Below the pieces are notes generated by a model. It did not search any database. It had not been told where the DNA came from and worked only from the letters and a program-made list of their open reading frames with translations. Below, piece by piece: positions 1-64,000 of a stretch of DNA of 64,000 nt. The translations under genes and the position numbers were made by a program. The stretch comes from Lysobacter enzymogenes. Its GTDB lineage: Bacteria; Pseudomonadota; Gammaproteobacteria; Xanthomonadales; Xanthomonadaceae. Within the stretch, counting starts at the first letter, position 1. Every line of letters starts with the position of its first letter. The stretch lies in NCBI RefSeq assembly GCF_900106525.1, contig NZ_FNOG01000003.1, forward strand, positions 1 to 64,000. Reading direction: 5' to 3'.

Positions 1-1
1 A

Positions 2-262
2 CCGCGCCACTCCAAGCCGTCATCCCCGCGAAGGCGGGGATCCAGAGACTTCAGCGCAATGCCTCGATGAAGCCTTGGATGCCCGCCTTCGCGGGCATGA
101 CGGTAGGCGCGGGATTCGCGGTGTCTCTTCCCATGGGAATGGCGGCAGGCGGGTTTTACCGCGCCACTCCAAGCCGTCATCCCCGCGAAGGCGGGGATCC
201 AGAGACTTCAGCGCAATGCCTCGATGAAGCCCTGGATGCCCGCGTTCGCGGGCATGACGTGG
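2..262. repeat. Two direct copies of an intergenic palindromic repeat
   Basis: Two near-identical copies lie at about 2-104 and 159-260. Each starts with CGTCATCCCCGCGAAGGCGG and ends with the inverse-related CGCGGGCATGACG, so each can form a long hairpin. The same family recurs at 9751-10117. It resembles the dispersed REP-like elements of Xanthomonadaceae. Short ORFs across it are by-products of the repeat. Confidence 0.8.
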
Positions 263-371
263 GGTGAATTTCGTGGCGCCGTGTGCGGTTGCGAAAGTCC
301 GAACACACGAACGGCCGCACGCGGCGGCCGTTCGCTTTACTGCGGCGCGTGCGCCCGAACGCGGTGCGCCG

Positions 372-1010
372 TCAGCGCTTGCCGCCGAGCAGGTTGCCGC
401 CGATCTTGAGCAGGTCGCCGAGGCCGAGCTGGCCGTCGCCGTCCTGGTCGAGCACCGCGCCGAGCAGGCCGCCGGCGCCGCCCTGTTGCTGGATGCGCTG
501 ATGCTCCTGGCCGAGCGCGTCGCCGAGCTGCTGCGGGCTGGCCGCGGCCTGGTTGCCGCCAGAGAACATGCGCTGGGCGAGGTAGGACAGCACGATCGGT
601 GCGAGGATCTTCAGCAGGGTGTTGGCCTGGCCGCCGCCGAGGCCGGTGCTCTGGCCCAGGCCCTGCGCCGCGGTGTCTTCGCGGCCGCCGAAGATGTGGC
701 CGAGGATGCCGGCGCCGTCGGTCTGGCGGCTGCCGCCGCCGCCGAGCACCGCGCCGAGCACGCCGCCCAGATCGAGCCCGGCCGCGCCGCCGCCGCCCGC
801 GTCAGCGTGATCGCGCTGCAGCGCGCCGAACAGCGCCTGCGCGCCTTCGGGCTGGCTGGCGTTGCGGCCCAGCGCGCCGAGCAGCAGCGGCAGCGCCTGG
901 CTCACCGCGCCCTGGGTCTGCGTCTCGGACAGGCCGAGTTGGCTGCCTATTTGCGCCAGCGGCTGGCCCTGGAGCTGGTTGAGGAGATCGTCGGTCAGCG
1001 AGGCGCTCAT
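372..1010 (-). CDS. DUF937 / YidB-like protein
   Basis: This 212-residue protein begins MSASLTDDLLNQLQG, typical of the DUF937 (YidB-like) family. An N-terminal helical part with QIGSQLGLSE leads into Gly/Ala-rich segments with conserved hydrophobic stretches (LLKILAPIVLSYLAQRMF near residues 133-150). The C-terminus holds DQDGDGQLGLGDL, which reads like a single EF-hand-type Ca2+ loop; this is common in long DUF937 proteins. No signal peptide or clear membrane segment is seen. The function of the family is unknown. The gene stands alone and its codon use matches the flanking core genes. Confidence 0.85.
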   Translation of the reverse strand: MSASLTDDLLNQLQGQPLAQIGSQLGLSETQTQGAVSQALPLLLGALGRNASQPEGAQALFGALQRDHADAGGGGAAGLDLGGVLGAVLGGGGSRQTDGAGILGHIFGGREDTAAQGLGQSTGLGGGQANTLLKILAPIVLSYLAQRMFSGGNQAAASPQQLGDALGQEHQRIQQQGGAGGLLGAVLDQDGDGQLGLGDLLKIGGNLLGGKR

Positions 1011-1449
1011 CGTTAAGTTCCGGTGTACGGGGAGTGCAGATGCTAGCGCCGGGCCGTTAGTGCGGAGTGATGCCGGTTGCGCTTTTCGGCGGGGCTGCGA
1101 AGCGGCGGTGGCGGCGGTGTGGCGCGTGGGTGGCGAGGGGTTTTTGCGTTGGCACCGGGAGGGTGGATGGAGGGGGCGCGAGAGGAGCGATGGGCGCTTG
1201 TTTTGCGGGGGATTCGAGGTCTGCGTTGTGACGGATCGGGCGGTGCCGCAGTTGGCGTATGACGACGCTGTAGTCGGGGGCGCGGTGGCTGGGGTGTCGC
1301 GGTCGCGGCTTGCGCCGCTCCTACAGGTAGGCCATGCGGGTGCGGGGCGATTGCGATAGGGCGATTGCGAAAAAAAGCGCCTGACGGTCAGGCCGCCAGG
1401 CGCGCAGGTGTCGCACAGGGTTTCTTGCTGCGGCCGCGGCCGCGGCCGC
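1011..1449. other. Intergenic region without a gene
   Basis: Between the DUF937 start and the katG stop I find no ORF with convincing codon use or a ribosome binding site. The region contains one copy of the short palindromic repeat at 1300-1327. GC-rich sequence abuts the katG stop. Confidence 0.6.
1300..1327. repeat. Short palindromic repeat, single copy
   Basis: Contains CGCGGCTTGCGCCGCTCCTA, the family also present at 4412-4458 and, as an inverted pair, at 6089-6167. This repeat is widespread between genes in Lysobacter and Xanthomonas-like genomes. Confidence 0.7.
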
Positions 1450-3966
<2,517 letters not shown>

Positions 3967-4144
3967 TCATGCGAGCCGGACCATGGCGGCGGCGTGACCG
4001 CGCTCGGAAATCGCGACGCGCGCCGCGCAACGCCGCGCTTGTTGCTGCGCAGCACGGCGGCCCGGCCGCGGCGCTGCCTACACTGCAGCGAGCGCCGGCC
4101 GCAGTGGCCGGCGTCGTGCGATCCACGGACAAGGAGACAGGACG

Positions 4145-4366
4145 ATGGGACGGACTCGAGCGAAAGGGATGCGGATGGTTTGGATGGCGATGGCGGCGCT
4201 GGTGTTCGGGCTGGGCTTCGGCGCGGCTGCGTCGGCGTCCGATCCGGATTGCTACAGCGCGTGCATGGAGCAGTTGAACGATTGCGTCGCCCAGGCCGGC
4301 GGCGGCAGCACGCTGCATTGCGGGCGGCAGTATCGGCAGTGCACGTTGGATTGCTCGTTGCTTTGA
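4145..4366 (+). CDS. Small exported six-cysteine protein
   Basis: A 73-residue protein preceded by a good ribosome binding site (AAGGAG about 9 bases before ATG). Residues 1-32 form a signal peptide with a hydrophobic core ending in AASASA. The mature part is about 41 residues with six cysteines at 36, 40, 47, 59, 66 and 70. The spacing is a mirror pattern: C-x3-C-x6-C-x11-C-x6-C-x3-C, suggesting three disulfides across a helical hairpin. The family is not recognised and the function is unknown. The neighbourhood (two peroxide-detoxifying enzymes and an OxyR-like site at 3897-3933) hints at the cell envelope under oxidative stress, but that is inference. Confidence 0.75.
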   Translation: MGRTRAKGMRMVWMAMAALVFGLGFGAAASASDPDCYSACMEQLNDCVAQAGGGSTLHCGRQYRQCTLDCSLL

Positions 4367-4411
4367 ATGTGCGTGTGCGGTGTGGGTTGCGGCCGCGTGC
4401 TTGAGGGGGCG

Positions 4412-4458
4412 CGGTCGCGGCTTGCGCCGCTCCTACAGGGGGCGGATGTAGGAGCGGC
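4412..4458. repeat. Short palindromic repeat, inverted pair
   Basis: A full copy (CGCGGCTTGCGCCGCTCCTA) is followed by a partial inverted copy beginning TGTAGGAGCGGCGC. It lies between the ends of two converging genes and may act as a bidirectional transcript end. Confidence 0.7.
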
Positions 4459-4473
4459 GCTAGGTGGTGATTA

Positions 4474-5943
4474 CTAGGCTTCGTCGGCGGGCAGGCCCAG
4501 TGCCTTGGCGACGCCGGCGCCGTAGGCCGGGTCGGCCTTGCTGCAGTTGCCGATGTGGCGGCGCTTGATGAACTCCGGCGCATCGCCCATGGCGCGCGCG
4601 GTGTTGTCGAACAGCACCTGTTGCTGGGCCGGCGTCATCAGCCGGAACAGGTCGCCGGGCTGGCGGTAGTAATCGTCGTCGTCCTCGCGGAAGTCCCAGA
4701 AATCGGCGTTGCCGTTGATCTTCAGCGGCGGCTCGCGGTATTCGGGCTGTTCCTGCCACTGGCCGTAGCTGTTGGGCTCGTAATGCAGTTCGCCGCCGTA
4801 GTTGCCGTCCACGCGCATGGCGCCGTCGCGATGGTTGCTGTGCACCGGGCAGCGCGCGGCGTTGACCGGGATCTGGTGATGGTTGACCCCGAGCCGGTAG
4901 CGCTGCGCGTCGGAATAGGCGAACAGCCGCGCCTGCAGCATCTTGTCCGGCGAATAGCTGATGCCCGGCACCAGGTTGTTGGGCGCGAACGCGCTTTGCT
5001 CGACGTCGGCGTAGAAATTGTCGGGATTGCGGTTGAGCTCGATCTGGCCGACCTCGATCAACGGATAGTCCTTCTTCGGCCAGACCTTGGTCAGGTCGAA
5101 GGGATGGTAGGGAACCTTGTCGGCGTCGAGTTCGGGCATGACCTGGATGTAGACCTTCCACTTGGGGAAGTCGCCGCGCTCGATGGCCTCGAACAGGTCG
5201 CGCTGGTGGCTCTCACGGTCGCGCCCGATCAGTTCGCCGGCTTCGGCATCGGTGAGGTTCTTGATGCCCTGCTGGGTCTTAAGGTGGAACTTTACCCAGA
5301 ACCGCTCGTTGTCGGCGTTGATGAAGCTGTAGGTGTGCGAGCCGAAGCCGTGCATGTGGCGGTAGCTGGCCGGAATGCCGCGGTCGCTCATGACGATGGT
5401 GACCTGGTGCAGCGCTTCGGGCAGGCTGGTCCAGAAATCCCAGTTGTTGCGCGCGCTGCGCAGATTGGTGCGCGGGTCGCGCTTGACCGCCTTGTTGAGG
5501 TCGGGGAACTTGCGCGGATCGCGCACGAAGAACACCGGCGTGTTGTTGCCGACCAGATCCCAGTTGCCTTCCTCGGTGTAGAACTTCAGCGCGAAGCCGC
5601 GGATGTCGCGCTCGGCGTCGGCCGCGCCGCGCTCGCCGGCGACGGTGGTGAAGCGGGCGAACATCGGCGTCTGCTTGCCGATTCCGTCGAAGATCTTGGC
5701 GCGGGTGTAGCGGCTGATGTCGCCGCTGACGGTGAAGGTGCCGAACGCGCCGGAGCCCTTGGCGTGCATGCGCCGCTCGGGAATGATCTCGCGGTTTAGG
5801 TTGGCGAGCTTCTCGATCAGCCACAGGTCCTGCATCAGCAGCGGGCCGCGCGGGCCGGCGGTCATGCTGTTCTGGTTGTCGACCACCGGCGCGCCGAAGG
5901 CGGTGGTGAGTCGGTTGCGCTTGGGGTCGTCGCTCTGGCTCAT
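4474..5943 (-). CDS. katA: Monofunctional haem catalase, small-subunit type
   Basis: A 489-residue catalase converting H2O2 to water and oxygen. The distal site has H60 in [14 protein letters not shown] and N133 in [11 protein letters not shown]; the proximal haem ligand is Y343 in [12 protein letters not shown]. Length and the absence of an extra C-terminal flavodoxin-like domain place it with small-subunit (clade 3, KatA-like) catalases; the symbol is given on that basis. No signal peptide, so cytoplasmic. An OxyR-like element sits 63-99 bp upstream of the start. It is monocistronic, converging with the small cysteine-rich gene. Confidence 0.97.
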
Positions 5944-6005
5944 GCGGGGGCTCGCTGGAGGGGGAGGGGTTCGCGCACCATAAGCGCTGAGCGTGCGCTT
6001 TTGAA

Positions 6006-6042
6006 ATCGAATGTTCCGACTCGTTCGATAGCGGGAGGCTAT
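6006..6042. promoter_or_regulatory. Probable OxyR operator upstream of the catalase
   Basis: Half-sites ATCG, CGAC, ATAG and CTAT begin at 6006, 6017, 6028 and 6039, all 11 bp apart. The right-hand pair is a perfect ATAG-N7-CTAT. The half-sites match those upstream of katG exactly, although the spacers differ. Confidence 0.7.
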
Positions 6043-6088
6043 CGGGCGTTCATGGCGTTCAAGGTTGCGTCGCGATGGAAGCAGCGCA

Positions 6089-6167
6089 GTCGCGGCTTGC
6101 GCCGCTCCTACAGGGGCTGCGGATCGTGCATGGGCTGCCTGTAGGAGCAGCGCAAGCCGCGACCGCG
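6089..6167. repeat. Inverted pair of short palindromic repeats
   Basis: GTCGCGGCTTGCGCCGCTCC at the left and its inverse GGAGCAGCGCAAGCCGCGAC at the right, about 30 bases apart. This is a BIME-like arrangement and could form a large hairpin downstream of the AAA+ gene. Confidence 0.75.
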
Positions 6168-6232
6168 AAAACCCGATAACGACGAACCCATCGCAATCCG
6201 ACCGTGCGCGATTGCGCGCCGCGGCGCGAACC

Positions 6233-9200
6233 TCAATCCTCGCTCATCACATCGAACTCGCCCGCCAGCACCCGGTCGATGCGCCCGCTGCGCCAGCCGC
6301 GCACGCCGTCGCGCACCAGCGGCGAGGGCGAACGGCGATAACGGCGGGCGATGCGGCGTTCGGCTTCGAACGTCGGCGCCTGCGCGGCCTGCGGCTGGCG
6401 CGTGCGGCCGGGCAGGTCGGGCGCGACCTGCACCAGCACCGACAGGCGCTGGGTGGCGTCTTCGGCCTTGTCCTCGTACACGTGCAGGCCGGCTTCGTGC
6501 TCGAGCAGGTCGAACGCGCCGAAGCCGCTCACCGCCAGCCACGCGCTGCCGCGTTCGCGGTCTTCGCGTAGGACCTGCACGCGCATGTTGCGGCGCTGCG
6601 CCCAGCCCTGGTACATCGCCAACACGCGCTGCCACCATTGGCGCAAATCTTCGCCCTGGCGCTGCGTGGAATCGCTCAGGTCGATCTCCACCAGCGCGTC
6701 CTGCGGCCGTCCGGCGCGCAGCGCGTCGACCGCCAGCCCGAGCAGGAACAGCAACTGCGCCAGCGACTGGGCGAAGCTGGCATTGCCGCCGTCGCGGCTG
6801 AGCCGCTGCTGCAGCCGCACCGCGGTGTCGAGCGCGCTCTCGATGCGGTCGCGGCGTTCGATCCGGTCGAGCGCGGCATGGCGTTCGGGCGATTCCCAGA
6901 AGCCGGCCACGGCCATGCGCGCGTAATCGGCTTCGCGTTCGCCGCGCCATTGCGCGCTGAGCACGGTGTCTTCCAGCGCCGCCAGGCGCGCGTCCAGGCG
7001 CGCGATCGCGCCGGCGTCGGCGGACGGCGCGTAGACCAGGTCGCGCAGATCGTCCTCGCCCTGCGCCGGCGCGGTATCGCCGGTTAGTGCCGACGCAGGC
7101 TGCGCCGGCGCCGGGTCGATGAATTCGACTTCGAGCTTGTCGCCGGCGCTGCGCACGAACAGGAACTGGTCGCCCTGCGGCGCGCGGTGCTCGACGATGC
7201 TGCGCGCCAGCGGCGCCAGCAGGTAGTGCTCGATCGCCCGGCGCAGCGGGCGCGCGCCCAGGTCGGGGGTGAAGCCGCGGTCGAGCAGGAACTCGATCGC
7301 CGACGGCTCCCATTCCACCGCCCAGTCGCGGTTGCGCAGGCCGCGCCGGGTCAGCACCCGGCCCAGTTCCTTGTGCAGGATCTCGCGCATCAGCGCGCGA
7401 TCGAGCGGGTTGAACAGCACCACCCGGTCGAGGCGGTTGATGAACTCGCGGCGGAAGGTTTCGTACAGCGCTTTCTCCACCGCGCTGCGCGAATAGCCGC
7501 CGCGCACCGAAGTGAAGCCGGGGCCGGCGCTGCGCGAAATGGTCGAGCCGGCGTTGCTGGTGAGGATGATGATGCTGTGGCGGAAATCCACGGTGTGGCC
7601 GCTGCTGTCGCTCAGGCGCGCGTCGTCGAACACCTGCAGGAACAGATCCCAGACCTTGGGATGGGCTTTTTCGAATTCGTCCAGCAGCACCACCGAGAAC
7701 GGCTGCTCGCGGATGCGCGAAGTCAGCGAGCGCACGCCGGCGGCGCCGCCCTGGTCGGCGGTCAGGCGCCAGGCCGAGTCTTCGGATTGGTACTCGCTCA
7801 TGTCCAGGCGCAGCAGGCGTTCGTCGCTGCCGAACAGCAACTCGCCCAGCGCCTTGGCCAGCTCGGTCTTGCCGGTGCCGGTGGGGCCGGCGAACAGGAA
7901 CACGCCGATCGGGCGGCCGTTGTCGGTCAGGCCGGCCTTGAGCATGGCGATGCGGTCGAGCAGCGCGTCCACCGCTTCGTCCTGGCCGAGCACGCGGCGC
8001 TGGAAGAACGCGCGCAGGCGCTCCAGGTCCAGGCTCTGGCGGTCGTCGATCACCTCCAGCGGCAGGCCGCTGCGCTGGGCGATGGTCGACAGCAGGCGTT
8101 CGCCGTCGATCGGCAGCGCCGGCGGCTGCTGCGCTTCGGCGCCGCGCAGCGCGTCGTCGAGCAAGCGCAGCAGGCGGCCGGGTTCGTGCTGTTCGGGGAA
8201 GTACTGCGCGGCCATGCGCGCGGCTTCGGCGAGGGTGCGAGCGTCGGCGACCTCGCGGCCGGCGCGCTCGCTTTCCAGGCGCGCCCATTCGGCCGCGAGC
8301 GGCGCCAGCGCCAACGGATCGAGCGGGGCGACGCTGAGAATGTCGAAGTGATGCTTGATCACCGGCCGCGCCACTTGCAACTGCGCCAGCTGGCGCGGGC
8401 TGATCTCGCCGATCACCCGCAGCTGGCCGCGCTCGATCGCCGGCAGCACCAGGTCGAGCACGCCGGTGGGATCTTGCTTGTAAGCGCCCTTGGACAGCAG
8501 GTCGAAGAATTCCGGCGCGCGCCACAACGCCTTGTCGCGATGCAGCACCGACAGCATTTCGCGCACGCGCTCTTCCAGCTCGCCGATGTAGGACTGGCCA
8601 GAGAGGATTTCCGCGGCGCTGGCCTCGAACACCAGCCAGCCCTGCGCCTGCAGGCGCTGGCACAGCAGGTCGATCAGCACGCTCTTGCCGACGCCGTGCT
8701 CGCCGCTGACCAACACCGAGGCCGCGTCGGCCCCGGTCAGCAGTTCTTCCAGTTGATCCAGTTGCTGGCGCAGCGCCTCGTGCACGATCCGCTGGGCTGG
8801 CTTCGGTGCCGGGTTGACTCGCCCGAACGCGCCGAGCACGCGGTTCTCGCGGCGCGCGCCGGCGGCGCGCTCGACTTCGTCCAGCAGCGGTTGCAGCAGG
8901 GGCGAGTCGAAGCGCTTGAGGGTTTCGCTGAGCTGCTTGGCGTTGTTCTCGTCGAGCTCGTCGAGCGTCGGCGCGGGCAGCGGCTGGCCGCGTTCGCTGG
9001 CCCAGCGCAGGTAATCGCGCAACATCTGCCGCACCGGCGCGAACTCCCACCACCACGGCTGGGCGTGGCGCATCAGCTGCGGCAGGGTTGCGGCGTCGGC
9101 CAGGGTTTGCAGATGCTCGATCAGGAAATGCAGCGGATAGCCGCCGTACTGGCCGGCCGGTTCGATCAGCCGCTCGGGCGCGATGTCGCCGCGGCGCGAG

Positions 9201-9598
9201 GCGGCTTTGACGATCATCGACTGCAGCACGTAGCCGGTGCCGCTGAGCTGGCGGGTCAGCTCGTCGTGGCCGAAGGCGTCGCTGGCGAGCAGGTCGATGC
9301 CTTGGTGGAATTCGGGCAGGGCGAGCAGGTCCTGCGGGCGCTGGATGCGTTCGTCGACCGCGTCGATGCGGCGGATCAGGGCGAACAGGCGGTCTTGCGC
9401 GGATTCTTCTGCGGCGGGCGCGGGGTCGGCGGGCGTTTCCTCGGCGGCCGCGGGCGCGCTGTCGTCGCCGATGGCGGCGCTGGGCTCGGGCTGGATCGCG
9501 ACGGCCGGCGGCGCGGCCTGCGTTGCCGCGGCCGGGCGATAGAGGCGGGCGAGAATCAGGCCGGCGACGATGCCGACGAGGAATAGCAGGGCTTCCAC
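6233..9598 (-). CDS. Membrane-anchored Clp-type double AAA+ ATPase
   Basis: I place the start at GTG 9598 because GGAG lies 5 bases upstream; an in-frame ATG at 9670 lacks a site. This gives 1121 residues beginning with a membrane helix ([19 protein letters not shown]) and an Ala/Pro-rich linker. Domain 1 has Walker A GEHGVGKS near residue 300, but the usual hydrophobic-DE Walker B is not evident. Domain 2 is a complete ClpB/ClpA-type module: GPTGTGKT near 572, LLDEFEKAH near 640, FINRLDRVV with an arginine finger, and sensor-2 [12 protein letters not shown]-terminal extension of about 280 residues follows. No ClpP-docking IGL/IGF loop was noticed, so this is a remodeller of unknown substrate at the membrane. 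Codon use is typical of the chromosome. Confidence 0.85.
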
Positions 9599-9750
9599 AT
9601 GCGCTCCGGTGTCCGTTCCGGCGCACAGTTTAACGGCTGGGTCGCACGCGGATCGCGACGCAGGCTGCATCGTGGGTGTGGGTGTTGCGGTCGGCGCAGC
9701 GGGTGGTGAGTTCGCAGACGGGGCGCGGTGGGAGCCTGGACTTCAGAGCG

Positions 9751-10117
9751 GCGACGCGATGAAGCCCTGGATGCCCGCCTTCGCGGGCATGACGGTAGGT
9801 GGATTGCGCGGCATGCGTGTGCGGTCCGCGGTATGGCGGCAGGTTGCGGCACGGCGGCAGGTTGAGTCTCCCCGCGCCGCTTCCCGGTCGTCATCCCCGC
9901 GAACGCGGGGATCCAGAGACTTCAGAGCCATGTCGCGGTGAAGCCCTGGATGCCCGCCTTCGCGGGCATGACGGTAGGTGGGTTGCGCGGCATGCGTGTG
10001 CGATTCGCTGCATGGTGGCAGGTTGCGGTACGGCGGCAGGTTGAGTCTCGCCGCGTCGCTCCCCGGTCGTCATCCCTGCGAACGCGGGGATCCAGAGACT
10101 TCAGCGCCATCGCGCAA
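9751..10117. repeat. Tandem array of intergenic palindromic repeats
   Basis: About two units of roughly 180 bp, each combining GCCCGCCTTCGCGGGCATGA and CGTCATCCCCGCGAACGCGG halves plus a conserved spacer (GGTTGCGGYACGGCGGCAGG). Same family as 2-262. It fills the gap between the AAA+ gene start and the mutS stop and holds no real gene. Confidence 0.75.
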
Positions 10118-10160
10118 CAAACCCGCGGATTCCAACCTGCACGCCCCCAACGCAAACCGA

Positions 10161-12821
10161 TCAGCTCAACGCCTTGATCCGATACAACGCCTCCAACGCC
10201 TGCTTCGGCGTCAGTTCGTCCGGATCGATTTCCGCCAGCGCGTCCAGCGCCGCCGAAGACGGCGCGGCGAACAGGCCGAACTGCTGCGGCGCGTCCAGCG
10301 CGGCCTTGGCGAACGAGGGCTTGGGCGTTTCGCGGCCCTGGTTCTCCAGTTCGATCAAACGCCCGCGCGCCTGCTTGACCACCGACTTGGGCAGGCCGGC
10401 CAGCGCCGCCACCTGCAGGCCGAAGCTGCGGTCGGCCGGGCCGTCCTTGACCGCGTGCATGAACACCAACTGCTCGCCGTGCTCGACCGCGTCGAGATGC
10501 ACGTTGGCGATGCCGTTGCCCGGTTCGGCCAGCGCGGTCAGTTCGAAGTAATGCGTGGCGAACAAGGTGTAGGCGCGGTTGTGGTGCGCCAGATGGCGCG
10601 CGCAGGCCTCGGCCAGGGCCAGGCCGTCGTAGGTCGAGGTGCCGCGGCCGATCTCGTCCATCAGCACCAGCGAGCGGTCGCTGGCGTAGTGCAGGATGTA
10701 GCTGGTCTCGCTCATCTCGACCATGAAGGTCGACTGGCCGCGGGCGAGGTCGTCGCCGGCGCCGATGCGGGTGAGGATGCGGTCGATCGGGCCGATCGCG
10801 GCGCGCGCGGCCGGCACGAAGCTGCCGATATGCGCGAGCAGCACGATCAGCGCGTTCTGGCGCATGTAGGTCGACTTACCGCCCATGTTCGGGCCGGTGA
10901 TGACCAGCATGCGGCGGCCGTTGCTGTCGTCGAGCACCAGGTCGTTGGGCTCGAACGGATCCTTGCGCACCGCCTCGACCACCGGATGGCGGCCGCGCAG
11001 GATGCACAGGCCCGGCGCTTCGGTGAGCTCAGGCTCGGACCAGTCCAGGCTGGCCGCGCGTTCGGCGAACGCGCACAGCACGTCGAGTTCCGACAGGGCC
11101 GCGGCGCAGCGCTTGAGCGGTTCCAGGCGTTCGTTGAGCGCGTCCAGCAACTGTTCGTACAGCAGCCGCTCGCGCGACAGCGCGCGCTCGCGCGCCGACA
11201 GCACCTTGTCCTCGAACTGCTTGAGCTCTTCGGTGATGTAGCGCTCGGCGTTGCTCAGGGTCTGGCGGCGGGTGTAGTGGGTCGGCGCCTTCTCGGCCTG
11301 GGCCTTGCTGATTTCCAGGTAATAGCCGTGGACGCGGTTGTAGCCGACCTTCAGCGTGGCGATGCCGCTGGCGGCGCGTTCGCGCGCTTCCAGGTCGACC
11401 AGGAACTGGTCGGCGTTGGTCGACAGCGTGCGCAGTTCGTCGAGTTCGGCGTCATAGCCGGGCGCGAACACGCCGCCGTCGCGCGCCAGCACCGGCGGCT
11501 GCGGCACGATCGCCTCGGCCAGCAGATGCGCGTGCGCGTCGTGCTCGCCGAGTTCGTCGGCCAGCGCGCTCAGGCGCGGCGCATCGAGCGGGCGCAGCAG
11601 GCCGCGCACGTCCGGCAGCAGGCCCAGGCCGTCGCGCAGCGTCGACAGGTCGCGCGGGCGTGCGCTGCGCAGGGCGATGCGCGAGAGGATGCGTTCCAGA
11701 TCGCCGAGCGCGCGGAAACGCTCGCGCACGTCGTCGCCGGCGCGGCTTTCCATCAGCGTGGCCACCGCCTGGTGGCGATGGCGCAGCGCCGCGCGGTCGC
11801 GCAGCGGCCGGTGCAGCCAGCGCCGCAACAGCCGCCCGCCCATCGGCGTGACCGTGCTGTCGAGCACGCCGAGCAAGGTGGTGCGGCTGTCGCCGTCGAT
11901 GCGGCTGTCCAGCTCCAGATGGCGGCGGGTGGCCGCGTTCATGGCGATGGCGCCGTCGCCGGATTCCACCGCGATCGAAGTCAGATGTGGCAAGCGCTGC
12001 TTCTGGGTTTCTTCGACATACCCCAGCAGCGCGGCCGCGGCGGCGACTGCCAGCGGCTTGTCTTCCAGGCCGAAGCCGGACAGATCGTGCAGGCCGAAGA
12101 AACGCAGCAACTGGCGGCGGCCGCTGTCGACGTCGAACAGCCACGGCGCGCGCCGGCGCATGCCGCTGCGTTCGGATACGAAGGGCGCCCAACCGTCTTC
12201 GTCGGGCATCAGCGTTTCGGCCGGCTCCAGCCGCGCCAGCTCGGCTTCCAGCGCATCTTCGCTGGCGACTTCGTTGACCAGGAAACGGCCCGCGGCCAGA
12301 TCCGCCCAGGCCAGGCCCCAACCGCTCTTGCCGCGCGAGACCGCCAACAGCAAGGTGTCGCGGCGCTCGTTGAGCAGCGCCTCGTCGGTGACCGTGCCCG
12401 GGGTGATGATGCGCACCACTTTGCGTTCGACGATGCCCTTGGCCAGCGCCGGATCGCCGATCTGCTCGCAGATCGCCACCGACTCGCCCAGCGCCACCAA
12501 TCGCGCCAGATACCCCTCGGCGGCGTGATGCGGCACGCCCGCCATCGGAATCGGCTGGCCGGCCGAAGCGCCGCGCTGGGTCAGGGTGATGTCGAGCAAT
12601 CGCGCGGCCTTGCGCGCGTCGTCGTAGAACAGTTCGTAGAAATCGCCCATGCGGAAGAACAGCAGCACGTCGGGGTGCTCGTTCTTGGCGGCGAAGTATT
12701 GCTTCATCAGGGGGGTATGTTCTTCGGACCCCTTGCCTGGGCTGGCTTTCTGGTTTTTCTGCATTTGATTCAAGGCTTTAGTGTTCTTTAGGCTCTGCGC
12801 AATGCGGGCAAGTATGGACAA
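10161..12821 (-). CDS. mutS: DNA mismatch repair protein MutS with an island-supplied 5' end
   Basis: MutS recognises mismatches and recruits MutL. The mismatch-reading Phe-x-Glu motif is F61-Y62-E63 in [10 protein letters not shown]. The C-terminal ATPase has Walker [10 protein letters not shown] near residue 640 and the [16 protein letters not shown] block. The body is intact and full length. The first codons are unusual: upstream of LMKQY the sequence belongs to the island. The longest frame starts at TTG 12821 (886 residues). A second TTG start (TTGAATCAAATGCAG) aligns with ATGAGTCAAATGCAG of the displaced original start at 56964 and gives 870 residues, closer to the family norm. Which start and promoter are used cannot be decided from sequence alone. 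Confidence 0.97.
12696..12773. repeat. Left attachment repeat (attL) inside mutS
   Basis: This 78-bp segment aligns without gaps to 56887-56964. The first 15 bases are identical and the remainder diverges mostly at synonymous or conservative positions. The encoded peptides are [13 protein letters not shown].. here and SQMQKSQKPSGAK.. at the right end. Crossover most likely happened in the 15-bp core. Confidence 0.85.
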
Positions 12822-12847
12822 CTAGGGCCGACTAAGCACCCCGCAAT

Positions 12848-12907
12848 GTAGCCCCCGTGTAGCCCCGTGCGATAACGTCGGATCTCAGCAGAGAGGTCTG
12901 GGGCTAC
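12848..12907. promoter_or_regulatory. Candidate recombinase arm-binding sites, left end
   Basis: Two direct GTAGCCCC motifs at 12848-12867 (GTAGCCCCCGTGTAGCCCCG) and one inverted GGGGCTAC at 12900-12907, just before the integrase start. A matching pair occurs at 56811-56830 at the other end. Repeated short motifs at both element ends near the recombinase gene are typical of arm-type integrase sites. This stretch must also hold the divergent promoters of mutS and the integrase. Confidence 0.55.
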
Positions 12908-12909
12908 GT

Positions 12910-14412
12910 ATGGAAAACAAGCGGTCTATGAAGGCGGCGCTGACCTCGACCATGGTCAAGGAGCAGTTTTCTTTCGCCCGTATTCCCATCATCGGTAGCA
13001 CGGGCAAGATCGTTAATTTTGCCCCGAATACGGACCAGAAGCGCTATGTGATCTTTGACTGTCATCGGGACGCCCCGGTGGGGTTCGGCGTAGCAGTCAA
13101 CCGGACCAGCATGAGCTACATCCTCAAGCGTCGGGTGGGCGCGCGGGTGATGAAGGCAACGATCGGCGATTGCCGGGACGTGCCGCTGGCCCAGGCACGG
13201 GAGATGGCCAAGGTCGCCTGGGAGGTCATGCGGACGACCCAAAAGACCCCGGCGGAGGTTCGGGATATCGCGAATGAGGATTTCCGGGTTGCGACGATGA
13301 CGGTGGCGGAGTGTCTGGCGATGTATCGCAAGCACCTGGTCGAGCGTGCCAAGCCGGCTAAGGACAGCAGCCTGCGGGGGCTGGAGCAGGCGCTTAAGCG
13401 CATCGGCCGGCCGGAGATCGACCTGGACGGGCGCGCCGTGGGCGACCTGATCACCGAGAAGCGGATCTTGGAGGCCTTCGACACGCTGGCCCGCGGCAAA
13501 AGGACCCTGGCCGCTGGCACTCAGCGCGCCAATCCCGATTCCAAGGCCTATGACCGTCCCACCGTCACGACGGCCGAGATTACTTTCCGCTGGGTCAGTC
13601 GGGCCGTGGGCTACTGCATGGACCGCGAAAAGCGGATCGCTGCCAACGGTGGTCGAGCGGCATCGCTGCAGGTCAATCCGTTCCAGGTGCTGCGCGAGGA
13701 AGGGCGCTATCGCACCCGGGAGCAGCTGGAGGCTCATTACGAGGCCACCGGCGCGCGTAACCCTCTTCAATTGAGGGATGGTTCCTTGGGGCGTTTCTTG
13801 GAAGCGCTCTGGGACAAACGCAAGGTCGATAACCACCGAACGGCGTGCGACTACCTGCTGCTGACATTGCTGTGGGGCACCCGGCGGGGGGAAGCCGCGC
13901 CTTTGCGATGGCGTCATCGGATTAGCAGGGAGCAGGCGAGTGTCTGCTCTTGGGTCGACCTGAAGGCAGGGTGGGTCTCGTTCTTCGATACGAAGAATGG
14001 GGCCACCCATACTTTGCCGTTGGCGCCGGCGGCTCGGCGGATCCTTATGCTTCGAGGAGAAGCCTCACAGGAAAGCGCCGCGCCCTGGGTCTTCCCTGCC
14101 AGGAGCGGAAAGGCGGCTCAAGGGCACTATTTGGATAGCAAGGCGATCCTCCAGGGGCTTAAAGCGAGCGGTGGGATCGAAGAGCTGAGGACACACGATT
14201 TGCGACGGACCTTCGCGACAGTCGCAGAGGAAATGACATCTTATGCGGTGGTCAAGCGGCTGCTTAACCACCGGGATTTGCGAGATGTAACGGGGCGGTA
14301 TCCCCGGGTGGATGATGCGCGGCTGCTGGAAGAGTTGGCGCGGGTCGAGCTGGCAATTCTCCAGTCCGTGGAGAACGTCCGAATCGCGTTGCTGCCGCCG
14401 AGATTGTCCTAG
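12910..14412 (+). CDS. int: Tyrosine recombinase (integrase) of the island
   Basis: A 500-residue phage-type integrase that should excise and insert the island at mutS. The N-terminal part (about 20-125) resembles an arm-binding domain, and a core-binding SAM-like region follows (about 130-300). The catalytic set is visible: R325/R326 in LLWGTRRGEA, H429 and R432 in THDLRRTF, H454 in LLNHRD, and the nucleophile Y464 in TGRYPRV. Length is usual for island integrases. The gene lies at the very end of the element, reading away from mutS, as expected for an att-adjacent integrase. Confidence 0.95.
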   Translation: MENKRSMKAALTSTMVKEQFSFARIPIIGSTGKIVNFAPNTDQKRYVIFDCHRDAPVGFGVAVNRTSMSYILKRRVGARVMKATIGDCRDVPLAQAREMAKVAWEVMRTTQKTPAEVRDIANEDFRVATMTVAECLAMYRKHLVERAKPAKDSSLRGLEQALKRIGRPEIDLDGRAVGDLITEKRILEAFDTLARGKRTLAAGTQRANPDSKAYDRPTVTTAEITFRWVSRAVGYCMDREKRIAANGGRAASLQVNPFQVLREEGRYRTREQLEAHYEATGARNPLQLRDGSLGRFLEALWDKRKVDNHRTACDYLLLTLLWGTRRGEAAPLRWRHRISREQASVCSWVDLKAGWVSFFDTKNGATHTLPLAPAARRILMLRGEASQESAAPWVFPARSGKAAQGHYLDSKAILQGLKASGGIEELRTHDLRRTFATVAEEMTSYAVVKRLLNHRDLRDVTGRYPRVDDARLLEELARVELAILQSVENVRIALLPPRLS

Positions 14413-14562
14413 ATGCGCCTGAGAAGCCGTTTTTCATGAAGTCTTAAGGCGTCCTAGAGCCGAGGCAGCTGGCAGACTTTGTGGGGCAGATGGACAGCGC
14501 GCAGTCCAAGGATACGAGTTTTGTGATGTTGGAGTATTCCAATTTCACCCTGAGGATTGGTT

Positions 14563-15138
14563 ATGTCTTCTGATGATCTTGATCGGATCCGCGCGCGCTT
14601 GGCCTTGTTGCCGTCCGACACTGCCTTTACTTCAGCCGAAGCAGCCATCTACACCGGGCGTAGCACTCGAACCCTGAAGCGCGCGATCGATGCTGGCGTA
14701 GGGCCCAAGCGTGAAAAGAACCCTGACGTCTCGGGACGGGGTGCCACCAACCGCCATACGCGCTATCGCAAGGCTGACCTGGATGCGTGGCGAGAGAGCT
14801 TGGTCTCATTCGCCACCGACTTCCGGAGCTTTGATGACCTAACCGCCGATGCGCCGTGGATGCTTGTCGGCGAGCAGTTAACGGGGCATCTGCTCGACCT
14901 GGAGAGTGTGGAGGCCATCCTGGAGGCAATGGCTGCCAACACGGTGATCTTCCTGAGGCTGGAGGAAGCGCTGCAACAGTCGTGGGCATCGGATGATCTC
15001 CGGAGACCGTATCAAAACGCTTTCGAAGCAGTCTGCCGGGAGGCAGTGCGGGCGGCTGCGGATGCCGCGCAGCGGGATGCTCTGGAGGCCGAGACGGGGC
15101 CAGCGTTAGGTGAGGGAAGGGGGCCGTTGAGGCCATGA
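14563..15138 (+). CDS. Excisionase/AlpA-like helix-turn-helix protein
   Basis: The ATG at 14563 (MSSDDLDRIRARL) follows TGAGG by 7 bases and gives 191 residues. Residues about 20-75 (FTSAEAAIYTGRSTRTLKRA, then RYRKADLDAW) match a MerR/AlpA-type winged helix domain used by excisionases and prophage regulators. The remaining 115 residues are helical and not recognised. Sitting directly after the integrase, it is a good candidate for recombination directionality factor or regulator of the island. It is longer than a classic Xis, so a separate regulatory role is possible. Confidence 0.75.
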   Translation: MSSDDLDRIRARLALLPSDTAFTSAEAAIYTGRSTRTLKRAIDAGVGPKREKNPDVSGRGATNRHTRYRKADLDAWRESLVSFATDFRSFDDLTADAPWMLVGEQLTGHLLDLESVEAILEAMAANTVIFLRLEEALQQSWASDDLRRPYQNAFEAVCREAVRAAADAAQRDALEAETGPALGEGRGPLRP

Positions 15139-15257
15139 TCCCGTGCAGCGACGCTAAAGGGGCTACCCAAGAGAGTGGGATCTGATTTGACAGCTCTATG
15201 CACCATGGAAGAGAGAAGCGTGCGCTTTCGTCAAAGTTAATGAGGATAAGAGAACAG

Positions 15258-16706
15258 ATGCCTGTGGTGGGAAAAGAGCGGCGGGTCGCTGTGGCTGAGG
15301 ATCGGCAGTATGACGAGGTGCTTGATCGGGAGACGGGACGGACCGTCTCTCTCAATGAATTTTTGAGCGACGCCTGCTATGGGGCGATCGTCGAGGATAA
15401 GCGGGTGGCCTTGGAGAACGAGTTGGTCGAGGGGCGCGAACGCTACGTCTGCTTGGACTGCAAGAAGGCCATGGTATTGCGGTCGCTTCGGACGAGAGAC
15501 AAGACTGAGGATCGCTTCTACTTCCGTCATCGGGCCGACGATGGCGTGTGCACGGGACGCAAGGGATTGTCTCCGGCCGCGATCTGTGCACGGAAGTTCG
15601 ACAGTGCCAAGGAAGGGGCTCAACACAAGTTGTTTAAGCGCTTGGTCGAAGAGAGCCTCGTCGTGGATCCGAGGTTCACAGATACCCAGACTGAAGCGCG
15701 CTGGAAAGACGTCGACGGGGTGCGCTGGCGTCAGCCTGATGTGCAAACCGGTTGGCAAGGGCGACGAGTAGCTTTCGAAGTGCAGCTGTCAACGACCTTT
15801 TTGCATGTTATCGCCGAGCGCATGAGCTTCTATCGGAGAAACGCTGGGGATCTGCTTTGGTTGTTTCGGGATCTGGATCCAGATGCCTTCAGGCTGGCGG
15901 AAGATGACATCTTCTATTCGAATAACCGCAACGCTTTCCGGGTTGGCCTGGATACGTTGGCGCGTTCCCAGCAGGAGGGGCGTTTTATGTTGGCGTGTGC
16001 TTGGCACGAGCCTTATCTGGAACAAGGAGTCCTAAAGGAGCGCTTGCAGCGAGAGATCGTGGGCTTTGATGAGCTCACGTTTGATGTGAGCTCAGGCGGG
16101 GTGCCGCGAGCCTATTTTTACGATTACGACGCGGGTTTGGCGACGGCTATTCAGCAGCAAGAGCAGGATCGAAAGGCTGCAGCGGACGCCTGTGACCAAG
16201 CCTTGCGCGATGACCTGGAGAAAGCTGTTCTGACTTTCTCAATGGCTACGGATGGCAATGGCGACTGGCAGTCGCTTCGCAATCGATTTCGACAACGTGG
16301 GCTAAGCCTGCCCGAGCAGCTTTATTGCGACGGAGGGCCGTTCTATCTGCTCCAAGCCGCCTACTCGGCAAAACATGGACGGCCTGTGGCTTGCAGGCTC
16401 AAAAATCTAATGGGTTTGGCCAATAGTCTATTCAATCTCCACAAAAATACGTTGTGGGTGCTTTCGGTCATGTTGGGCCACTTCGATCGCGGCCAAGACC
16501 TAATTGCGAATGGCAACCTTGAAGGGTGGAAGAAAAAGCGGGACGAATACCGCGAAGGCTGGTTTCAGGGGGATCCGGCATACGAGCCAGAGCGCCGCCA
16601 TGACGATCTTTTGGCTTTCCTCTTTCCCAGTGCGGCTGATGCATTGAGGCGGTCGCCAGGACTGACGGAGAGGCTACGACGCCAGCGCGTTTCGACCAGG
16701 CCTTAA
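15258..16706 (+). CDS. CoiA-like nuclease-family protein
   Basis: I prefer the ATG at 15258 (482 residues), where AAGAGA lies just upstream; an in-frame ATG at 15198 has no ribosome binding site. The N-terminal region has a probable zinc knuckle (C65 and C68 in YVCLDCKKAM, H91 in FYFRHR, C98). The centre has a PD-(D/E)XK-type pattern: D161 in WRQPDV and E174-V-Q176 in RVAFEVQLS, followed by ERMSFYR, as in the CoiA competence/nuclease family. The long C-terminal half is not recognised. The next genes are an SbcD/SbcC-like pair 200 bp downstream, suggesting a DNA-processing or defence locus. Confidence 0.7.
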   Translation: MPVVGKERRVAVAEDRQYDEVLDRETGRTVSLNEFLSDACYGAIVEDKRVALENELVEGRERYVCLDCKKAMVLRSLRTRDKTEDRFYFRHRADDGVCTGRKGLSPAAICARKFDSAKEGAQHKLFKRLVEESLVVDPRFTDTQTEARWKDVDGVRWRQPDVQTGWQGRRVAFEVQLSTTFLHVIAERMSFYRRNAGDLLWLFRDLDPDAFRLAEDDIFYSNNRNAFRVGLDTLARSQQEGRFMLACAWHEPYLEQGVLKERLQREIVGFDELTFDVSSGGVPRAYFYDYDAGLATAIQQQEQDRKAAADACDQALRDDLEKAVLTFSMATDGNGDWQSLRNRFRQRGLSLPEQLYCDGGPFYLLQAAYSAKHGRPVACRLKNLMGLANSLFNLHKNTLWVLSVMLGHFDRGQDLIANGNLEGWKKKRDEYREGWFQGDPAYEPERRHDDLLAFLFPSAADALRRSPGLTERLRRQRVSTRP

Positions 16707-16908
16707 ATGAGGAGGCTTTCGGGCCATGCGCGGGCAAAGGCTGGAGAAGAGGTATCTTTTTGTTCAGTGGGCAGCTGGCTGGGTCGGGAATACCGCGTCG
16801 ACGCGAGTTCCCATTTGGTGTGGGGCGCGGTAATGGTTCAGCAGGCCACGGCGTTGATAGGGTGCTGATCAAGTAGGGCGATCCACGGGCGCCCAAGACA
16901 GGGACGAC

Positions 16909-18018
16909 ATGAAGCTCATTCATACAGCGGATTGGCAGCTCGGTAAGGCTTTCGGGCGCTTTGAACCGGAGGTGCGCAGCGCGCTGTCCGAAGCACGTTT
17001 CGAAGCGATTGATGCCATCGGAAGGGCGGCCAGCGAGCACGGCGCCGAGCATGTCTTGGTTGCTGGCGACATCTTCGACACCGAAGGCCCGGAAGACCGA
17101 ACCATCGTTCAAGCGATATCCCGGATGGAGCGCCACCCGTGCCGATGGTGGCTGCTGCCGGGCAATCACGACTTCGTGCGTAACGACGGGCTCTGGGATC
17201 GAGTGCGCAAGCGCGCCAGCGATAGCCTCATCGTCCTGTCGGAAGCCCAGCCTCACGAGCTTGAGCCGGGAGTGTGGCTCCTGCCGGCGCCGCTGACCCA
17301 CCGGCTCAACCTGGATGACCCCACTGATGCATTCGATGCGATGGAGACGCCGGGTGCCCGGCTGCGGATCGGCCTGGCCCACGGTTCCATCCGGGATTTC
17401 GGGTCCCGCGGCGAAGCACCGAACCAGCTCGCCCCCGATCGCGCCCGTCGTTCCAACCTGGACTACCTGGCGCTGGGCGATTGGCACGGGGTGCTGGAGG
17501 TCGATGCCCGGACCTGGTATTCGGGCACCCCTGAGACGGATCGCTTCAAGCGGGATGCGCCGGGACAGGCGTTGCTCGTCGATCTGGAGCCAGGGCGCGA
17601 GCCGGAGGTCACCTCGGTGCAGACAGGGCGCTTTTGTTGGCTCACGCGCGATTGGGCCGTGAACGACTTGGCGGACTTCGATGCCCAGTGCGGCGCCCTG
17701 ATGAGCACGCTCGATCCTTCGAACACGCTCCTCGATCTGTCCCTAAGCGGTATCACGAACCTGGGGGATCGCTCGGGCATCCTCAGCAAGCTGGAGAACG
17801 AGATCGCGCACCGGCTGCGCTACCTGGAAGTGCATGCATCGGAATTGGTGGGGCGCCCCACCCCGGAGGACTTGGCGACGCTGTCCATGGAAGGCGTCCT
17901 GGGCATCGCGGCGGCCAAGCTCAATGCCCGGATCGAGGCAGGCGGACCCGATGCGGTGCTGGCTCGCCGTGCCTTGGAGCGGTTGTTCGTCGAATACAGC
18001 CGGGGAGAGGCCGCATGA
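16909..18018 (+). CDS. SbcD/Mre11-like metallophosphoesterase
   Basis: A 369-residue calcineurin-like nuclease subunit. The phosphoesterase motifs are present: HTADWQLG (D8, with Q10 where Mre11 usually has His), VAGDIFD (D54), LPGNHD (N86, H87), GLAHGS and LGDWHG. The His-to-Gln change in motif I may alter metal binding, although related proteins with ADWQLG are known to me. It overlaps the next gene by 4 bases (ATGA), so the two are translated together and should form an SbcCD/YhaO-YhaN-like complex that cuts DNA ends or hairpins. Confidence 0.88.
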   Translation: MKLIHTADWQLGKAFGRFEPEVRSALSEARFEAIDAIGRAASEHGAEHVLVAGDIFDTEGPEDRTIVQAISRMERHPCRWWLLPGNHDFVRNDGLWDRVRKRASDSLIVLSEAQPHELEPGVWLLPAPLTHRLNLDDPTDAFDAMETPGARLRIGLAHGSIRDFGSRGEAPNQLAPDRARRSNLDYLALGDWHGVLEVDARTWYSGTPETDRFKRDAPGQALLVDLEPGREPEVTSVQTGRFCWLTRDWAVNDLADFDAQCGALMSTLDPSNTLLDLSLSGITNLGDRSGILSKLENEIAHRLRYLEVHASELVGRPTPEDLATLSMEGVLGIAAAKLNARIEAGGPDAVLARRALERLFVEYSRGEAA

Positions 18019-20657
18019 GCCTGCGTCTTCGTCGGATCGCCATCGACAATTTTCGCAAGTTCCGTCAGCCGGTAGTGATTGAAGGCCTGACCGACGGTTT
18101 GAACATCCTGATCGAGCCGAACGAGACCGGCAAATCGACCTTGCTGGAAGCGCTGCGGGCGGCGTTTTTCATGAAGTATTCGACCAAAAGCCAACTGGCC
18201 CAATCGTATGCGCCGCACGGGGATGCGGTTGCTCCTTCCATCAAGGCGGAGTTCCAGGTGGGCGGCGACCGCTGGTCGGTCAGCAAGCGCTTCCTGAAAA
18301 GCCCCATGGTCGAGGTCGAGGGACCGCAAGGGCGAGCGCAAGGCGAGGAGGCGGAGACCCGGCTCCACACCTTGCTCGGGTCGGTGAAAGATGGGCGTGG
18401 CGCCGGCGACAGTTCGAACTACGGAACGCTCGGCTTGTTGTGGGTCGTCCAGACCGACGCGTTGGCCGTCAAAGCGCCCGGACAGCTCGTTCGCGACCGA
18501 ATTCGGTCGACCCTGGAGGCCGAGGTCGGCTCCATCATGGGTGGCCCGGCCTATCAGCGCGTTCGCAGTGGGGTCGACGAGCAGTTCGGCCGATACTGGA
18601 CCCCGACCGCACAAAGGCGCGGCCCGCAAAAAGACGCCCGTGATCGTCTGGAGCTCGCTGAAAAAGCGGCCAGCGACGCCGCAACCCGCTTGGCCGGCCT
18701 GGAACAGGCATTCTCGGACCTCGAAGCCGAACGCACCAAGCTGAAGGTCGTGCTGCGCGACATCGCCGACGACACCGATGCGCAGACCCGGAAAGACCTG
18801 GTCGCGTCGCTGGAGGTAGCCCGTAGCGCCGCGCAGGTGCTGGCGACCCGAAAGGCGGAGCATGAGGTGGCCGACTCCAAGGTCCGCACGCTGGAGGATC
18901 TGGACGAGCGCCATCGTCACGCCATCCAGAACCAGAGCGCAGCCCAAGCGGCCCTTGCTCAGGTGCAGGAGCAGCGCGGGGCGCTTCGGGAGGATCTGAC
19001 TCAGGCCGAGCGGGGTGCTGAGCAGGCGCGCATCGCGCTCGAAGGCGCGCGTGCGCAACGCCTTAAGGCGCATACCGCGCTTCGAGCGGGCGAAGCGCGG
19101 GCAGAGGCGGCCCAGCGCAGGGCCGCTCTGGTGGCAGCCCGCAACCGCCACCAGGAGCTGTTGGCGCTGGAGGCTCAGCTCGCCGCGGCCCGCGCGGTGG
19201 TCGCGACCATGGTCCCCGCGGAGACGCTGGAGAAGCTGGATGAGAACGAGCGTGCTATTGGCCAGGCCCAGGCCGTCCTCGACGCCGGCGCGACCCGTAT
19301 CCGGGCCGAGGGGGACACTGGGGGGCTGCTGGTCGACGGCGAGCCATTGGGGACCCAGGAGCGGACGATCACGCGTGAGACCCGCATCCAGGTGAGCGGC
19401 GCTGAGATCGTGATCTTGCCTCCGCCTGGCACCACAAGCGCTCAGGAGCGGCTCAACGCGGCCCTGGAGCGGCAGCAGGCGGCGCTACGCGACCTGGGGC
19501 TCCCCGATGTCGTGGCCGCTCGCGCCAGCCACGACCGCGGACGTGATGCGATGGGCGAAGTCCAGACCCTTCAAGCACGGATCGCTGCGGCTACCCCGGC
19601 GGATGATCGGTTGGGCCTGGCGGCCGGAGCGGATGCACTGAAGGCGCTCCTGGCAGACGCGGTTCAGGACGACGATGGGGGCAGCGGCGAGCCGCCGGAC
19701 ATCGATGCGCTGAGGGCGACGGCGAGGGCTGCGGAGGATACGGTGGCTCGGGCAGAGGGTATCCAAGAGAGCGCCATGGCCACCCTGCGTCGGGCCGAAG
19801 AGGCGCATTCGCCGCTGGTCACCACTGAGGCGGAGCGACGTAGCGATCTGGCCCACATCATGACAGAGATCCGAGGCATTGAAGGCCGAACGGAGTTCGC
19901 CACTTTAGCCACAGGGCTGGCGGACGCTCGCACAGCCCGGGCGGGAGCCGCGGTTCGTTGGGAAGAAGCCCAGCAGAATGCGACGGTGCATGACCAGGAC
20001 GCAATCAAGCGGAAAATTGAAGCGATCGACGCGCGCGAGCGTGCAGCGTCCGAAAGGCGTGCCAAGTTGGAGAAAGAGATCGCCCGCCTGGGTGGCACAA
20101 TCGAGAGCGAAGGCGGCAAGGGGTTGGCCGAGCGCGAGGCGGCCGCTCGCGATGAAGTAGGCGCCGCGCGCGCAGCCCTGGAGCGTGTCACCGAGGACGC
20201 AGAGGTGATCAAGCTGTTACGCGACACGCTCGACGAGGCGCGCAACGAAACCTCCGCGAAGTTCGTCGGGCCGGTGGCCCAGCAGGCCCGGCGTTACATC
20301 GAGCGACTGTTGCCGGGCTGCGAACTGGTGTTCTCCGAGGAGCTGCAGTTGGAGGCCGTGAAGCGCGCAGGAGTAAGTGAGGGCTGCGAGGATCTGTCGC
20401 ACGGCACTCAGGAGCAACTCGCCGTGTTGACGCGGATTGCGTTTGCCGATCTCTTGCTGGCTCAAGGGCAACCCGTTTCCTTGATCTTGGACGACCCGTT
20501 CGCCTATTCGGACGATGCCCGGCTGGATCTGATGATCGATATCCTCAATGAAGTCTCGGAACGGATGCAGGTGATTGTGTTGACCTGCCGCGATCGAGCA
20601 TTCCGGCATGTGCCGGCGACGCGCGTGGCGATCAATGCGGCCATTGAAGCGACCTGA
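18015..20657 (+). CDS. SbcC/Rad50/YhaN-like coiled-coil ATPase
   Basis: The ATG at 18015 overlaps the SbcD-like stop and gives 880 residues. The N-terminal lobe has Walker A EPNETGKS (34-41). Long heptad-rich coiled coils run from about 210 to 480 and 560 to 770. The C-terminal lobe has the ABC signature LSHGTQEQL and Walker B VSLILDDPF followed by the TCRD loop. No CxxC zinc hook was seen at the coiled-coil turn. It is shorter than E. coli SbcC and closer to YhaN-type proteins. It partners the preceding nuclease. As cargo it may degrade foreign DNA; a repair role is the alternative. Confidence 0.88.
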   Translation: MSLRLRRIAIDNFRKFRQPVVIEGLTDGLNILIEPNETGKSTLLEALRAAFFMKYSTKSQLAQSYAPHGDAVAPSIKAEFQVGGDRWSVSKRFLKSPMVEVEGPQGRAQGEEAETRLHTLLGSVKDGRGAGDSSNYGTLGLLWVVQTDALAVKAPGQLVRDRIRSTLEAEVGSIMGGPAYQRVRSGVDEQFGRYWTPTAQRRGPQKDARDRLELAEKAASDAATRLAGLEQAFSDLEAERTKLKVVLRDIADDTDAQTRKDLVASLEVARSAAQVLATRKAEHEVADSKVRTLEDLDERHRHAIQNQSAAQAALAQVQEQRGALREDLTQAERGAEQARIALEGARAQRLKAHTALRAGEARAEAAQRRAALVAARNRHQELLALEAQLAAARAVVATMVPAETLEKLDENERAIGQAQAVLDAGATRIRAEGDTGGLLVDGEPLGTQERTITRETRIQVSGAEIVILPPPGTTSAQERLNAALERQQAALRDLGLPDVVAARASHDRGRDAMGEVQTLQARIAAATPADDRLGLAAGADALKALLADAVQDDDGGSGEPPDIDALRATARAAEDTVARAEGIQESAMATLRRAEEAHSPLVTTEAERRSDLAHIMTEIRGIEGRTEFATLATGLADARTARAGAAVRWEEAQQNATVHDQDAIKRKIEAIDARERAASERRAKLEKEIARLGGTIESEGGKGLAEREAAARDEVGAARAALERVTEDAEVIKLLRDTLDEARNETSAKFVGPVAQQARRYIERLLPGCELVFSEELQLEAVKRAGVSEGCEDLSHGTQEQLAVLTRIAFADLLLAQGQPVSLILDDPFAYSDDARLDLMIDILNEVSERMQVIVLTCRDRAFRHVPATRVAINAAIEAT

Positions 20658-20841
20658 CCAGCGGCTTGGGGAGTCGTAGCCTCCTCTACAGCCTTCTCCC
20701 AGGTCCTGAGAAAGTTTCCGCCGAAGCTGGCAACGACTGTCAGCATTGGAGGACCGCTATGGCTCGGCATGCTGTGCGAGGGTACTCGCATGCTTTGGAA
20801 GGCTCGAAAAATATCTCTGAAAAAAGCAGAGGGGACTGATC

Positions 20842-21279
20842 ATGCCCACCTACACCCTGAGGTATGAACTCTACTTTCTGAACACCTGCGAGTTCGAGGT
20901 TAAGGCTAATACGATCGATGAGGCGATCGCTGCGGCTAAGGAAATTGAGCCCAAATCACAAGGAAATTGGAGGGGGCAGTCTGACACCACGACTAAGCCG
21001 CGATTGCAGTCGGTGCGCAATAAGAATGGAGTGGAGCTTGTATGCGTCGACAATCCCTTCTATGTGCCTCGTGGCGAATTGGAAGCTTGCCTGACGGATC
21101 AATGGGGCCGCGATCCTGAACTGGCGCACCCGGATAAGCACTGGGTCGCCGAGATTCGGAGGCATATGGCGATGTGGGAGCGCGTTGCGCCTGAAATCAC
21201 CAAGGAAGGGCGCGCTCACATGAAGCGCGACGCAAAGCGGTTGTGTCGTGGTCGTAAGAAGGGGAAGGGCGGCCGCTAG
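20842..21279 (+). CDS. Hypothetical protein with basic tail
   Basis: 145 residues, ATG after AGAGGGG with 7-base spacing. The N-terminus (YTLRYELYFLNTCEFEVKAN) looks like a beta strand pair, followed by a helix (IDEAIAAAKEI). The C-terminus is Lys/Arg-rich (RDAKRLCRGRKKGKGG), suggesting nucleic-acid contact. No family is recognised. It is about 180 bp downstream of the SbcC-like gene and probably separately transcribed. Confidence 0.7.
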   Translation: MPTYTLRYELYFLNTCEFEVKANTIDEAIAAAKEIEPKSQGNWRGQSDTTTKPRLQSVRNKNGVELVCVDNPFYVPRGELEACLTDQWGRDPELAHPDKHWVAEIRRHMAMWERVAPEITKEGRAHMKRDAKRLCRGRKKGKGGR

Positions 21280-21389
21280 GGTCGATCGTCGCACGGATGC
21301 TTCGAGCCCAATGGTCTTGGCATAGGCTACAACCTAAAGCTACTTCAGCTTCAAGAGGCCGCCAGCCAGCGCAACGCGGTCCCCCGAGC

Positions 21390-22781
21390 TCAAGGATGCA
21401 ATTTACTGGGGTCACGCAGCGTTCTGGCGAACTGCCCCTTCGTATACGTCGGCAGGCTGACCGGGGGACTTAGAAGACTGAGCGCAGCCGACATCTTCTT
21501 CAGTGTGATTTCCTCCGGTTCCTCCTCGATATAGAACTTTTCGAGCGTAGGCGCTTCCGCGGTCAAGGTGTGTCCCGTGATCTTAGCGATCAGTGGCAAG
21601 GCCGCGCCCTTACGCTGCAATGTGGAAGAAACGAGATATCTGAAGCCATGGAATGACAGATATCGATCCGGCACGAACTGTCGCAGGTATGGGTTGAATT
21701 GCCTGCTGAATCCAGGCGCATAGCCCGTGCCATCGGGTTCGTCGGTCTTCGGGTTGATATGATGGCGAAGGTGCGGGAAAAGGCGGGAGTGAGGCAGCCG
21801 CTTGATGTCCTCTACGAAATCCAGAAGCCCCGCGTCCAATAGAGGTTGGGCGATCGGGATGATGCGAGCCGAAGACTTGCATTTCAGTTTCTGCCTGGAT
21901 CCATAGCCGCCTTTTCCGATGCGGTCGTCATCCGTAGTAATCCGGATATGAAAGCACCATATCCCATGAACGCATTCGACATCCTTGACCTTCAGCTGAG
22001 CGATCTCGTTGACGCGCGCGCCCGTGAATAGGCCGATCATTGGGATCCACCACAAGTGCGGAAGGGTCGCCCAATGGAGGAAGGTGTGACGGTCGAACAG
22101 GGCAGTCAGTTCGTTGTCTGTGAAGGATCGGCGCACTGTTGAGCGTTTTGCCCCGCCTACCTTCGTGTTAACGGCGTCGCACGGTGAATGTGAGATCGCG
22201 CGCTTCGTTTTTAGATGTTCGAAGAAGGTCGAGATGATCCGCATTCGGTAATGGATCGTGGAGTCAGCCGGCGGCGGTGTATTGGTGGCCCTACCTTCAG
22301 CCAGGATCTGCTGATCGGTCATTCCGCGCAATTCACGTCGCAGCAGGCGGGTGGAGGGCCACCACCGCATAGCATCCCAAAAGGCCACGATATGTTCGTG
22401 ATTGATTTGAGAGACGGGAACGTCCTCGCAGGACGCCAGAAAGATGCGCGCGGCTTGCTGGATGTTTCGCAGATGGCTGGTGCTGAGCCGACGTCGCTTG
22501 CACTCGTCTAGGTAGAGCCGCAGTTCCTGCGACAGCAGCCGGGTGGGAGCGGGATAAGGCAGGTCGGCCGGAAACATCGCATGGTTGCCGGTGCGTCGTC
22601 GCATGGTGCGTTCGAGCAGTGTTATGACGGTCTCGATGAAATTGATTGCGCCGTATCGATCCTTGATCTTGATGCCGCGCAGTCGCGCTCGACCGATTTG
22701 GAGCGTGTCGATGGTGAAGCCGACAGCATCAGGATCCCCAGCCTGCGGGTCTGACAGTTGGATGGCGGTGTTGATGTCCAC
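21390..22781 (-). CDS. Second tyrosine recombinase
   Basis: 463 residues, GTG start preceded by GAGG at 5 bases. The catalytic domain shows R in LFTGARVNEIAQL, H and R in FHGFRYL, H in ITGHT and a probable Tyr nucleophile in LEKFYIEEE. An N-terminal SAM-like region covers about 90-200. It is unlike the 12.9-kb integrase in length and sequence, and points the other way. It may be the remnant of a second element nested in the island, or a dedicated recombinase for a cargo segment. No matching att pair was found by eye. Confidence 0.9.
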   Translation of the reverse strand: MDINTAIQLSDPQAGDPDAVGFTIDTLQIGRARLRGIKIKDRYGAINFIETVITLLERTMRRRTGNHAMFPADLPYPAPTRLLSQELRLYLDECKRRRLSTSHLRNIQQAARIFLASCEDVPVSQINHEHIVAFWDAMRWWPSTRLLRRELRGMTDQQILAEGRATNTPPPADSTIHYRMRIISTFFEHLKTKRAISHSPCDAVNTKVGGAKRSTVRRSFTDNELTALFDRHTFLHWATLPHLWWIPMIGLFTGARVNEIAQLKVKDVECVHGIWCFHIRITTDDDRIGKGGYGSRQKLKCKSSARIIPIAQPLLDAGLLDFVEDIKRLPHSRLFPHLRHHINPKTDEPDGTGYAPGFSRQFNPYLRQFVPDRYLSFHGFRYLVSSTLQRKGAALPLIAKITGHTLTAEAPTLEKFYIEEEPEEITLKKMSAALSLLSPPVSLPTYTKGQFARTLRDPSKLHP

Positions 22782-22985
22782 GGTAGCCTCGTTTTTTGCG
22801 AGGTGGTCAACATGGATAGGGTCGAGTCGTTGTCAAGCGCGGTGGCGTCAATGAGCCGAGGTGTGCGGCTGGATGAGGCGCGGAATATCTTGAGTTGAGT
22901 CGGTGCCAGAAATCGGAGCGTCTTCAGCGTGAAATCAACGGCTGGTCGGGGGATAAATGTGCATACAGGCGCTATTGTTGTATTT

Positions 22986-23040
22986 AAGATGGAAAACATC
23001 TTATTACGCATAAGTAAGAGTTCTTACACATATGTAAGAA
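22986..23040. promoter_or_regulatory. Cluster of three inverted repeats in an AT-rich segment
   Basis: Three perfect dyads follow each other: AAGATG-5-CATCTT (22986-23002), CTTAT-5-ATAAG (23000-23014) and TTCTTACA-4-TGTAAGAA (23021-23040). The stretch is much richer in AT than its surroundings and lies between the divergent recombinase (start 22781) and the gene at 23205. It is a likely operator and promoter region. Confidence 0.55.
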
Positions 23041-23204
23041 AAACGAATTTTCTGATTTGTGATGGGCGTCTTATTGCAAGAGCGGGTTCCGGTGAGCAAA
23101 AGTCACCGATGCATAGTTCGAGAAAGCCGGGGCGGTTCCGGGCATGCAAGATTAACTTTGTGCCCGCGTCCCACGAACTCAGTCTTCGAACCTTCATCAA
23201 CCCC

Positions 23205-23864
23205 ATGGCCACCAGCAAAGCTCAGTATCACAAGGAGTCGCTCACGCAGGTGCTATTGGCTTGTGGCTTGAAGCCTGAGCGCGAGTGGGAGACGAAGGAT
23301 AAGTTGCGTGCTTTGATCGATGCCAAGCCTGACTCGGTGGAGTTGCTCGCGGGGGTAGCGGACTTCTGGCTGGATTTGGACAAGAAGACGGGCCCCGCCC
23401 GGCGCAAAGCACCGGACCCTGCGAGCCCTTTCCGTAAGCGGGGACAGAAGTGGGTGGCGACCAAGGGCGAGGTTGCCGAGTGGGATTTGGCCTGGCGAAT
23501 GAAAACGGTGGCTCAGGTCCTTACCCAGTCCAAGAGCGCGCGCGGGCGGAGCATGGCCGCGGCATTCCTGCTCGAACGTATGCCCATGGCCATGTGGTGT
23601 GGCGGCACCGAGCCGCAGATGGTGGGCCCAGCGGTCATGCTTCCGTCGAGTGTTGAACGTCTAGCGATTGAAGAACTGGATGTGGTCTGGCTGCGGCCCG
23701 ACCAAGCGCTGCGGCGGCGCTGGCTGGATCCGCAGGACGCCCAGGACTTCCTGGCGCTGTTCCGCGCCGCGCAAAAGCTCCACGCCGATGAGCTGGAAGA
23801 GGTCCAGCGCAACTTCAACACGGCGGATGCCCTGGGCTTACGGGATCACAGCGGCCGCCTGTAA
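23205..23864 (+). CDS. Hypothetical protein
   Basis: I place the start at ATG 23205 (MATSKAQYHKESL, 219 residues). The reading frame upstream to 22929 is AT-rich operator-like DNA and unlikely to be translated. The protein is mixed helical, with a Trp-rich middle (EWDLAWRMKTVAQVL) and an acidic helix near the end. No family is recognised. It diverges from the second recombinase, with the dyad cluster at 22986-23040 between them. Confidence 0.65.
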   Translation: MATSKAQYHKESLTQVLLACGLKPEREWETKDKLRALIDAKPDSVELLAGVADFWLDLDKKTGPARRKAPDPASPFRKRGQKWVATKGEVAEWDLAWRMKTVAQVLTQSKSARGRSMAAAFLLERMPMAMWCGGTEPQMVGPAVMLPSSVERLAIEELDVVWLRPDQALRRRWLDPQDAQDFLALFRAAQKLHADELEEVQRNFNTADALGLRDHSGRL

Positions 23865-23995
23865 CCGCTGTTTGGTGATTTGGCACAAATCCAGAATATA
23901 GCCCAGCCGTTTCTGTCTCAGTCTGTGCGACTGGGGTGTATTGGACTAGGGAAGCCCATGGCCGGCCCCGGCTTCATTCCCGTATTCGAGTTCCT

Positions 23996-24754
23996 ATGAC
24001 CAAGAAAGCCGTGGTGAAGTCGCCCGCAGATCCAGCGCCCGCAGAGGCGCCTGCGCGCATGATCGTTAGTTTGGGAGCCCTGCTGCCGGCGCTGCTGACT
24101 GCCGCCACGCTTCTCGGGTTCTGTCTACACCTGATCGGGCATGCCGACGATATTACCTACCTGGCGGCGCTAGGGATCGAGCCTGACCTCATGCCGCAGA
24201 CGGCTGAGGCGAACGTCATCATGGGCTATGGCGCGGTCATGAATCAGGGCGCCAATCTGCTTGTCACGCCACCGATAGGCAAAATCGCCGTCGTATTCGT
24301 CGCGGTCACCATTGCGATCTGGATATCGCAAGTGCCGGCGAGGAGAGCGTCCCCTCCTTTCAAAACATGGCTCAGTCGCCGTCCTCGATGGATCCAAAGG
24401 CTGATCGTGTCGAGCTTCGCATCCGTGTTGGGACTGGTCATGGTCGTAGCCTTCGGCGTTGCCCTGCTGGTCGTAGGGGTCACTCCGGCAGGCGTGGGGA
24501 TGTCCTCAGGAAAAGAGCGGGCTGACAAGATGCGTAAGCGCATAGCAGCGTCGGAGCCTGAGCACCGTTCTGAGCTCTGGCGGGGAGAAAAGCGGGAAGC
24601 ACAGGGTTACTTGGTCTCCATCAATAATGAGCGACTCGCGATTTACGACATCGATAGCACGTCGCTGCGGGTCTTCCCCAAGGACGGGCTGGAGATCCGG
24701 TCGGCGTTGCGGACGGTCGCACCCTCTCGAAGCGGCGATGCCGCGGCCCCATGA
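23996..24754 (+). CDS. Three-TM inner-membrane protein
   Basis: I use the ATG at 23996 (MTKKAVVKSPAD, 252 residues). Three hydrophobic helices are clear: about 26-48 (SLGALLPALLTAATLLGFCL), 92-110 (IGKIAVVFVAVTIAIWI) and 136-162 (SVLGLVMVVAFGVALLVVGV). A soluble C-terminal part of about 85 residues looks like a small beta domain (GYLVSINNERLAIYDIDSTS). The family is not recognised. It precedes the CHAT protease gene by 174 bp on the same strand and could be its membrane partner; this is inference. Confidence 0.7.
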   Translation: MTKKAVVKSPADPAPAEAPARMIVSLGALLPALLTAATLLGFCLHLIGHADDITYLAALGIEPDLMPQTAEANVIMGYGAVMNQGANLLVTPPIGKIAVVFVAVTIAIWISQVPARRASPPFKTWLSRRPRWIQRLIVSSFASVLGLVMVVAFGVALLVVGVTPAGVGMSSGKERADKMRKRIAASEPEHRSELWRGEKREAQGYLVSINNERLAIYDIDSTSLRVFPKDGLEIRSALRTVAPSRSGDAAAP

Positions 24755-24928
24755 GAGTAACGCTGAGTGGAATTGTCGATGGGCGGGTGATGTCCAAAAT
24801 AGATGCATCCAGCGAGCGGTGCCAATGCGGCCACAAGGCAGTCGTTCGGTCGACGAGCGGGGTGTGAGCGCCATCGGTGGCCTCGACTAGCTGGCTCAAT
24901 CGCGAGCGTTTGAAAACAGGGAGGCGAT

Positions 24929-25975
24929 ATGTCCGTGGAGCAGTATCGACGGGAAGTGGAGCGTCATCAGGACAGTGTGCGCAAGTTGCAGGCCGAAAAG
25001 GCGCGCGAGGTGTCCTACGCTGCGTCTGAGCGAAAGAAAGCCGGTGATGCAAGAGCGGGTGCCGCTAGAACATCATCGGTATCGACTGCGAGGACGAAAC
25101 TCAAGGATGCAGAACGCTACGATAGTAAGGCCGTCAGCCATGATCGACGGATCGCTGATATCGAAGGGAAGATCGCCAGGGCCAGCAAGCAGCAATACGA
25201 TGCCCAGGTAAAGCTTGGGAATGCTGAGAAGCAGGCCGCGCAGAAGCTGAGCAGAGAGAGGAAGCAGCAAGAACAAGCGGATGCTCGTGCGCGATCTGAG
25301 GTCAATGGGCGGCTATCAGAGCACGATCGTCTCCATCGTGCCGCGTTTCGCAGCATCCAGGATCTCCAAGCGCTTCCCGCGACCATCGGGGTCTTGTTCC
25401 TTGCCGCCAACCCGTTGGACCAGCAGCAGCTGCGATTGGATGAAGAGGTTCGCGCAATCGGCGAGATGATCCGTAAGTCGGAGCACCGGGATTCCGTGAA
25501 GCTCGAATCGCGATGGGCGGTGCGCCCGCTCGATATCCTTCAGGCACTCAACGAGTTCAAGCCGAGGGTGGTTCATTTCAGTGGCCACGGCTCCGAAGAT
25601 GGTGATCTTGTGCTTCAGGACGGCTCGGGCAATGCCAAGATGGTCTCTAAAGAGGCCATCGTGCAGACCATGATGACCGCGGCGGACGACATCCAACTCG
25701 TCTTCTTCAATACCTGTTACTCACGAGACCAGGCCGAAGCCGTGGTGGCGCATGTGCCGGCGGCAATTGGGATGAACACCGCGGTCGGCGATGACGCCGC
25801 ACGTGTGTTTGCCGCGCAGTTCTACTCGGCCATTGGGTTTGGCCTTTCCGTTGCAACCGCTTTCGCACAAGCCAAGGCGGCGTTGCTGCTGGAGGGGATC
25901 CTTGAGGATGATGTCCCAGAGCTATTCATCGCCGAGGGAATTGATCCAGCCGAATTGGTTCTGGTGAAGCCTTGA
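24929..25975 (+). CDS. Coiled-coil CHAT-domain protease
   Basis: 348 residues, ATG after GGGAGG at good spacing. Residues 1-145 are a charged coiled coil. Residues 150-345 form a caspase-like CHAT domain with the catalytic pair H220 (VVHFSGHGSEDG) and C263 (LVFFNTCYS). CHAT peptidases are used in bacterial defence as executioners or proteolytic switches, for example in gasdermin- or CRISPR-linked systems. No gasdermin-like or sensor NTPase partner is adjacent, and the upstream neighbour is a three-TM protein. A strong hairpin terminator follows at 26029. Confidence 0.88.
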   Translation: MSVEQYRREVERHQDSVRKLQAEKAREVSYAASERKKAGDARAGAARTSSVSTARTKLKDAERYDSKAVSHDRRIADIEGKIARASKQQYDAQVKLGNAEKQAAQKLSRERKQQEQADARARSEVNGRLSEHDRLHRAAFRSIQDLQALPATIGVLFLAANPLDQQQLRLDEEVRAIGEMIRKSEHRDSVKLESRWAVRPLDILQALNEFKPRVVHFSGHGSEDGDLVLQDGSGNAKMVSKEAIVQTMMTAADDIQLVFFNTCYSRDQAEAVVAHVPAAIGMNTAVGDDAARVFAAQFYSAIGFGLSVATAFAQAKAALLLEGILEDDVPELFIAEGIDPAELVLVKP

Positions 25976-26028
25976 ACCCAGCCGGGCGTGAAGCCCGTTT
26001 CCGGGTCGCAGTGGTCCATTGGCCAAAA

Positions 26029-26055
26029 CAAAGCCCCCGAAAAACGGGGGCTTTG
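26029..26055. terminator. Hairpin terminator after the CHAT gene
   Basis: A perfect 11-bp stem, CAAAGCCCCCG and CGGGGGCTTTG, with loop AAAAA. It separates the CHAT gene from the converging effector gene. The T-tract is short. Confidence 0.75.
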
Positions 26056-26242
26056 ACTTATCAGGCGCTTGGTGAGAGTTCTACATCCCAGCCCCGTCCG
26101 CGGACAGTGCAATGGCCCGAACCGTGACGCCATTATCCAGATCAGCGCGGCTCATCGCAGTCATCAAAGCTCTCAGTAGGGTGTCAGAAAACTCCGAAAT
26201 GTGTGCGGCAAAAAAGATGCCAGGTCGAGCTCCCTATCGGGG

Positions 26243-27688
26243 CTAAAGCGTCATCTTCGGTCCGCCTTGGCTCGGACCGTCCATTGCCTGGGTCTGTGTC
26301 TGAGCCTGCTGTTGGGCTTGCTGTTGATTGAGTTGCTCAACGCGGTCCAGGCTCTTCTCTGCAGGTATCTGGGCCGCGCCGTTGGCCTCCACCGCGACAT
26401 GGTGATGTGGGCCCGCCGGCCCATGGGGCGAGGCATACCCAATGAGGTTAGGTGCGCCATCGGCACCCTTGCCGATGATCACTCCTGAGAGGTTCTGGCC
26501 CACGGTAGGATCGGCCTTCACCGCCGCGAGCCCGGCGGCGGCCAGGTTGCGGGCTTCAGTTTGAGTCCAACGGCCATCGGCCTGGGCAGCGCGGTGGAAC
26601 ATCTCGAAGGTCGGTTGATCAGGGTGGCCGGCGCTGTCCGCGCGGAAGGCGGTGGGCGCTGCCGGTGCTTCGATATCAACATCCTTTGGTGCCGGCTTGG
26701 GCCCGCCTGTGCTGGTGTCGTTGACCGTCTTCCATGCCAGCTTGCCGTCACTGATATCGGTAAAGCTGAAGCTCTTGCTCGTGCCAGGAAGATCCACGCC
26801 ATTTCGTTCGATCTGGGCGAGATCCAGCTTCAGGCCCTTCAAATCGATGTGGGCCTCCGGAACTGCTTGCGTGGTGCCTTTGGCTACATCGGCGTGGACT
26901 GAGGCGATCGTGGCCAGCACGCTCGGGCCGTAGTAGTTGCGATAGTTGGAATCGCCATGTCGGCCGAGTGTTGCCCCTTGATCATAGTGGCAGGCGGCCA
27001 CTGCTTCGACCGCGGGGCTTTTGAAGCGGTTTCCGGTGAACTGAAACCCATGATCCGAAAGTTTGATCCCGGGAGCTAGCTCGGCGTGCCTGGCGTTTTC
27101 TTTTCGCTCAATGCACCCCGTGGAGGCGTCCATGCGGCGGAGGAACTCCTTCTCGTTGTATCCCCCAGGCTGGCTCGCGATCCGGCTCGCGACCGAGTTC
27201 ATGCCGATGAGCTCGGACAGTGCTTCGTCGTTACGAGTGAAGTCCAGATAGCGTCTTGCTTCCGGGGTTACATCCACCTTGGACGCGTTGCCTAAGCCCT
27301 CTGTGAGCTTGATCTCGATGGCGGTCGATAGTCGGTCGATCTCCGCCGAACGTGCTTTCTCGGTCAGTGCGTGACCCGTCTCATGGCCCAGAGTGCTGGT
27401 GATGTTGTCGATGCGCGTCTGGAGCTTGGCATCCTTGTCTGTGAAGGTTTCGGCGCTGACAAAGATGGTGCCGGTCTCTTTGTCGTAATGGCCGCCCTCA
27501 TGCTTTTCGGCGCTCACACCGATGCGTCTGAGGGTTTTTTGGTTGACGGCGTCGACCATGACGCTGGCCAGGTAAGGGGAACTCGCGATCGATGCCTCGA
27601 CATCCTGGGCGGCGTTTGGCGGTAGGCCTTTTTGTTTGGCGAACTCGTCGACGAGGGTGCGCAGTTGCGGTGGCAACGGCTCAGCCAT
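26243..27688 (-). CDS. X-Tfe type IV secretion effector with HExxH toxin domain
   Basis: The start ATG at 27688 (MAEPLPPQLRTLVDEF) overlaps the end of the lipoprotein gene by 8 bases, giving 481 residues. The N-terminal domain has a zinc-peptidase signature, H102-E103-T-G-H106 in TLGHETGHAL, with a candidate third ligand (E155 or E159 in NDEALSELIG). The C-terminal 120 residues match the XVIPCD secretion signal of xanthomonad bacteria-killing T4SS effectors: HPDQPTFEMFHRA, then PAEKSLDRVEQLN, then a Gln-rich tail. It should be delivered into rival bacteria and act in their periplasm, perhaps on cell-wall peptides. The linked lipoprotein is the likely immunity protein. No T4SS genes are in the window. 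Confidence 0.85.
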   Translation of the reverse strand: MAEPLPPQLRTLVDEFAKQKGLPPNAAQDVEASIASSPYLASVMVDAVNQKTLRRIGVSAEKHEGGHYDKETGTIFVSAETFTDKDAKLQTRIDNITSTLGHETGHALTEKARSAEIDRLSTAIEIKLTEGLGNASKVDVTPEARRYLDFTRNDEALSELIGMNSVASRIASQPGGYNEKEFLRRMDASTGCIERKENARHAELAPGIKLSDHGFQFTGNRFKSPAVEAVAACHYDQGATLGRHGDSNYRNYYGPSVLATIASVHADVAKGTTQAVPEAHIDLKGLKLDLAQIERNGVDLPGTSKSFSFTDISDGKLAWKTVNDTSTGGPKPAPKDVDIEAPAAPTAFRADSAGHPDQPTFEMFHRAAQADGRWTQTEARNLAAAGLAAVKADPTVGQNLSGVIIGKGADGAPNLIGYASPHGPAGPHHHVAVEANGAAQIPAEKSLDRVEQLNQQQAQQQAQTQTQAMDGPSQGGPKMTL

Positions 27689-28538
27689 GGCGCACCTCGG
27701 CGTCGTCCGCGTCGATCTCGACGGACAGCACGCAAGGCCGCCCCTTCGGATCTGCGGCATCGACCGCTCGATAGAGGGTCACGACTAGGTAGAACGTGAT
27801 GTTGTTGGCGGGCACATCCTTTCGGAACGACCAAGCTTCCTTCAGGTGAGGCGCGTTCTTGGAGCGTGAGTAGCCCAATGCAGCGATGTCGTCACTAAGC
27901 GGCTGGAAGTCCAGGCTGCAGGTAGGCAGCGCGTTCTCGGGTTTCCGTGGATCGCCCTTCCAGCCAGCGGGCGTCCAATGGATTTCGACATGCTGGCCTG
28001 GCGTGCCCGGATACAGCGTATCCACCGAGACGCTGTAACGACCGCCACCGGTCAACTGGCCTTCGGCCAACTGGCTCTCTGCATCTTCTGGGTCAGGCCC
28101 CAGAGGGGCACCCAAAACCCGCGCAACATGGGACGGTTCCGTATCTCGGGCAGTTTTCAAGCTCTTGATGAGCTTCAGCACCCGATCTCGCAGTTCCTCG
28201 GTTGCCAGAGCGGGGCCTTGGGTCAGCTGGATGGGGGGAGACGGGGCGCGGTCGGTCTTTGCCGGAGGCGCCGCGCGGGAGGCTGCTTCCGCAGCTCGGT
28301 CGGCTGCGGAAGCGGCGGCATCTGCGGCTTGCTCTGGCGTGGCGGTGGCGTCAAAGGCAGTAGGCGATGGGGCCGTCATGGCGGAGTTCTCCTTGGGCGT
28401 TGCAGGGGTTGGCTCGGCGGGGGGTTGGGCGCAGGCGGTGAGGCCGGCCAGGGCCAATGGCAGCAGCCAGAAGGGGGTGATGGCGCTCGGCCTCGGTCGC
28501 TCGTGAGGCGCAAGCACGGCGTTCCTTGTCGTTTTCAC
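27681..28538 (-). CDS. Lipoprotein, probable immunity protein for the effector
   Basis: 285 residues from GTG 28538, with GGAG 5 bases upstream. The N-terminus is a lipoprotein signal with lipobox LTAC (C36), followed by a long Ala/Pro-rich linker (about 37-105) and a compact C-terminal domain with three cysteines. Its 3' end overlaps the effector start, so they are co-translated with immunity first. Lipoprotein immunity (X-Tfi) paired with an XVIPCD effector is the known arrangement in Xanthomonadaceae. Direct sequence similarity to a named X-Tfi family was not recognised. Confidence 0.8.
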   Translation of the reverse strand: MKTTRNAVLAPHERPRPSAITPFWLLPLALAGLTACAQPPAEPTPATPKENSAMTAPSPTAFDATATPEQAADAAASAADRAAEAASRAAPPAKTDRAPSPPIQLTQGPALATEELRDRVLKLIKSLKTARDTEPSHVARVLGAPLGPDPEDAESQLAEGQLTGGGRYSVSVDTLYPGTPGQHVEIHWTPAGWKGDPRKPENALPTCSLDFQPLSDDIAALGYSRSKNAPHLKEAWSFRKDVPANNITFYLVVTLYRAVDAADPKGRPCVLSVEIDADDAEVRHG

Positions 28539-29184
28539 TCGATCTCCTTGCGCCGGCGGCCCTGGTAGGACCAGGAACGGGCTGGTGTCCCGTCAACAAT
28601 GCGCAACTTTCATTTGCGCAGCAAGCCGTTTTTTCTCGGGCAATCAAAGGCATACCGAGACAGTCGGCGCAGATTTGACGCCCTTCCGAGAGAGTGTGCC
28701 AAGTAGGCACATTGGGGGGCGCTTTAGGCCGTTGATGGGGAGCCAAGTCCCGAATGAGGGCTATGGGGAGGCGATCACTCAGGAGGCGACCACAGGCGAG
28801 TGCTCGATCGACACATCCACTCCGCCGTCTTTGGCGCGCTGATCGCCGCCCAATAAATGGAAGTGGATTTTTCCGTATGCAGGTGGCTGGAGTTTCTATC
28901 ACGCGACCCGCATAGGTCGGTTGGCCATGGGCTTCGGGCCGTGCGGCGGCCAGCGCGCGCAAACGGTCGAGAACCCAGTGGCTTAGATGTGGGTCAAAAG
29001 CTGCGGCGTCGATACGCAATGGACGCGTATTAGCATTGAATCAAGAGAGAACTGAGCCTTAGGCGGCGTCCCGACCTGATGGAAAAGGGGCGTGCATGAA
29101 ACGATTGCCAAGAAAGACCTGTAAGGGCCGAACGCAGTTGGCACTGCGGTGTTCAACCATTGGCTGACACTATAGGCCTCACGG
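28539..29184. other. Intergenic region with possible gene debris
   Basis: A gap of about 650 bp between the lipoprotein start and the SH3 gene stop. No intact gene with a ribosome binding site is seen. The part 28779-29019 has coding-like minus-strand segments in two frames (separate entry). The rest shows nothing I can name. Confidence 0.5.
28779..29019 (-). pseudogene. Possible frameshifted gene fragment
   Basis: The minus strand reads RIDAAAFDPHLSHWVLDRL in one frame near 29019-28930, then GKIHFHLLGGDQRAKDGG in another frame ending at a TGA at 28779. Both stretches have plausible amino-acid composition and neither has a start signal, so a decayed gene broken by a frameshift is possible. 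The parent family is not recognised and chance cannot be excluded. Confidence 0.25.
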
Positions 29185-30282
29185 TTACTGCGAATTCGTC
29201 CCTTGCAACGCATTAGGCGCGCGGCGAAGGTAGTGTTTGAGCACCCAGCCTTCAGCGTCATGCTGTTTGTCCGTAACCTGAAAACGAACATGCACCCAGC
29301 GCCCCCGCTGCTCCGTTACGATTACCTCTTGGCCAGGCGCCAAGACCCCTACCATCACGCCCCCGGTCGTTGACGACTTAACACGAACGCTTCGGTCTCC
29401 AGCCGTGTAGCGGGGGCCAGGAGAAGGCACGCGTTCGGCCAGCAGCTCCAGAGCAGCGTTGAGGCGCTCCTGCAAGGCTTCCTCCCGGGCGAAGTGGCGT
29501 GTCAGAGCCTCTCGATCTTGTTCCGAGCGCGCTTCCGAACTCTTGGCTTCCAGGTGGTCGTGAACGTTTTTAGCGGCATCCTGAAGTAGAGCCGCGAGTG
29601 CGATGATAAGCATCAGCACCGTCATCATGTCGGGTCGGGGGTGCTGTGCTGGACCCTCGTTTTCCAAGCGGAGCTGATCGACCAACTGATTTAGGCTCTC
29701 TGCATTGCGATCTATCTCCTTCCACGCGGGCTCCAGTTCCGCGTCATTCGCCGCGACACCCGCTGTATCACCGCTTTCGAACGCGTCGGGCGATTGCGGT
29801 TCCGCGACTCTCAGCGCGAAACGCAACGCGGCGATGTCCAGGCGGCGAAGCGTATCTTGAAGCGGGTCTGTAGAAGGTAGTGTCGAGATCGCAAGCGCCT
29901 GCGTCTTCTGCGCAAGATCGAACGTGGACGCAAAGTCGTTCCAAGACGAAACGGGGTCGGCGTGACCGAGAGCGCGTTTGATGAGCGCTTGAACATCGTT
30001 GTGGCGGTCAATCCCAAGGGCGGCGTTCAGCATTTCTTCGTATCTGTGGGTGTTCAAGTCACGGATCAAAGAGTCAACGCTTGTATAAAGGCTACTTTGT
30101 ATATGGCGTCGATAACCCTCCCGCGAGGTCGGGCCGCGGATCATGTCGTTGAGCTTTTTCAGTTGCTCCGTTGGTGAGGTGAGGATGCTCTGAATGTCTC
30201 GCGACTTCGTCGATGAGAGTGTTGCCAATACATCGGCCGCGGCGGAACGCGGATCCTTGGGAAAGAGATTGTCGTTTCTCAT
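29185..30282 (-). CDS. Single-TM protein with C-terminal bacterial SH3 domain
   Basis: The ATG at 30282 (MRNDNLFPKDPRS) follows GGAG and gives 365 residues. A helical N-terminal half (to about 215) is followed by one membrane helix (MMTVLMLIIALAALL), a charged coiled coil (EARSEQDREALTRHFAREEA), and a C-terminal SH3b domain (RSVRVKSSTTGG to GWVLKHYLRR). SH3b domains often bind cell-wall peptides or other proteins. No family for the N-terminal part is recognised. It stands alone between weakly coding regions. Confidence 0.75.
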   Translation of the reverse strand: MRNDNLFPKDPRSAAADVLATLSSTKSRDIQSILTSPTEQLKKLNDMIRGPTSREGYRRHIQSSLYTSVDSLIRDLNTHRYEEMLNAALGIDRHNDVQALIKRALGHADPVSSWNDFASTFDLAQKTQALAISTLPSTDPLQDTLRRLDIAALRFALRVAEPQSPDAFESGDTAGVAANDAELEPAWKEIDRNAESLNQLVDQLRLENEGPAQHPRPDMMTVLMLIIALAALLQDAAKNVHDHLEAKSSEARSEQDREALTRHFAREEALQERLNAALELLAERVPSPGPRYTAGDRSVRVKSSTTGGVMVGVLAPGQEVIVTEQRGRWVHVRFQVTDKQHDAEGWVLKHYLRRAPNALQGTNSQ

Positions 30283-30477
30283 GCGGAAGGCTCCAGGTAT
30301 TCGGTGTAGGTGGCAACAACGATAGCGTTCTAGGTGCACGCTATCACGCATCCGTTTTCCCACGAGTTTCGAAGTCTCGGTGCGTCATCAAGCCAGCGGT
30401 TTTAGCGCTATTTCGTGAACCTTCCAGCAGGCCGTAATTTTTTCTAGAAATCAGCAGGTCCCGAGCCCCAGCCTTGT

Positions 30478-30861
30478 TCAAAAGACCTTCTTGCCGAGGG
30501 CAATCAACGCGTTTCGGTAGCTGGAGCCTGCTGCTTTGGCGTTGAAAAGCGCTTGTTGATCTTGGGGCGCGATGGGGGCGTAGACAATCCCTCCTCTGCT
30601 GCTGGTATAGAAGCAGTAGAGGCCTGAAAGCATCGGCTGGCCGTAAATCTGGTAAATGCCTTCATCCTGGATGGCGATGAAGATATGCTTCGGCTTTCCA
30701 TCGTTGTGGGTGGAGTTGATCGCGTCCTTCATCCATGCCGAAGTCCCGTTGTCTCTGTGCCATTTGACGACGGACTTTTTCTCGGATTTGAGGCATTCCA
30801 ACAAGACGCCCGATTGGCCGCCGATCGTAATAAGAGTCAGGGTCTGCCGATACTTGGACAT
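30478..30861 (-). CDS. Hypothetical protein
   Basis: 127 residues from ATG 30861, with GGAGG about 10 bases upstream. The sequence is a mixed alpha/beta pattern (LTLITIGGQSGVLLECL, HIFIAIQDEGIYQIYG) with no membrane segment or known motif. The divergent small gene at 30915 shares its upstream region. Confidence 0.7.
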   Translation of the reverse strand: MSKYRQTLTLITIGGQSGVLLECLKSEKKSVVKWHRDNGTSAWMKDAINSTHNDGKPKHIFIAIQDEGIYQIYGQPMLSGLYCFYTSSRGGIVYAPIAPQDQQALFNAKAAGSSYRNALIALGKKVF

Positions 30862-30914
30862 TGACTTTCGAACCTCCTCTGTTATCCAGAGCCTCCCCGC
30901 TAGCAGGATTGGCT

Positions 30915-31151
30915 ATGTTCTGGATCGAGATTACCACCCTGAACGGGGTGGAGGCGCGGCTTGAGAGCATTGGCGAGGAAGACCTGCGAGAACTAATGCC
31001 GCTGTTGTCGAGCCTCGGGGCCGCTGGCCACTTTGGCGAGGTCGGTTCCTCAAAGGTGACCGGAGGATGGCTGGCCAATGGGGCGGCCAGCGGATACGAC
31101 AATGCGCCCACACTTATTGTCAGGGTGTGGCACAGCAGTTCGTCTCACTAG
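30915..31151 (+). CDS. Small hypothetical protein
   Basis: 78 residues from ATG 30915 (MFWIEITTLNGVEARL), with AGGA 7 bases upstream. Codon choice looks genuine. It has a beta start, an acidic helix (EEDLRELMPLLSSLG) and a Gly-rich end. No known family. Expression is unproven, and an upstream ATG at 30861 would overlap the divergent gene. Confidence 0.5.
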   Translation: MFWIEITTLNGVEARLESIGEEDLRELMPLLSSLGAAGHFGEVGSSKVTGGWLANGAASGYDNAPTLIVRVWHSSSSH

Positions 31152-31370
31152 GTTGCCGCCGCCGCAGTCCAGTCTGAGCAATATCCTGGTCTTCGCGCGC
31201 CGTTCCGCGAGCCCAGCATCCTCATCGCGCTAGCGCCTCATGATGCGACCGCTATGTCGAGCGGTCCATCTAGTCCGCGGATCCATCAGGCCGGATGCTG
31301 TTGATCGTGAATGATCGTAATGGGCTACATCCCGGCCAGGCGGTCGTTCGGGTGTTATCTATCGCCGAGA

Positions 31371-33047
31371 CTAAGCGAAACTTCTTAGCAGCACCAAAAC
31401 CACAATCCCCAGGATCACCCAGCCGAACACGCCCAGCCCGCCACTTTGCGCAGGAGGCTGCGTCTGCGGTCGATGCGGCATGGTGCCGTGGGATGGCGGT
31501 GATTGATGGGTGGTTTGGCCGCGCATCCGATCTAGCACCTGGTTGTTCGCGCTTTTGGGCGTAGGCGGTGGCACTGGGTGCGTCGACGTGGGCGGGATGC
31601 GAGGGGAGGAGGACGATGGTGAGGTGTTTCGAGCGCTCACAGGCTTCACCCCCATCTCCCCGAGCACATGGGCGTTACGCGGCGGAGCCTTGGACGAGCC
31701 GCTGCCGCCGCGCAGGCGGAACTTGGCTTCCGCTTCCTCAATAATCTGTATCTGCCCGCGCTGACTCACCGTTACTGAAGCGCTTGTATAGCTCCGGCCG
31801 CGTGCCGCTACACCGTGATACACCGGGTCAACCAGTCCAGTCACGGACACCCATTTGCCGATCCAGTCTTTGGTGGGCGCGGAGGCGCCCAGTGCGTCCA
31901 AGCCGTCGGTCCAGATATTGAGCTTGACCGACGGACCATCCTGCCAGTTGGAGAAATTAACGAACAGAAACGGCTTCCTGGACCGTTTGGTGAGTTGCCG
32001 ATCCACTGCGACGATCCGGCCGATCAGTTCGATGCGGTTGCCCACCTGGGCGGCCACTTGTGCATACGACAGGGCATCACACACGGTATAAGCGCCCTGG
32101 TAGGCCTGTTGAGCCGCCGATGGCGCCGCCCCGAAGGCGACAACAATTTGAGGCACGCCTTTGCCTTGCAAGAACTCGGCAAGGCTCGGCGTTTGATCGA
32201 TGGGGGATGATGCGACTTGTGCGAGCTTCCTGGCCTCCGCGGCCACTGTGGGGAGCTTGAGCAATTGGGCAAAGACGGGCGAAGACCCTGGGTCGAGGTA
32301 ATCGTTACGCCGAAATACGACGGCATCTGGATCCGAGCGCGAAGTTCTCCAAATGCCGGGCTGGGCAATTAGGGCCTGAAGGGCGACATCCAGTGCCAAG
32401 AAGGAAAACCGATCGAGCGTCTCATTGAAGTAGGTGGCCGAGCGAGCAGGATGCTGAAAGTTCAGCTGGCCCAGTTCAGTGGCGCGTGCTCCCCGGAACG
32501 CCTCCACGAACATCCCGTCGTAGTCGATCAACTGGAGTGAGGCGCCTTGTGCTCCCACCATGACATTGCCCGGCTGGATGTCACCGTGGGCGATCTTTTG
32601 CCCCTCCAGATAGGCGCTGAGCTGAGTCAGCGACTGGCGGAGCTTACTTAGGGCGGTGGGGGTTGCGTGGTGGGCGTCGAGGAACTCGCTAAGCGTTTCG
32701 CCCGCCGCCCAGGCCATCTTGACGACCGGATACGGCCGCTTGTCGATGACGATCCCGTCGGACTGGAAATCGAAGGGTAAGAAGAACGGTGAATGGAGCT
32801 GCTTGATCTTGTCGGAGATCAGGCGGTAGCGCTTTTCGAGCTCGGGAGCTTCTTTGTGGAAGCAGCGCAGCGCGTAGCGCTTGCCTGCCGTGTCGATGGT
32901 ATAGGTGAGCGCAAAGCCGCCGCATAGGGCTCGGGGCATCCCAAGCGAGGTGGTTCGGACGGTGCCGGTCCGGAGCTCGGCGTCGCGCAGGGTTAGCTGC
33001 GGCGACGCCAATGCCTGGTTGTATTGTTCCAGCGTCGGGTAAGCCAC
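31371..33047 (-). CDS. Ser/Thr protein kinase of a TerY-P-type triad, tail-anchored
   Basis: I choose GTG 33047 (MAYPTLEQYNQAL, GGAG 5 bases upstream; 558 residues); a TTG at 33068 would overlap the phosphatase stop. The kinase domain occupies about 20-260. The catalytic loop HGDIQPGN (D156) and metal-binding DYDG (D177) are present, but the usual beta-3 lysine is replaced in YALRCFH. An OB-fold-like segment (IELIGRIVAVDRQL to YTSASVTV) follows, then a Pro/Ser-rich linker and a C-terminal membrane anchor (FGWVILGIVVLVLLRSF). With the PP2C and vWA genes it forms a phosphorylation triad, acting at the membrane. Confidence 0.88.
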   Translation of the reverse strand: MAYPTLEQYNQALASPQLTLRDAELRTGTVRTTSLGMPRALCGGFALTYTIDTAGKRYALRCFHKEAPELEKRYRLISDKIKQLHSPFFLPFDFQSDGIVIDKRPYPVVKMAWAAGETLSEFLDAHHATPTALSKLRQSLTQLSAYLEGQKIAHGDIQPGNVMVGAQGASLQLIDYDGMFVEAFRGARATELGQLNFQHPARSATYFNETLDRFSFLALDVALQALIAQPGIWRTSRSDPDAVVFRRNDYLDPGSSPVFAQLLKLPTVAAEARKLAQVASSPIDQTPSLAEFLQGKGVPQIVVAFGAAPSAAQQAYQGAYTVCDALSYAQVAAQVGNRIELIGRIVAVDRQLTKRSRKPFLFVNFSNWQDGPSVKLNIWTDGLDALGASAPTKDWIGKWVSVTGLVDPVYHGVAARGRSYTSASVTVSQRGQIQIIEEAEAKFRLRGGSGSSKAPPRNAHVLGEMGVKPVSARNTSPSSSSPRIPPTSTHPVPPPTPKSANNQVLDRMRGQTTHQSPPSHGTMPHRPQTQPPAQSGGLGVFGWVILGIVVLVLLRSFA

Positions 33048-33064
33048 TTTAGCTCCGCCAGTCG

Positions 33065-33784
33065 TCAAATCATCGCAATAACTAAGGTGCTGTCGTCTCG
33101 ACGCATGGCACCGATGTCGCGTTCCCGCTCTACCAGCTCTTCCAAAGTTGCCGCGTCCCTGATTTCCAGCAAACGCTCCAGCGCGCTAGCATCTCCAGAG
33201 TTCATGCGTGTGAGTAGCCAGGCCCCTAATGCGTCAGTCATACACAGCAAGAACACGGGACCTTGTAGGTCGCCACGCTTCCAGCTGGCTGTCACGACGA
33301 GCTCACTGCGGTCCTGCAGGAGGTCGGCATTGAGCTCGGCTTTGGTGGCTAGTAGGACTGGCTTCTCAAAGAACTGCTCCGCCGTGTCATAGGGCCACTG
33401 GCCCAACAGGACTTGACCGTCGGTGAGCGCCGCAAAACTGTCGCCGATACTGAGGATGTCTAGACGGTCACCATCGCGTTCTTGCGCAATCAACAACGTG
33501 GCAAAACTACCGCGCTCGAACGCTGCGGCTCGGGACCACGACAATAGTTCGGGATCGTGCAGATCGGCGAAGGCGGACACGCACTCCACGACGCCCTCAT
33601 GGGTGAAGCCGGTGTCCAGGAACCTGTCCACGAGCAGGCGCGACCAGCTCTTGGCATCGAAGGATTCAGAGGCCCCATCGGATACCACGATGCGTCCGCG
33701 CTCGGCGTCCACGCGGTAGGCATCCTCGTTATCGATCGGGGTGTCCGCGTGCTTGGGCACGCTGCCGTGGAACAGGATATGCAT
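33065..33784 (-). CDS. PP2C-type protein phosphatase
   Basis: 239 residues. The metal-binding aspartates of PP2C enzymes are visible in DNEDAYRVD, VVSDGASE, and the late RRDDSTLV motif, with SIGDSFAALTD in the core. It starts 4 bases after the vWA stop and ends just before the kinase start, so the three are one operon. It should reverse phosphorylation by the neighbouring kinase, as in TerY-P triads. Confidence 0.88.
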   Translation of the reverse strand: MHILFHGSVPKHADTPIDNEDAYRVDAERGRIVVSDGASESFDAKSWSRLLVDRFLDTGFTHEGVVECVSAFADLHDPELLSWSRAAAFERGSFATLLIAQERDGDRLDILSIGDSFAALTDGQVLLGQWPYDTAEQFFEKPVLLATKAELNADLLQDRSELVVTASWKRGDLQGPVFLLCMTDALGAWLLTRMNSGDASALERLLEIRDAATLEELVERERDIGAMRRDDSTLVIAMI

Positions 33785-33788
33785 GGGG

Positions 33789-34622
33789 TCAACGCAGCTG
33801 CGCAGCGCGCGTGCCGATATCGAAGAAGTCGACGATCTCAGTGACCTCCGCGTTGAACATGAAGCCGCGCGATTCCATCGTGGCCCGGATCCCTTTTTCC
33901 TCAGCGGCTTGATGGAGGTGGGGAGGCAATGGGCTGGACATCTGAAACAGCAGCCGGGCGTAGGCGTCAGGCAGGCCCGCGTCGGACGCCGGGAACTTGA
34001 CGGGGTCGCCGCCCGCGTTGCTTACATGCAGGTTGAACATGAGGATCGTGCCGTCGTTGGTGCCGATTTGCTGGAGCTGGGCCGCCAAGTTCTGGGGATC
34101 GCCGTCAGTCGACTCGCCGTCAGTCACATGTAAAACGGTCGGCGGATAGCTGTCCGGATGCGCATCGCACCAAGCGGCGAGTTGGGCCGCTGCCTCAGTG
34201 ATTGCGTGGCACATAGGAGTGCCGCCACTGGCCTTGGCGTCGAACCAGACGGGAAACTTGATCGACTGATTGACCAGTCCGCCGGCGCCATCGTCCATGC
34301 GGCGCGTCCGGTCCTCGACCCTTAGGGGGGAGTTCTCAATAGCAGAGATGGGGTGCATCACGATGTGAGAGAGCGGCCCGGCTAACCCGTTCTCCGCCGT
34401 CGAGCCCGAGTAGCCGAGGACGCCTACATGGAAGTAGTCGCGCGTGCCTTCCGATTTGGTGCATCGCGTGATTAGGGTGGCTAGAGTGCGGTTCAGCACA
34501 TCAGCAACGAATTGGGCCTTAGACTTCCCATTCGTCATCTGGTCCTGCATTGAGCCGGACTGATCCACAAGGAACAAGAAGGCGGTAGGAGTGGTGCGGC
34601 TGATCTCGGCGCTATAGCTCAT
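33789..34622 (-). CDS. TerY-like von Willebrand A domain protein
   Basis: ATG 34622 (MSYSAEISRTTPT) with GGAG upstream gives 277 residues. A vWA fold with an intact MIDAS site: D-x-S-G-S in FLVDQSGSM, the GGTPM threonine, and VTDGES. First gene of the triad with PP2C and kinase. In the TerY-P architecture the vWA protein is thought to be the phosphorylated adaptor that assembles a surface or stress complex. No TerC, TerD or TerE genes are seen in this window, so the triad may have been re-used, for example in phage defence. Confidence 0.88.
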   Translation of the reverse strand: MSYSAEISRTTPTAFLFLVDQSGSMQDQMTNGKSKAQFVADVLNRTLATLITRCTKSEGTRDYFHVGVLGYSGSTAENGLAGPLSHIVMHPISAIENSPLRVEDRTRRMDDGAGGLVNQSIKFPVWFDAKASGGTPMCHAITEAAAQLAAWCDAHPDSYPPTVLHVTDGESTDGDPQNLAAQLQQIGTNDGTILMFNLHVSNAGGDPVKFPASDAGLPDAYARLLFQMSSPLPPHLHQAAEEKGIRATMESRGFMFNAEVTEIVDFFDIGTRAAQLR

Positions 34623-34749
34623 GGGTTGCTCCAGTGTGGTGTTGCGCGACGACCTTAAGTCGACGTTGGATGAGAAGGGTCTCCGGCACGTTTGATGACG
34701 CAACAAGAAAGCAGAAGCGGCCTAAGCCGGTCAGAGCTGAGTGTGCTCA

Positions 34750-35766
34750 TCAGGGCCAGAGCTTGAATGAGCTGCCCTCGTGGAATGCAGTTTTGGGTAT
34801 GTTGTCTGACGCCAGTCCATAACTGCGAAGCAGCCAGCGGGCGTTACCACCAACCTCCTTACCTACCTCGGACCTGCCGTGAAGCATTGTCCGGTTGTCC
34901 AGAATAACGATATCGCCAGCACCTAAGACGATTGGGTGGGCTACTTCCTCACAAGCCTGAGCTACTTTGACCAAGGCCTGCTCAGTGGCTTCTGGAGCGG
35001 TATAGGAAGGCGCTACATTGCTGTGGCTAAATCGCACCCAAAAATCGTTCACCCCTCGACTAAGAAGCACGCTCACGTCTTCGACTTGATGTGCATCGCC
35101 AAGCACAGCGATGGTGCCGTCTTTAAATGTGCCTTGGCACGTAATCAGGAACTGATCTTTCTTAAGCTGCTCGATATCTGCCTCATCGAGGCGAGACAGG
35201 ATTTGGCGAAGCGGGATGACCATCGTGGCAATGTCATCGGGATTGCGTAGCGCCGCTAGGCACACCGCATCTGGGGAAGGCGCAATCCGCGGGTGCCGAC
35301 TATCTTGCTGACCTGGGAAAGGAAAGCTCACTGCGTCGGTGTGGCCGCGCATGCCCTTGGTCGATTTTTCTGCGGATCGCCCTTGCCCTGGCATGGCAAC
35401 GAGGTTGACGAAGAGATGCCCATCGTTCTCAGAGCCATACGACACCGGCGCATGCCCCAAAAGCTGATTGACAGCCAATACCGTCAATCGTGCCGCATTT
35501 ACGGGCAGGCATATAGGAAGGGGAGCAAAACCCTTAGGAGAGTCCGGTAGCCCCGTCGCCGCATCAAACACACCCTTCAGATGCAGCAAACCATTGGTCA
35601 ATTGGCCGCGGGTGCTCTTTTCCAGGGTGGATCTAACGCTGGCGTCCAGATGCTGCAGGACGTGCTCGCCGATCGCGGCTGGGTCTTGGTCTATACGAGC
35701 AACCCATTGATCCGCATCGGTCTGTGCCAGGGTCTTGTCTACGGCCTGCCGGATCTCTACTTCCAT
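34750..35766 (-). CDS. TauD/TfdA-like Fe(II)/2-oxoglutarate oxygenase
   Basis: 338 residues, ATG with GGAAG 7 bases before. The facial triad is H141-x-D143 in MRGHTDAV and H296 in RTMLHGR, with the 2-oxoglutarate-binding arginine in ARWLLRSYG (R310 or R314). Family members hydroxylate small molecules or amino acids; the substrate is not deducible. It diverges from the 35857-37051 gene pair with a sigma70-like promoter in between. It is an odd enzyme for a defence island and might modify a metabolite or signal. Confidence 0.85.
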   Translation of the reverse strand: MEVEIRQAVDKTLAQTDADQWVARIDQDPAAIGEHVLQHLDASVRSTLEKSTRGQLTNGLLHLKGVFDAATGLPDSPKGFAPLPICLPVNAARLTVLAVNQLLGHAPVSYGSENDGHLFVNLVAMPGQGRSAEKSTKGMRGHTDAVSFPFPGQQDSRHPRIAPSPDAVCLAALRNPDDIATMVIPLRQILSRLDEADIEQLKKDQFLITCQGTFKDGTIAVLGDAHQVEDVSVLLSRGVNDFWVRFSHSNVAPSYTAPEATEQALVKVAQACEEVAHPIVLGAGDIVILDNRTMLHGRSEVGKEVGGNARWLLRSYGLASDNIPKTAFHEGSSFKLWP

Positions 35767-35800
35767 GTGAGAGCTTCCTAAGTGGTTGATTTATTGAGAA

Positions 35801-35828
35801 TTGACATTTGATACAAAAGAGATACAAT
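35801..35828 (+). promoter_or_regulatory. Sigma70-type promoter with GATACAA repeats
   Basis: TTGACA at 35801 and TACAAT at 35823 are separated by 16 bp, about 30 bp before the gene at 35857. GATACAA occurs twice (35810 and 35821) across the -10 region and may be a repressor site. Confidence 0.65.
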
Positions 35829-35856
35829 CAGCGTATTGAGGTGTTGGAGCAACCCT

Positions 35857-36462
35857 ATGTCGACGATATCCCCTGACATTGCCACGCTCGAAAAGAGTTT
35901 CCGAGATCGAGCCCAAGAACTAGCACATATTGCCAAAACGCTCCGCGTGACAGAAGTCAATGCTGGAAAGGTTTTGATTACTGCTCAAGGTGTCGGTAGT
36001 CGCGAAGTAAGCCTGACCAAAATCGATATGGATGTAGAGTTGGCTCGCTTTGCCGACCTTCTGCACCAGAAGGTCGCCGCTCATGTGTTGGAACTACGTT
36101 CTGGAACAAAGCAGCCAGCCAAGACCATCGGTGTCTGGGCTGGGGCGGATCTGTGGTCAGCGCTGGAACAGCGCGCGACGGCGGAGAGAGTGAAGCCAGC
36201 ACAAATTTATAGAGACCTGATGAAGCACGGTGTTCAGCAACTGGATGCGCGCTTGGACAAGGAGTCATCTAACAAGGTTTTTGCGGAGATGAGTGCCTTG
36301 CTGGACAGCTTTGTGGGAGCAGGAAAGGCTCAGAAGATGGTTCGGATCGATAAGAACTTCTACAACCGTGCCGTTTTCATCGCCAAAGAGTTTGGCAGGT
36401 CGCTGTCGGAGATTACGGGAATGTGCATTGTGTGTGCATTTGATCAACAGATTCGGCGCTGA
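35857..36462 (+). CDS. Hypothetical protein, possible DNA-binding regulator
   Basis: 201 residues from ATG 35857 (MSTISPDIATLEKS), GGAG 7 bases before. Mostly helical, with no membrane part. The region WSALEQRATAERVKPAQIYR resembles a ribbon-helix-helix or helix-turn-helix segment, and a similar pattern recurs near the end (FYNRAVFIAKEFGRSLSEI). First gene of a two-gene operon driven by the promoter at 35801. It may repress its own promoter. No confident family. Confidence 0.65.
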   Translation: MSTISPDIATLEKSFRDRAQELAHIAKTLRVTEVNAGKVLITAQGVGSREVSLTKIDMDVELARFADLLHQKVAAHVLELRSGTKQPAKTIGVWAGADLWSALEQRATAERVKPAQIYRDLMKHGVQQLDARLDKESSNKVFAEMSALLDSFVGAGKAQKMVRIDKNFYNRAVFIAKEFGRSLSEITGMCIVCAFDQQIRR

Positions 36463-36481
36463 TTTGTGGAGGAGGACAGGG

Positions 36482-37051
36482 GTGCACGATGACCTGTATC
36501 CCAGCTTTTCTGCTTTGGTTGCGCGGGAGCCTGTCGAAAGCTACGCGATTACGGTGCATCGGGGTTCCAATCCTGCTGTCGCCATCATTGCCCCGCACGG
36601 AGGCCAGATTGAGCCAGGAACTTCCGCTCTGACGCGTGCTATCGCGGGCTGCGATTATTCCTACTACTTGTTCGAGGGGCGGAAGGCAGAAAAAAATCGA
36701 GATCTGCATGTCACCAGCCATCATTTTGATGAGCCACAGTGCTTGGCCTTGATTAGCGATGCGACAACCGTGTTGGCTATACACGGATGCAGAGGGGAGA
36801 ACGCCATCAATGTTGGAGGACTGGATGCCCGTTTGGCAGATGACCTTTGCTATGCGCTGCGTAGCAAGGGTTTTCCCACTCATCGCCACGGGCATGCCTA
36901 TCCGGCTCATCAGCCAATGAACATCTGCAATCGTGGCGCTCGCCGTGCTGGCGCTCAGTTGGAACTGACCATGGATATGCGACAAGCCATGTGTGCCACA
37001 CAGATTTCGGCCGTGGTTCGCGAAGTGTTGGCGCAGGCTGGCGGGATGTAA
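36482..37051 (+). CDS. Poly-gamma-glutamate hydrolase-like zinc peptidase
   Basis: GTG 36482 is preceded by GGAGG and gives 189 residues (VHDDLYPSFSALVAREP). Motifs APHGGQIEPGTSAL, DLHVTSHHFDEP, AIHGCRG and RHGHAYPAHQP match the phage-derived poly-gamma-glutamate hydrolase (PghP, DUF867) family, which uses a zinc carboxypeptidase-like fold. It has no signal peptide, so it acts inside the cell or on lysis. It is 19 bp behind the preceding gene. Phages use this enzyme to cut capsules; its role here is unknown. Confidence 0.8.
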   Translation: MHDDLYPSFSALVAREPVESYAITVHRGSNPAVAIIAPHGGQIEPGTSALTRAIAGCDYSYYLFEGRKAEKNRDLHVTSHHFDEPQCLALISDATTVLAIHGCRGENAINVGGLDARLADDLCYALRSKGFPTHRHGHAYPAHQPMNICNRGARRAGAQLELTMDMRQAMCATQISAVVREVLAQAGGM

Positions 37052-37062
37052 TCAGCACCGCG

Positions 37063-37866
37063 TTAGAACTGCGTATCTCCCTTCGCCGCCTCACAGCGCA
37101 CCCGCTCCTGGTCTTTGACGTTCTTAAATGCCTGAGAGAAAGCAGCCGCCAAGATGCCCGTGGGCATTGCGATCAAGCCGATACCCGCGATGGCCGTCAG
37201 CGCTGCAAACACGCGCCCCAGGACCGTCTGTGGAACGGCGTCCCCATAGCCCACCGTAGTCAGGGTCGTCACTGACCACCAGATCGCCCGCGGAATAGAG
37301 CCGAAGGCTTCAGGATTGGTGTCGGCTTCCACGGAGTAGAGAACGCCCGCCGATAGCAGGATGACGCCCGCGGAGAGCGCCATGGAAAAGGTCAACTCGT
37401 AGCGGCGCTCCAGCACTGCTCCAAGCACGATGCGCATTGCCTGTGAGTATCGGATCAATCGGGACAGTGCCAGCAACCGGAACAAGCGCAGCAACCGAAC
37501 CAGTAAGGATTGGGCGCCCCATCCAAACAGGAAGGGGATGATCGCCAGAAGGTCGATCAGCGCGTAGAAGCTCAGTGCGTATCTGATCCGGCCGGAGATC
37601 CCTTGGTAGATGGGATTGGCCCCTATCGACCACAGCCGCATGAGGTATTCGAAGGAGAAGGCGATGACGAAGCCGGTCTCCAAGGTGCGCAACACGGGCC
37701 CAAACGCAGCGATCACCACGGGTTCAGTGCCCACCACGGCAACCGTCACGGACGTCAGGATGAGAACCACACTGACCAACTGAGTGGGGGTGAGCCCACT
37801 GGCGTCGCCACGCCCAAACAGAGCGACGTAGACCTGGCGCTGTAATCGCTCGTGCAGCGTGCTCAT
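37063..37866 (-). CDS. Voltage-gated potassium channel, last gene of the Shango-like operon
   Basis: 267 residues with six membrane helices. The S4 helix (about 121-141, LLVRLLRLFRLLALSRLIR) carries arginines at about three-residue spacing. The pore has the K+ selectivity filter TTVGYGD (203-209), followed by S6 ending in IAMPTGILAAAF. There is no large C-terminal regulatory domain. Its ATG at 37866 overlaps the helicase stop at 37863 by 4 bases, so translation is coupled to the Shango helicase. That makes it a candidate effector that depolarises the cell, or a voltage sensor, for this system; both are inference. Confidence 0.92.
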   Translation of the reverse strand: MSTLHERLQRQVYVALFGRGDASGLTPTQLVSVVLILTSVTVAVVGTEPVVIAAFGPVLRTLETGFVIAFSFEYLMRLWSIGANPIYQGISGRIRYALSFYALIDLLAIIPFLFGWGAQSLLVRLLRLFRLLALSRLIRYSQAMRIVLGAVLERRYELTFSMALSAGVILLSAGVLYSVEADTNPEAFGSIPRAIWWSVTTLTTVGYGDAVPQTVLGRVFAALTAIAGIGLIAMPTGILAAAFSQAFKNVKDQERVRCEAAKGDTQF

Positions 37867-40082
37867 GGCGATGAGGGGGCCTCAACAAGGGGCTGGACGC
37901 CGAATTTGGCGCGGATCCAGGTCATCGCCTCGTCTAGATCGATGTTGGAGCGCGCGTAAGTCTCCCGGAGCAACCGGGGCGAAAGCAGCTCGTCCCACTT
38001 CTGACGGGCCAGATTGCTGGCCTTGGCCAGCAGGTCATCGGCAGCAGGGATCGGCTCCGACCCGATGTCGGCCAGTAGATCGGCGATGTCGTTCAGGCTG
38101 CGATCAGAGCGCTGCACCTCCACCCCCAAGCTCGCGGCATAGGCCGTGGCGCCACGAGCTGTCAGCAAGCAGGCAATCGCCTCGTTGGCCGCGTCGCCGA
38201 GCCAGGTGAGCACCAAGGCGTCGCTCCCTTGGTCGAGCAGGAGCCTGTCTGCCAGTGCCAAGCCGTTGAACGCAGCCCGTCCCTCATCGAGAAAGCGCTG
38301 CGCCTGCGTGTCCAAATAACCGGGCGCATCATCGCCAAGGTAGAGTTCGCGCATGCGTTGGCGCACACGCGTATGGACCCGTCCCACGCCGCCACTGAAG
38401 AGCGGCGGTGCGCCGCCTTTGGTAGGCATCACATAGATGGTCTTGTGGGCTTCATCGATGTCCTGCACCTCCCAGGTCCGACCGCCGAACAGGATGCGCT
38501 GGCCGGGCGAGACCATCTGAACGATCGGCAGGGTTCCCAGCGCCTTGTCCCCTGAAACAATGCGGAACTCCTCATCGCTGGCAAAGGCGGCGTAGAACGA
38601 GTAGTGGTTGACGATCCGGTCCCCCACGCGTCCATGAAGCAACAGTCCGGAATGGTCCTGGGTCAGGATTTCCTTCTGCCCCAAGGTTCTGAGCAGTTCG
38701 GCGAAGCTTTCCTTGGAAATACCATCGAACGGAGCGTTCGGTGAGCAGAGCAGGGCGAAGGCCTGCCCGGCGCTGAGGCCGCCGTATTGGGCGATGGCTG
38801 ACAGCAACTGCTGGACCAGGGTGGAGTAGTGCGCGCCCCGCACGGCCGGCGGTTCGAACCAGTGCTCGATGAGCAGGGACACCACGGCCGCTGTCTGCAC
38901 GGTATCCGTCCGCAGCCGCGTCTGAAGGCCGGACGCCTCGTCCAAGGTGTCTTCGATCACATAGCCGCGCAGGATGGCCGGCTCGCCTTCGCGCCGGCCG
39001 GACCGTCCCAGGCGTTGCCGTAGGCTGGCCACCGAGGGCGGCACGCCGATCTGGACGACGCTCTTGACCGCGCCGATGTCGATGCCCAGTTCCAGGGTGC
39101 TGGTGCACACGGCTGAAGCCGGGCGCTCGCGTTGCTTCAGGGCGGTTTCGGTGTCGTAGCGGATTTCCTTGGACAGGTTGCCGTGATGTGGCCAGAACTC
39201 CGAGGGCACCCGAGCTTGATCACACAGCTCGTTCAGAAGGTGGGTGTAGCGCTCGACTTCCTGACGCCGATTGGGAAAGACCAGATTGTTCGATCCCCGC
39301 AAAACCTTAAACAAGTGCTGGGCAATGGCCTTCGAGGCTGGGAGGGTGTTCGGATCGACCTCCACTCCTGCCGCCCGCAATTCGGGCGGTTCCTCATAGC
39401 CCTTGACCTTGATCAGCAACTGCGAAGCGGCGGATCCCGTGTCGACGATGGCGGCGGATCGACCCGGTCGAAGGAACTGAGCGGCCAGGCCCATGTCGCC
39501 CAAGGTCGCCGACAGACCGATGCGTGGCACTGGGCGGCCCAACGCAACCTCGATGCGATGCAGTAGCGATTGGAGCTGCTTCCCACGTTCGGAGCCGATG
39601 AAGGCATGGAGCTCATCGACGATCACGAAGGTGGTGTTTTGGAAGAGGCCCGTAACACCGGTGCCGCGGTTGCATAAGGTGGCCTCCAATGACTCCGGCG
39701 TAATCAGCAGCACGCCTTTGGGTTTGGCCAGGAACTTACGCTTGCTGGTCGCGGTGATATCCCCATGCCAGGGCCAGACCGGGACATCGAGGTTCTCGCA
39801 CAATCGATCCAGGCGGCCGAACTGATCGTTGATCAGGGCTTTGAGTGGGCTGATGTAGACGATCAGGCCGGCCTGGGGCTGCTGGAGCAGATGGGTGAGC
39901 GCCGGGAGGAACGCAGCCTCGGTCTTTCCGGAGGCCGTGCTGGCCGCGACGATGACATCCTGGCTCGCCGGCAGGATAAGCGGGATCGCCTGTTCCTGGA
40001 CGTCGCGTAGCGCGCCCCATCCTTCGGACCACAAGTAGTGTTGGATCCGGGCATCCAGCTGCAGGAACGCTTGGGAGGCCAT
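37863..40082 (-). CDS. sngC: Shango helicase SngC (Lhr-like DEAD/DEAH helicase)
   Basis: 739 residues. Superfamily 2 helicase with motif I ASTASGKT (47-54), DELH box (156-159), SATLGD, a C-terminal RecA lobe with TSTLELGIDIG and QRLGRSGR, then a region with Lhr-like character. It starts 6 bp after the ATPase gene. In the described Shango system a helicase works with a TerB protein and an ATPase to block phage; the same three parts are here in the same order. The BREX subtype helicase BrxHI is also Lhr-like, but no BREX core genes are present. Confidence 0.85.
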   Translation of the reverse strand: MASQAFLQLDARIQHYLWSEGWGALRDVQEQAIPLILPASQDVIVAASTASGKTEAAFLPALTHLLQQPQAGLIVYISPLKALINDQFGRLDRLCENLDVPVWPWHGDITATSKRKFLAKPKGVLLITPESLEATLCNRGTGVTGLFQNTTFVIVDELHAFIGSERGKQLQSLLHRIEVALGRPVPRIGLSATLGDMGLAAQFLRPGRSAAIVDTGSAASQLLIKVKGYEEPPELRAAGVEVDPNTLPASKAIAQHLFKVLRGSNNLVFPNRRQEVERYTHLLNELCDQARVPSEFWPHHGNLSKEIRYDTETALKQRERPASAVCTSTLELGIDIGAVKSVVQIGVPPSVASLRQRLGRSGRREGEPAILRGYVIEDTLDEASGLQTRLRTDTVQTAAVVSLLIEHWFEPPAVRGAHYSTLVQQLLSAIAQYGGLSAGQAFALLCSPNAPFDGISKESFAELLRTLGQKEILTQDHSGLLLHGRVGDRIVNHYSFYAAFASDEEFRIVSGDKALGTLPIVQMVSPGQRILFGGRTWEVQDIDEAHKTIYVMPTKGGAPPLFSGGVGRVHTRVRQRMRELYLGDDAPGYLDTQAQRFLDEGRAAFNGLALADRLLLDQGSDALVLTWLGDAANEAIACLLTARGATAYAASLGVEVQRSDRSLNDIADLLADIGSEPIPAADDLLAKASNLARQKWDELLSPRLLRETYARSNIDLDEAMTWIRAKFGVQPLVEAPSSP

Positions 40083-40088
40083 CGCCGT

Positions 40089-41387
40089 TCAGAGCTTGAA
40101 CGATGCCAATTCGTCGTCTGCATCGACGGGCAGATCGCTGTCGCCCCCGTGATCGGCCTCGACCGTGACCTCGCCGATCAGGCTCTGCCAGTCCGTGCCT
40201 GGGTTCTGCTCCAGCACGGCGAGCAGGTTGATGAACGAGGTGATCGTGGTGCGAGGCGTGCGGAAGAAGCTGTCGCCTATGCGATTGGCGCAGTGCTCCA
40301 TGAAGGTGGCGATGGCGGGGTCGGGGAGCAGATAACGCGCGCTGTCGCCGGCGGCATAGACATGACGGATCTTGCCCAGGAGCAGGTAGAAGTCCTCCAG
40401 GGTCAGGCTCGACAAGCGCAGGACCGGTCCCGTGTAGTCGACCAACTCGCCGGTAGCGAAGGCGTTCTGGGCTAGGCGGCTTTGCAGTGCGGAATAGCTG
40501 TAAACGCCGCGGCGCGGATCCATCAAGAACTCGGGAGTGCCGCCCAGGACGAAGCCCAGGCCCACCGCGGTGCCTTGCAGGGAATCGTTGAGCATGCGCA
40601 GGATCTGCTCGTAGTTTGAGCTGCGCGCTTGTGCATTGGAGAGCTTGTAGATATTGACCAGCTCGTCCAGACATACGAACAGCCCGGAGTAGCCAGCCAG
40701 GCGCACAAAGCGAGCTACCAGCTTGAGCTGATCGTAGACGGAGGCGTCATCGACAATCGTCCTCACGCCTAACGCCGCGCGGGCGTCGGTCCGGGTCGAG
40801 AACTCACCGCGCAGCCAGCGGATGGCATCGGACTTCAGTTGCTCGTTGCCTTCCTCCGCACCCCGGCAGTAAGCGGCGATGACATCGGCGAAGTCGTAGC
40901 CGTTGACGAGTTCGGAGAGCTGTTCGAGCTTCGAGCGGATGACCTGTTCGGTCGTGCGGCTTTGCGCCTTGGCTTCGGACTTGGCCGTCGCGATGAACTT
41001 CTCCACCACCCCGGCCAACGCGCCGCCCTCGGGCTTGGTGCGAGTGGACAGGTTGCGCATGAGCTCGGCATACAGCGAGCGGGCTTGGCCTCCGGAAGCG
41101 TGGAGCCGCCGATCCGGATTGAGGTCCGCGCCGGCCACCACCAGCTTGCGCTCCATCGCGATCGCGCGGATGAGGTTCAGGAAGAACGTCTTGCCGGCGC
41201 CATACTCGCCAATGACGAAACGAAACGACGAGCCGCCATCGGCGACACGGTCGATGTCGGCGACCAATGCTTCGATTTCACGGCCACGTGCGACCTGGAT
41301 TAGGTGTTGACCGGCTCGGGGAACCACGCCGGCGCGCAGGGATTGGATGACGGTGTCGCGGTCCTTGGGACGAATAGGCGTGGTCAT
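40089..41387 (-). CDS. sngB: Shango ATPase SngB (BrxD-like P-loop protein)
   Basis: 432 residues of an AAA-type ATPase: Walker A GEYGAGKT (60-67), Walker B FVCLDELVNI (D241, E242), and sensor-like GGTPEFL. The sequence (RGREIEALVADIDRV, SSFRFVIGEYG) is of the BrxC/BrxD-like DUF2791 type. It overlaps the TerB gene by 4 bases and precedes the helicase by 6 bp, so the three form one operon. Confidence 0.85.
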   Translation of the reverse strand: MTTPIRPKDRDTVIQSLRAGVVPRAGQHLIQVARGREIEALVADIDRVADGGSSFRFVIGEYGAGKTFFLNLIRAIAMERKLVVAGADLNPDRRLHASGGQARSLYAELMRNLSTRTKPEGGALAGVVEKFIATAKSEAKAQSRTTEQVIRSKLEQLSELVNGYDFADVIAAYCRGAEEGNEQLKSDAIRWLRGEFSTRTDARAALGVRTIVDDASVYDQLKLVARFVRLAGYSGLFVCLDELVNIYKLSNAQARSSNYEQILRMLNDSLQGTAVGLGFVLGGTPEFLMDPRRGVYSYSALQSRLAQNAFATGELVDYTGPVLRLSSLTLEDFYLLLGKIRHVYAAGDSARYLLPDPAIATFMEHCANRIGDSFFRTPRTTITSFINLLAVLEQNPGTDWQSLIGEVTVEADHGGDSDLPVDADDELASFKL

Positions 41388-43846
41388 GCTTCAATTTTCT
41401 CAAGTAGTCCGGTGTTCACCGAAACGGGGTCGTCGCCTTCACACAGCGGCTCGTCAAAGGCATCGAAAGCCGCTTCATTGATCTGCTCCAAGGCGCCATC
41501 AAGCATCAGATCCAGGTCCGCTGCCGCATCTGCCAACTCAGCCCGCGTCCATTCCGGGCGCGATAGCAGCAGGCGTAGTAATGCCGCGTGGCTTTCATCC
41601 AGGCCGAGCAGAGCGGGGGCCTCTGGTGCCGGTTCCGGATCAGCAACTACAGGTGGCGGAGCGGCCACAGCTTCTTCAACGAAGATCTTCGAGAGCAACT
41701 CAGAGACGCGGGCGGTATCTTCTTGCAGGGCGGCGATGCGGGCGGTATCCAGTCGGAAGCCCTGCTTCTCGACCTGCGCGGTGGATACCGGCGCGCCGCC
41801 GGCGCCGACTGCATGGACATCGCTGAAGACCCGCTTGGGCTCGACCCCTAGCGCCTTGTAAACCTTCTCCAGGAACTTGACCTCCTCCGGAGAAACGAAG
41901 CCGTCGGATTGGGCCAATGCGACCATGGACGCGGCAAGGGCTTCTCGCGCCGAAACCGGAAGGGGTTCCAGCTTCTTTTTCATACCCGCCAAGGTAGGAG
42001 GAGAGCCGGTCAGCCATTGCAGGTGTGCCTGCAGTCGTCGCCTCTCTGCCGGAGTCAGATGCGACCAAGCGTCGATCTCGGTGCGCAGGTGAGCGATTTC
42101 CCGCTCGTTGAAGTCGCCATCGGCCTGGGCCATGGCCGAGGCCAGCTGTAGCGTGAGTGCGGCTGTCTGATAGTGCGCGGCCGTTCCTACTAGGGCATCC
42201 GTCATGGGCTGGGCGAAAAGGACTACCGTGTCTGTTTCCCCTGGTGCGCGGGCACCTGCCAGCACATGCGGCTCGAAGCCGATTTCAGCGCCCTCCAGTG
42301 CTCGCGCCAGTGCTCGCACGCGATCACGGTTGATCGGGCCTTTCCCAGCCCCCAGCGTGTCCAGCAGCTTTCGCAGGGACAGCGACAAGCGGCCTTCGCG
42401 CATTTGGTCGGTGAGACCTCGCAGGCGCGCCTGAGTGGCGGCCGGCCATAGGCTGGCGGGCAGCAGCAACAGTCCATCAAGGCCACCGGCTGCGTCAGGG
42501 TCTTTGCCGACGAGCCGGCTGTAAGCCCCGAGTTCATCGGTGCACTGGTTGGCGATTTCGGCCAACTTCTTGATGGGGGCGGTGAGGGCAGTGACATCCG
42601 GCGTGTCGCCGAAGGTCATCGAGATGTCAGCCCCGCGCATGCCGGATGAGGCGGCCTGGTAGGTGAACTTCAGTTTGGTTCGGTTCTTGGGCAGGACGAG
42701 CCCCGCGCCCATGACTTCTCGATAGCGCTGGACGAAGAGGCGCTCGAACTCGGCGGGACAGCGGGTCGCGGCTGTTCGCAGATGGGTCTCTGGGCTCAAC
42801 CGCAGCCACGCCAGAGCCAAATGGGCCGGCAGCGGAGCGCGCGCCAGTGAGGCTTGGCCAAGGGCCAGACGCACATAGAGAGGAAGCTCGTAGGTCCGCG
42901 GAAAGTCGGGGATAGGCTGGTCGTAGAGCTGGCCGGAGGAGGCTTGGCCGAGTTCGATCCAGCTCAGTAGCTCGCCGGCATAGCGTTTGAACGAATTCGA
43001 CTTGTCTCCGTAGATCGCAAGCAGCCGTCGAAGCTCACTGGTAATCGCCGGCCAATCGGCCTTGGCGGCGGGATCGTTCGCATCGACGATAATCCGTCGT
43101 TCCAGGCCATAGAAGAACAAGAACACATAACCGATATCGCAGTCGGGATGAGAGCGCCCTTCCGACAGCCAGGACAAATAGGCCCGCCGCTCGTTGGGGG
43201 ATGCCTCGGCATAACTGGGCCAGTAGCCCATCTGACGCTGGCGGTAATCGCCCGACTTGGCCACTGCGAGGTGGCTGTTGATGAGGCAAGGATCGACTGC
43301 GCCGGTGGGCGCTTTCAATCGCGAACCCACATAGATCATGCCTCCGACCAGGTCCACGTCGGCTACCCGCACATGCTCGCCGCGGGGAACCCAGCGGCCC
43401 TCCCCGAACCCCAAGGGAAGCTCAGGTAAGGGATGGGACGAGGGGCGCGTCGGTGGGCTGGCGGGAACGGCGTAGAACTCTTCGACTTCCTGCGAGCGAG
43501 CCCGCGGCGAGGGCGTGGATGAGGCCGTCGGTGAGGCCGTCGGGCTTGGCCTGGCGGATTGAGACGGTATCGCAGGTGCGGCCGGCGTCCGTGCAGGAGC
43601 AGGGGGCGAGTGCTTCGCGGTAAGTTCGGCCAGCGTCGGCTCGTGCCGCTCAGGCATCTGGGGGGAGGAGGGCTTAGCCGTGTTGGCCTGGGTAACCAGA
43701 AACCGGATAACTAAGTAGCTAATCCAGCCCAGCAGGCCGAGGACGCCTAGTCCGATCCAGACCTCTTTGGGCACCGCCAGGACTAGCGCCAGTGCGCCAA
43801 GGAAAAGCCACAGACCGGCCCCGCCACGAGACGAACGCTTTGCCAC
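41384..43846 (-). CDS. sngA: Shango TerB-domain membrane protein SngA
   Basis: I choose the second GTG (43846), which has AAGGAG 8 bases before it; the first GTG at 43852 is too close. 820 residues. Two membrane helices at about 10-50 (LWLFLGALALVLAVP and IGLGVLGLLGWISYLVIRF) and a Pro/Ser linker come first. A TerB_N-like domain with DVDLVGGMIYVG follows, then two TerB-like units (ALTLQLASAMAQADGDFNER and VALAQSDGFVSPEEVKFL) and a TerB_C-like end. First gene of the Shango-like operon and probably its membrane sensor or scaffold. Confidence 0.85.
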   Translation of the reverse strand: MAKRSSRGGAGLWLFLGALALVLAVPKEVWIGLGVLGLLGWISYLVIRFLVTQANTAKPSSPQMPERHEPTLAELTAKHSPPAPARTPAAPAIPSQSARPSPTASPTASSTPSPRARSQEVEEFYAVPASPPTRPSSHPLPELPLGFGEGRWVPRGEHVRVADVDLVGGMIYVGSRLKAPTGAVDPCLINSHLAVAKSGDYRQRQMGYWPSYAEASPNERRAYLSWLSEGRSHPDCDIGYVFLFFYGLERRIIVDANDPAAKADWPAITSELRRLLAIYGDKSNSFKRYAGELLSWIELGQASSGQLYDQPIPDFPRTYELPLYVRLALGQASLARAPLPAHLALAWLRLSPETHLRTAATRCPAEFERLFVQRYREVMGAGLVLPKNRTKLKFTYQAASSGMRGADISMTFGDTPDVTALTAPIKKLAEIANQCTDELGAYSRLVGKDPDAAGGLDGLLLLPASLWPAATQARLRGLTDQMREGRLSLSLRKLLDTLGAGKGPINRDRVRALARALEGAEIGFEPHVLAGARAPGETDTVVLFAQPMTDALVGTAAHYQTAALTLQLASAMAQADGDFNEREIAHLRTEIDAWSHLTPAERRRLQAHLQWLTGSPPTLAGMKKKLEPLPVSAREALAASMVALAQSDGFVSPEEVKFLEKVYKALGVEPKRVFSDVHAVGAGGAPVSTAQVEKQGFRLDTARIAALQEDTARVSELLSKIFVEEAVAAPPPVVADPEPAPEAPALLGLDESHAALLRLLLSRPEWTRAELADAAADLDLMLDGALEQINEAAFDAFDEPLCEGDDPVSVNTGLLEKIEA

Positions 43847-44039
43847 TGCCACTGCTCCTTGGCCATTTTGCGGCCCAGCGCCCCCCTAGGCGCCCGCTCC
43901 GAGCGAGCATACGCCAAGCCATACGGTGGCGCTGAGCGAGCTATCTCAGCCAGGTGAACCGGGGGCAGCGGGATTGGAGCGTAAATGGCGCCGTCAGGCG
44001 CCACGGCGAGAGAGACATACGCCAGCGCGGGCCTAGGTC

Positions 44040-44387
44040 TCAGTCGGCCTGAGAGGCAGTGCCCGATGCAAACGACTTGAGCAGCTCCAATGCCTTGGTT
44101 TGCTTCTTCGCGGGGAGCGAGGCAATGACAAGGATGGCCTCAGCGAGCACATCCGATGCGGCGAAGAAGTAGGCCTCGGGAAGGTCTAGAGCCTTGGCCA
44201 GTTCGCGGACGACTTCCAGGCTGGGCTCGGACAGGCCGCGCTCATAGCGGCTCAGTCTAGGAGCCGCGGTATTAGGCTCACCCATGCCCAGCAGCTCCCC
44301 GAGATAGGCGAGGGTCCATTCCTTGGCGAGCCGGGCCTTGCGTAGGCGCTTGCCGATGGTGGTGGAAGCAGGAAGAGGGGCGGGCAT
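44040..44387 (-). CDS. Xre-family transcriptional regulator
   Basis: 115 residues. Residues about 10-70 form a Cro/CI-type helix-turn-helix (IGKRLRKARLAKEWTLAYLG to LSRYERGLSEPSLEVVRELA). A short helical tail follows (AKKQTKALELLKSFA). It lies 190 bp upstream of the Shango-like operon on the same strand. A perfect dyad at 44440-44464, just upstream of its own start, is the likely operator, so it may control itself, the divergent exported gene and perhaps the Shango operon. Confidence 0.88.
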   Translation of the reverse strand: MPAPLPASTTIGKRLRKARLAKEWTLAYLGELLGMGEPNTAAPRLSRYERGLSEPSLEVVRELAKALDLPEAYFFAASDVLAEAILVIASLPAKKQTKALELLKSFASGTASQAD

Positions 44388-44439
44388 TCGTCGGCAACGT
44401 CATCTGAACCTCCGAAGTTTGCCCCTTTCATCCTAGCAA

Positions 44440-44464
44440 CGCATTTGCATATAGTGCAAATGCG
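44440..44464. promoter_or_regulatory. Perfect 10-bp inverted repeat, probable Xre operator
   Basis: CGCATTTGCA and TGCAAATGCG are separated by TATAG. The spacer and arms could overlap a -10 region (TATAGT). It lies between the divergent xre gene (start 44387) and the gene at 44494, so one site can control both. Confidence 0.7.
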
Positions 44465-44493
44465 CTTTGTGGCGCTTCCTGGAAGGGGTTCCC

Positions 44494-44973
44494 ATGGATC
44501 TGCGACGGTTGACCTTGCTTGTAGGGCTGCTGACCTGTGCTTCCAGCGCCGAGGCGGCGCAGAGCCTGTCGTGCCGTGTTCAGGCGGGCCAGGTAATTGG
44601 CACAGCCAAGGTGCCGAGGATCACCCAGTTCGTCTGGAGCGCCGCCCACGGCACCGATGAAGCCACGGGGCCGATCCGGACCAGTCTGGGTCAGGTCGAC
44701 CAGGGAACCGGCCCCGCCCCCTCGACGGTTCTGACGCTCGGCGGCAAGCGGCTGGCGCTGCCGGCGTCGCTCTCGGGCTCCGTCCGGTTTGGCCATGTCA
44801 TCGACTACGGCGGCAAGGTGGCGCTGGCTTACCTGGTCGAGCGGGCCGAGGACAGCTCCGCGAGCCCCAGCCAAGCCGTTGTTTTGCTGGGTCCCGGAGG
44901 CGTCGTGCTTGAAGCGGATGTGCTGCCTGGGACCGCCGCAACCCCCGGGGAGCACTGCGTAGTCGTCCAGTAA
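44494..44973 (+). CDS. Exported hypothetical protein
   Basis: ATG 44494 (MDLRRLTLLVGLLTC) with AAGGGG upstream gives 159 residues. A signal peptide ends near SSAEAAQS. The mature protein is Gly/Val-rich and beta-like, with C at both ends (SLSCRVQAG and GEHCVVVQ) that could form a disulfide. No family recognised. Divergent from xre with a shared operator, so it probably belongs to the same regulon. Confidence 0.7.
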   Translation: MDLRRLTLLVGLLTCASSAEAAQSLSCRVQAGQVIGTAKVPRITQFVWSAAHGTDEATGPIRTSLGQVDQGTGPAPSTVLTLGGKRLALPASLSGSVRFGHVIDYGGKVALAYLVERAEDSSASPSQAVVLLGPGGVVLEADVLPGTAATPGEHCVVVQ

Positions 44974-45122
44974 CCCGTCGGCATTGCGGTGCCGCCGACG
45001 GCTCTGCACATCCATCAGTCGTCTTTCGATCGCGCAAGCCAGGGCGCGACACGCCGCCTCAGCCGGCGTCATCGGCCAAGAAACCACTGCTCCCATAGAC
45101 CATCTCTCTAAGGACAGATTTC

Positions 45123-45641
45123 ATGTTCACTTTGCTCAAGCTGATCCGGCTGGCGATCACGGCCGTTTGCGCGCTTCTTCTCTTCATTAGTTTTCGCGAA
45201 GACGACATCATCGGCTTGATCATGGGTGTTGCGATGGCAGGCTTCGTTCTGGCGGTTGTGTGGCTGGTCCCTCTGCTCTTCCGTCATCACCCGCCCAAAC
45301 TGCCCGGTCAATTTGCCGGCGGCTTCACCCCTACTGCTGCGCACGACAACATCGCGATCGATGCGAATATGGAGTTGCTGTGGATCCGCGACCCGGTGCG
45401 CGGCGAACGCTACTTCCACCGCTCTGACATCCTTGCGGCCAGGACGAATTACGACTGGCGCAATGGCACCTTCCGGCAGCGCATCGAGTTGCAAGTCAAC
45501 GATGCCGCCTACCCGCAGTATTCGGTGCTGTTCCAGAGGCATTCGGACACTTGGATCAAGACCAGCAAGCGCAATGGTCAGGAGCGCGATGAATGGTTTG
45601 ACCGGATCAGGGCCTGGACCGGGCTGGTCACTGTGAGGTAA
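45123..45641 (+). CDS. Two-TM membrane protein
   Basis: 172 residues, ATG after AAGGA at 8 bases. Two adjacent membrane helices (about 8-24 and 29-52), then a soluble domain of about 120 residues rich in aromatic and charged residues (WIRDPVRGERYFHRSDI, DEWFDRIRAWTGL). The pattern is reminiscent of PH-like membrane proteins, but the family is not confirmed. It follows the exported gene on the same strand at 150 bp. Confidence 0.75.
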   Translation: MFTLLKLIRLAITAVCALLLFISFREDDIIGLIMGVAMAGFVLAVVWLVPLLFRHHPPKLPGQFAGGFTPTAAHDNIAIDANMELLWIRDPVRGERYFHRSDILAARTNYDWRNGTFRQRIELQVNDAAYPQYSVLFQRHSDTWIKTSKRNGQERDEWFDRIRAWTGLVTVR

Positions 45642-45716
45642 GTCCGCATCAGTCTTATTGATGAAGTCTTACAGCAGATGGACTAGCTGCAGAGCGGTCG
45701 ACTGGAACTGGACGAT

Positions 45717-46193
45717 TCATGGGCGGATCGTATTGTCGTCCAGCAGCCTCAGCAGTAGATGAGCAATCTCCGCAGCAGCTACCGCCCATTCGTCATCATC
45801 GCCGTGGTAGGGCTCTTCCAGCGGATCCTCCTTCCCACCATGGAAGAGGTTATTCCTCACCCGGCGCATAGCCTCGACCAGGGCGCGCGCATCCGACACA
45901 TGTAGGTCCAACTCTTCAAAGTGAGTTGTGTTCCGGCCGTGAACGACTGTGACCATCTGAATCTTGGGGCGGTTGCGCCCCCCGCCGAGCAGCTTATCCT
46001 TCGTCGGCGCTGTCACAAGATCAAAGAAATCTTGTGCGGACAATCGCTCTATCGCTTCGTCAAGCGCGCGCCAGTTTGCCTCCGCCCTTCGGCGGGGACC
46101 AATACCGGTGAAACCCGGAATGCTCTTAAGCGTGAACTCCACTAGTCCGAAGGCGCGGAGGAGGTTGATGGCATTGGCGTCGGAGACTGGCAT
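45717..46193 (-). CDS. HEPN-like protein with an R-x4-H motif
   Basis: I use ATG 46193 (MPVSDANAINLLRAF, 158 residues); upstream sequence is shared with the HNH gene and unlikely to be translated. All-helical, with R113-N-N-L-F-H118 in RRVRNNLFHGG, the motif of HEPN ribonucleases. HEPN domains act as RNA-cleaving toxins in many defence and toxin-antitoxin pairs. It sits 14 bp behind an HNH endonuclease gene on the same strand, so the two form a probable operon. Confidence 0.72.
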   Translation of the reverse strand: MPVSDANAINLLRAFGLVEFTLKSIPGFTGIGPRRRAEANWRALDEAIERLSAQDFFDLVTAPTKDKLLGGGRNRPKIQMVTVVHGRNTTHFEELDLHVSDARALVEAMRRVRNNLFHGGKEDPLEEPYHGDDDEWAVAAAEIAHLLLRLLDDNTIRP

Positions 46194-46207
46194 ATGCGGG
46201 TCCTCGC

Positions 46208-46582
46208 TCACTTCTCCTGTAATAGGCAGGAGGATGTTATGGCGCGCAGCCGCCGCACCACCGATGGATGCCACTTGCCTCTCGCCATACGCTTTTGAAC
46301 GAGCGCTCGATAGGCATCGGGCGAAGGCGGGCATTTGTGCTTGTGTCTACGGCTGTTACAGATCCAGCAAGCGGCGGCTATGTTCCCCCTTACGGCTCTC
46401 CCGCCGTCCTGCTGGGCGATCAAGTGTTCGGCGGTGCAACGTAGCGACGCGGCCTTCCGTGGGCTAAGACACAACGGCGTTAGCTCATCAGGGGAGCGTT
46501 CCCACATGGGAAGGTCGCAGTAGTAACAGAGGCCTTGCTGAGCGCGGAAAGCCTGGGTTCTGAGATGTTGAATATTGGGCAT
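46208..46582 (-). CDS. HNH endonuclease
   Basis: 124 residues from ATG 46582. Zinc-binding CYYC near the N-terminus and CWIC in the second half flank the nuclease core C-T-A-E-H-L-I-A followed by RGNIAAACWICN, as in HNH nucleases. The basic C-terminus should contact DNA. Upstream partner of the HEPN-like gene. Lone HNH proteins also occur as homing or phage-packaging enzymes, but the pairing favours defence. Confidence 0.85.
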   Translation of the reverse strand: MPNIQHLRTQAFRAQQGLCYYCDLPMWERSPDELTPLCLSPRKAASLRCTAEHLIAQQDGGRAVRGNIAAACWICNSRRHKHKCPPSPDAYRALVQKRMARGKWHPSVVRRLRAITSSCLLQEK

Positions 46583-47126
46583 AGCAAGTCCATTGGTTAG
46601 GTCAGGGAAATTCCCGCGGTCTCTGTAAAGAACGCGCGGGCACCTGGCGCCTATGGGCTATGCAGGCACAACACCGGGGCTGTAGCCGAGCCGGCAGAAG
46701 AGTTATCTCGCCGCTGTAAGGGAGTGTCAAGGGAGGCGACTTGGTCCTGGGTCGAAGTGGACGGCTACTCTCTGGCTTGACGATGCGCATGATGGACATC
46801 CCGGGGCAGGGAACGACTGCGCCGGAGACCCGAAGACATCGCTCAATCGGCGGTCAATCAGCGGCCTTAGACCTCAGAACGCCCGCAGGGTCTTGGTCCC
46901 AGGCAAACGTCAACTGGCCGCCCGGGCGAGTTGGGATTGGCCGCCGAATCTCTTGAAAACGGTTGTTGATAGGCGTAGGGTCACGAGAAGGCGCCAGCCT
47001 GGGTCGTGAGTGGCCCAAAACCGGCAAGCAGCAACCCAGCAGACCCAGCCCCTTTATCTTCGGATGATCCGGGATGCGTCGCGAGCAATCACTCACCGCG
47101 GCGTATCTAAAGTCGGAATCCGAACA
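46583..47126. other. Intergenic region without a recognisable gene
   Basis: About 540 bp upstream of the divergent HNH gene and the 47127 gene. Short frames lack ribosome binding sites. It presumably holds both promoters. No dyad of note beyond short GC-rich ones. Confidence 0.5.
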
Positions 47127-47786
47127 ATGGCTAATCTTTCTACTATTGCCTTCCAGGTGCGGGCTTCACTTGGCACGTCTGGTCTCAAGCTGACACATGC
47201 CAATGTGCTTGAGCTGCTTGCTGCGTCTCTCGGCTACGGAACCTATGCCGCGCTAAAGCTCGATAAAAGCATCCGTGCGGACGAAATTTTTACCGTGGAA
47301 GACCATGTCGTTCTGCAGTCCGAGCTGCTTTTGAAGCGGTTGCAGAAATTGAGTGTTGATCAGGCCGGTGCTCAAGTGGTGGGCGAAGTGATCTGGAACT
47401 TCTTCAATCTGGCCGTGAAGGAGGAAGGTGGCACCTGCCGCTTTCACGCCTCCATGGAAGATTTCGAAGACTTCATCTTCCAAGATGTCCAGGATCGCGC
47501 AATGGTCGATGACGATGTGAACGACGCTTACAACGAAACAAACGCCTATATAGATGAGTTCTATACCGACAGCTATGAGTATGAGCCGCTACTGGATGCT
47601 GATAACGAGTGGGTGCTGGTAGCGTCCGGGTCGCATACGGGCGATGTCGATCCAGATCGTCCCTACAGCGGTCACACCGGCAGCTTCATCGCTACTTACA
47701 CGTTCCAAAAATGCGGGCGCGCTGGTTTGATTGAGGATGACCCGGAATTCGGGCTTGATTTTGAGCGTGACTACGATGAAGAGTAG
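47127..47786 (+). CDS. Protein with glyoxalase-associated N-terminal domain
   Basis: I prefer ATG 47127 (MANLSTIAFQVRASL, 219 residues) over an in-frame ATG at 47010. Residues 1-45 (QVRASLGTSG, then NVLELLAASLGYGTYAALK) resemble the small helical domain annotated as glyoxalase-related (LELxAxxxGY pattern), found in toxin-antitoxin-like proteins. The rest is very acidic (DDDVNDAYNETNAY; DPEFGLDFERDYDEE), which could mimic DNA. Function unknown. A hairpin follows at 47819. Confidence 0.65.
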   Translation: MANLSTIAFQVRASLGTSGLKLTHANVLELLAASLGYGTYAALKLDKSIRADEIFTVEDHVVLQSELLLKRLQKLSVDQAGAQVVGEVIWNFFNLAVKEEGGTCRFHASMEDFEDFIFQDVQDRAMVDDDVNDAYNETNAYIDEFYTDSYEYEPLLDADNEWVLVASGSHTGDVDPDRPYSGHTGSFIATYTFQKCGRAGLIEDDPEFGLDFERDYDEE

Positions 47787-47818
47787 GTCTGCGCGGTCCT
47801 AGCAATCGGTTCGCCGGT

Positions 47819-47850
47819 CAGAGGGCGACAGCAGGCGCTATCGCCCTCTG
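47819..47850. terminator. Hairpin downstream of the 47127 gene
   Basis: CAGAGGGCGA pairs with TCGCCCTCTG over a 12-base loop. No U-tract follows, so it may be a processing or rho-dependent end. Confidence 0.5.
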
Positions 47851-47971
47851 GCCATGTAGGTTTCCTTTGTGGGGTGCTCTTGGGCTTTTGCATAGACTAA
47901 GTTCCGCGGCATCTGATGCGAGTCGATGCCGTGGGCGATAATCACCGGAAACTTGAGCCAAGGAGTGGGGC

Positions 47972-48889
47972 GTGGAGAAATTTGATTGGTCTAAAGTGGA
48001 GTTTGCGCGCACGCCATGGCGGAGCAAGGTCATACCAGATGCTCTTCCAATTCTTATCAAGCGAGCTCAACAAGGCGAGCCGTTGAGCTACAGTGATCTG
48101 GCTCAAGAGCTTCACGACACCTACGGTCATGCAATCAAGCCAAGGAAGGACTTATACGGCGCAGTTGCGGGCGGTGTAGCTCAAGCCATTCAGTGGCTTA
48201 GCGATCAATGGGGCGAAGCGATCCCGCCACTTCATGTGCTTGTGGTCAACAAGCACACCAAGCATCCCGGGGATGGAGCGTTCACCATTTCGCCCGCCTA
48301 CTTTAGCGGAAAGGTTTGGAGCACCGAGGGCGAACGGCGAGCGCACCTTCAAGAGGCAATGGAGGATGTCCTAACTTATCCGGATTGGGATCGTGTTGCG
48401 CGCGCCCTGGGGGCAACCTTATTGATTCCGTCCGCAGGCGCACGAGGCGAGCAGGGTGCTGACAAGATCATTCCTCTGCCAAGCCTTGATCGGGGCGGTG
48501 GCCCGGAGAGCGAAGAGCACAAAGCGCTCAAGAAATGGGTCGCGGCACATCCCGAAGAGTTGGTCGACTTTGGTGTTTTTCCCGTTGGAGGCAATGAGGA
48601 ACTACTTAGTTCCGGCGATCGCTTGGATGTGCACTTCGATAACGGGATGCAACGCTTGGCCGTAGAGGTAAAAACTAGCAAGTGCAGTGAGAGTGAACTC
48701 CAGCGCGGCGTTTATCAGATCGTCAAGTATCGGGCGATCTTGCGCGCTGAGCAAAAGGCCGTCCTGCATGTGCCTAATGGCGAGGCTGTATTGGTTTGCA
48801 CCCGTGCGCCAAATGCGCAGACACGCCTGCTTATCAAGCGATTGCAGGTGCGATTCCAACAGGTTCCGTTGGAGGCTGAGCAGGGATGA
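47972..48889 (+). CDS. PD-(D/E)XK nuclease-domain protein
   Basis: GTG 47972 with AAGGAG 6 bases before gives 305 residues. The C-terminal part shows the restriction-nuclease fold pattern: D219 in GDRLDVHF, E232-V-K234 in LAVEVKTS, then Q249 in VYQIVKYRA. The N-terminal half has a small helical region (LSYSDLAQELHDTYG) and may give target specificity. The next gene starts within its stop codon (ATGA). It is the first gene of a three-gene set with a HEPN-like and a DnaQ-like protein. Confidence 0.82.
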   Translation: MEKFDWSKVEFARTPWRSKVIPDALPILIKRAQQGEPLSYSDLAQELHDTYGHAIKPRKDLYGAVAGGVAQAIQWLSDQWGEAIPPLHVLVVNKHTKHPGDGAFTISPAYFSGKVWSTEGERRAHLQEAMEDVLTYPDWDRVARALGATLLIPSAGARGEQGADKIIPLPSLDRGGGPESEEHKALKKWVAAHPEELVDFGVFPVGGNEELLSSGDRLDVHFDNGMQRLAVEVKTSKCSESELQRGVYQIVKYRAILRAEQKAVLHVPNGEAVLVCTRAPNAQTRLLIKRLQVRFQQVPLEAEQG

Positions 48890-49644
48890 CGCAGGAAGAA
48901 CTGAAAAAGCGCATCGCTCAGGTGGAGGGGTTCATCAGGGCTCTAACCCAACAGTGTCACATGCTGGATGAGCGCCGGCATATCCTGGTCCCGTTGCTTC
49001 AGGATGTTCACATACAGCAAGCCCTGAAGAAGAAGTTGGATAGAACAGCAGGGGTGGGTGCCTGGAATCACTTGGCTCCGCTGTTGGGGCAGGATCTGCT
49101 CCGCGATCAAGCGCGACTATTCCTCGATGGGGGCACGCGCTCTGGCAGCCTGATCAACTTGTGGCGAAAGATTCAGGTCGATCCAGCGATCAAGAATCAT
49201 TTCAGGGAGGCTTATGGCCACATGTTGGACAAGCTACACGTTGATGTTGTCGGGGATGGCTCCGATGAGGTTCGCGGACTAGCTTTAGAGAAGTTCAGGA
49301 AGAATGACGTGCAAAGAAATTTCGAGAGATTTGACAGTGGCTGGGCTGAAGTAGAAGTCAAAATGGCGGATCTCAGGGGGGATCCGGTCGCAGAAAAGAT
49401 TAAAACGTTCCGCGACAAGCACCATGCGCACTTCGAGATGAAGGGTTTGGATGAAAAGCCTGAGCCATTTGATGTGGGATCTATCGGCTTGACCTTTGAC
49501 GAGGTCTTGGGCTTCAGCGACCGTTGCCAAGCGATCGTTGCCGAACTTGGATTACTGCTTACTCAAACGAGTTGGGATCCTAAGGATTTTGGTGCGGCAC
49601 ACGCAAAGCAGGGGCGGGCTATGTGGGCGGCGCTAGCTAGCTGA
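48886..49644 (+). CDS. AbiU2-like HEPN protein
   Basis: 252 residues, overlapping the nuclease gene by 4 bases. Fully helical. The motif FRDKHHAHFEMK resembles the RDKxxAH box of AbiU2-type HEPN proteins of abortive infection. An N-terminal coiled coil (EELKKRIAQVEGFIRAL) may mediate dimerisation. Coupled to an upstream PD-(D/E)XK protein and a downstream DnaQ-like protein, it is the likely RNase or toxin part of a combined system; this is inference. Confidence 0.72.
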   Translation: MTQEELKKRIAQVEGFIRALTQQCHMLDERRHILVPLLQDVHIQQALKKKLDRTAGVGAWNHLAPLLGQDLLRDQARLFLDGGTRSGSLINLWRKIQVDPAIKNHFREAYGHMLDKLHVDVVGDGSDEVRGLALEKFRKNDVQRNFERFDSGWAEVEVKMADLRGDPVAEKIKTFRDKHHAHFEMKGLDEKPEPFDVGSIGLTFDEVLGFSDRCQAIVAELGLLLTQTSWDPKDFGAAHAKQGRAMWAALAS

Positions 49645-49654
49645 GGTGTAGAGC

Positions 49655-50458
49655 ATGCGACGAACGGCCCGAGCGATACCTTGGCCTGCGCTGCTCATAG
49701 AGTTGGATACTACGGGCGTTTCGCGCGATGACTTGGTCATCCAGGTGGTTTGCGAGCTTGTCGACTGGGCGGACGGTGGCTGGCTGCAAGCAGTGGACAG
49801 TTATAGGGGGTTACGGAGCGTTGACCGGTCCAGCACCCCTGAGGCGCTGGCTGTGCATGGGCTCAGTGAGGATGTGCTGCTCGGCAATAAGCTGGAACTG
49901 GCCCTCTTGCATAATCTCGTTGAGCGAGCTGCCTGTCTCGTGAGCCGTCACCCGCGCTTCACCGCAAAGAAGCTCCATAGTCTCGTTCCCGCATGCCTAA
50001 GTAAACGATGGTATGAGTATCCCGCGCACATCCAGGGCTATCCCGGCGCTGCGTTCCCGGCAACTGAACGGATGAGTGTGATGGCTGGGCGCGCAGAGAG
50101 CTTTGACTATGGGCGGCTCCATCCATTGTCGGATCTGCTGAATATCGATGGCGGGCAACGCGTTCTGGTGTTCGATGAAGACGGCCCTCCTGAAGTGTCT
50201 GTGCGTTTTGGTCGGAGGAAGGTTCTGGAAGGTTTCGCCGAAGCCTTGCTGAAGTGCGAAGTGGGCACCCGATTTCGTTTGCATGGAAAAGAAGGGTATG
50301 ACTTCATCACCGGCTACTGTAACGACGGCTCCGCATATCGCGAGCGCGCCTTCAGGCTGGCCACTACACCATCAAACCTCGAATTGGTCAGCGGCCGTCA
50401 TCTGGACATCTATCTAAAGCAAATTGAAGGAATGACCTATCACCTGGCCTTGAAATAG
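49655..50458 (+). CDS. DnaQ-like protein with a degenerate exonuclease motif
   Basis: 267 residues, ATG with GAGG 8 bases before, 10 bp after the HEPN gene. Residues 11-90 look like a DEDD exonuclease N-terminus: LLIELDTTG (D18) and ALAVHGLSEDVL. The standard motif is DxETTG; here the glutamate is missing, so catalysis is doubtful. The C-terminal 150 residues (with RVLVFDEDGPPEV and LHGKEGYDFITGY) are not recognised. It is the third member of the nuclease-HEPN-DnaQ set and may bind DNA or RNA ends rather than cut. Confidence 0.65.
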   Translation: MRRTARAIPWPALLIELDTTGVSRDDLVIQVVCELVDWADGGWLQAVDSYRGLRSVDRSSTPEALAVHGLSEDVLLGNKLELALLHNLVERAACLVSRHPRFTAKKLHSLVPACLSKRWYEYPAHIQGYPGAAFPATERMSVMAGRAESFDYGRLHPLSDLLNIDGGQRVLVFDEDGPPEVSVRFGRRKVLEGFAEALLKCEVGTRFRLHGKEGYDFITGYCNDGSAYRERAFRLATTPSNLELVSGRHLDIYLKQIEGMTYHLALK

Positions 50459-50571
50459 TGGGTGTCGGAGATGTCGATTGGTTTCGTCTTGGGTGGCGGG
50501 GCGTGTTAGCAAGGGATTGGTTTTACGGCGAAGGTGGTATAACCGCAGGGCATGTCAACAAAGGAACGCCT

Positions 50572-51057
50572 GTGGCTCTTACTACCTTGCAGTCGATCGA
50601 CGCCGAAATTCGCCAATTGGAAGCCCAAAAGAAGCTGGTCGAAAAACGAGATGCTGAGGTGCCGAAGGCACTGGCAGTGCTGCAGAAGTTCGCCAAGGTC
50701 CTCACGCCGGCACAGCGCCGTCAGGTCGGCAAGATCATTGGGGCGGCGATCCAGGACGCTCCCATCGCTACTCGTCGGGCTCGTGGCGCGGGGAAGGTCC
50801 GAAAGCTGGGCAAGGTCGCTGCAAAGTATCAGCTGCCCACAGGCGAAACCTGGACCGGCCGAGGTTTGACCCCGAAGGCATTCTCCAGTTGGTTGGGCTC
50901 CTCCGAGGGCAAGGCATGGGGCAAAGCCAACCCTGACGGAAAATTTCCGCTCGCCAGCGGCGTATCTGCGAAGGCTGTCAGCAAAAAGGCAGCGAAGAAA
51001 GTCGTCAAGAAGCCAGTGAAGAAAGCTTCCAAGAAGCGTGCGGCCAAGAAGGGCTAA
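50572..51057 (+). CDS. H-NS family nucleoid protein
   Basis: GTG 50572, AAGGA 7 bases before, gives 161 residues (MALTTLQSIDAEIRQ). An N-terminal coiled coil for oligomerisation (to about 60) is followed by a linker. The H-NS DNA-binding core is then visible as KYQLPTGETWTGRGLTPKAF, and the protein ends in a Lys/Ala-rich tail (KKAAKKVVKKPVKKASKK). Such proteins silence AT-rich transferred DNA. A promoter-like TTGGTT...TATAAC lies upstream. Probably keeps island cargo silent. Confidence 0.9.
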   Translation: MALTTLQSIDAEIRQLEAQKKLVEKRDAEVPKALAVLQKFAKVLTPAQRRQVGKIIGAAIQDAPIATRRARGAGKVRKLGKVAAKYQLPTGETWTGRGLTPKAFSSWLGSSEGKAWGKANPDGKFPLASGVSAKAVSKKAAKKVVKKPVKKASKKRAAKKG

Positions 51058-51199
51058 CGCACTTCGTTCAGGGCGTGGATCGCTTGTCGCTGTGGCACGG
51101 CGTGTGCATGACGCATGCGCCTTGCTCCATGTCCAGGGAATTGGGCGCTGACGGTCCGTCAGCGTATCCCCGCCGGTGAGTTCGCATCGCATCGACATT

Positions 51200-51217
51200 A
51201 TGAGAACCAATTCTCAT
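51200..51217. promoter_or_regulatory. Fur-box-like inverted repeat
   Basis: ATGAGAA-CCAA-TTCTCAT, with further partial symmetry outside, resembles the Fur box (AATGAGAATNATTCTCATT). It lies 55 bp upstream of the ankyrin gene and about 140 bp beyond the H-NS gene stop. Overlap with a promoter is plausible. Confidence 0.5.
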
Positions 51218-51272
51218 TGACCTAGTTGGAGAGTCGCCTTACCACAGAGGCTCCCCCCAACAGGTTGTCGAC

Positions 51273-51911
51273 ATGCCCCAGAAGTTGTTCCCTTCGATCT
51301 TGCATATCGCCTCACCCTCGACGTCGGAAACGGTCGGTAGCGTTCCCGTTGTGACTTCCCGCTTCCGGTCCGGACACCAAGGCCGGGCGCGAGCCAAGCA
51401 CGCCTTCCGTTTTCCCGTGGGCCGCCTGGCTCAATTGACAGCGCGACTTAGTGTGCCTGAAGGCACGCATCCGAACCGTGTTCCTGACGATGAGCCTTGG
51501 AAAGAAGCGCATCGCAGGATGACCGCCGCGACACAAGGCATCCTGGACCCGGAACTGCAGGCGAGAGCTCGCAAGCTCGTGTTTCCCCACCTCCATCACG
51601 CGTGCATCCGCGGCGATGTCGATCTGGTGAGGGCGCTGCTCGATCAAGCACTGGAACCGGATATGTATCCGTGCGCCACGGAGGAAGACAATGAGCCACC
51701 GCTGGTCTGGGTGACGCAGGCACGGCTGACACGTCGGACCTGTCCCGACCAACTGCTCGCTGTGGCTGCTTTGCTCTTGTCTCGTGGCGCAGGCGTCGAC
51801 AAAGGAACGGTGCCCCCGCTGCACTACGCGTTGGAAGGAAGGGACATCGAGATGATCGAGTTACTTTTGGGCTCAGGGGCTGACAGCTCCCTCGTAAAGA
51901 AACGGGGTTGA
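51273..51911 (+). CDS. Ankyrin-repeat protein
   Basis: 212 residues. The N-terminal 90 residues are basic and unrecognised. The C-terminal half has two to three ankyrin repeats: LHHACIRGDVDLVRALLDQ, an internal degenerate repeat with LLAVAALLLSRGAGVDK, and PPLHYALEGRDIEMIELLLG. It is a protein-interaction module. A Fur-box-like site is upstream. No signal peptide. Role unknown. Confidence 0.8.
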   Translation: MPQKLFPSILHIASPSTSETVGSVPVVTSRFRSGHQGRARAKHAFRFPVGRLAQLTARLSVPEGTHPNRVPDDEPWKEAHRRMTAATQGILDPELQARARKLVFPHLHHACIRGDVDLVRALLDQALEPDMYPCATEEDNEPPLVWVTQARLTRRTCPDQLLAVAALLLSRGAGVDKGTVPPLHYALEGRDIEMIELLLGSGADSSLVKKRG

Positions 51912-52148
51912 TCGAACATAGGGCAGCCTTTGGCTGCCCTGATGTTGTCAGACGGGGCGTCTCGTCGGCGAGCCTCGCTATGCGAAAACGCGTTGCTACC
52001 GCGAGCGTCGACGTGTCGCAGGATGCCGGACTTTCCGTGCACGGCTACCACCAGGACAGCCCTTTGGCGGAATTCACCGCCATTCCAGTTGGGATGGCGC
52101 GGGCTGAGCAGTCCAAGCGGCTGGCCACCGCTCAAGGTCGTGCCCTGT

Positions 52149-52478
52149 TCATTCGTAATTGAGGGCTTTGAGCTCGCGACTTTGTGCGATGAGCCAATCC
52201 GTGCCTCGTTTGCGATAGGCCTCTCGCTTTGCGGGATCCAGTGCGCTCGCGCGATAGGCCAGCAGCACCCCGAAGATCTCTTCGGATGGCAGCTTCGCGA
52301 CCCCCGAATCGATAAGCGCCGCGCCGAGCGCCATCTTCCACTGCGTTTCCATGCGTCGCTGCGTATCCCGGATTCGCTCTGCCTCGCGCTGCTTCCTGAC
52401 CAACTGGCGCGCCGTGAGATGCGCCAGACGCTGCGTTGATCGTTGGATCTGGTCGCGGTATTTCTCATCAATGCTCAT
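52149..52478 (-). CDS. TraD-like mobilisation accessory protein
   Basis: ATG 52478 (MSIDEKYRDQIQRSTQRL) gives 109 residues. Helical, with QLVRKQREAERIRDTQRR, then LGAALIDSGVAKLPSEEIFG, matching the small conjugal-transfer TraD family encoded beside MobA/MobL relaxases. Divergent from the relaxase gene with the probable oriT between. It likely helps the relaxosome bind oriT. Confidence 0.82.
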   Translation of the reverse strand: MSIDEKYRDQIQRSTQRLAHLTARQLVRKQREAERIRDTQRRMETQWKMALGAALIDSGVAKLPSEEIFGVLLAYRASALDPAKREAYRKRGTDWLIAQSRELKALNYE

Positions 52479-52639
52479 GTGTTCTTCTGCTTTGTGGGGC
52501 CATACATCCAAGCAAACAATCGATAGCGGTCAAGCGGGATCAACGTTTTTTTCTGCGTGCAGTATCGAGAATAGATTCTTCCCAGGGCTTTGCATATCGA
52601 GTGTGCGAGCGAGTGCGCGCGCAAGGATGTGCTACTAAT

Positions 52640-52880
52640 TTTTGCTCATCTTGCGCATTGGCGTGTGCAGAAAAGTCGCAACGTAGCTCGCAAAAAAGTG
52701 GGGATAAAACGAAGCAAGAGCGCACATATGCGTCCCCGCGGGACTGCGCGCGCGAGGGGTCTTCGCCCCTCGACCCCGACTGCTGCGCAGTCGCCCCCGA
52801 TGCTTGACCCGCCTGGGGTCATCGCTTGGCTCTGCGCGCCAAAAGCCTGAAAAAAGAGGTGCGGGAACACCTCAAAGGAG
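52640..52880. other. Probable origin of transfer (oriT)
   Basis: The interval between the divergent traD-like and relaxase genes has no coding sequence. It has perfect hairpins CGAGGGG-6-CCCCTCG (52753-52772) and CGACTGC-3-GCAGTCG (52777-52793), and a GCGCACATATGCGT near-palindrome at about 52710. Location, hairpins and divergent mob genes are typical of MobA/MobL oriT regions. The nick site was not identified. Confidence 0.6.
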
Positions 52881-52887
52881 CAGCGAA

Positions 52888-54540
52888 TTGGCCATTTATC
52901 ACATCCGAATTAAAGTCTTCAAGCGTTCGGCGGGACACAGCGTAATCGCAGCCGCGGCGTATCGAGCGGGGCTTTGTCTTCTTGACCGAGTGACCGGTAT
53001 CCGCCATGACTACACCCGACGCAAACATGTCGTGGCCAGCCTGAACTTGGCGCCGCAAGGTGCGCCCGAGTGGGCGATGGATCCGACACGGGTCTGGCAG
53101 GAAGCCAACAGTGCGGAGCGCCGCGTCGATGCCTGTCTGGCGCGGGAATTCGAGATCTCTCTGCCCCACGAGCTCACCGATGCTCAGCGGTTGAAGTTGG
53201 TGGAATCGATCGCGAACGCGCTGATCGAAAAATACGGGTTCGCGATCCAGGCGAGCATCCATGCGCCCGATAAGCCGGCAGGGCTCAACCACCATGTCCA
53301 TATCCTCGCTACCACCCGGCGGATTGATGAGTTTGGCTTTGGTAAGAAGACACGCGAGCTCGACGGCGGCAAGGAAGGGGGGCGGCAAGTCTATTGGGTT
53401 CGTGCCATGGTGGCGGGCAAGATCAACGAGCATTTGAAGGCTGCGGGGCTGTCCGAGCGTGTTGATCACCGCAAGCTCAGCGCTCAGGCCATGGACGCGC
53501 TGCAGCGCGGTGATCTGGTGGAGGCGGCGAAACTGTCCAGGCAGCCCACTCAACATCTGGGACGGGCGGCGACGGCATTGCACAAGCGTGGCGAGCTGTC
53601 GAAGAGGCAGCGGATCAACGACGGCATTGCCGAAGCGAACCGGGCCAGGATCCAGGCGCTCATGGGCAGGCTGGGGGATTCACTTCCGGCCCGAGCACCT
53701 GCATCGCAAGTCCAGGCGGTAGTGACAGGGACCCAAGTCATCGACCCGTCGGTTGCTGTTACGCAGGCGGTCTTGGCTGCATCGTTGAAGGCAGGCAAGC
53801 TGACGGTGGGCGCTTCAACGCGGCCTGCGGCGTCCAAGACTGGGAACAAGAAGCAGGACGCCCTGGCCGCGGAGCGGCGGGAGCGGGAAGACGAGATCGA
53901 ACGGCTGCTGCTGGAGGCTCAGCGCATTTGGCAGGAGGGGCTGAATGAGTCTTTGCGCACGGCGCTGGCCGGCAACATGGCCATCCTGTTCGAGATCAAG
54001 CCGCTCATTCGTCAGTATGGGCACCTGTATACCTTCGCGTCCGATGTGAAACAGTTCCATCAAGCGATCACTCAGGCCGAACGGGATAGGTCGCGTTTTC
54101 GGCGCCGGATGGAAGCGTGGGGCCGGGCGCGCGTGAAACTGAGCCATGCGAAGGCCGATCTAGACGATTTCGATGCCAAGAACCCCCGTCCAGGCTTGTG
54201 GAGCAGGCGCGAATGGGCGGAACGACGGCGCGCGCGAGCCACACGGCTTGCACATCGACAGCGTGATTGTGACCGGGCCTTCAAGGCCACGGATCCCGAC
54301 GCACAAACGCGGTATAAGCGGCAGTCTGACGAAAGCCTGGCGACGCTTCGTAATGTCGGCAAACGTTTTGCAGAAAGGTATCTGTCTGGTTTGGGCAACC
54401 CGGAGCCCGCTCAAAGCGCACCGGTCGAACCGTCCGCTGAGGAAGAGACTCAGCTTCAGGTCTCGAAGAGGCGTGGCCGCGGTTCTCGTAGGCCAGGCGT
54501 GTCGCAACCGCTGCCGCGGGGACCTCAAGTTCCGAAGTGA
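52888..54540 (+). CDS. mobA: MobA/MobL family relaxase
   Basis: I place the start at TTG 52888, seven bases after AAAGGAG, giving 550 residues (MAIYHIRIKVFKRSAGHS). The HUH endonuclease has motif I GHSVIAAAAYRAG (with the candidate nucleophile Tyr) and metal-binding HHVHILATTRR. The remaining part (from about 240) is helical and coiled-coil-like, with no primase or helicase domain. It nicks oriT and pilots the DNA strand into a recipient through a helper T4SS, making the island mobilisable. Confidence 0.93.
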   Translation: MAIYHIRIKVFKRSAGHSVIAAAAYRAGLCLLDRVTGIRHDYTRRKHVVASLNLAPQGAPEWAMDPTRVWQEANSAERRVDACLAREFEISLPHELTDAQRLKLVESIANALIEKYGFAIQASIHAPDKPAGLNHHVHILATTRRIDEFGFGKKTRELDGGKEGGRQVYWVRAMVAGKINEHLKAAGLSERVDHRKLSAQAMDALQRGDLVEAAKLSRQPTQHLGRAATALHKRGELSKRQRINDGIAEANRARIQALMGRLGDSLPARAPASQVQAVVTGTQVIDPSVAVTQAVLAASLKAGKLTVGASTRPAASKTGNKKQDALAAERREREDEIERLLLEAQRIWQEGLNESLRTALAGNMAILFEIKPLIRQYGHLYTFASDVKQFHQAITQAERDRSRFRRRMEAWGRARVKLSHAKADLDDFDAKNPRPGLWSRREWAERRRARATRLAHRQRDCDRAFKATDPDAQTRYKRQSDESLATLRNVGKRFAERYLSGLGNPEPAQSAPVEPSAEEETQLQVSKRRGRGSRRPGVSQPLPRGPQVPK

Positions 54541-54990
54541 CTGGCCTCTTTACAACCAACTGTAAAGCTGGCCCTATAGAGAACACCCAGCCGAATAGCG
54601 GCGTGGTTGCTCTTGAGCGTTGGTCTATCGAGGGACTTTGTGCTAAGTGCCTATTATTAGAGCTGAGTTCGCGAGCGGCAGGGCGGATTGACGATATTTT
54701 TAAAGCCTCAGCTATTCGGGATTGTATCGAGTATTCCCGCCCAGGAGCGTTACGCGACGTCAATAGGGTGGGGCACCAATGCGATCAGTTGAACCGTGTG
54801 TCTCATCCCTTTGTCTTGATTTGGGTGGTTGTATTGGGGCGTTCGGCGCAGAACCGTAAGACTCGCTCCGAACAGAGGTTCCTTACGCGCAGGTAACTGA
54901 AAGTCCTCGTCGCACTGAAAACGAACTTGTAGGTCGACGGCTGGGCATTGTTTGCAATTTAAATCAAGCATCTTACAAAGGAATGGAGAA
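54541..54990. other. Intergenic region without a recognisable gene
   Basis: About 450 bp. One plus-strand frame (54537-54896) has no ribosome binding site and an unlikely composition. The segment presumably holds the promoter of the 54991 gene. AT content is higher than elsewhere in the island. Confidence 0.5.
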
Positions 54991-55623
54991 ATGAAAGAAG
55001 AGGACTGCTTGTCATCCGCTTTGAGGGACTGGATCAACAAGTCGGAGAGTTTCGTGGCAGAGCAGCGAGATGGGCTGCGTATAAGGCAACTTGATGCTGC
55101 GCTGGCTCACTGGTTGGAACTAATTTCGTCGGCGAAAGGTGTTGAAATTCTTAGCGACAATGGTTTGGTGCTTCCAGCGGCGGCGATGGCCCGGCTTTGC
55201 GCTGAGCACCTTTTTGCACTGGGTGCCATTCTGAAGGATCCTAATGTCGCGGCCTTGATGCTGGGTAGCTCGAAGGAGGAGTTCAATAAGGCGTTGAACG
55301 CCCTAAAGGCTGACACTTCTTCTCTTGAACTCCTTAGTGATGAGGTCAAGGAGGAGTTGAGAAATAAATCAGCGATATCTGACCCCGAAAAAAAATCGCT
55401 GAAAAGCAGTCAATTCGAGTTGGCCCAAAAAGCCGGCCTTCAGTCTATCTACAACACGCGCTATCGACTGTTATCAATGGTTGCGAGTCATGCGACGGCT
55501 CTCTCAATAGGTGAGCAAGAGCAGCATGTCGTTATGCTTCACAAAGTGGCCATTCCAAGCACCATCGAGTTCCTGCAGGAGGCAATGGTGCAAGTTGCAG
55601 ATGCGCTTCAGACTAACCAGTGA
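54991..55623 (+). CDS. DUF5677-like helical protein
   Basis: ATG 54991 (MKEEDCLSSALRDWI), AAGGA 8 bases before, gives 210 residues. All-helical: MARLCAEHLFALGAIL and RYRLLSMVASHATAL fit the DUF5677 pattern, in which a Tyr/Leu-Ser helix precedes a conserved His. Such proteins occur in defence islands and may be HEPN-related. The gene uses more AT-rich codons than its neighbours, a sign of separate acquisition. Confidence 0.62.
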   Translation: MKEEDCLSSALRDWINKSESFVAEQRDGLRIRQLDAALAHWLELISSAKGVEILSDNGLVLPAAAMARLCAEHLFALGAILKDPNVAALMLGSSKEEFNKALNALKADTSSLELLSDEVKEELRNKSAISDPEKKSLKSSQFELAQKAGLQSIYNTRYRLLSMVASHATALSIGEQEQHVVMLHKVAIPSTIEFLQEAMVQVADALQTNQ

Positions 55624-56003
55624 CCTGAGCATCGATCGCTTTTCTGCAAAATCCTGGCTGAATCGTCCAGGTTTTTGTAGGCACTCGTCAGTTGTTGCTG
55701 CGCGCCGCTTTTCAAGCTTTTGGTGACAGGCCGTCGTTGGAACTGTGCCGTCGGTTGGGAGAATGAGGCGTGGGTCATAGGCGCGCCTGGATGCCTCACA
55801 GCCCAGCTCGATGCCCTGAAGGTCAAACCTTCCGGCCTTCTAGCCTATGCGTCTGCGATAGCTGAGTTTTGGAGAGTTTTGCGGTGGGCACTGACACGTT
55901 CGAAGATCCGGTGGGGACCCAAGCAGCAATTGCTCTGCGTTGAATTCACGAGGTGCTGGTCTGGCCAGGCACGGCCAGCTCTTGGTTGATGTGGAGGTAT
56001 CAG
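55624..56003. other. Intergenic region without a recognisable gene
   Basis: About 380 bp between two DUF5677-like genes. ORFs here have no start signals. No dyads or promoter boxes stand out. Confidence 0.5.
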
Positions 56004-56738
56004 ATGGCTGAGGGCGGAGCGGCGACAGAAGTTTGGCCTGTCTGGCTTCAGGACCAGCGTGTTCAACGGGCGCTCGAATGGGCAGATCATGTGCAGCGCT
56101 GGATCAAGATCAATCTTTATGGTCTGGTGCTACATGCACCGGACCCTGACCACATGGCGGCGGTGGCCTTTGCGGTGGTTTATGAGCACCAAGCTTCTGC
56201 CGCTCTCCTCGTAAGGCATGGACTGCTTGGGTCTGCAACAGCTTTGATGCGTCCGTCCTTCGAGGTGTTCGTGCGTGGTCTTTGGCTGCAATGGGCCAAC
56301 GATCAAGAGCTCGCTCACTTTCAGAAGGGGCACGACACGGCGGTCCCAGAGAAGATGATCTCCAAGGTGGTTCAGCGTTCCGGTGTCCAGCGATACGCAG
56401 ATTTGTTAGACACCTGGAGTCGGTCTCAAAAGACCATGCATGGATATGTCCATCACGGTTATCAATCCCTGATCCGCCTCTCTGGAATCATCGATACACC
56501 GCCTGAGGAGGTCGTGGATCTGTTGGGATTCAGCACCTCAATGGCTCTCCATGCGTCCCTGGAAACGGTGGACCTAGCCGGCAGGCGGGTTCCAGAGGAC
56601 GAAGTGGCGACACGGCCGCAGTGGGTCGCAGACAAGCAATTAGAGATCGTCGCCATGTTGCGCGCCATGGGGTTGGTTCAGATGTTGGGCAAAGCAGCTC
56701 CCACTCCTCCCACCTTTGCGGATGACGATGCGAGTTAG
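56004..56738 (+). CDS. DUF5677/DUF6988-like helical protein
   Basis: ATG 56004 (MAEGGAATEVWPVWL), GAGG 6 bases before, gives 244 residues. The helical core LLGSATALMRPSFEVFVRGL and the motif KTMHGYVHHGYQSLIRL match the pattern of DUF6988/DUF5677 proteins. It is the last gene of the island, about 150 bp from the right junction. Function unknown; a HEPN-like toxin is one option. Confidence 0.65.
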   Translation: MAEGGAATEVWPVWLQDQRVQRALEWADHVQRWIKINLYGLVLHAPDPDHMAAVAFAVVYEHQASAALLVRHGLLGSATALMRPSFEVFVRGLWLQWANDQELAHFQKGHDTAVPEKMISKVVQRSGVQRYADLLDTWSRSQKTMHGYVHHGYQSLIRLSGIIDTPPEEVVDLLGFSTSMALHASLETVDLAGRRVPEDEVATRPQWVADKQLEIVAMLRAMGLVQMLGKAAPTPPTFADDDAS

Positions 56739-56810
56739 GTGGACGTATTTGTTACTTCTCTTAAGCCTCGGCGCTATATACGACAACGGGCAGGTCTATG
56801 GTGCGTCGAC

Positions 56811-56830
56811 TGTAGCCCCGGTGTAGCCCC
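56811..56830. promoter_or_regulatory. Candidate recombinase arm-binding sites, right end
   Basis: TGTAGCCCCGGTGTAGCCCC matches the motif pair at 12848-12867 with one length difference. It lies about 57 bp inside the right core, as expected for integrase arm sites. Confidence 0.55.
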
Positions 56831-56874
56831 AGGCCAAAACTTCGCGCAAAAACCCTTAAAAGCAGCCAGAAAAC

Positions 56875-56964
56875 TTAAGCACAGATGTATTGCTTCATCA
56901 GCGGGGTGTGCTCGTCGGAGCTCTTTGCGCCGCTGGGTTTCTGGCTTTTCTGCATTTGACTCAT
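56875..56964 (-). pseudogene. mutS: Displaced original 5' end of mutS with right attachment core
   Basis: The minus strand from ATG 56964 reads MSQMQKSQKPSGAKSSDEHT, then PLMKQYICA and stop. It matches the start of MutS up to the end of the 15-bp core, then runs into island sequence and a TAA at 56875. It is the host mutS start cut off by the island, 44 kb from the rest of the gene. The native mutS promoter probably lies just upstream (56965-57086). Confidence 0.9.
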
Positions 56965-57086
56965 GTTTTTGGAGCGCTGCGGCTCGGCGAAGCGCGCGCG
57001 AGGGCGGATGGGCGAGGCCGGGTGGGGGACGATGCTGCCGCGTCAGTTTGCCGTGTAGCGCCGGCCTGCGGCCAGCGCCGGCGCGT

Positions 57087-57629
57087 TCAGACCGGTTTAA
57101 GCACGGCGGCGACGACCGCCTGGTAGAGAAAATCTGCGGTGCTGCGGATCTGCGCCGGCGCCATGCCCTGCATGAAAAGCGCCTGCACGCCCGAGGCGGC
57201 GGCCCACATCGCGTCCGCGGCGACCTGCGGTTCGACCTGCAGGCGGCCCTCGTCGTGGAGGCGTTCGAGGTAGCCGCGCATCAGCTCGAAGGATTCGCGG
57301 GTGACCGACGGGTCCGCGCGCGCGGCCTCGATCATCAGGCGGAACAGGCTGGGGCGTTCGAGGCCGAAGTCGGTCCAGTCCCGCCAGCCCTGGCCGAGAT
57401 CGGTCAGCGCATCGCTGCTGTGCCGCTGCGCGCGCTTCATGACCATGAACTCCGCGATGCCGCGATCGACCAGCGCCCGCACCAGCCCGTTCTTGTCGCC
57501 GAAGTGGTGGTACAGCGTGGGCGCGGTCACCCCAGCCGCCTGGCAGACCGAGCGGGTGGTGACCGCCTCGGCGCCGTGTTCTTCGAGCAACCGGGCGGCC
57601 GCGTTCAGGATTTTTTCTTCAGTGCTCAT
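57087..57629 (-). CDS. TetR-family repressor
   Basis: 180 residues. The helix-turn-helix is clear near the start (KILNAAARLLEEHG, then TTRSVCQAAGVTAPTLYHHF). The C-terminal part is a ligand-binding helical domain. It diverges from the epimerase gene with two dyad operators between them, so it most likely represses that gene and itself. Codon use is chromosomal. Confidence 0.92.
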   Translation of the reverse strand: MSTEEKILNAAARLLEEHGAEAVTTRSVCQAAGVTAPTLYHHFGDKNGLVRALVDRGIAEFMVMKRAQRHSSDALTDLGQGWRDWTDFGLERPSLFRLMIEAARADPSVTRESFELMRGYLERLHDEGRLQVEPQVAADAMWAAASGVQALFMQGMAPAQIRSTADFLYQAVVAAVLKPV

Positions 57630-57653
57630 GGCCGGCCTCTTGCATTCGCCAAG

Positions 57654-57697
57654 TATAGCGGTGATATAGTCCGCGTCCCGACTATAGCGGTGCTATA
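57654..57697. promoter_or_regulatory. Two TetR operators
   Basis: TATAGC-GGT-GATATA (57654-57668) and the perfect TATAGC-GGT-GCTATA (57683-57697) are 29 bp apart centre to centre. The second ends 2 bp before the epimerase ATG and could block both transcription and initiation. TATAGT-like -10 boxes overlap the sites. Confidence 0.75.
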
Positions 57698-57699
57698 CG

Positions 57700-58713
57700 A
57701 TGAGCCCTCACTCGATGAAGCGCGTGTTCCTGACCGGCGGGTCCGGTTTCCTGGGCGGCGTCCTGATCCAGCGCCTGCGCGCCGACGGCGTCGAGGTGGT
57801 GGCGCTGGCGCGCAGCGCTGGGTCCGCCGCCGCGGTGGAGGCGCTCGGGGCCCAGGCCTGCCGGGCCGGTCTGGGCGACACCGCGACGATCGCGGCCGCC
57901 ATGCGCGGTTGCGATACGGTCTTCCATGTCGCCGCCCATTTCACCGAGTGGGACACGTATGCCGCCTTCCACCAGGCCAATGTCGCCGGCACCGAGTCGA
58001 TGCTGCAGGCGGCGCGCGAGGCGGCGGTGCCGGTGTTCGTCGCCGCCGGCGCGGCCGGCGTGGTGATGGGGCGCCCCGAACCCATGCTCGGCATCCGCGA
58101 AGACCGGCCGCTGCGCTTTCCGCGCTGGGCGCCGTACACCGCGAGCAAGGCCGTCGCCGAGCAGCGCGTGCGGCAAGCCGACGGCGACGGGTTCAGGACC
58201 GTGGTCGTGCGTCCGCCGATGATCTGGGGCGCCGGCATGCCGATGCTCGACGAGATGCTTCCCCTGGTCGAAGCCGGCCGCTTCGCGCTGCCGGGCGACG
58301 GCCAGCACCTGATCTCGACCGCGCACGTGCGCAACGTCGCCCATGCGTTGGTGCTGGCGGCCCGGCACGGCCGCGGCGGCGAAGCCTATTTCGTCAGCGA
58401 TGGCGACGACATCGCCTTCGCGCGCATGGTCGCCGACCTGCTGGCGGTGCGCGGCTTGGCGCCGGTCGAGCGGACCGCGCCGTTCGCGCTGGCCTGGGCC
58501 GCGGCGTCGGCGATGGAACTGGTCTGGCGGACCTTGCGCCTGCGCTCGAAGCAGCCGCTGACCCGGCAGATGCTGCGGATGATCGGCCAGGCGTTCACGC
58601 TCGACGATGCGAAAGCGCGCAGCGAACTGGGATACGCGCCGATCGTGCGCCGCAGCGAAGGACTGGAAGAGATGCACCGGCACGCGCGGCGCGCGGCCGA
58701 TTCACTGCGCTGA
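57700..58713 (+). CDS. NAD(P)-dependent epimerase/dehydratase (3-beta-HSD-like)
   Basis: 337 residues. N-terminal nucleotide-binding fold with GGSGFLGGVL (glycine motif), then a YTASKAVAEQ segment with the Y-x3-K catalytic pair of extended SDR enzymes. It acts on a small-molecule or sugar/steroid-like substrate that cannot be named. A second ATG at 57715 is a possible start. Controlled by the adjacent TetR. Its 3' end overlaps the converging 58702 gene by 12 bp. Confidence 0.9.
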   Translation: MSPHSMKRVFLTGGSGFLGGVLIQRLRADGVEVVALARSAGSAAAVEALGAQACRAGLGDTATIAAAMRGCDTVFHVAAHFTEWDTYAAFHQANVAGTESMLQAAREAAVPVFVAAGAAGVVMGRPEPMLGIREDRPLRFPRWAPYTASKAVAEQRVRQADGDGFRTVVVRPPMIWGAGMPMLDEMLPLVEAGRFALPGDGQHLISTAHVRNVAHALVLAARHGRGGEAYFVSDGDDIAFARMVADLLAVRGLAPVERTAPFALAWAAASAMELVWRTLRLRSKQPLTRQMLRMIGQAFTLDDAKARSELGYAPIVRRSEGLEEMHRHARRAADSLR

Positions 58714-59097
58714 GCGGGCGAGCGTGGCCGCAAGCCTGGATTGCAATCGGGCCAGCGCGCCGGCGAGTCGGTGGTAATGCTCGACGCCGGCCGACATTTC
58801 GCCCAGGACGGCGAGGATGGCGTCGACGTCCGCCGCCGTTTCGTCGACTGCGCCCGCGGCTTGCGGTCTCGCGCAAGCGGCGGATGCGTTCCTTAGCCGC
58901 GCCGGCAGTTCGCGGTAAGCGCCTGCGATGCGCATGAGCCGGTCGTAAGCCGGCTTCACGGCTGCGCGCTCGTCGAAGTGCAGCGCGGCGTCGAGGGCCA
59001 GCGCGCTCGCTTCCAGCTCGGCCAGGAATCCGGCCACTTCGTCCTGGATCGGTTCGCTCTCCGGCGTTTCGCCTGCAGCGGTCGCTTGGTCGGTCAT
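58702..59097 (-). CDS. Hypothetical helical protein
   Basis: 131 residues, rich in Ala and acidic residues and predicted all-helical (FLAELEASALALDAALHF, VDAILAVLGEMSAGVEHY). No signal peptide or known domain. GC-rich codon use fits the flank. Converges with the epimerase gene. Function unknown. Confidence 0.68.
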   Translation of the reverse strand: MTDQATAAGETPESEPIQDEVAGFLAELEASALALDAALHFDERAAVKPAYDRLMRIAGAYRELPARLRNASAACARPQAAGAVDETAADVDAILAVLGEMSAGVEHYHRLAGALARLQSRLAATLARSAQ

Positions 59098-59200
59098 CGA
59101 TGGGCGCGCTCGGGTTGCGGAGGGCGGCGCACAGCTTCGCGCCGCAGGCGCGGCGGCGCAATCGGCGGCGTGGCGGCCGGTAAAACGCTTGCCCGCGATT

Positions 59201-59986
59201 TCAAAACAGGCCCAGCACGAACCGGGTCAGGGGATTGGCCGGGTCCGACAGCAGCTTGGCGGTCAGCAGCAGCGACATCGCCAGCAGCAAGGGGCGGATC
59301 GCTTTGGCGCCGATGCGCAAGGCCAGGTGCGCGCCGAGCTGGCCGCCGAGCACGCTCGACAGCGCCATCAGCAAGCCCAGGGTCCACAGCACCTTGCCGC
59401 CGATGATCAGCGCGATCAGCGCGGCGAGGTTGCTGGACAGGTTCAGGAACTTGGTATGGGCGGTGGCCGAGACCAGGCCCATGCCGAACAGCGCGACCAG
59501 CGCCGTGGTCAGGAACGCGCCGGTGCCGGGGCCGAAGAAGCCGTCGTAAAAGCCGATCGCGGCGACGAAGCCGATCAGCGCCGCCGGCCCCAGGCGGCTG
59601 TGCCGGTCTTCTTCCGAGGCCTTCGGCGCCAGCGCGAAATAAACCACCATCGCGATCAGCAGCACGGGAATCAGGCCGCTGAGGAAGGCCGGGGACACGC
59701 GCTGCAGCGTCCAGGCGCCGACCGCCGAACCCGCGAACGCGGCCAGGGCGGGCTTGAGGAAGCGGCGGAAGTCGATCCGTCCTTTGCGCGCGAACGCATA
59801 CACGGCGCTGGCGGTGCCGAAGCTGCTTTGCAGCTTGTTGGTGGCGATCGCGGCGACCGGCGGGATGCCTGCGGCCATCAGCGCCGGGATCGTCAGCAGG
59901 CCGCCGCCGCCGGCGAGGGCGTCGATCGTGCCCGCCACGAACGCCACCGCCATGAGCAGCGCAATCACCTCGATGCCGAATTCCAT
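59201..59986 (-). CDS. TSUP (TauE/SafE) family permease
   Basis: 261 residues with about eight membrane helices. The duplicated family motif is seen as GTIDALAGGGGLLTIPAL near the N-terminus and GFYDGFFGPGTGAFLTTAL in the middle. These permeases export sulfonates, sulfite or related organic anions. It stands alone. The start gives MEFGIEVIALLMAVAF. Confidence 0.93.
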   Translation of the reverse strand: MEFGIEVIALLMAVAFVAGTIDALAGGGGLLTIPALMAAGIPPVAAIATNKLQSSFGTASAVYAFARKGRIDFRRFLKPALAAFAGSAVGAWTLQRVSPAFLSGLIPVLLIAMVVYFALAPKASEEDRHSRLGPAALIGFVAAIGFYDGFFGPGTGAFLTTALVALFGMGLVSATAHTKFLNLSSNLAALIALIIGGKVLWTLGLLMALSSVLGGQLGAHLALRIGAKAIRPLLLAMSLLLTAKLLSDPANPLTRFVLGLF

Positions 59987-60473
59987 TGCTTCTGCTTCAC
60001 CTGAAAGCGATTGCGCGGCATCGGAGTCGAAGCGGCCCCGCGCATTATGGAGGAGCGCGGCGGTGCGCGCTCGGCGCTCGCCCGGGGCGCCGGCGCGTTC
60101 GATCGCACATCGCCGGGGCCGTGCCCGGCCGCCGCGGTTGCGAGGGCGTGTGCGAAAACGTGATGCAGCCCGGCGCGGCTGTTGCAGCGCACATTGCGTC
60201 GCCGCGAAACCGTACGCTAGCGTCCGGGGGCGGCAGAAGCGACGCCGCGCGCTGCAGGCGGTCCGTCGTCGAGACGGGTCGCAGATCCATCGCGATCATC
60301 TGGTTGCGGTCGCGCTTTTCGCGGCCGAATCCGTCGCGGCCGTGGTTGTCACAAGCTGGACTTGTCGTGAAGCGAGCCTGCGTACCGGGTTTGCCGTGTA
60401 CCGCTGTTCTGCGTTTTCTCATCGGGCGCCCGCGGGTGTCCGCCGCGCGCATCATCTCGAAGGGGAATTAAGG
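59987..60473. other. Intergenic region, no gene
   Basis: About 490 bp upstream of the SGNH hydrolase. Only shadow frames with poor composition. It must carry the promoters of the divergent permease and hydrolase genes. No clear operator was found. Confidence 0.5.
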
Positions 60474-61562
60474 ATGAAGTCTTCGTTCCGCACCAACGCG
60501 GGGCGGCTGATCCCGGCTGCCGCGCTGCTCGCGCTGTCGGTTCCGGCCATGGCCAGCACCCTCAACCAGAACGTGTCGTGGACCGTCGACCGGTCCGGCA
60601 CCACCGCCAAGTACCGGGTGGTGGCTTACGGCGATTCGATCTTCGCCGGCTACAACGGTTCGATCAGCAACGCGGCCAAGTATTCGGCGCCCACCGTCGA
60701 TGCCGAGTACCTGTCGGCGCGCTGGAACGCGGATATCGAAAGCGTGCGCCGGGCCAAGTCCGGCGCGGTGGCGCGCGATGTCTACGAGAACAAGATCGTG
60801 GCCGAGCGTTCCTACATGCAGGACGCCTCGACCCGCGTGGTCAGCTTCGAGATGTGCGGCAACGACGGCCTGCAGGCGCGCAGCGCGTTCAAGTCGCAGA
60901 CCGGCACCTGCGACTACAGCGGCATGGACGCGGCGATCAATTCCTGCAAGACCTACGTGGCCGCGGCGATGGACTACATCAACGCCAACGCCCACGCCAA
61001 CACCAAGTTGAAGATCGTTTCCAACCTGTACTACCCCGGCTACGCCGCCGACAACGTGCAGAGCTCGTGCAAGGACGCGTCCACCGGCCAGACGGTGAAC
61101 ATGCGCGACCGCTTCCTGCCGGCGATCGCCAAGATGAACTACTGGATGTGCGAATACGCGCGCCAGAAGGGCTTCAAGTGCGCCGACAGCTTCGCCCAGT
61201 ACATGGGCGCGGACTACGACAGCAACGGCGACGGCCAGATCGATTCCGACGCGCTGCGCTACGTGGCCGGCGAAACCGAGGCCAGCTACGTCACCCGCAC
61301 TGCGGTGACGCTGCGCGCGACCTTGCGCGACGCCAACACCAAGTTCGTCGCGTCCTCCAGCTCGTACGACTACATCCAGTCCGACGACACCCATCCGACC
61401 TACACCGGCGGCACCGTCTCGGCCGGCCTGTGGGGCGGCAGCACCGGCACTGGCGCGTCGCGCTATCCCAGCATCAGCAACGGCCGCAACCCGATCTGGA
61501 ACCAGTACGGCCACGAGCGCATGGGCTGGGCGCTGTCGGTCTATCAGCCGGCGAACCCGTGA
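60474..61562 (+). CDS. Secreted SGNH/GDSL hydrolase
   Basis: ATG 60474 (MKSSFRTNAGRLIP), AAGGGG 8 bases before, gives 362 residues. A signal peptide ends near PAMAS. Catalytic blocks: G53-D54-S55 in VVAYGDSIF, G-N-D in MCGNDGL, and DxxH in DDTHPT. DYDSNGDGQIDSDAL looks like a Ca2+-binding loop. Several cysteines suggest disulfides. It should act outside the cytoplasm on an ester (lipid or acyl sugar). Confidence 0.88.
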   Translation: MKSSFRTNAGRLIPAAALLALSVPAMASTLNQNVSWTVDRSGTTAKYRVVAYGDSIFAGYNGSISNAAKYSAPTVDAEYLSARWNADIESVRRAKSGAVARDVYENKIVAERSYMQDASTRVVSFEMCGNDGLQARSAFKSQTGTCDYSGMDAAINSCKTYVAAAMDYINANAHANTKLKIVSNLYYPGYAADNVQSSCKDASTGQTVNMRDRFLPAIAKMNYWMCEYARQKGFKCADSFAQYMGADYDSNGDGQIDSDALRYVAGETEASYVTRTAVTLRATLRDANTKFVASSSSYDYIQSDDTHPTYTGGTVSAGLWGGSTGTGASRYPSISNGRNPIWNQYGHERMGWALSVYQPANP

Positions 61563-61587
61563 CGCAGGTGCGGCGGAGCATCGGCTC

Positions 61588-62286
61588 GTGAGCGAACGCC
61601 GCCAGCAAGACGCCTCGCCGTCCCGCGCGGACGGCGAGGGCCTGCGCGTCGTCGCCAAGACGCCGCCGCCGCGCAGCGGACGGCGGCTGGGCGCGGCCTG
61701 CGTCGCCGCCGCAGTGGCGGTGACGCTGGCCGGATGGTGGCTGCAGCCCGATTCGGTGCGCGCGGCGGGCATGGCCGGCAAGGAAGTGCAGCGCGATGGT
61801 TTGGCTGCGGCCGGCGCCGCGCCCAGCGAGCGCGCGGCCGAGGCGGGCCCGGCGGGCCGCGCGCCCGCGCCGGGTTCCGGGCCGCAGCCCGCGGCGCAGG
61901 AGCCGTCGATGCCGAGCAACGATCCCGACGATTTGGCCGCGTACTTCCGCCCGGGCGATCCCGAACCCACCGGCGCGCAAGTCATTAGCGCCTTGCAACA
62001 AGCCGGCGTGCGCACCGGCCTGGGCGCGTTCAACCCGCCCGGCACCAGCCCGCCGCTGGCCGGGCTGGCGGTGCCCGAGGATTTCGAACTGCCTCCGGGC
62101 TATGTCCGCCACCACCAGGTGACCGACGAAGGCGTGCCGATCGAGCCTGTGCTGATGTTCGCGCCCGGCTTCGTCCTGCTCGACGCGCGCGGGCGGCCGC
62201 GGGCGATGCCGGAGGACCGGATCGTGCCGCCGGACCTCGCGCCGCCCGGGCTGCCGCTGCGGCCGATCCGGATTCCCCCGCACTGA
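61588..62286 (+). CDS. Single-TM Pro-rich protein downstream of the SGNH hydrolase
   Basis: GTG 61588 gives 232 residues, 25 bp after the hydrolase. A cytoplasmic N-terminus, one membrane helix ([19 protein letters not shown]) and an Ala/Pro-rich linker precede a small domain (LPPGYVRHHQV, VLMFAPGFVLLDARGRP). Same operon as the hydrolase. It could be a lipase-like chaperone or anchor, but no Lif motif is recognised. Confidence 0.75.
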   Translation: MSERRQQDASPSRADGEGLRVVAKTPPPRSGRRLGAACVAAAVAVTLAGWWLQPDSVRAAGMAGKEVQRDGLAAAGAAPSERAAEAGPAGRAPAPGSGPQPAAQEPSMPSNDPDDLAAYFRPGDPEPTGAQVISALQQAGVRTGLGAFNPPGTSPPLAGLAVPEDFELPPGYVRHHQVTDEGVPIEPVLMFAPGFVLLDARGRPRAMPEDRIVPPDLAPPGLPLRPIRIPPH

Positions 62287-62311
62287 CATCGCGACACGGA
62301 GCGTTTCGACT

Positions 62312-64000
62312 TTGATCCAGGAGCGGTGGTCTTCTGTGCGCTGGCGCAGCTTCGCCGGCATCTTCGCCAGTGCGATTTTGTTCGGTCTGTACGCCCGCGG
62401 CGGCGTTGCCTGGGTCCTGGGCTTCGTCGCGCTGGTGCCGTGGCTGCTCACGCTGCAGCGCGACGCGACGATGCTGCGCGCGCTGGCCAGCGGCGCGTTG
62501 ATGAGCGTCGCCTTCGTGGCGGCGGTGTTCTATTGGTTCGGCGCGGCGATCGGCGCCTACCTCGGCATGGGCGCGGCCAGCGCCACCGCGGTGATGCTGT
62601 TGCTGGCGCCGGTGCTGCAACCGCAGTTCCTCGCCTTCGCGCTGGTGCGGCAATGGGCCGGGCGTCGTTACGGGGCGGTGTTGCGCGCGCTGGCCGCGGC
62701 GTCGGCGTGGGCGGCCTGCGAATGGCTGGCGCCGAAATTGTTGGGCGATACGCTCGGACACGGCCTGTATCCGTCCGCCGTATTGCGCCAGGTCGCCGAC
62801 CTCGGCGGCGCCGCGGGCCTGAGCGTGTTGCTGCTGCTGGTCAACGAAGCGCTGGCGCTGGCCGTCGAGCAGCGCCGTCGCGGTGCGCGCGTACTGGCGA
62901 AGCCGCTGGCGGCGGCCGCGCTGATCTTCGCCTGCATGGCCGGCTACGGCCTGGCCCGACGCGCGGCCCTGCAAGCGCCGACGCCGCCCGCGCCGACGCT
63001 GCGCGTGGCCATGATCCAGGCCAGCATCACCGATTACGAACGCCTGCGCCGGCAGATCGGCGCGTACGCGGTGGTGCGCAAGGTGCTCGACACCCACTAC
63101 GCGCTGTCGGCCTCGGCGATCCGCGACCACGGCGCCGACGTGCTGTTGTGGTCGGAAACCGTGTATCCCACCAGCTTCGGCCATCCGCGCAGCGCCGACG
63201 GCGCCGAGCTGGATCGCGAACTGCAAGGCTTCGTCGAGCACGCCGGCGTGCCGCTGGTGTTCGGCACCTACGACCGCGACGCGGCCGGCGAATACAACGC
63301 CGCCGCCTTCCTCGAACCGGGCCGCGGCCTGCTCGGTTTCTACCGCAAGACCCATCCGTTCCCGCTGACCGAATACGTGCCGGCGTGGCTGGACGGCCCG
63401 TGGCTGCGGCGCGCGCTGCCGTGGACCGGCGGCTGGCGCGCCGGCGACGGCGCGCGGGTGCTGCCGCTGCGCAGCGCCGACGGCCGCGAGGTCGAGGTGG
63501 TGCCGCTGATCTGCCTGGACGACGTGCATCCCGACCTGGCCATCGCCGGCGCCCGGCTCGGCGCGCAGGCGATCATCGGGATGTCCAACGATTCGTGGTT
63601 CACCGACTACCCGATGGGCGCGCGTCTGCACTTGGCGGTCGCGGCGTTCCGCAGCATCGAGACGCGGCTGCCGCAGGTGCGCGTCACCACCAACGGGCTC
63701 AGCGCGATCATCGACGACAGCGGCGAGGTGTTGGCGAGCACGGCGACCGGCGATCAGGCGGTGCTGACGGCCATGATCAGCGCGCGCGATCCGGCGCCGA
63801 CGTTGATGGTGCGCTGGGGCGACTGGGTCGGACGCGCGGGTGCGGTGTTGCTGCTCGCCCTGGCCGCGCTGTCGCTGTGGCGCGCCTCGCGCCGCCGCGC
63901 CGCCGCCGCGCCCGCAATGCAAGCCACCACGCTCGATGTGGTGGTGCTGACGCCGCTGTGGCGGACGCTGGCCGCCGCGCTGAGGCTGTGCGCCGGCGTG
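62312..64000 (+). CDS. Apolipoprotein N-acyltransferase-like protein, 3' end cut by window
   Basis: The plus-strand frame is open from TTG 62312 (or GTG 62336) to the window end, at least 563 codons. The N-terminal part has about five to six membrane helices (FAGIFASAILFGLY, VLGFVALVPWLLTL). The nitrilase-like domain has the Glu-Lys-Cys triad: LLWSETVYP, FYRKTHPFPLTEYVP and LICLDD. This fits Lnt, which adds the third acyl chain to lipoproteins. A C-terminal membrane helix (AVLLLALAALSLW) follows. The start codon is uncertain. It may be a paralogue of the housekeeping Lnt. Confidence 0.85.
   Translation, partial: MIQERWSSVRWRSFAGIFASAILFGLYARGGVAWVLGFVALVPWLLTLQRDATMLRALASGALMSVAFVAAVFYWFGAAIGAYLGMGAASATAVMLLLAPVLQPQFLAFALVRQWAGRRYGAVLRALAAASAWAACEWLAPKLLGDTLGHGLYPSAVLRQVADLGGAAGLSVLLLLVNEALALAVEQRRRGARVLAKPLAAAALIFACMAGYGLARRAALQAPTPPAPTLRVAMIQASITDYERLRRQIGAYAVVRKVLDTHYALSASAIRDHGADVLLWSETVYPTSFGHPRSADGAELDRELQGFVEHAGVPLVFGTYDRDAAGEYNAAAFLEPGRGLLGFYRKTHPFPLTEYVPAWLDGPWLRRALPWTGGWRAGDGARVLPLRSADGREVEVVPLICLDDVHPDLAIAGARLGAQAIIGMSNDSWFTDYPMGARLHLAVAAFRSIETRLPQVRVTTNGLSAIIDDSGEVLASTATGDQAVLTAMISARDPAPTLMVRWGDWVGRAGAVLLLALAALSLWRASRRRAAAAPAMQATTLDVVVLTPLWRTLAAALRLCAGV

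What the first reader, a model, noticed from the sequence alone, without database searches (positions are those of the whole stretch)
31371..34622. vWA-PP2C-kinase triad without Ter structural genes
The gene set equals the TerY-P triad, but no TerC/D/E is present. The kinase has Arg at the usual beta-3 Lys position, an OB-like part and a tail anchor. Being next to a TerB-containing Shango operon, it may be a phosphorylation-controlled defence module.
Basis: partly seen in the sequence, partly recalled or inferred. Interest (0 to 1): 0.6.

Follow-up and report, generated by a model that had tools for sequence, protein, structure and literature searches.

The report
Stand-alone TerY-P antiphage phosphorylation triad
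Three bacterial genes for a metal-binding protein, a phosphatase and a probably membrane-anchored kinase form an already described kind of antiphage system that works without tellurite-resistance genes; the new details are an unusual but conserved arginine in the kinase and two repeated probable docking helices in its tail.

Summary
A vWA gene (33789-34622), a PP2C gene (33065-33784) and a kinase gene (31371-33068) lie on the minus strand, and PADLOC models TerY, PP2C and STK_OB match nearly their full lengths. The genome has no TerD-family gene; three TerC-family genes above cut-off lie on other contigs. Shango is no fixed partner: 2 of 42 related triad loci have it in the held flanks, 0 of 6 other Shango stretches have the triad. 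Arg at beta-3 is invariant in 42 of 42 clade kinases: a family trait. New anatomy: an SSB-like OB domain (weak fold match); a tail motif in two or more copies in 24 of 36 non-redundant tails against 0.06 in shuffles; a transmembrane-like or amphipathic C-terminus in 33 of 42. Preferred mechanism, inferred: a membrane-held, nucleic-acid-gated kinase switch reset by PP2C.

The parts
33789..34622 (-). TerY-like vWA protein, 277 aa; MIDAS residues D20, S22, S24, T135, D168
   Evidence: PADLOC TerY 6.7e-160; these residues invariant in 40/40 and 27/27 aligned relatives that passed a length filter; that they are the MIDAS set is from the DxSxS...T...D pattern
33065..33784 (-). PP2C-type phosphatase, 239 aa; conserved aspartates D36, D115, D184, D230, D231 at the places of PP2C metal ligands (assignment recalled)
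   Evidence: PADLOC PP2C 1.5e-87; these residues invariant in 41/41 and 24/24 that passed a length filter
31371..33068 (-). protein kinase-OB (STK_OB) with probable membrane tail, 565 aa; starts at TTG overlapping the PP2C stop, or at GTG codon 8
   Evidence: PADLOC STK_OB 2.4e-217; model mean pLDDT 85; protein-kinase fold
32865..32867 (-). codon of Arg68 at the beta-3 Lys position
   Evidence: aligned with the Lys of IKK-beta; Arg 42/42 in the clade, 19 Arg and 15 Lys in 34 more distant kinases
32565..32588 (-). catalytic loop HGD..N (residues 161-168)
   Evidence: H161, D163 and N168 invariant in 42/42 and 34/34
32514..32525 (-). DYDG (residues 182-185) at the DFG position
   Evidence: invariant in 42/42 and 34/34
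31707..32087 (-). OB-fold domain (residues about 328-454), SSB-like
   Evidence: model pLDDT 94; best PDB matches Stn1-Ten1, nucleic-acid-binding lipoprotein 3f1z and bacterial SSBs, E 1e-4 to 1e-3 but TM-scores only 0.36-0.50 of the query
31650..31676 (-). tail motif copy 1, NAHVLGEMG (residues 465-473)
   Evidence: motif and shuffles; helix 466-473 in the model, low pLDDT
31521..31547 (-). tail motif copy 2, NNQVLDRMR (residues 508-516)
   Evidence: helix 507-519 in the model, low pLDDT
31386..31442 (-). C-terminal hydrophobic segment (residues 543-561), probable tail anchor
   Evidence: mean hydropathy 2.57 over 19 residues; helix 547-564 in the model

Best explanation
It is a stand-alone TerY-P (kinase-OB) antiphage module (identity about 0.95). 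Proposed mechanism: the kinase is held at the inner membrane by its C-terminal helix. Its SSB-like OB domain binds nucleic acid exposed during infection and switches the kinase on. The kinase then phosphorylates the highly conserved vWA hub and/or other proteins, and infection is blocked. PP2C keeps the pathway off in healthy cells and resets it. The two short helices in the kinase's disordered tail dock onto a partner (vWA, PP2C or the kinase itself), and the Ser/Thr two residues before such a helix may be the switch. Shown here: gene set and order, conserved MIDAS and PP2C aspartates, kinase and OB folds by prediction, conserved motif and tail, sporadic distribution. Inferred: ligand, substrates, docking partner, membrane topology and outcome for the phage.
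For: Nearly full-length PADLOC matches to all three genes. Held papers report the kinase-OB triad as antiphage (passages) and TerY-P as active against T7-like phages (passage). OB closest to SSB and telomere OB folds, with weak sequence matches to RPA14, MCM and a nucleic-acid-binding lipoprotein (E 0.02-0.3). YabT, a DNA-activated kinase with a C-terminal TM helix, is rank 7 among Foldseek matches (abstract), though many kinases score alike. Catalytic Asp/Asn/Asp invariant; MIDAS and PP2C residues invariant. vWA is the most conserved of the three in 39 of 39 loci (median 65% against 41% and 39%), consistent with a hub. Tail motif: 24 of 36 non-redundant tails with two or more copies against 0.06 in shuffles; Ser/Thr at -2 in 35 of 56 copies against 20% background. 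TM-like or amphipathic C-terminus in 33 of 42. Neighbours of related triads include Avs2, Gabija, Shango, Septu ATPase and type IIG R-M matches (82 of the 199 neighbour ORFs listed, 12 of 29 loci, no control set). Not found at full length in 19 of 19 other same-genus genomes; 5 of these 19 have weak matches over part of the kinase only.
Against: No activity was tested. Arg at the beta-3 Lys position often disables kinases in the laboratory (recalled). No conserved Glu appears in the predicted C-helix. OB matches are weak (TM-score 0.36-0.50) and include tRNA synthetases, and OB folds also bind proteins (the last point recalled). 9 of 42 kinases show no C-terminal membrane feature by the rule used; of these, L049 and L053 have an internal hydrophobic stretch and L045 is borderline. 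6 of 42 tails lack the motif, and the one copy counted in L061 lies in its hydrophobic tail. The motif regex and the amphipathic thresholds were written after seeing the tails.
Confidence: 0.5

Rival explanations
1. The kinase is a pseudokinase: Arg68 cannot support phosphotransfer, and the protein acts as a nucleotide- and nucleic-acid-binding scaffold for vWA and PP2C.
For: Arg at beta-3 in 42 of 42, no conserved C-helix Glu.
Against: HGD, N and DYD are conserved (H161, D163, N168, D182, D184 in 42/42 and 34/34), and more distant relatives have Arg or Lys (19 and 15 of 34), with several changes between the two on the tree. A PP2C gene accompanies the kinase in 40 of 42 loci; the others are L048 and the cut contig L057.
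Confidence: 0.2
2. The triad is a regulator of the neighbouring Shango operon, phosphorylating TerB-containing SngA.
For: Nearness in the window and in L024 and L040.
Against: 40 of 42 other triad loci have no Shango in the held flanks. 0 of 6 other Shango stretches hold the triad, though two of those contigs are under 9 kb. A dioxygenase gene, two plus-strand ORFs and the ion-channel gene separate the two operons.
Confidence: 0.07
3. It is a metal or tellurite stress switch of the classical Ter type rather than a defence system.
For: TerY-type vWA with conserved MIDAS; TerY-P triads are described as involved in tellurite resistance and hypothesized to be metal-sensing (passage).
Against: No TerD-family gene in the genome; TerC homologues lie on other contigs and belong to a family common in control genomes; kinase-OB rather than the zinc-ribbon form.
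Confidence: 0.08
4. It is a general stress or housekeeping phosphorylation switch, and island placement is incidental.
For: A sister clade sits beside ordinary genes at a shared location in small-genome bacteria (L056, L057, L081, L128: same kinds of downstream genes, DUF502-like and PQQ-dehydrogenase-like; names recalled).
Against: The window's type is sporadic (2 of 369 class genomes at E 1e-60: the window's own and one over the kinase part only), lies near defence genes, and is reported antiphage.
Confidence: 0.15

Closest known systems
Stand-alone TerY-P of Gao et al. 2020 (PADLOC TerY, PP2C, STK_OB)
   Same: All three proteins match the models nearly full length, kinase fused to an OB fold, stand-alone
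   Different: Nothing found that sets the window copy apart from its clade. The Gao paper itself is not held, so its copy could not be compared directly
CoCoNuT-linked TerY-P triads
   Same: vWA, PP2C and kinase triad (passages)
   Different: Those kinases end in a zinc ribbon and accompany cnuHE operons; here an OB fold; CoCoNuT genes were not searched for by model
YabT of Bacillus subtilis (works-like comparison)
   Same: Protein kinase with a C-terminal TM helix and a nucleic-acid-binding part (abstract); Foldseek rank 7
   Different: YabT binds DNA by a basic juxtamembrane stretch, not an OB fold; no vWA partner is named in the abstract
Shango
   Same: Neighbouring defence operon in this window
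   Different: A separate system; co-occurrence is occasional

Membership tests
Stand-alone TerY-P (kinase-OB) | TerY-like vWA gene with conserved MIDAS | tested here: met
Stand-alone TerY-P (kinase-OB) | PP2C gene with the conserved aspartates | tested here: met
Stand-alone TerY-P (kinase-OB) | Kinase fused to a C-terminal OB fold | tested here: met
Stand-alone TerY-P (kinase-OB) | Three genes adjacent in one direction | tested here: met
   window; relatives (all three genes in 39 of 42)
Stand-alone TerY-P (kinase-OB) | Antiphage activity | not testable with these tools
   reported for the kind in PMC11090510 and PMC7699616 (passages)
Hanks-type protein kinase | Protein-kinase fold with catalytic Asp, Asn and DFG-position Asp | tested here: met
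Hanks-type protein kinase | Beta-3 Lys | tested here: not met
   Arg68, 42 of 42 in the clade
Hanks-type protein kinase | C-helix Glu | tested here: inconclusive
   no Glu conserved at 90% in the predicted C-helix; no coordinates to check the pairing
Tellurite (Ter) cassette | TerD-family genes | tested here: not met
   0 matches in the genome; control genomes ring in 2 of 14
Tellurite (Ter) cassette | TerC linked to the triad | tested here: not met
   3 TerC-family genes above cut-off and 1 match below, all on other contigs
CoCoNuT-associated TerY-P | Kinase ends in a zinc ribbon | tested here: not met
   OB fold instead

The most novel reading that the evidence does not exclude
The triad is a nucleic-acid-gated kinase switch at the membrane that uses an Arg-based ATP site and two phospho-switchable docking helices to toggle between vWA and PP2C. 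A sister clade has coupled the same switch to a ZorA2-ZorB2 motor (five loci, triad directly followed by ZorAB), i.e. a Zorya-type sensor with a kinase output; no ZorE is among the PADLOC families shown for its flanks (25 of 48 families shown).
Probability: 0.2. Interest if true: 0.65.

Novelty: new member of a known kind. Interest (0 to 1): 0.33.

Why it matters
What may matter is the family-level anatomy: an invariant Arg where kinases have Lys, a vWA far more conserved than its partners, an SSB-like OB domain, a membrane-prone C-terminus and twin tail motifs. Four literature searches on the triad listed no paper whose title or opening abstract reports an experimental mechanism for it; one search was swamped by unrelated hits, one search returned nothing, and most subscription papers are not held. 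The features above make direct tests possible.

Tried and rejected
Shango as partner: rejected by occurrence. A constant fourth gene: clustering 1,228 mechanical ORFs from 81 stretches (80 loci and 26 kb of the window) found none shared by most loci; the 9-locus cluster is a mix of ABC ATPases (8 members looked at). Membrane tail swapped for ZorAB: at first 5 of 5 ZorAB-linked kinases lacked a tail while 33 of the 37 others had one by the rule, but two further members of that clade, L128 and L129, have neither ZorAB in the stretch fetched nor a tail (no ZorA2 in their genomes, a call in which nothing rang as a control, though the same model rang in 5 of 5 genomes). So tail loss is a clade trait, not a strict swap. 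That L128 and L129 belong to the clade rests on identity (48% and 49% to clade kinases), not on the tree. Tail motif in the more distant kinases: no enrichment (9 of 34 with at least one copy against about 6.9 expected). Same motif near the C-terminus of the small ORF after ZorB: seen in 3 loci, not in the versions in L054 and L057. Aminoglycoside-type kinase, suggested to me by HGD (recalled): the fold matches shown are protein kinases. Phage carriage: no vWA match in the phages collection; plasmids: 2 partial kinase matches, both cyanobacterial. Zorya with kinase in print: a four-term search listed no paper.

Limits: the relatives come from one scan whose six seed peptides include one from tail motif 2, a small bias towards motif-bearing loci. 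107 stretches encoded relatives and the best 80 were kept. L042, with a broken kinase frame, was dropped before the kinase counts, leaving 42 of 43 (window, L021-L061, L081). Rows outside length limits were dropped before the vWA and PP2C counts (67 of 69 and 65 of 69 kept). One search scanned 82 of the 199 neighbour ORFs listed, from 12 of 29 loci, shows 25 of 67 families, and has no control set. ORF calls in loci are mechanical.
Full report
What is there. On the minus strand of the window lie three adjacent genes: a vWA protein (33789-34622, 277 aa from its ATG), a PP2C phosphatase (33065-33784, 239 aa) and a kinase (31371-33068, 565 aa). PP2C and kinase overlap by four bases. PADLOC models match them as TerY (6.7e-160), PP2C (1.5e-87) and STK_OB (2.4e-217), nearly full length. 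General libraries see them only weakly: Pfam gives a VWA hit just over its cut-off and sub-threshold PP2C and kinase hits; NCBIfam gives only a LanKC hit far below its cut-off for the kinase and nothing for the other two.

What kind it is. PMC11090510 (passages) states that TerY-P-like modules with the kinase fused to an OB fold instead of a zinc ribbon were shown to be stand-alone antiphage systems by Gao et al. 2020. PMC7699616 (one passage) gives protection against T7-like phages. The two papers asked for by DOI, Gao 2020 and (from memory) Anantharaman 2012, are not held. So a triad without Ter structural genes acting in defence is published. This genome has no TerD-family gene and one STK_OB gene. 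Three TerC-family genes above cut-off, and one match below, lie on other contigs; that family is above cut-off in 8 of 14 control genomes.

How common. Full-length STK_OB is in 1 of 60 genomes searched around the window, the window's own. 22 of the 60 have some match at E 0.001, but the other 21 are weak and cover only part of the kinase; 0 of 19 other same-genus genomes have a full-length one. In the class, 2 of 369 genomes pass E 1e-60: the window's own and one over the kinase part only. A scan of genome contigs gave 80 loci. The OB-type set used below is the window, L021-L061 and L081; L042, whose kinase frame is broken, is left out of kinase counts, which leaves 42 kinases. Of the 42 other loci of this set (L042 included), 39 carry all three genes; L054 and L057 are cut by the contig end upstream, and L048 is a lone kinase.

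Kinase. The model has mean pLDDT 85 and a protein-kinase fold; the 50 VIA-align rows shown, PDK1, PKR and others, lie at Z 15.1-16.2 with rmsd 3.6-4.4 A over 233-253 residues and are close to ties. Arg68 aligns with the catalytic Lys of IKK-beta. It is Arg in 42 of 42; in 34 more distant kinases it is Arg in 19 and Lys in 15. The tree needs about six changes for the Arg label, at least three by well-supported branches. H161, D163, N168 and D182-Y183-D184-G185 are invariant in all 76. Arg is therefore a standing feature of an otherwise conserved site. Whether it transfers phosphate is not shown.

OB domain. Residues 315-457 folded alone reach pLDDT 94. The best matches are Stn1-Ten1, a nucleic-acid-binding lipoprotein, several bacterial SSBs and MCM, with tRNA synthetase OB domains also present (E 1e-4 to 2e-3 in the 50 rows shown, TM-score by query length 0.36-0.50). 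Profile matches in sequence are weak (E 0.02 and up; 7 listed, most of them nucleic-acid binders by name). Nucleic-acid binding is likely, not shown.

Tail. After the OB domain comes a disordered stretch (mostly pLDDT under 50) with two short predicted helices, 466-473 and 507-519. They coincide with two copies of one motif, N465 and N508. In 42 tails, 29 have two or more copies, 7 one and 6 none; in 36 non-redundant tails, 24, 7 and 5, against 0.06, 1.6 and 34.3 in shuffles. The single copy counted in L061 lies in its hydrophobic tail and is probably spurious. Ser or Thr stands two residues before the Asn in 35 of 56 copies (35 tails) against 20% elsewhere in the tails (p 4e-12); in the window this holds for copy 2 but not copy 1. 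More distant kinases show no enrichment. The pattern was written after seeing the tails. The C-terminus is a transmembrane-like helix in 18 of 42, an amphipathic helix in 15 and neither in 9 (thresholds chosen by me).

Partners. The MIDAS residues D20, S22, S24, T135 and D168 are invariant in 40/40 and 27/27 vWA proteins, and the PP2C aspartates D36, D115, D184, D230 and D231 in 41/41 and 24/24 (after length filters). The vWA protein is the most conserved of the three in 39 of 39 loci, median 65% identity to the window against 41% (kinase) and 39% (PP2C).

Surroundings. GC is 0.55-0.68 in 2-kb steps from 12 to 58 kb and 0.66-0.73 on both sides, with a phage-type integrase at 21390-22781 and Shango at 37863-43852: an acquired island is likely, its ends not tested. 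Around related triads PADLOC finds Avs2, Gabija, Shango, Septu ATPase, type IIG R-M and candidate systems (82 ORFs of 12 loci, no control set). Shango itself is near 2 of 42 other triads (L024, L040); in the class 7 of 369 genomes have SngB, and only the window's also has full-length STK_OB. 0 of 6 other Shango stretches hold the triad. The two systems share islands; they are not a unit.

A sister clade. Five related triads (L054, L056, L057, L059, L081) form one group in the tree (100/94) and are directly followed by ZorA2 and ZorB2 matches (ZorA2 to 2e-129, ZorB2 to 1e-89), with a small ORF behind that ends with or near the tail motif in three of them. Two further loci of this kind have no ZorAB. 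This does not change the reading of the window but hints that the switch can be coupled to a membrane sensor.

Mechanism. I commit to a membrane-held kinase gated by nucleic acid through the OB domain, acting on the vWA hub and other targets and reset by PP2C, with the tail helices as docking sites. Parts and folds are shown or predicted; ligand, substrate, docking partner and outcome are inferred. Confidence is about 0.95 for identity and about 0.45-0.5 for the mechanism.

Noticed in passing
window 37063-37866 (-): A voltage-gated-type ion channel gene (Ion_trans 3.7e-30) overlaps the end of sngC by 4 nt (ATGA), as if a fourth gene of the Shango operon; no homologue found in L024, L040 or six other Shango stretches.
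   Followed up: partly
L054:13-4460, L056:8392-14027, L057:81-3701, L059:8385-14270, L081:8392-14051: TerY-P triad directly followed by ZorA2-ZorB2 and a small ORF in five loci (L054 and L057 start inside the operon at the contig end); two related loci, L128 and L129, lack ZorAB.
   Followed up: partly
L046, L047: Two adjacent vWA genes precede PP2C and kinase, and the kinase tail lacks the motif.
   Followed up: no
window 24929-25975 (+): CHAT-domain protein matching PADLOC candidate PDC-S66 over its first 134 residues (9.9e-13).
   Followed up: no
window 34750-35766 (-): Fe(II)/2-oxoglutarate dioxygenase related, below cut-off, to clavaminate synthase and arginine hydroxylases, just upstream of the triad; no tblastn match in the 80 related loci.
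   Followed up: partly
window 36293-37051 (+): Poly-gamma-glutamate hydrolase family protein (PF05908, 5.3e-50).
   Followed up: no
window 6233-9670 (-): 1145 aa ORF with a DolB-like part (1.4e-28).
   Followed up: no
window 21390-22781 (-): Phage-type integrase inside the lower-GC stretch.
   Followed up: no
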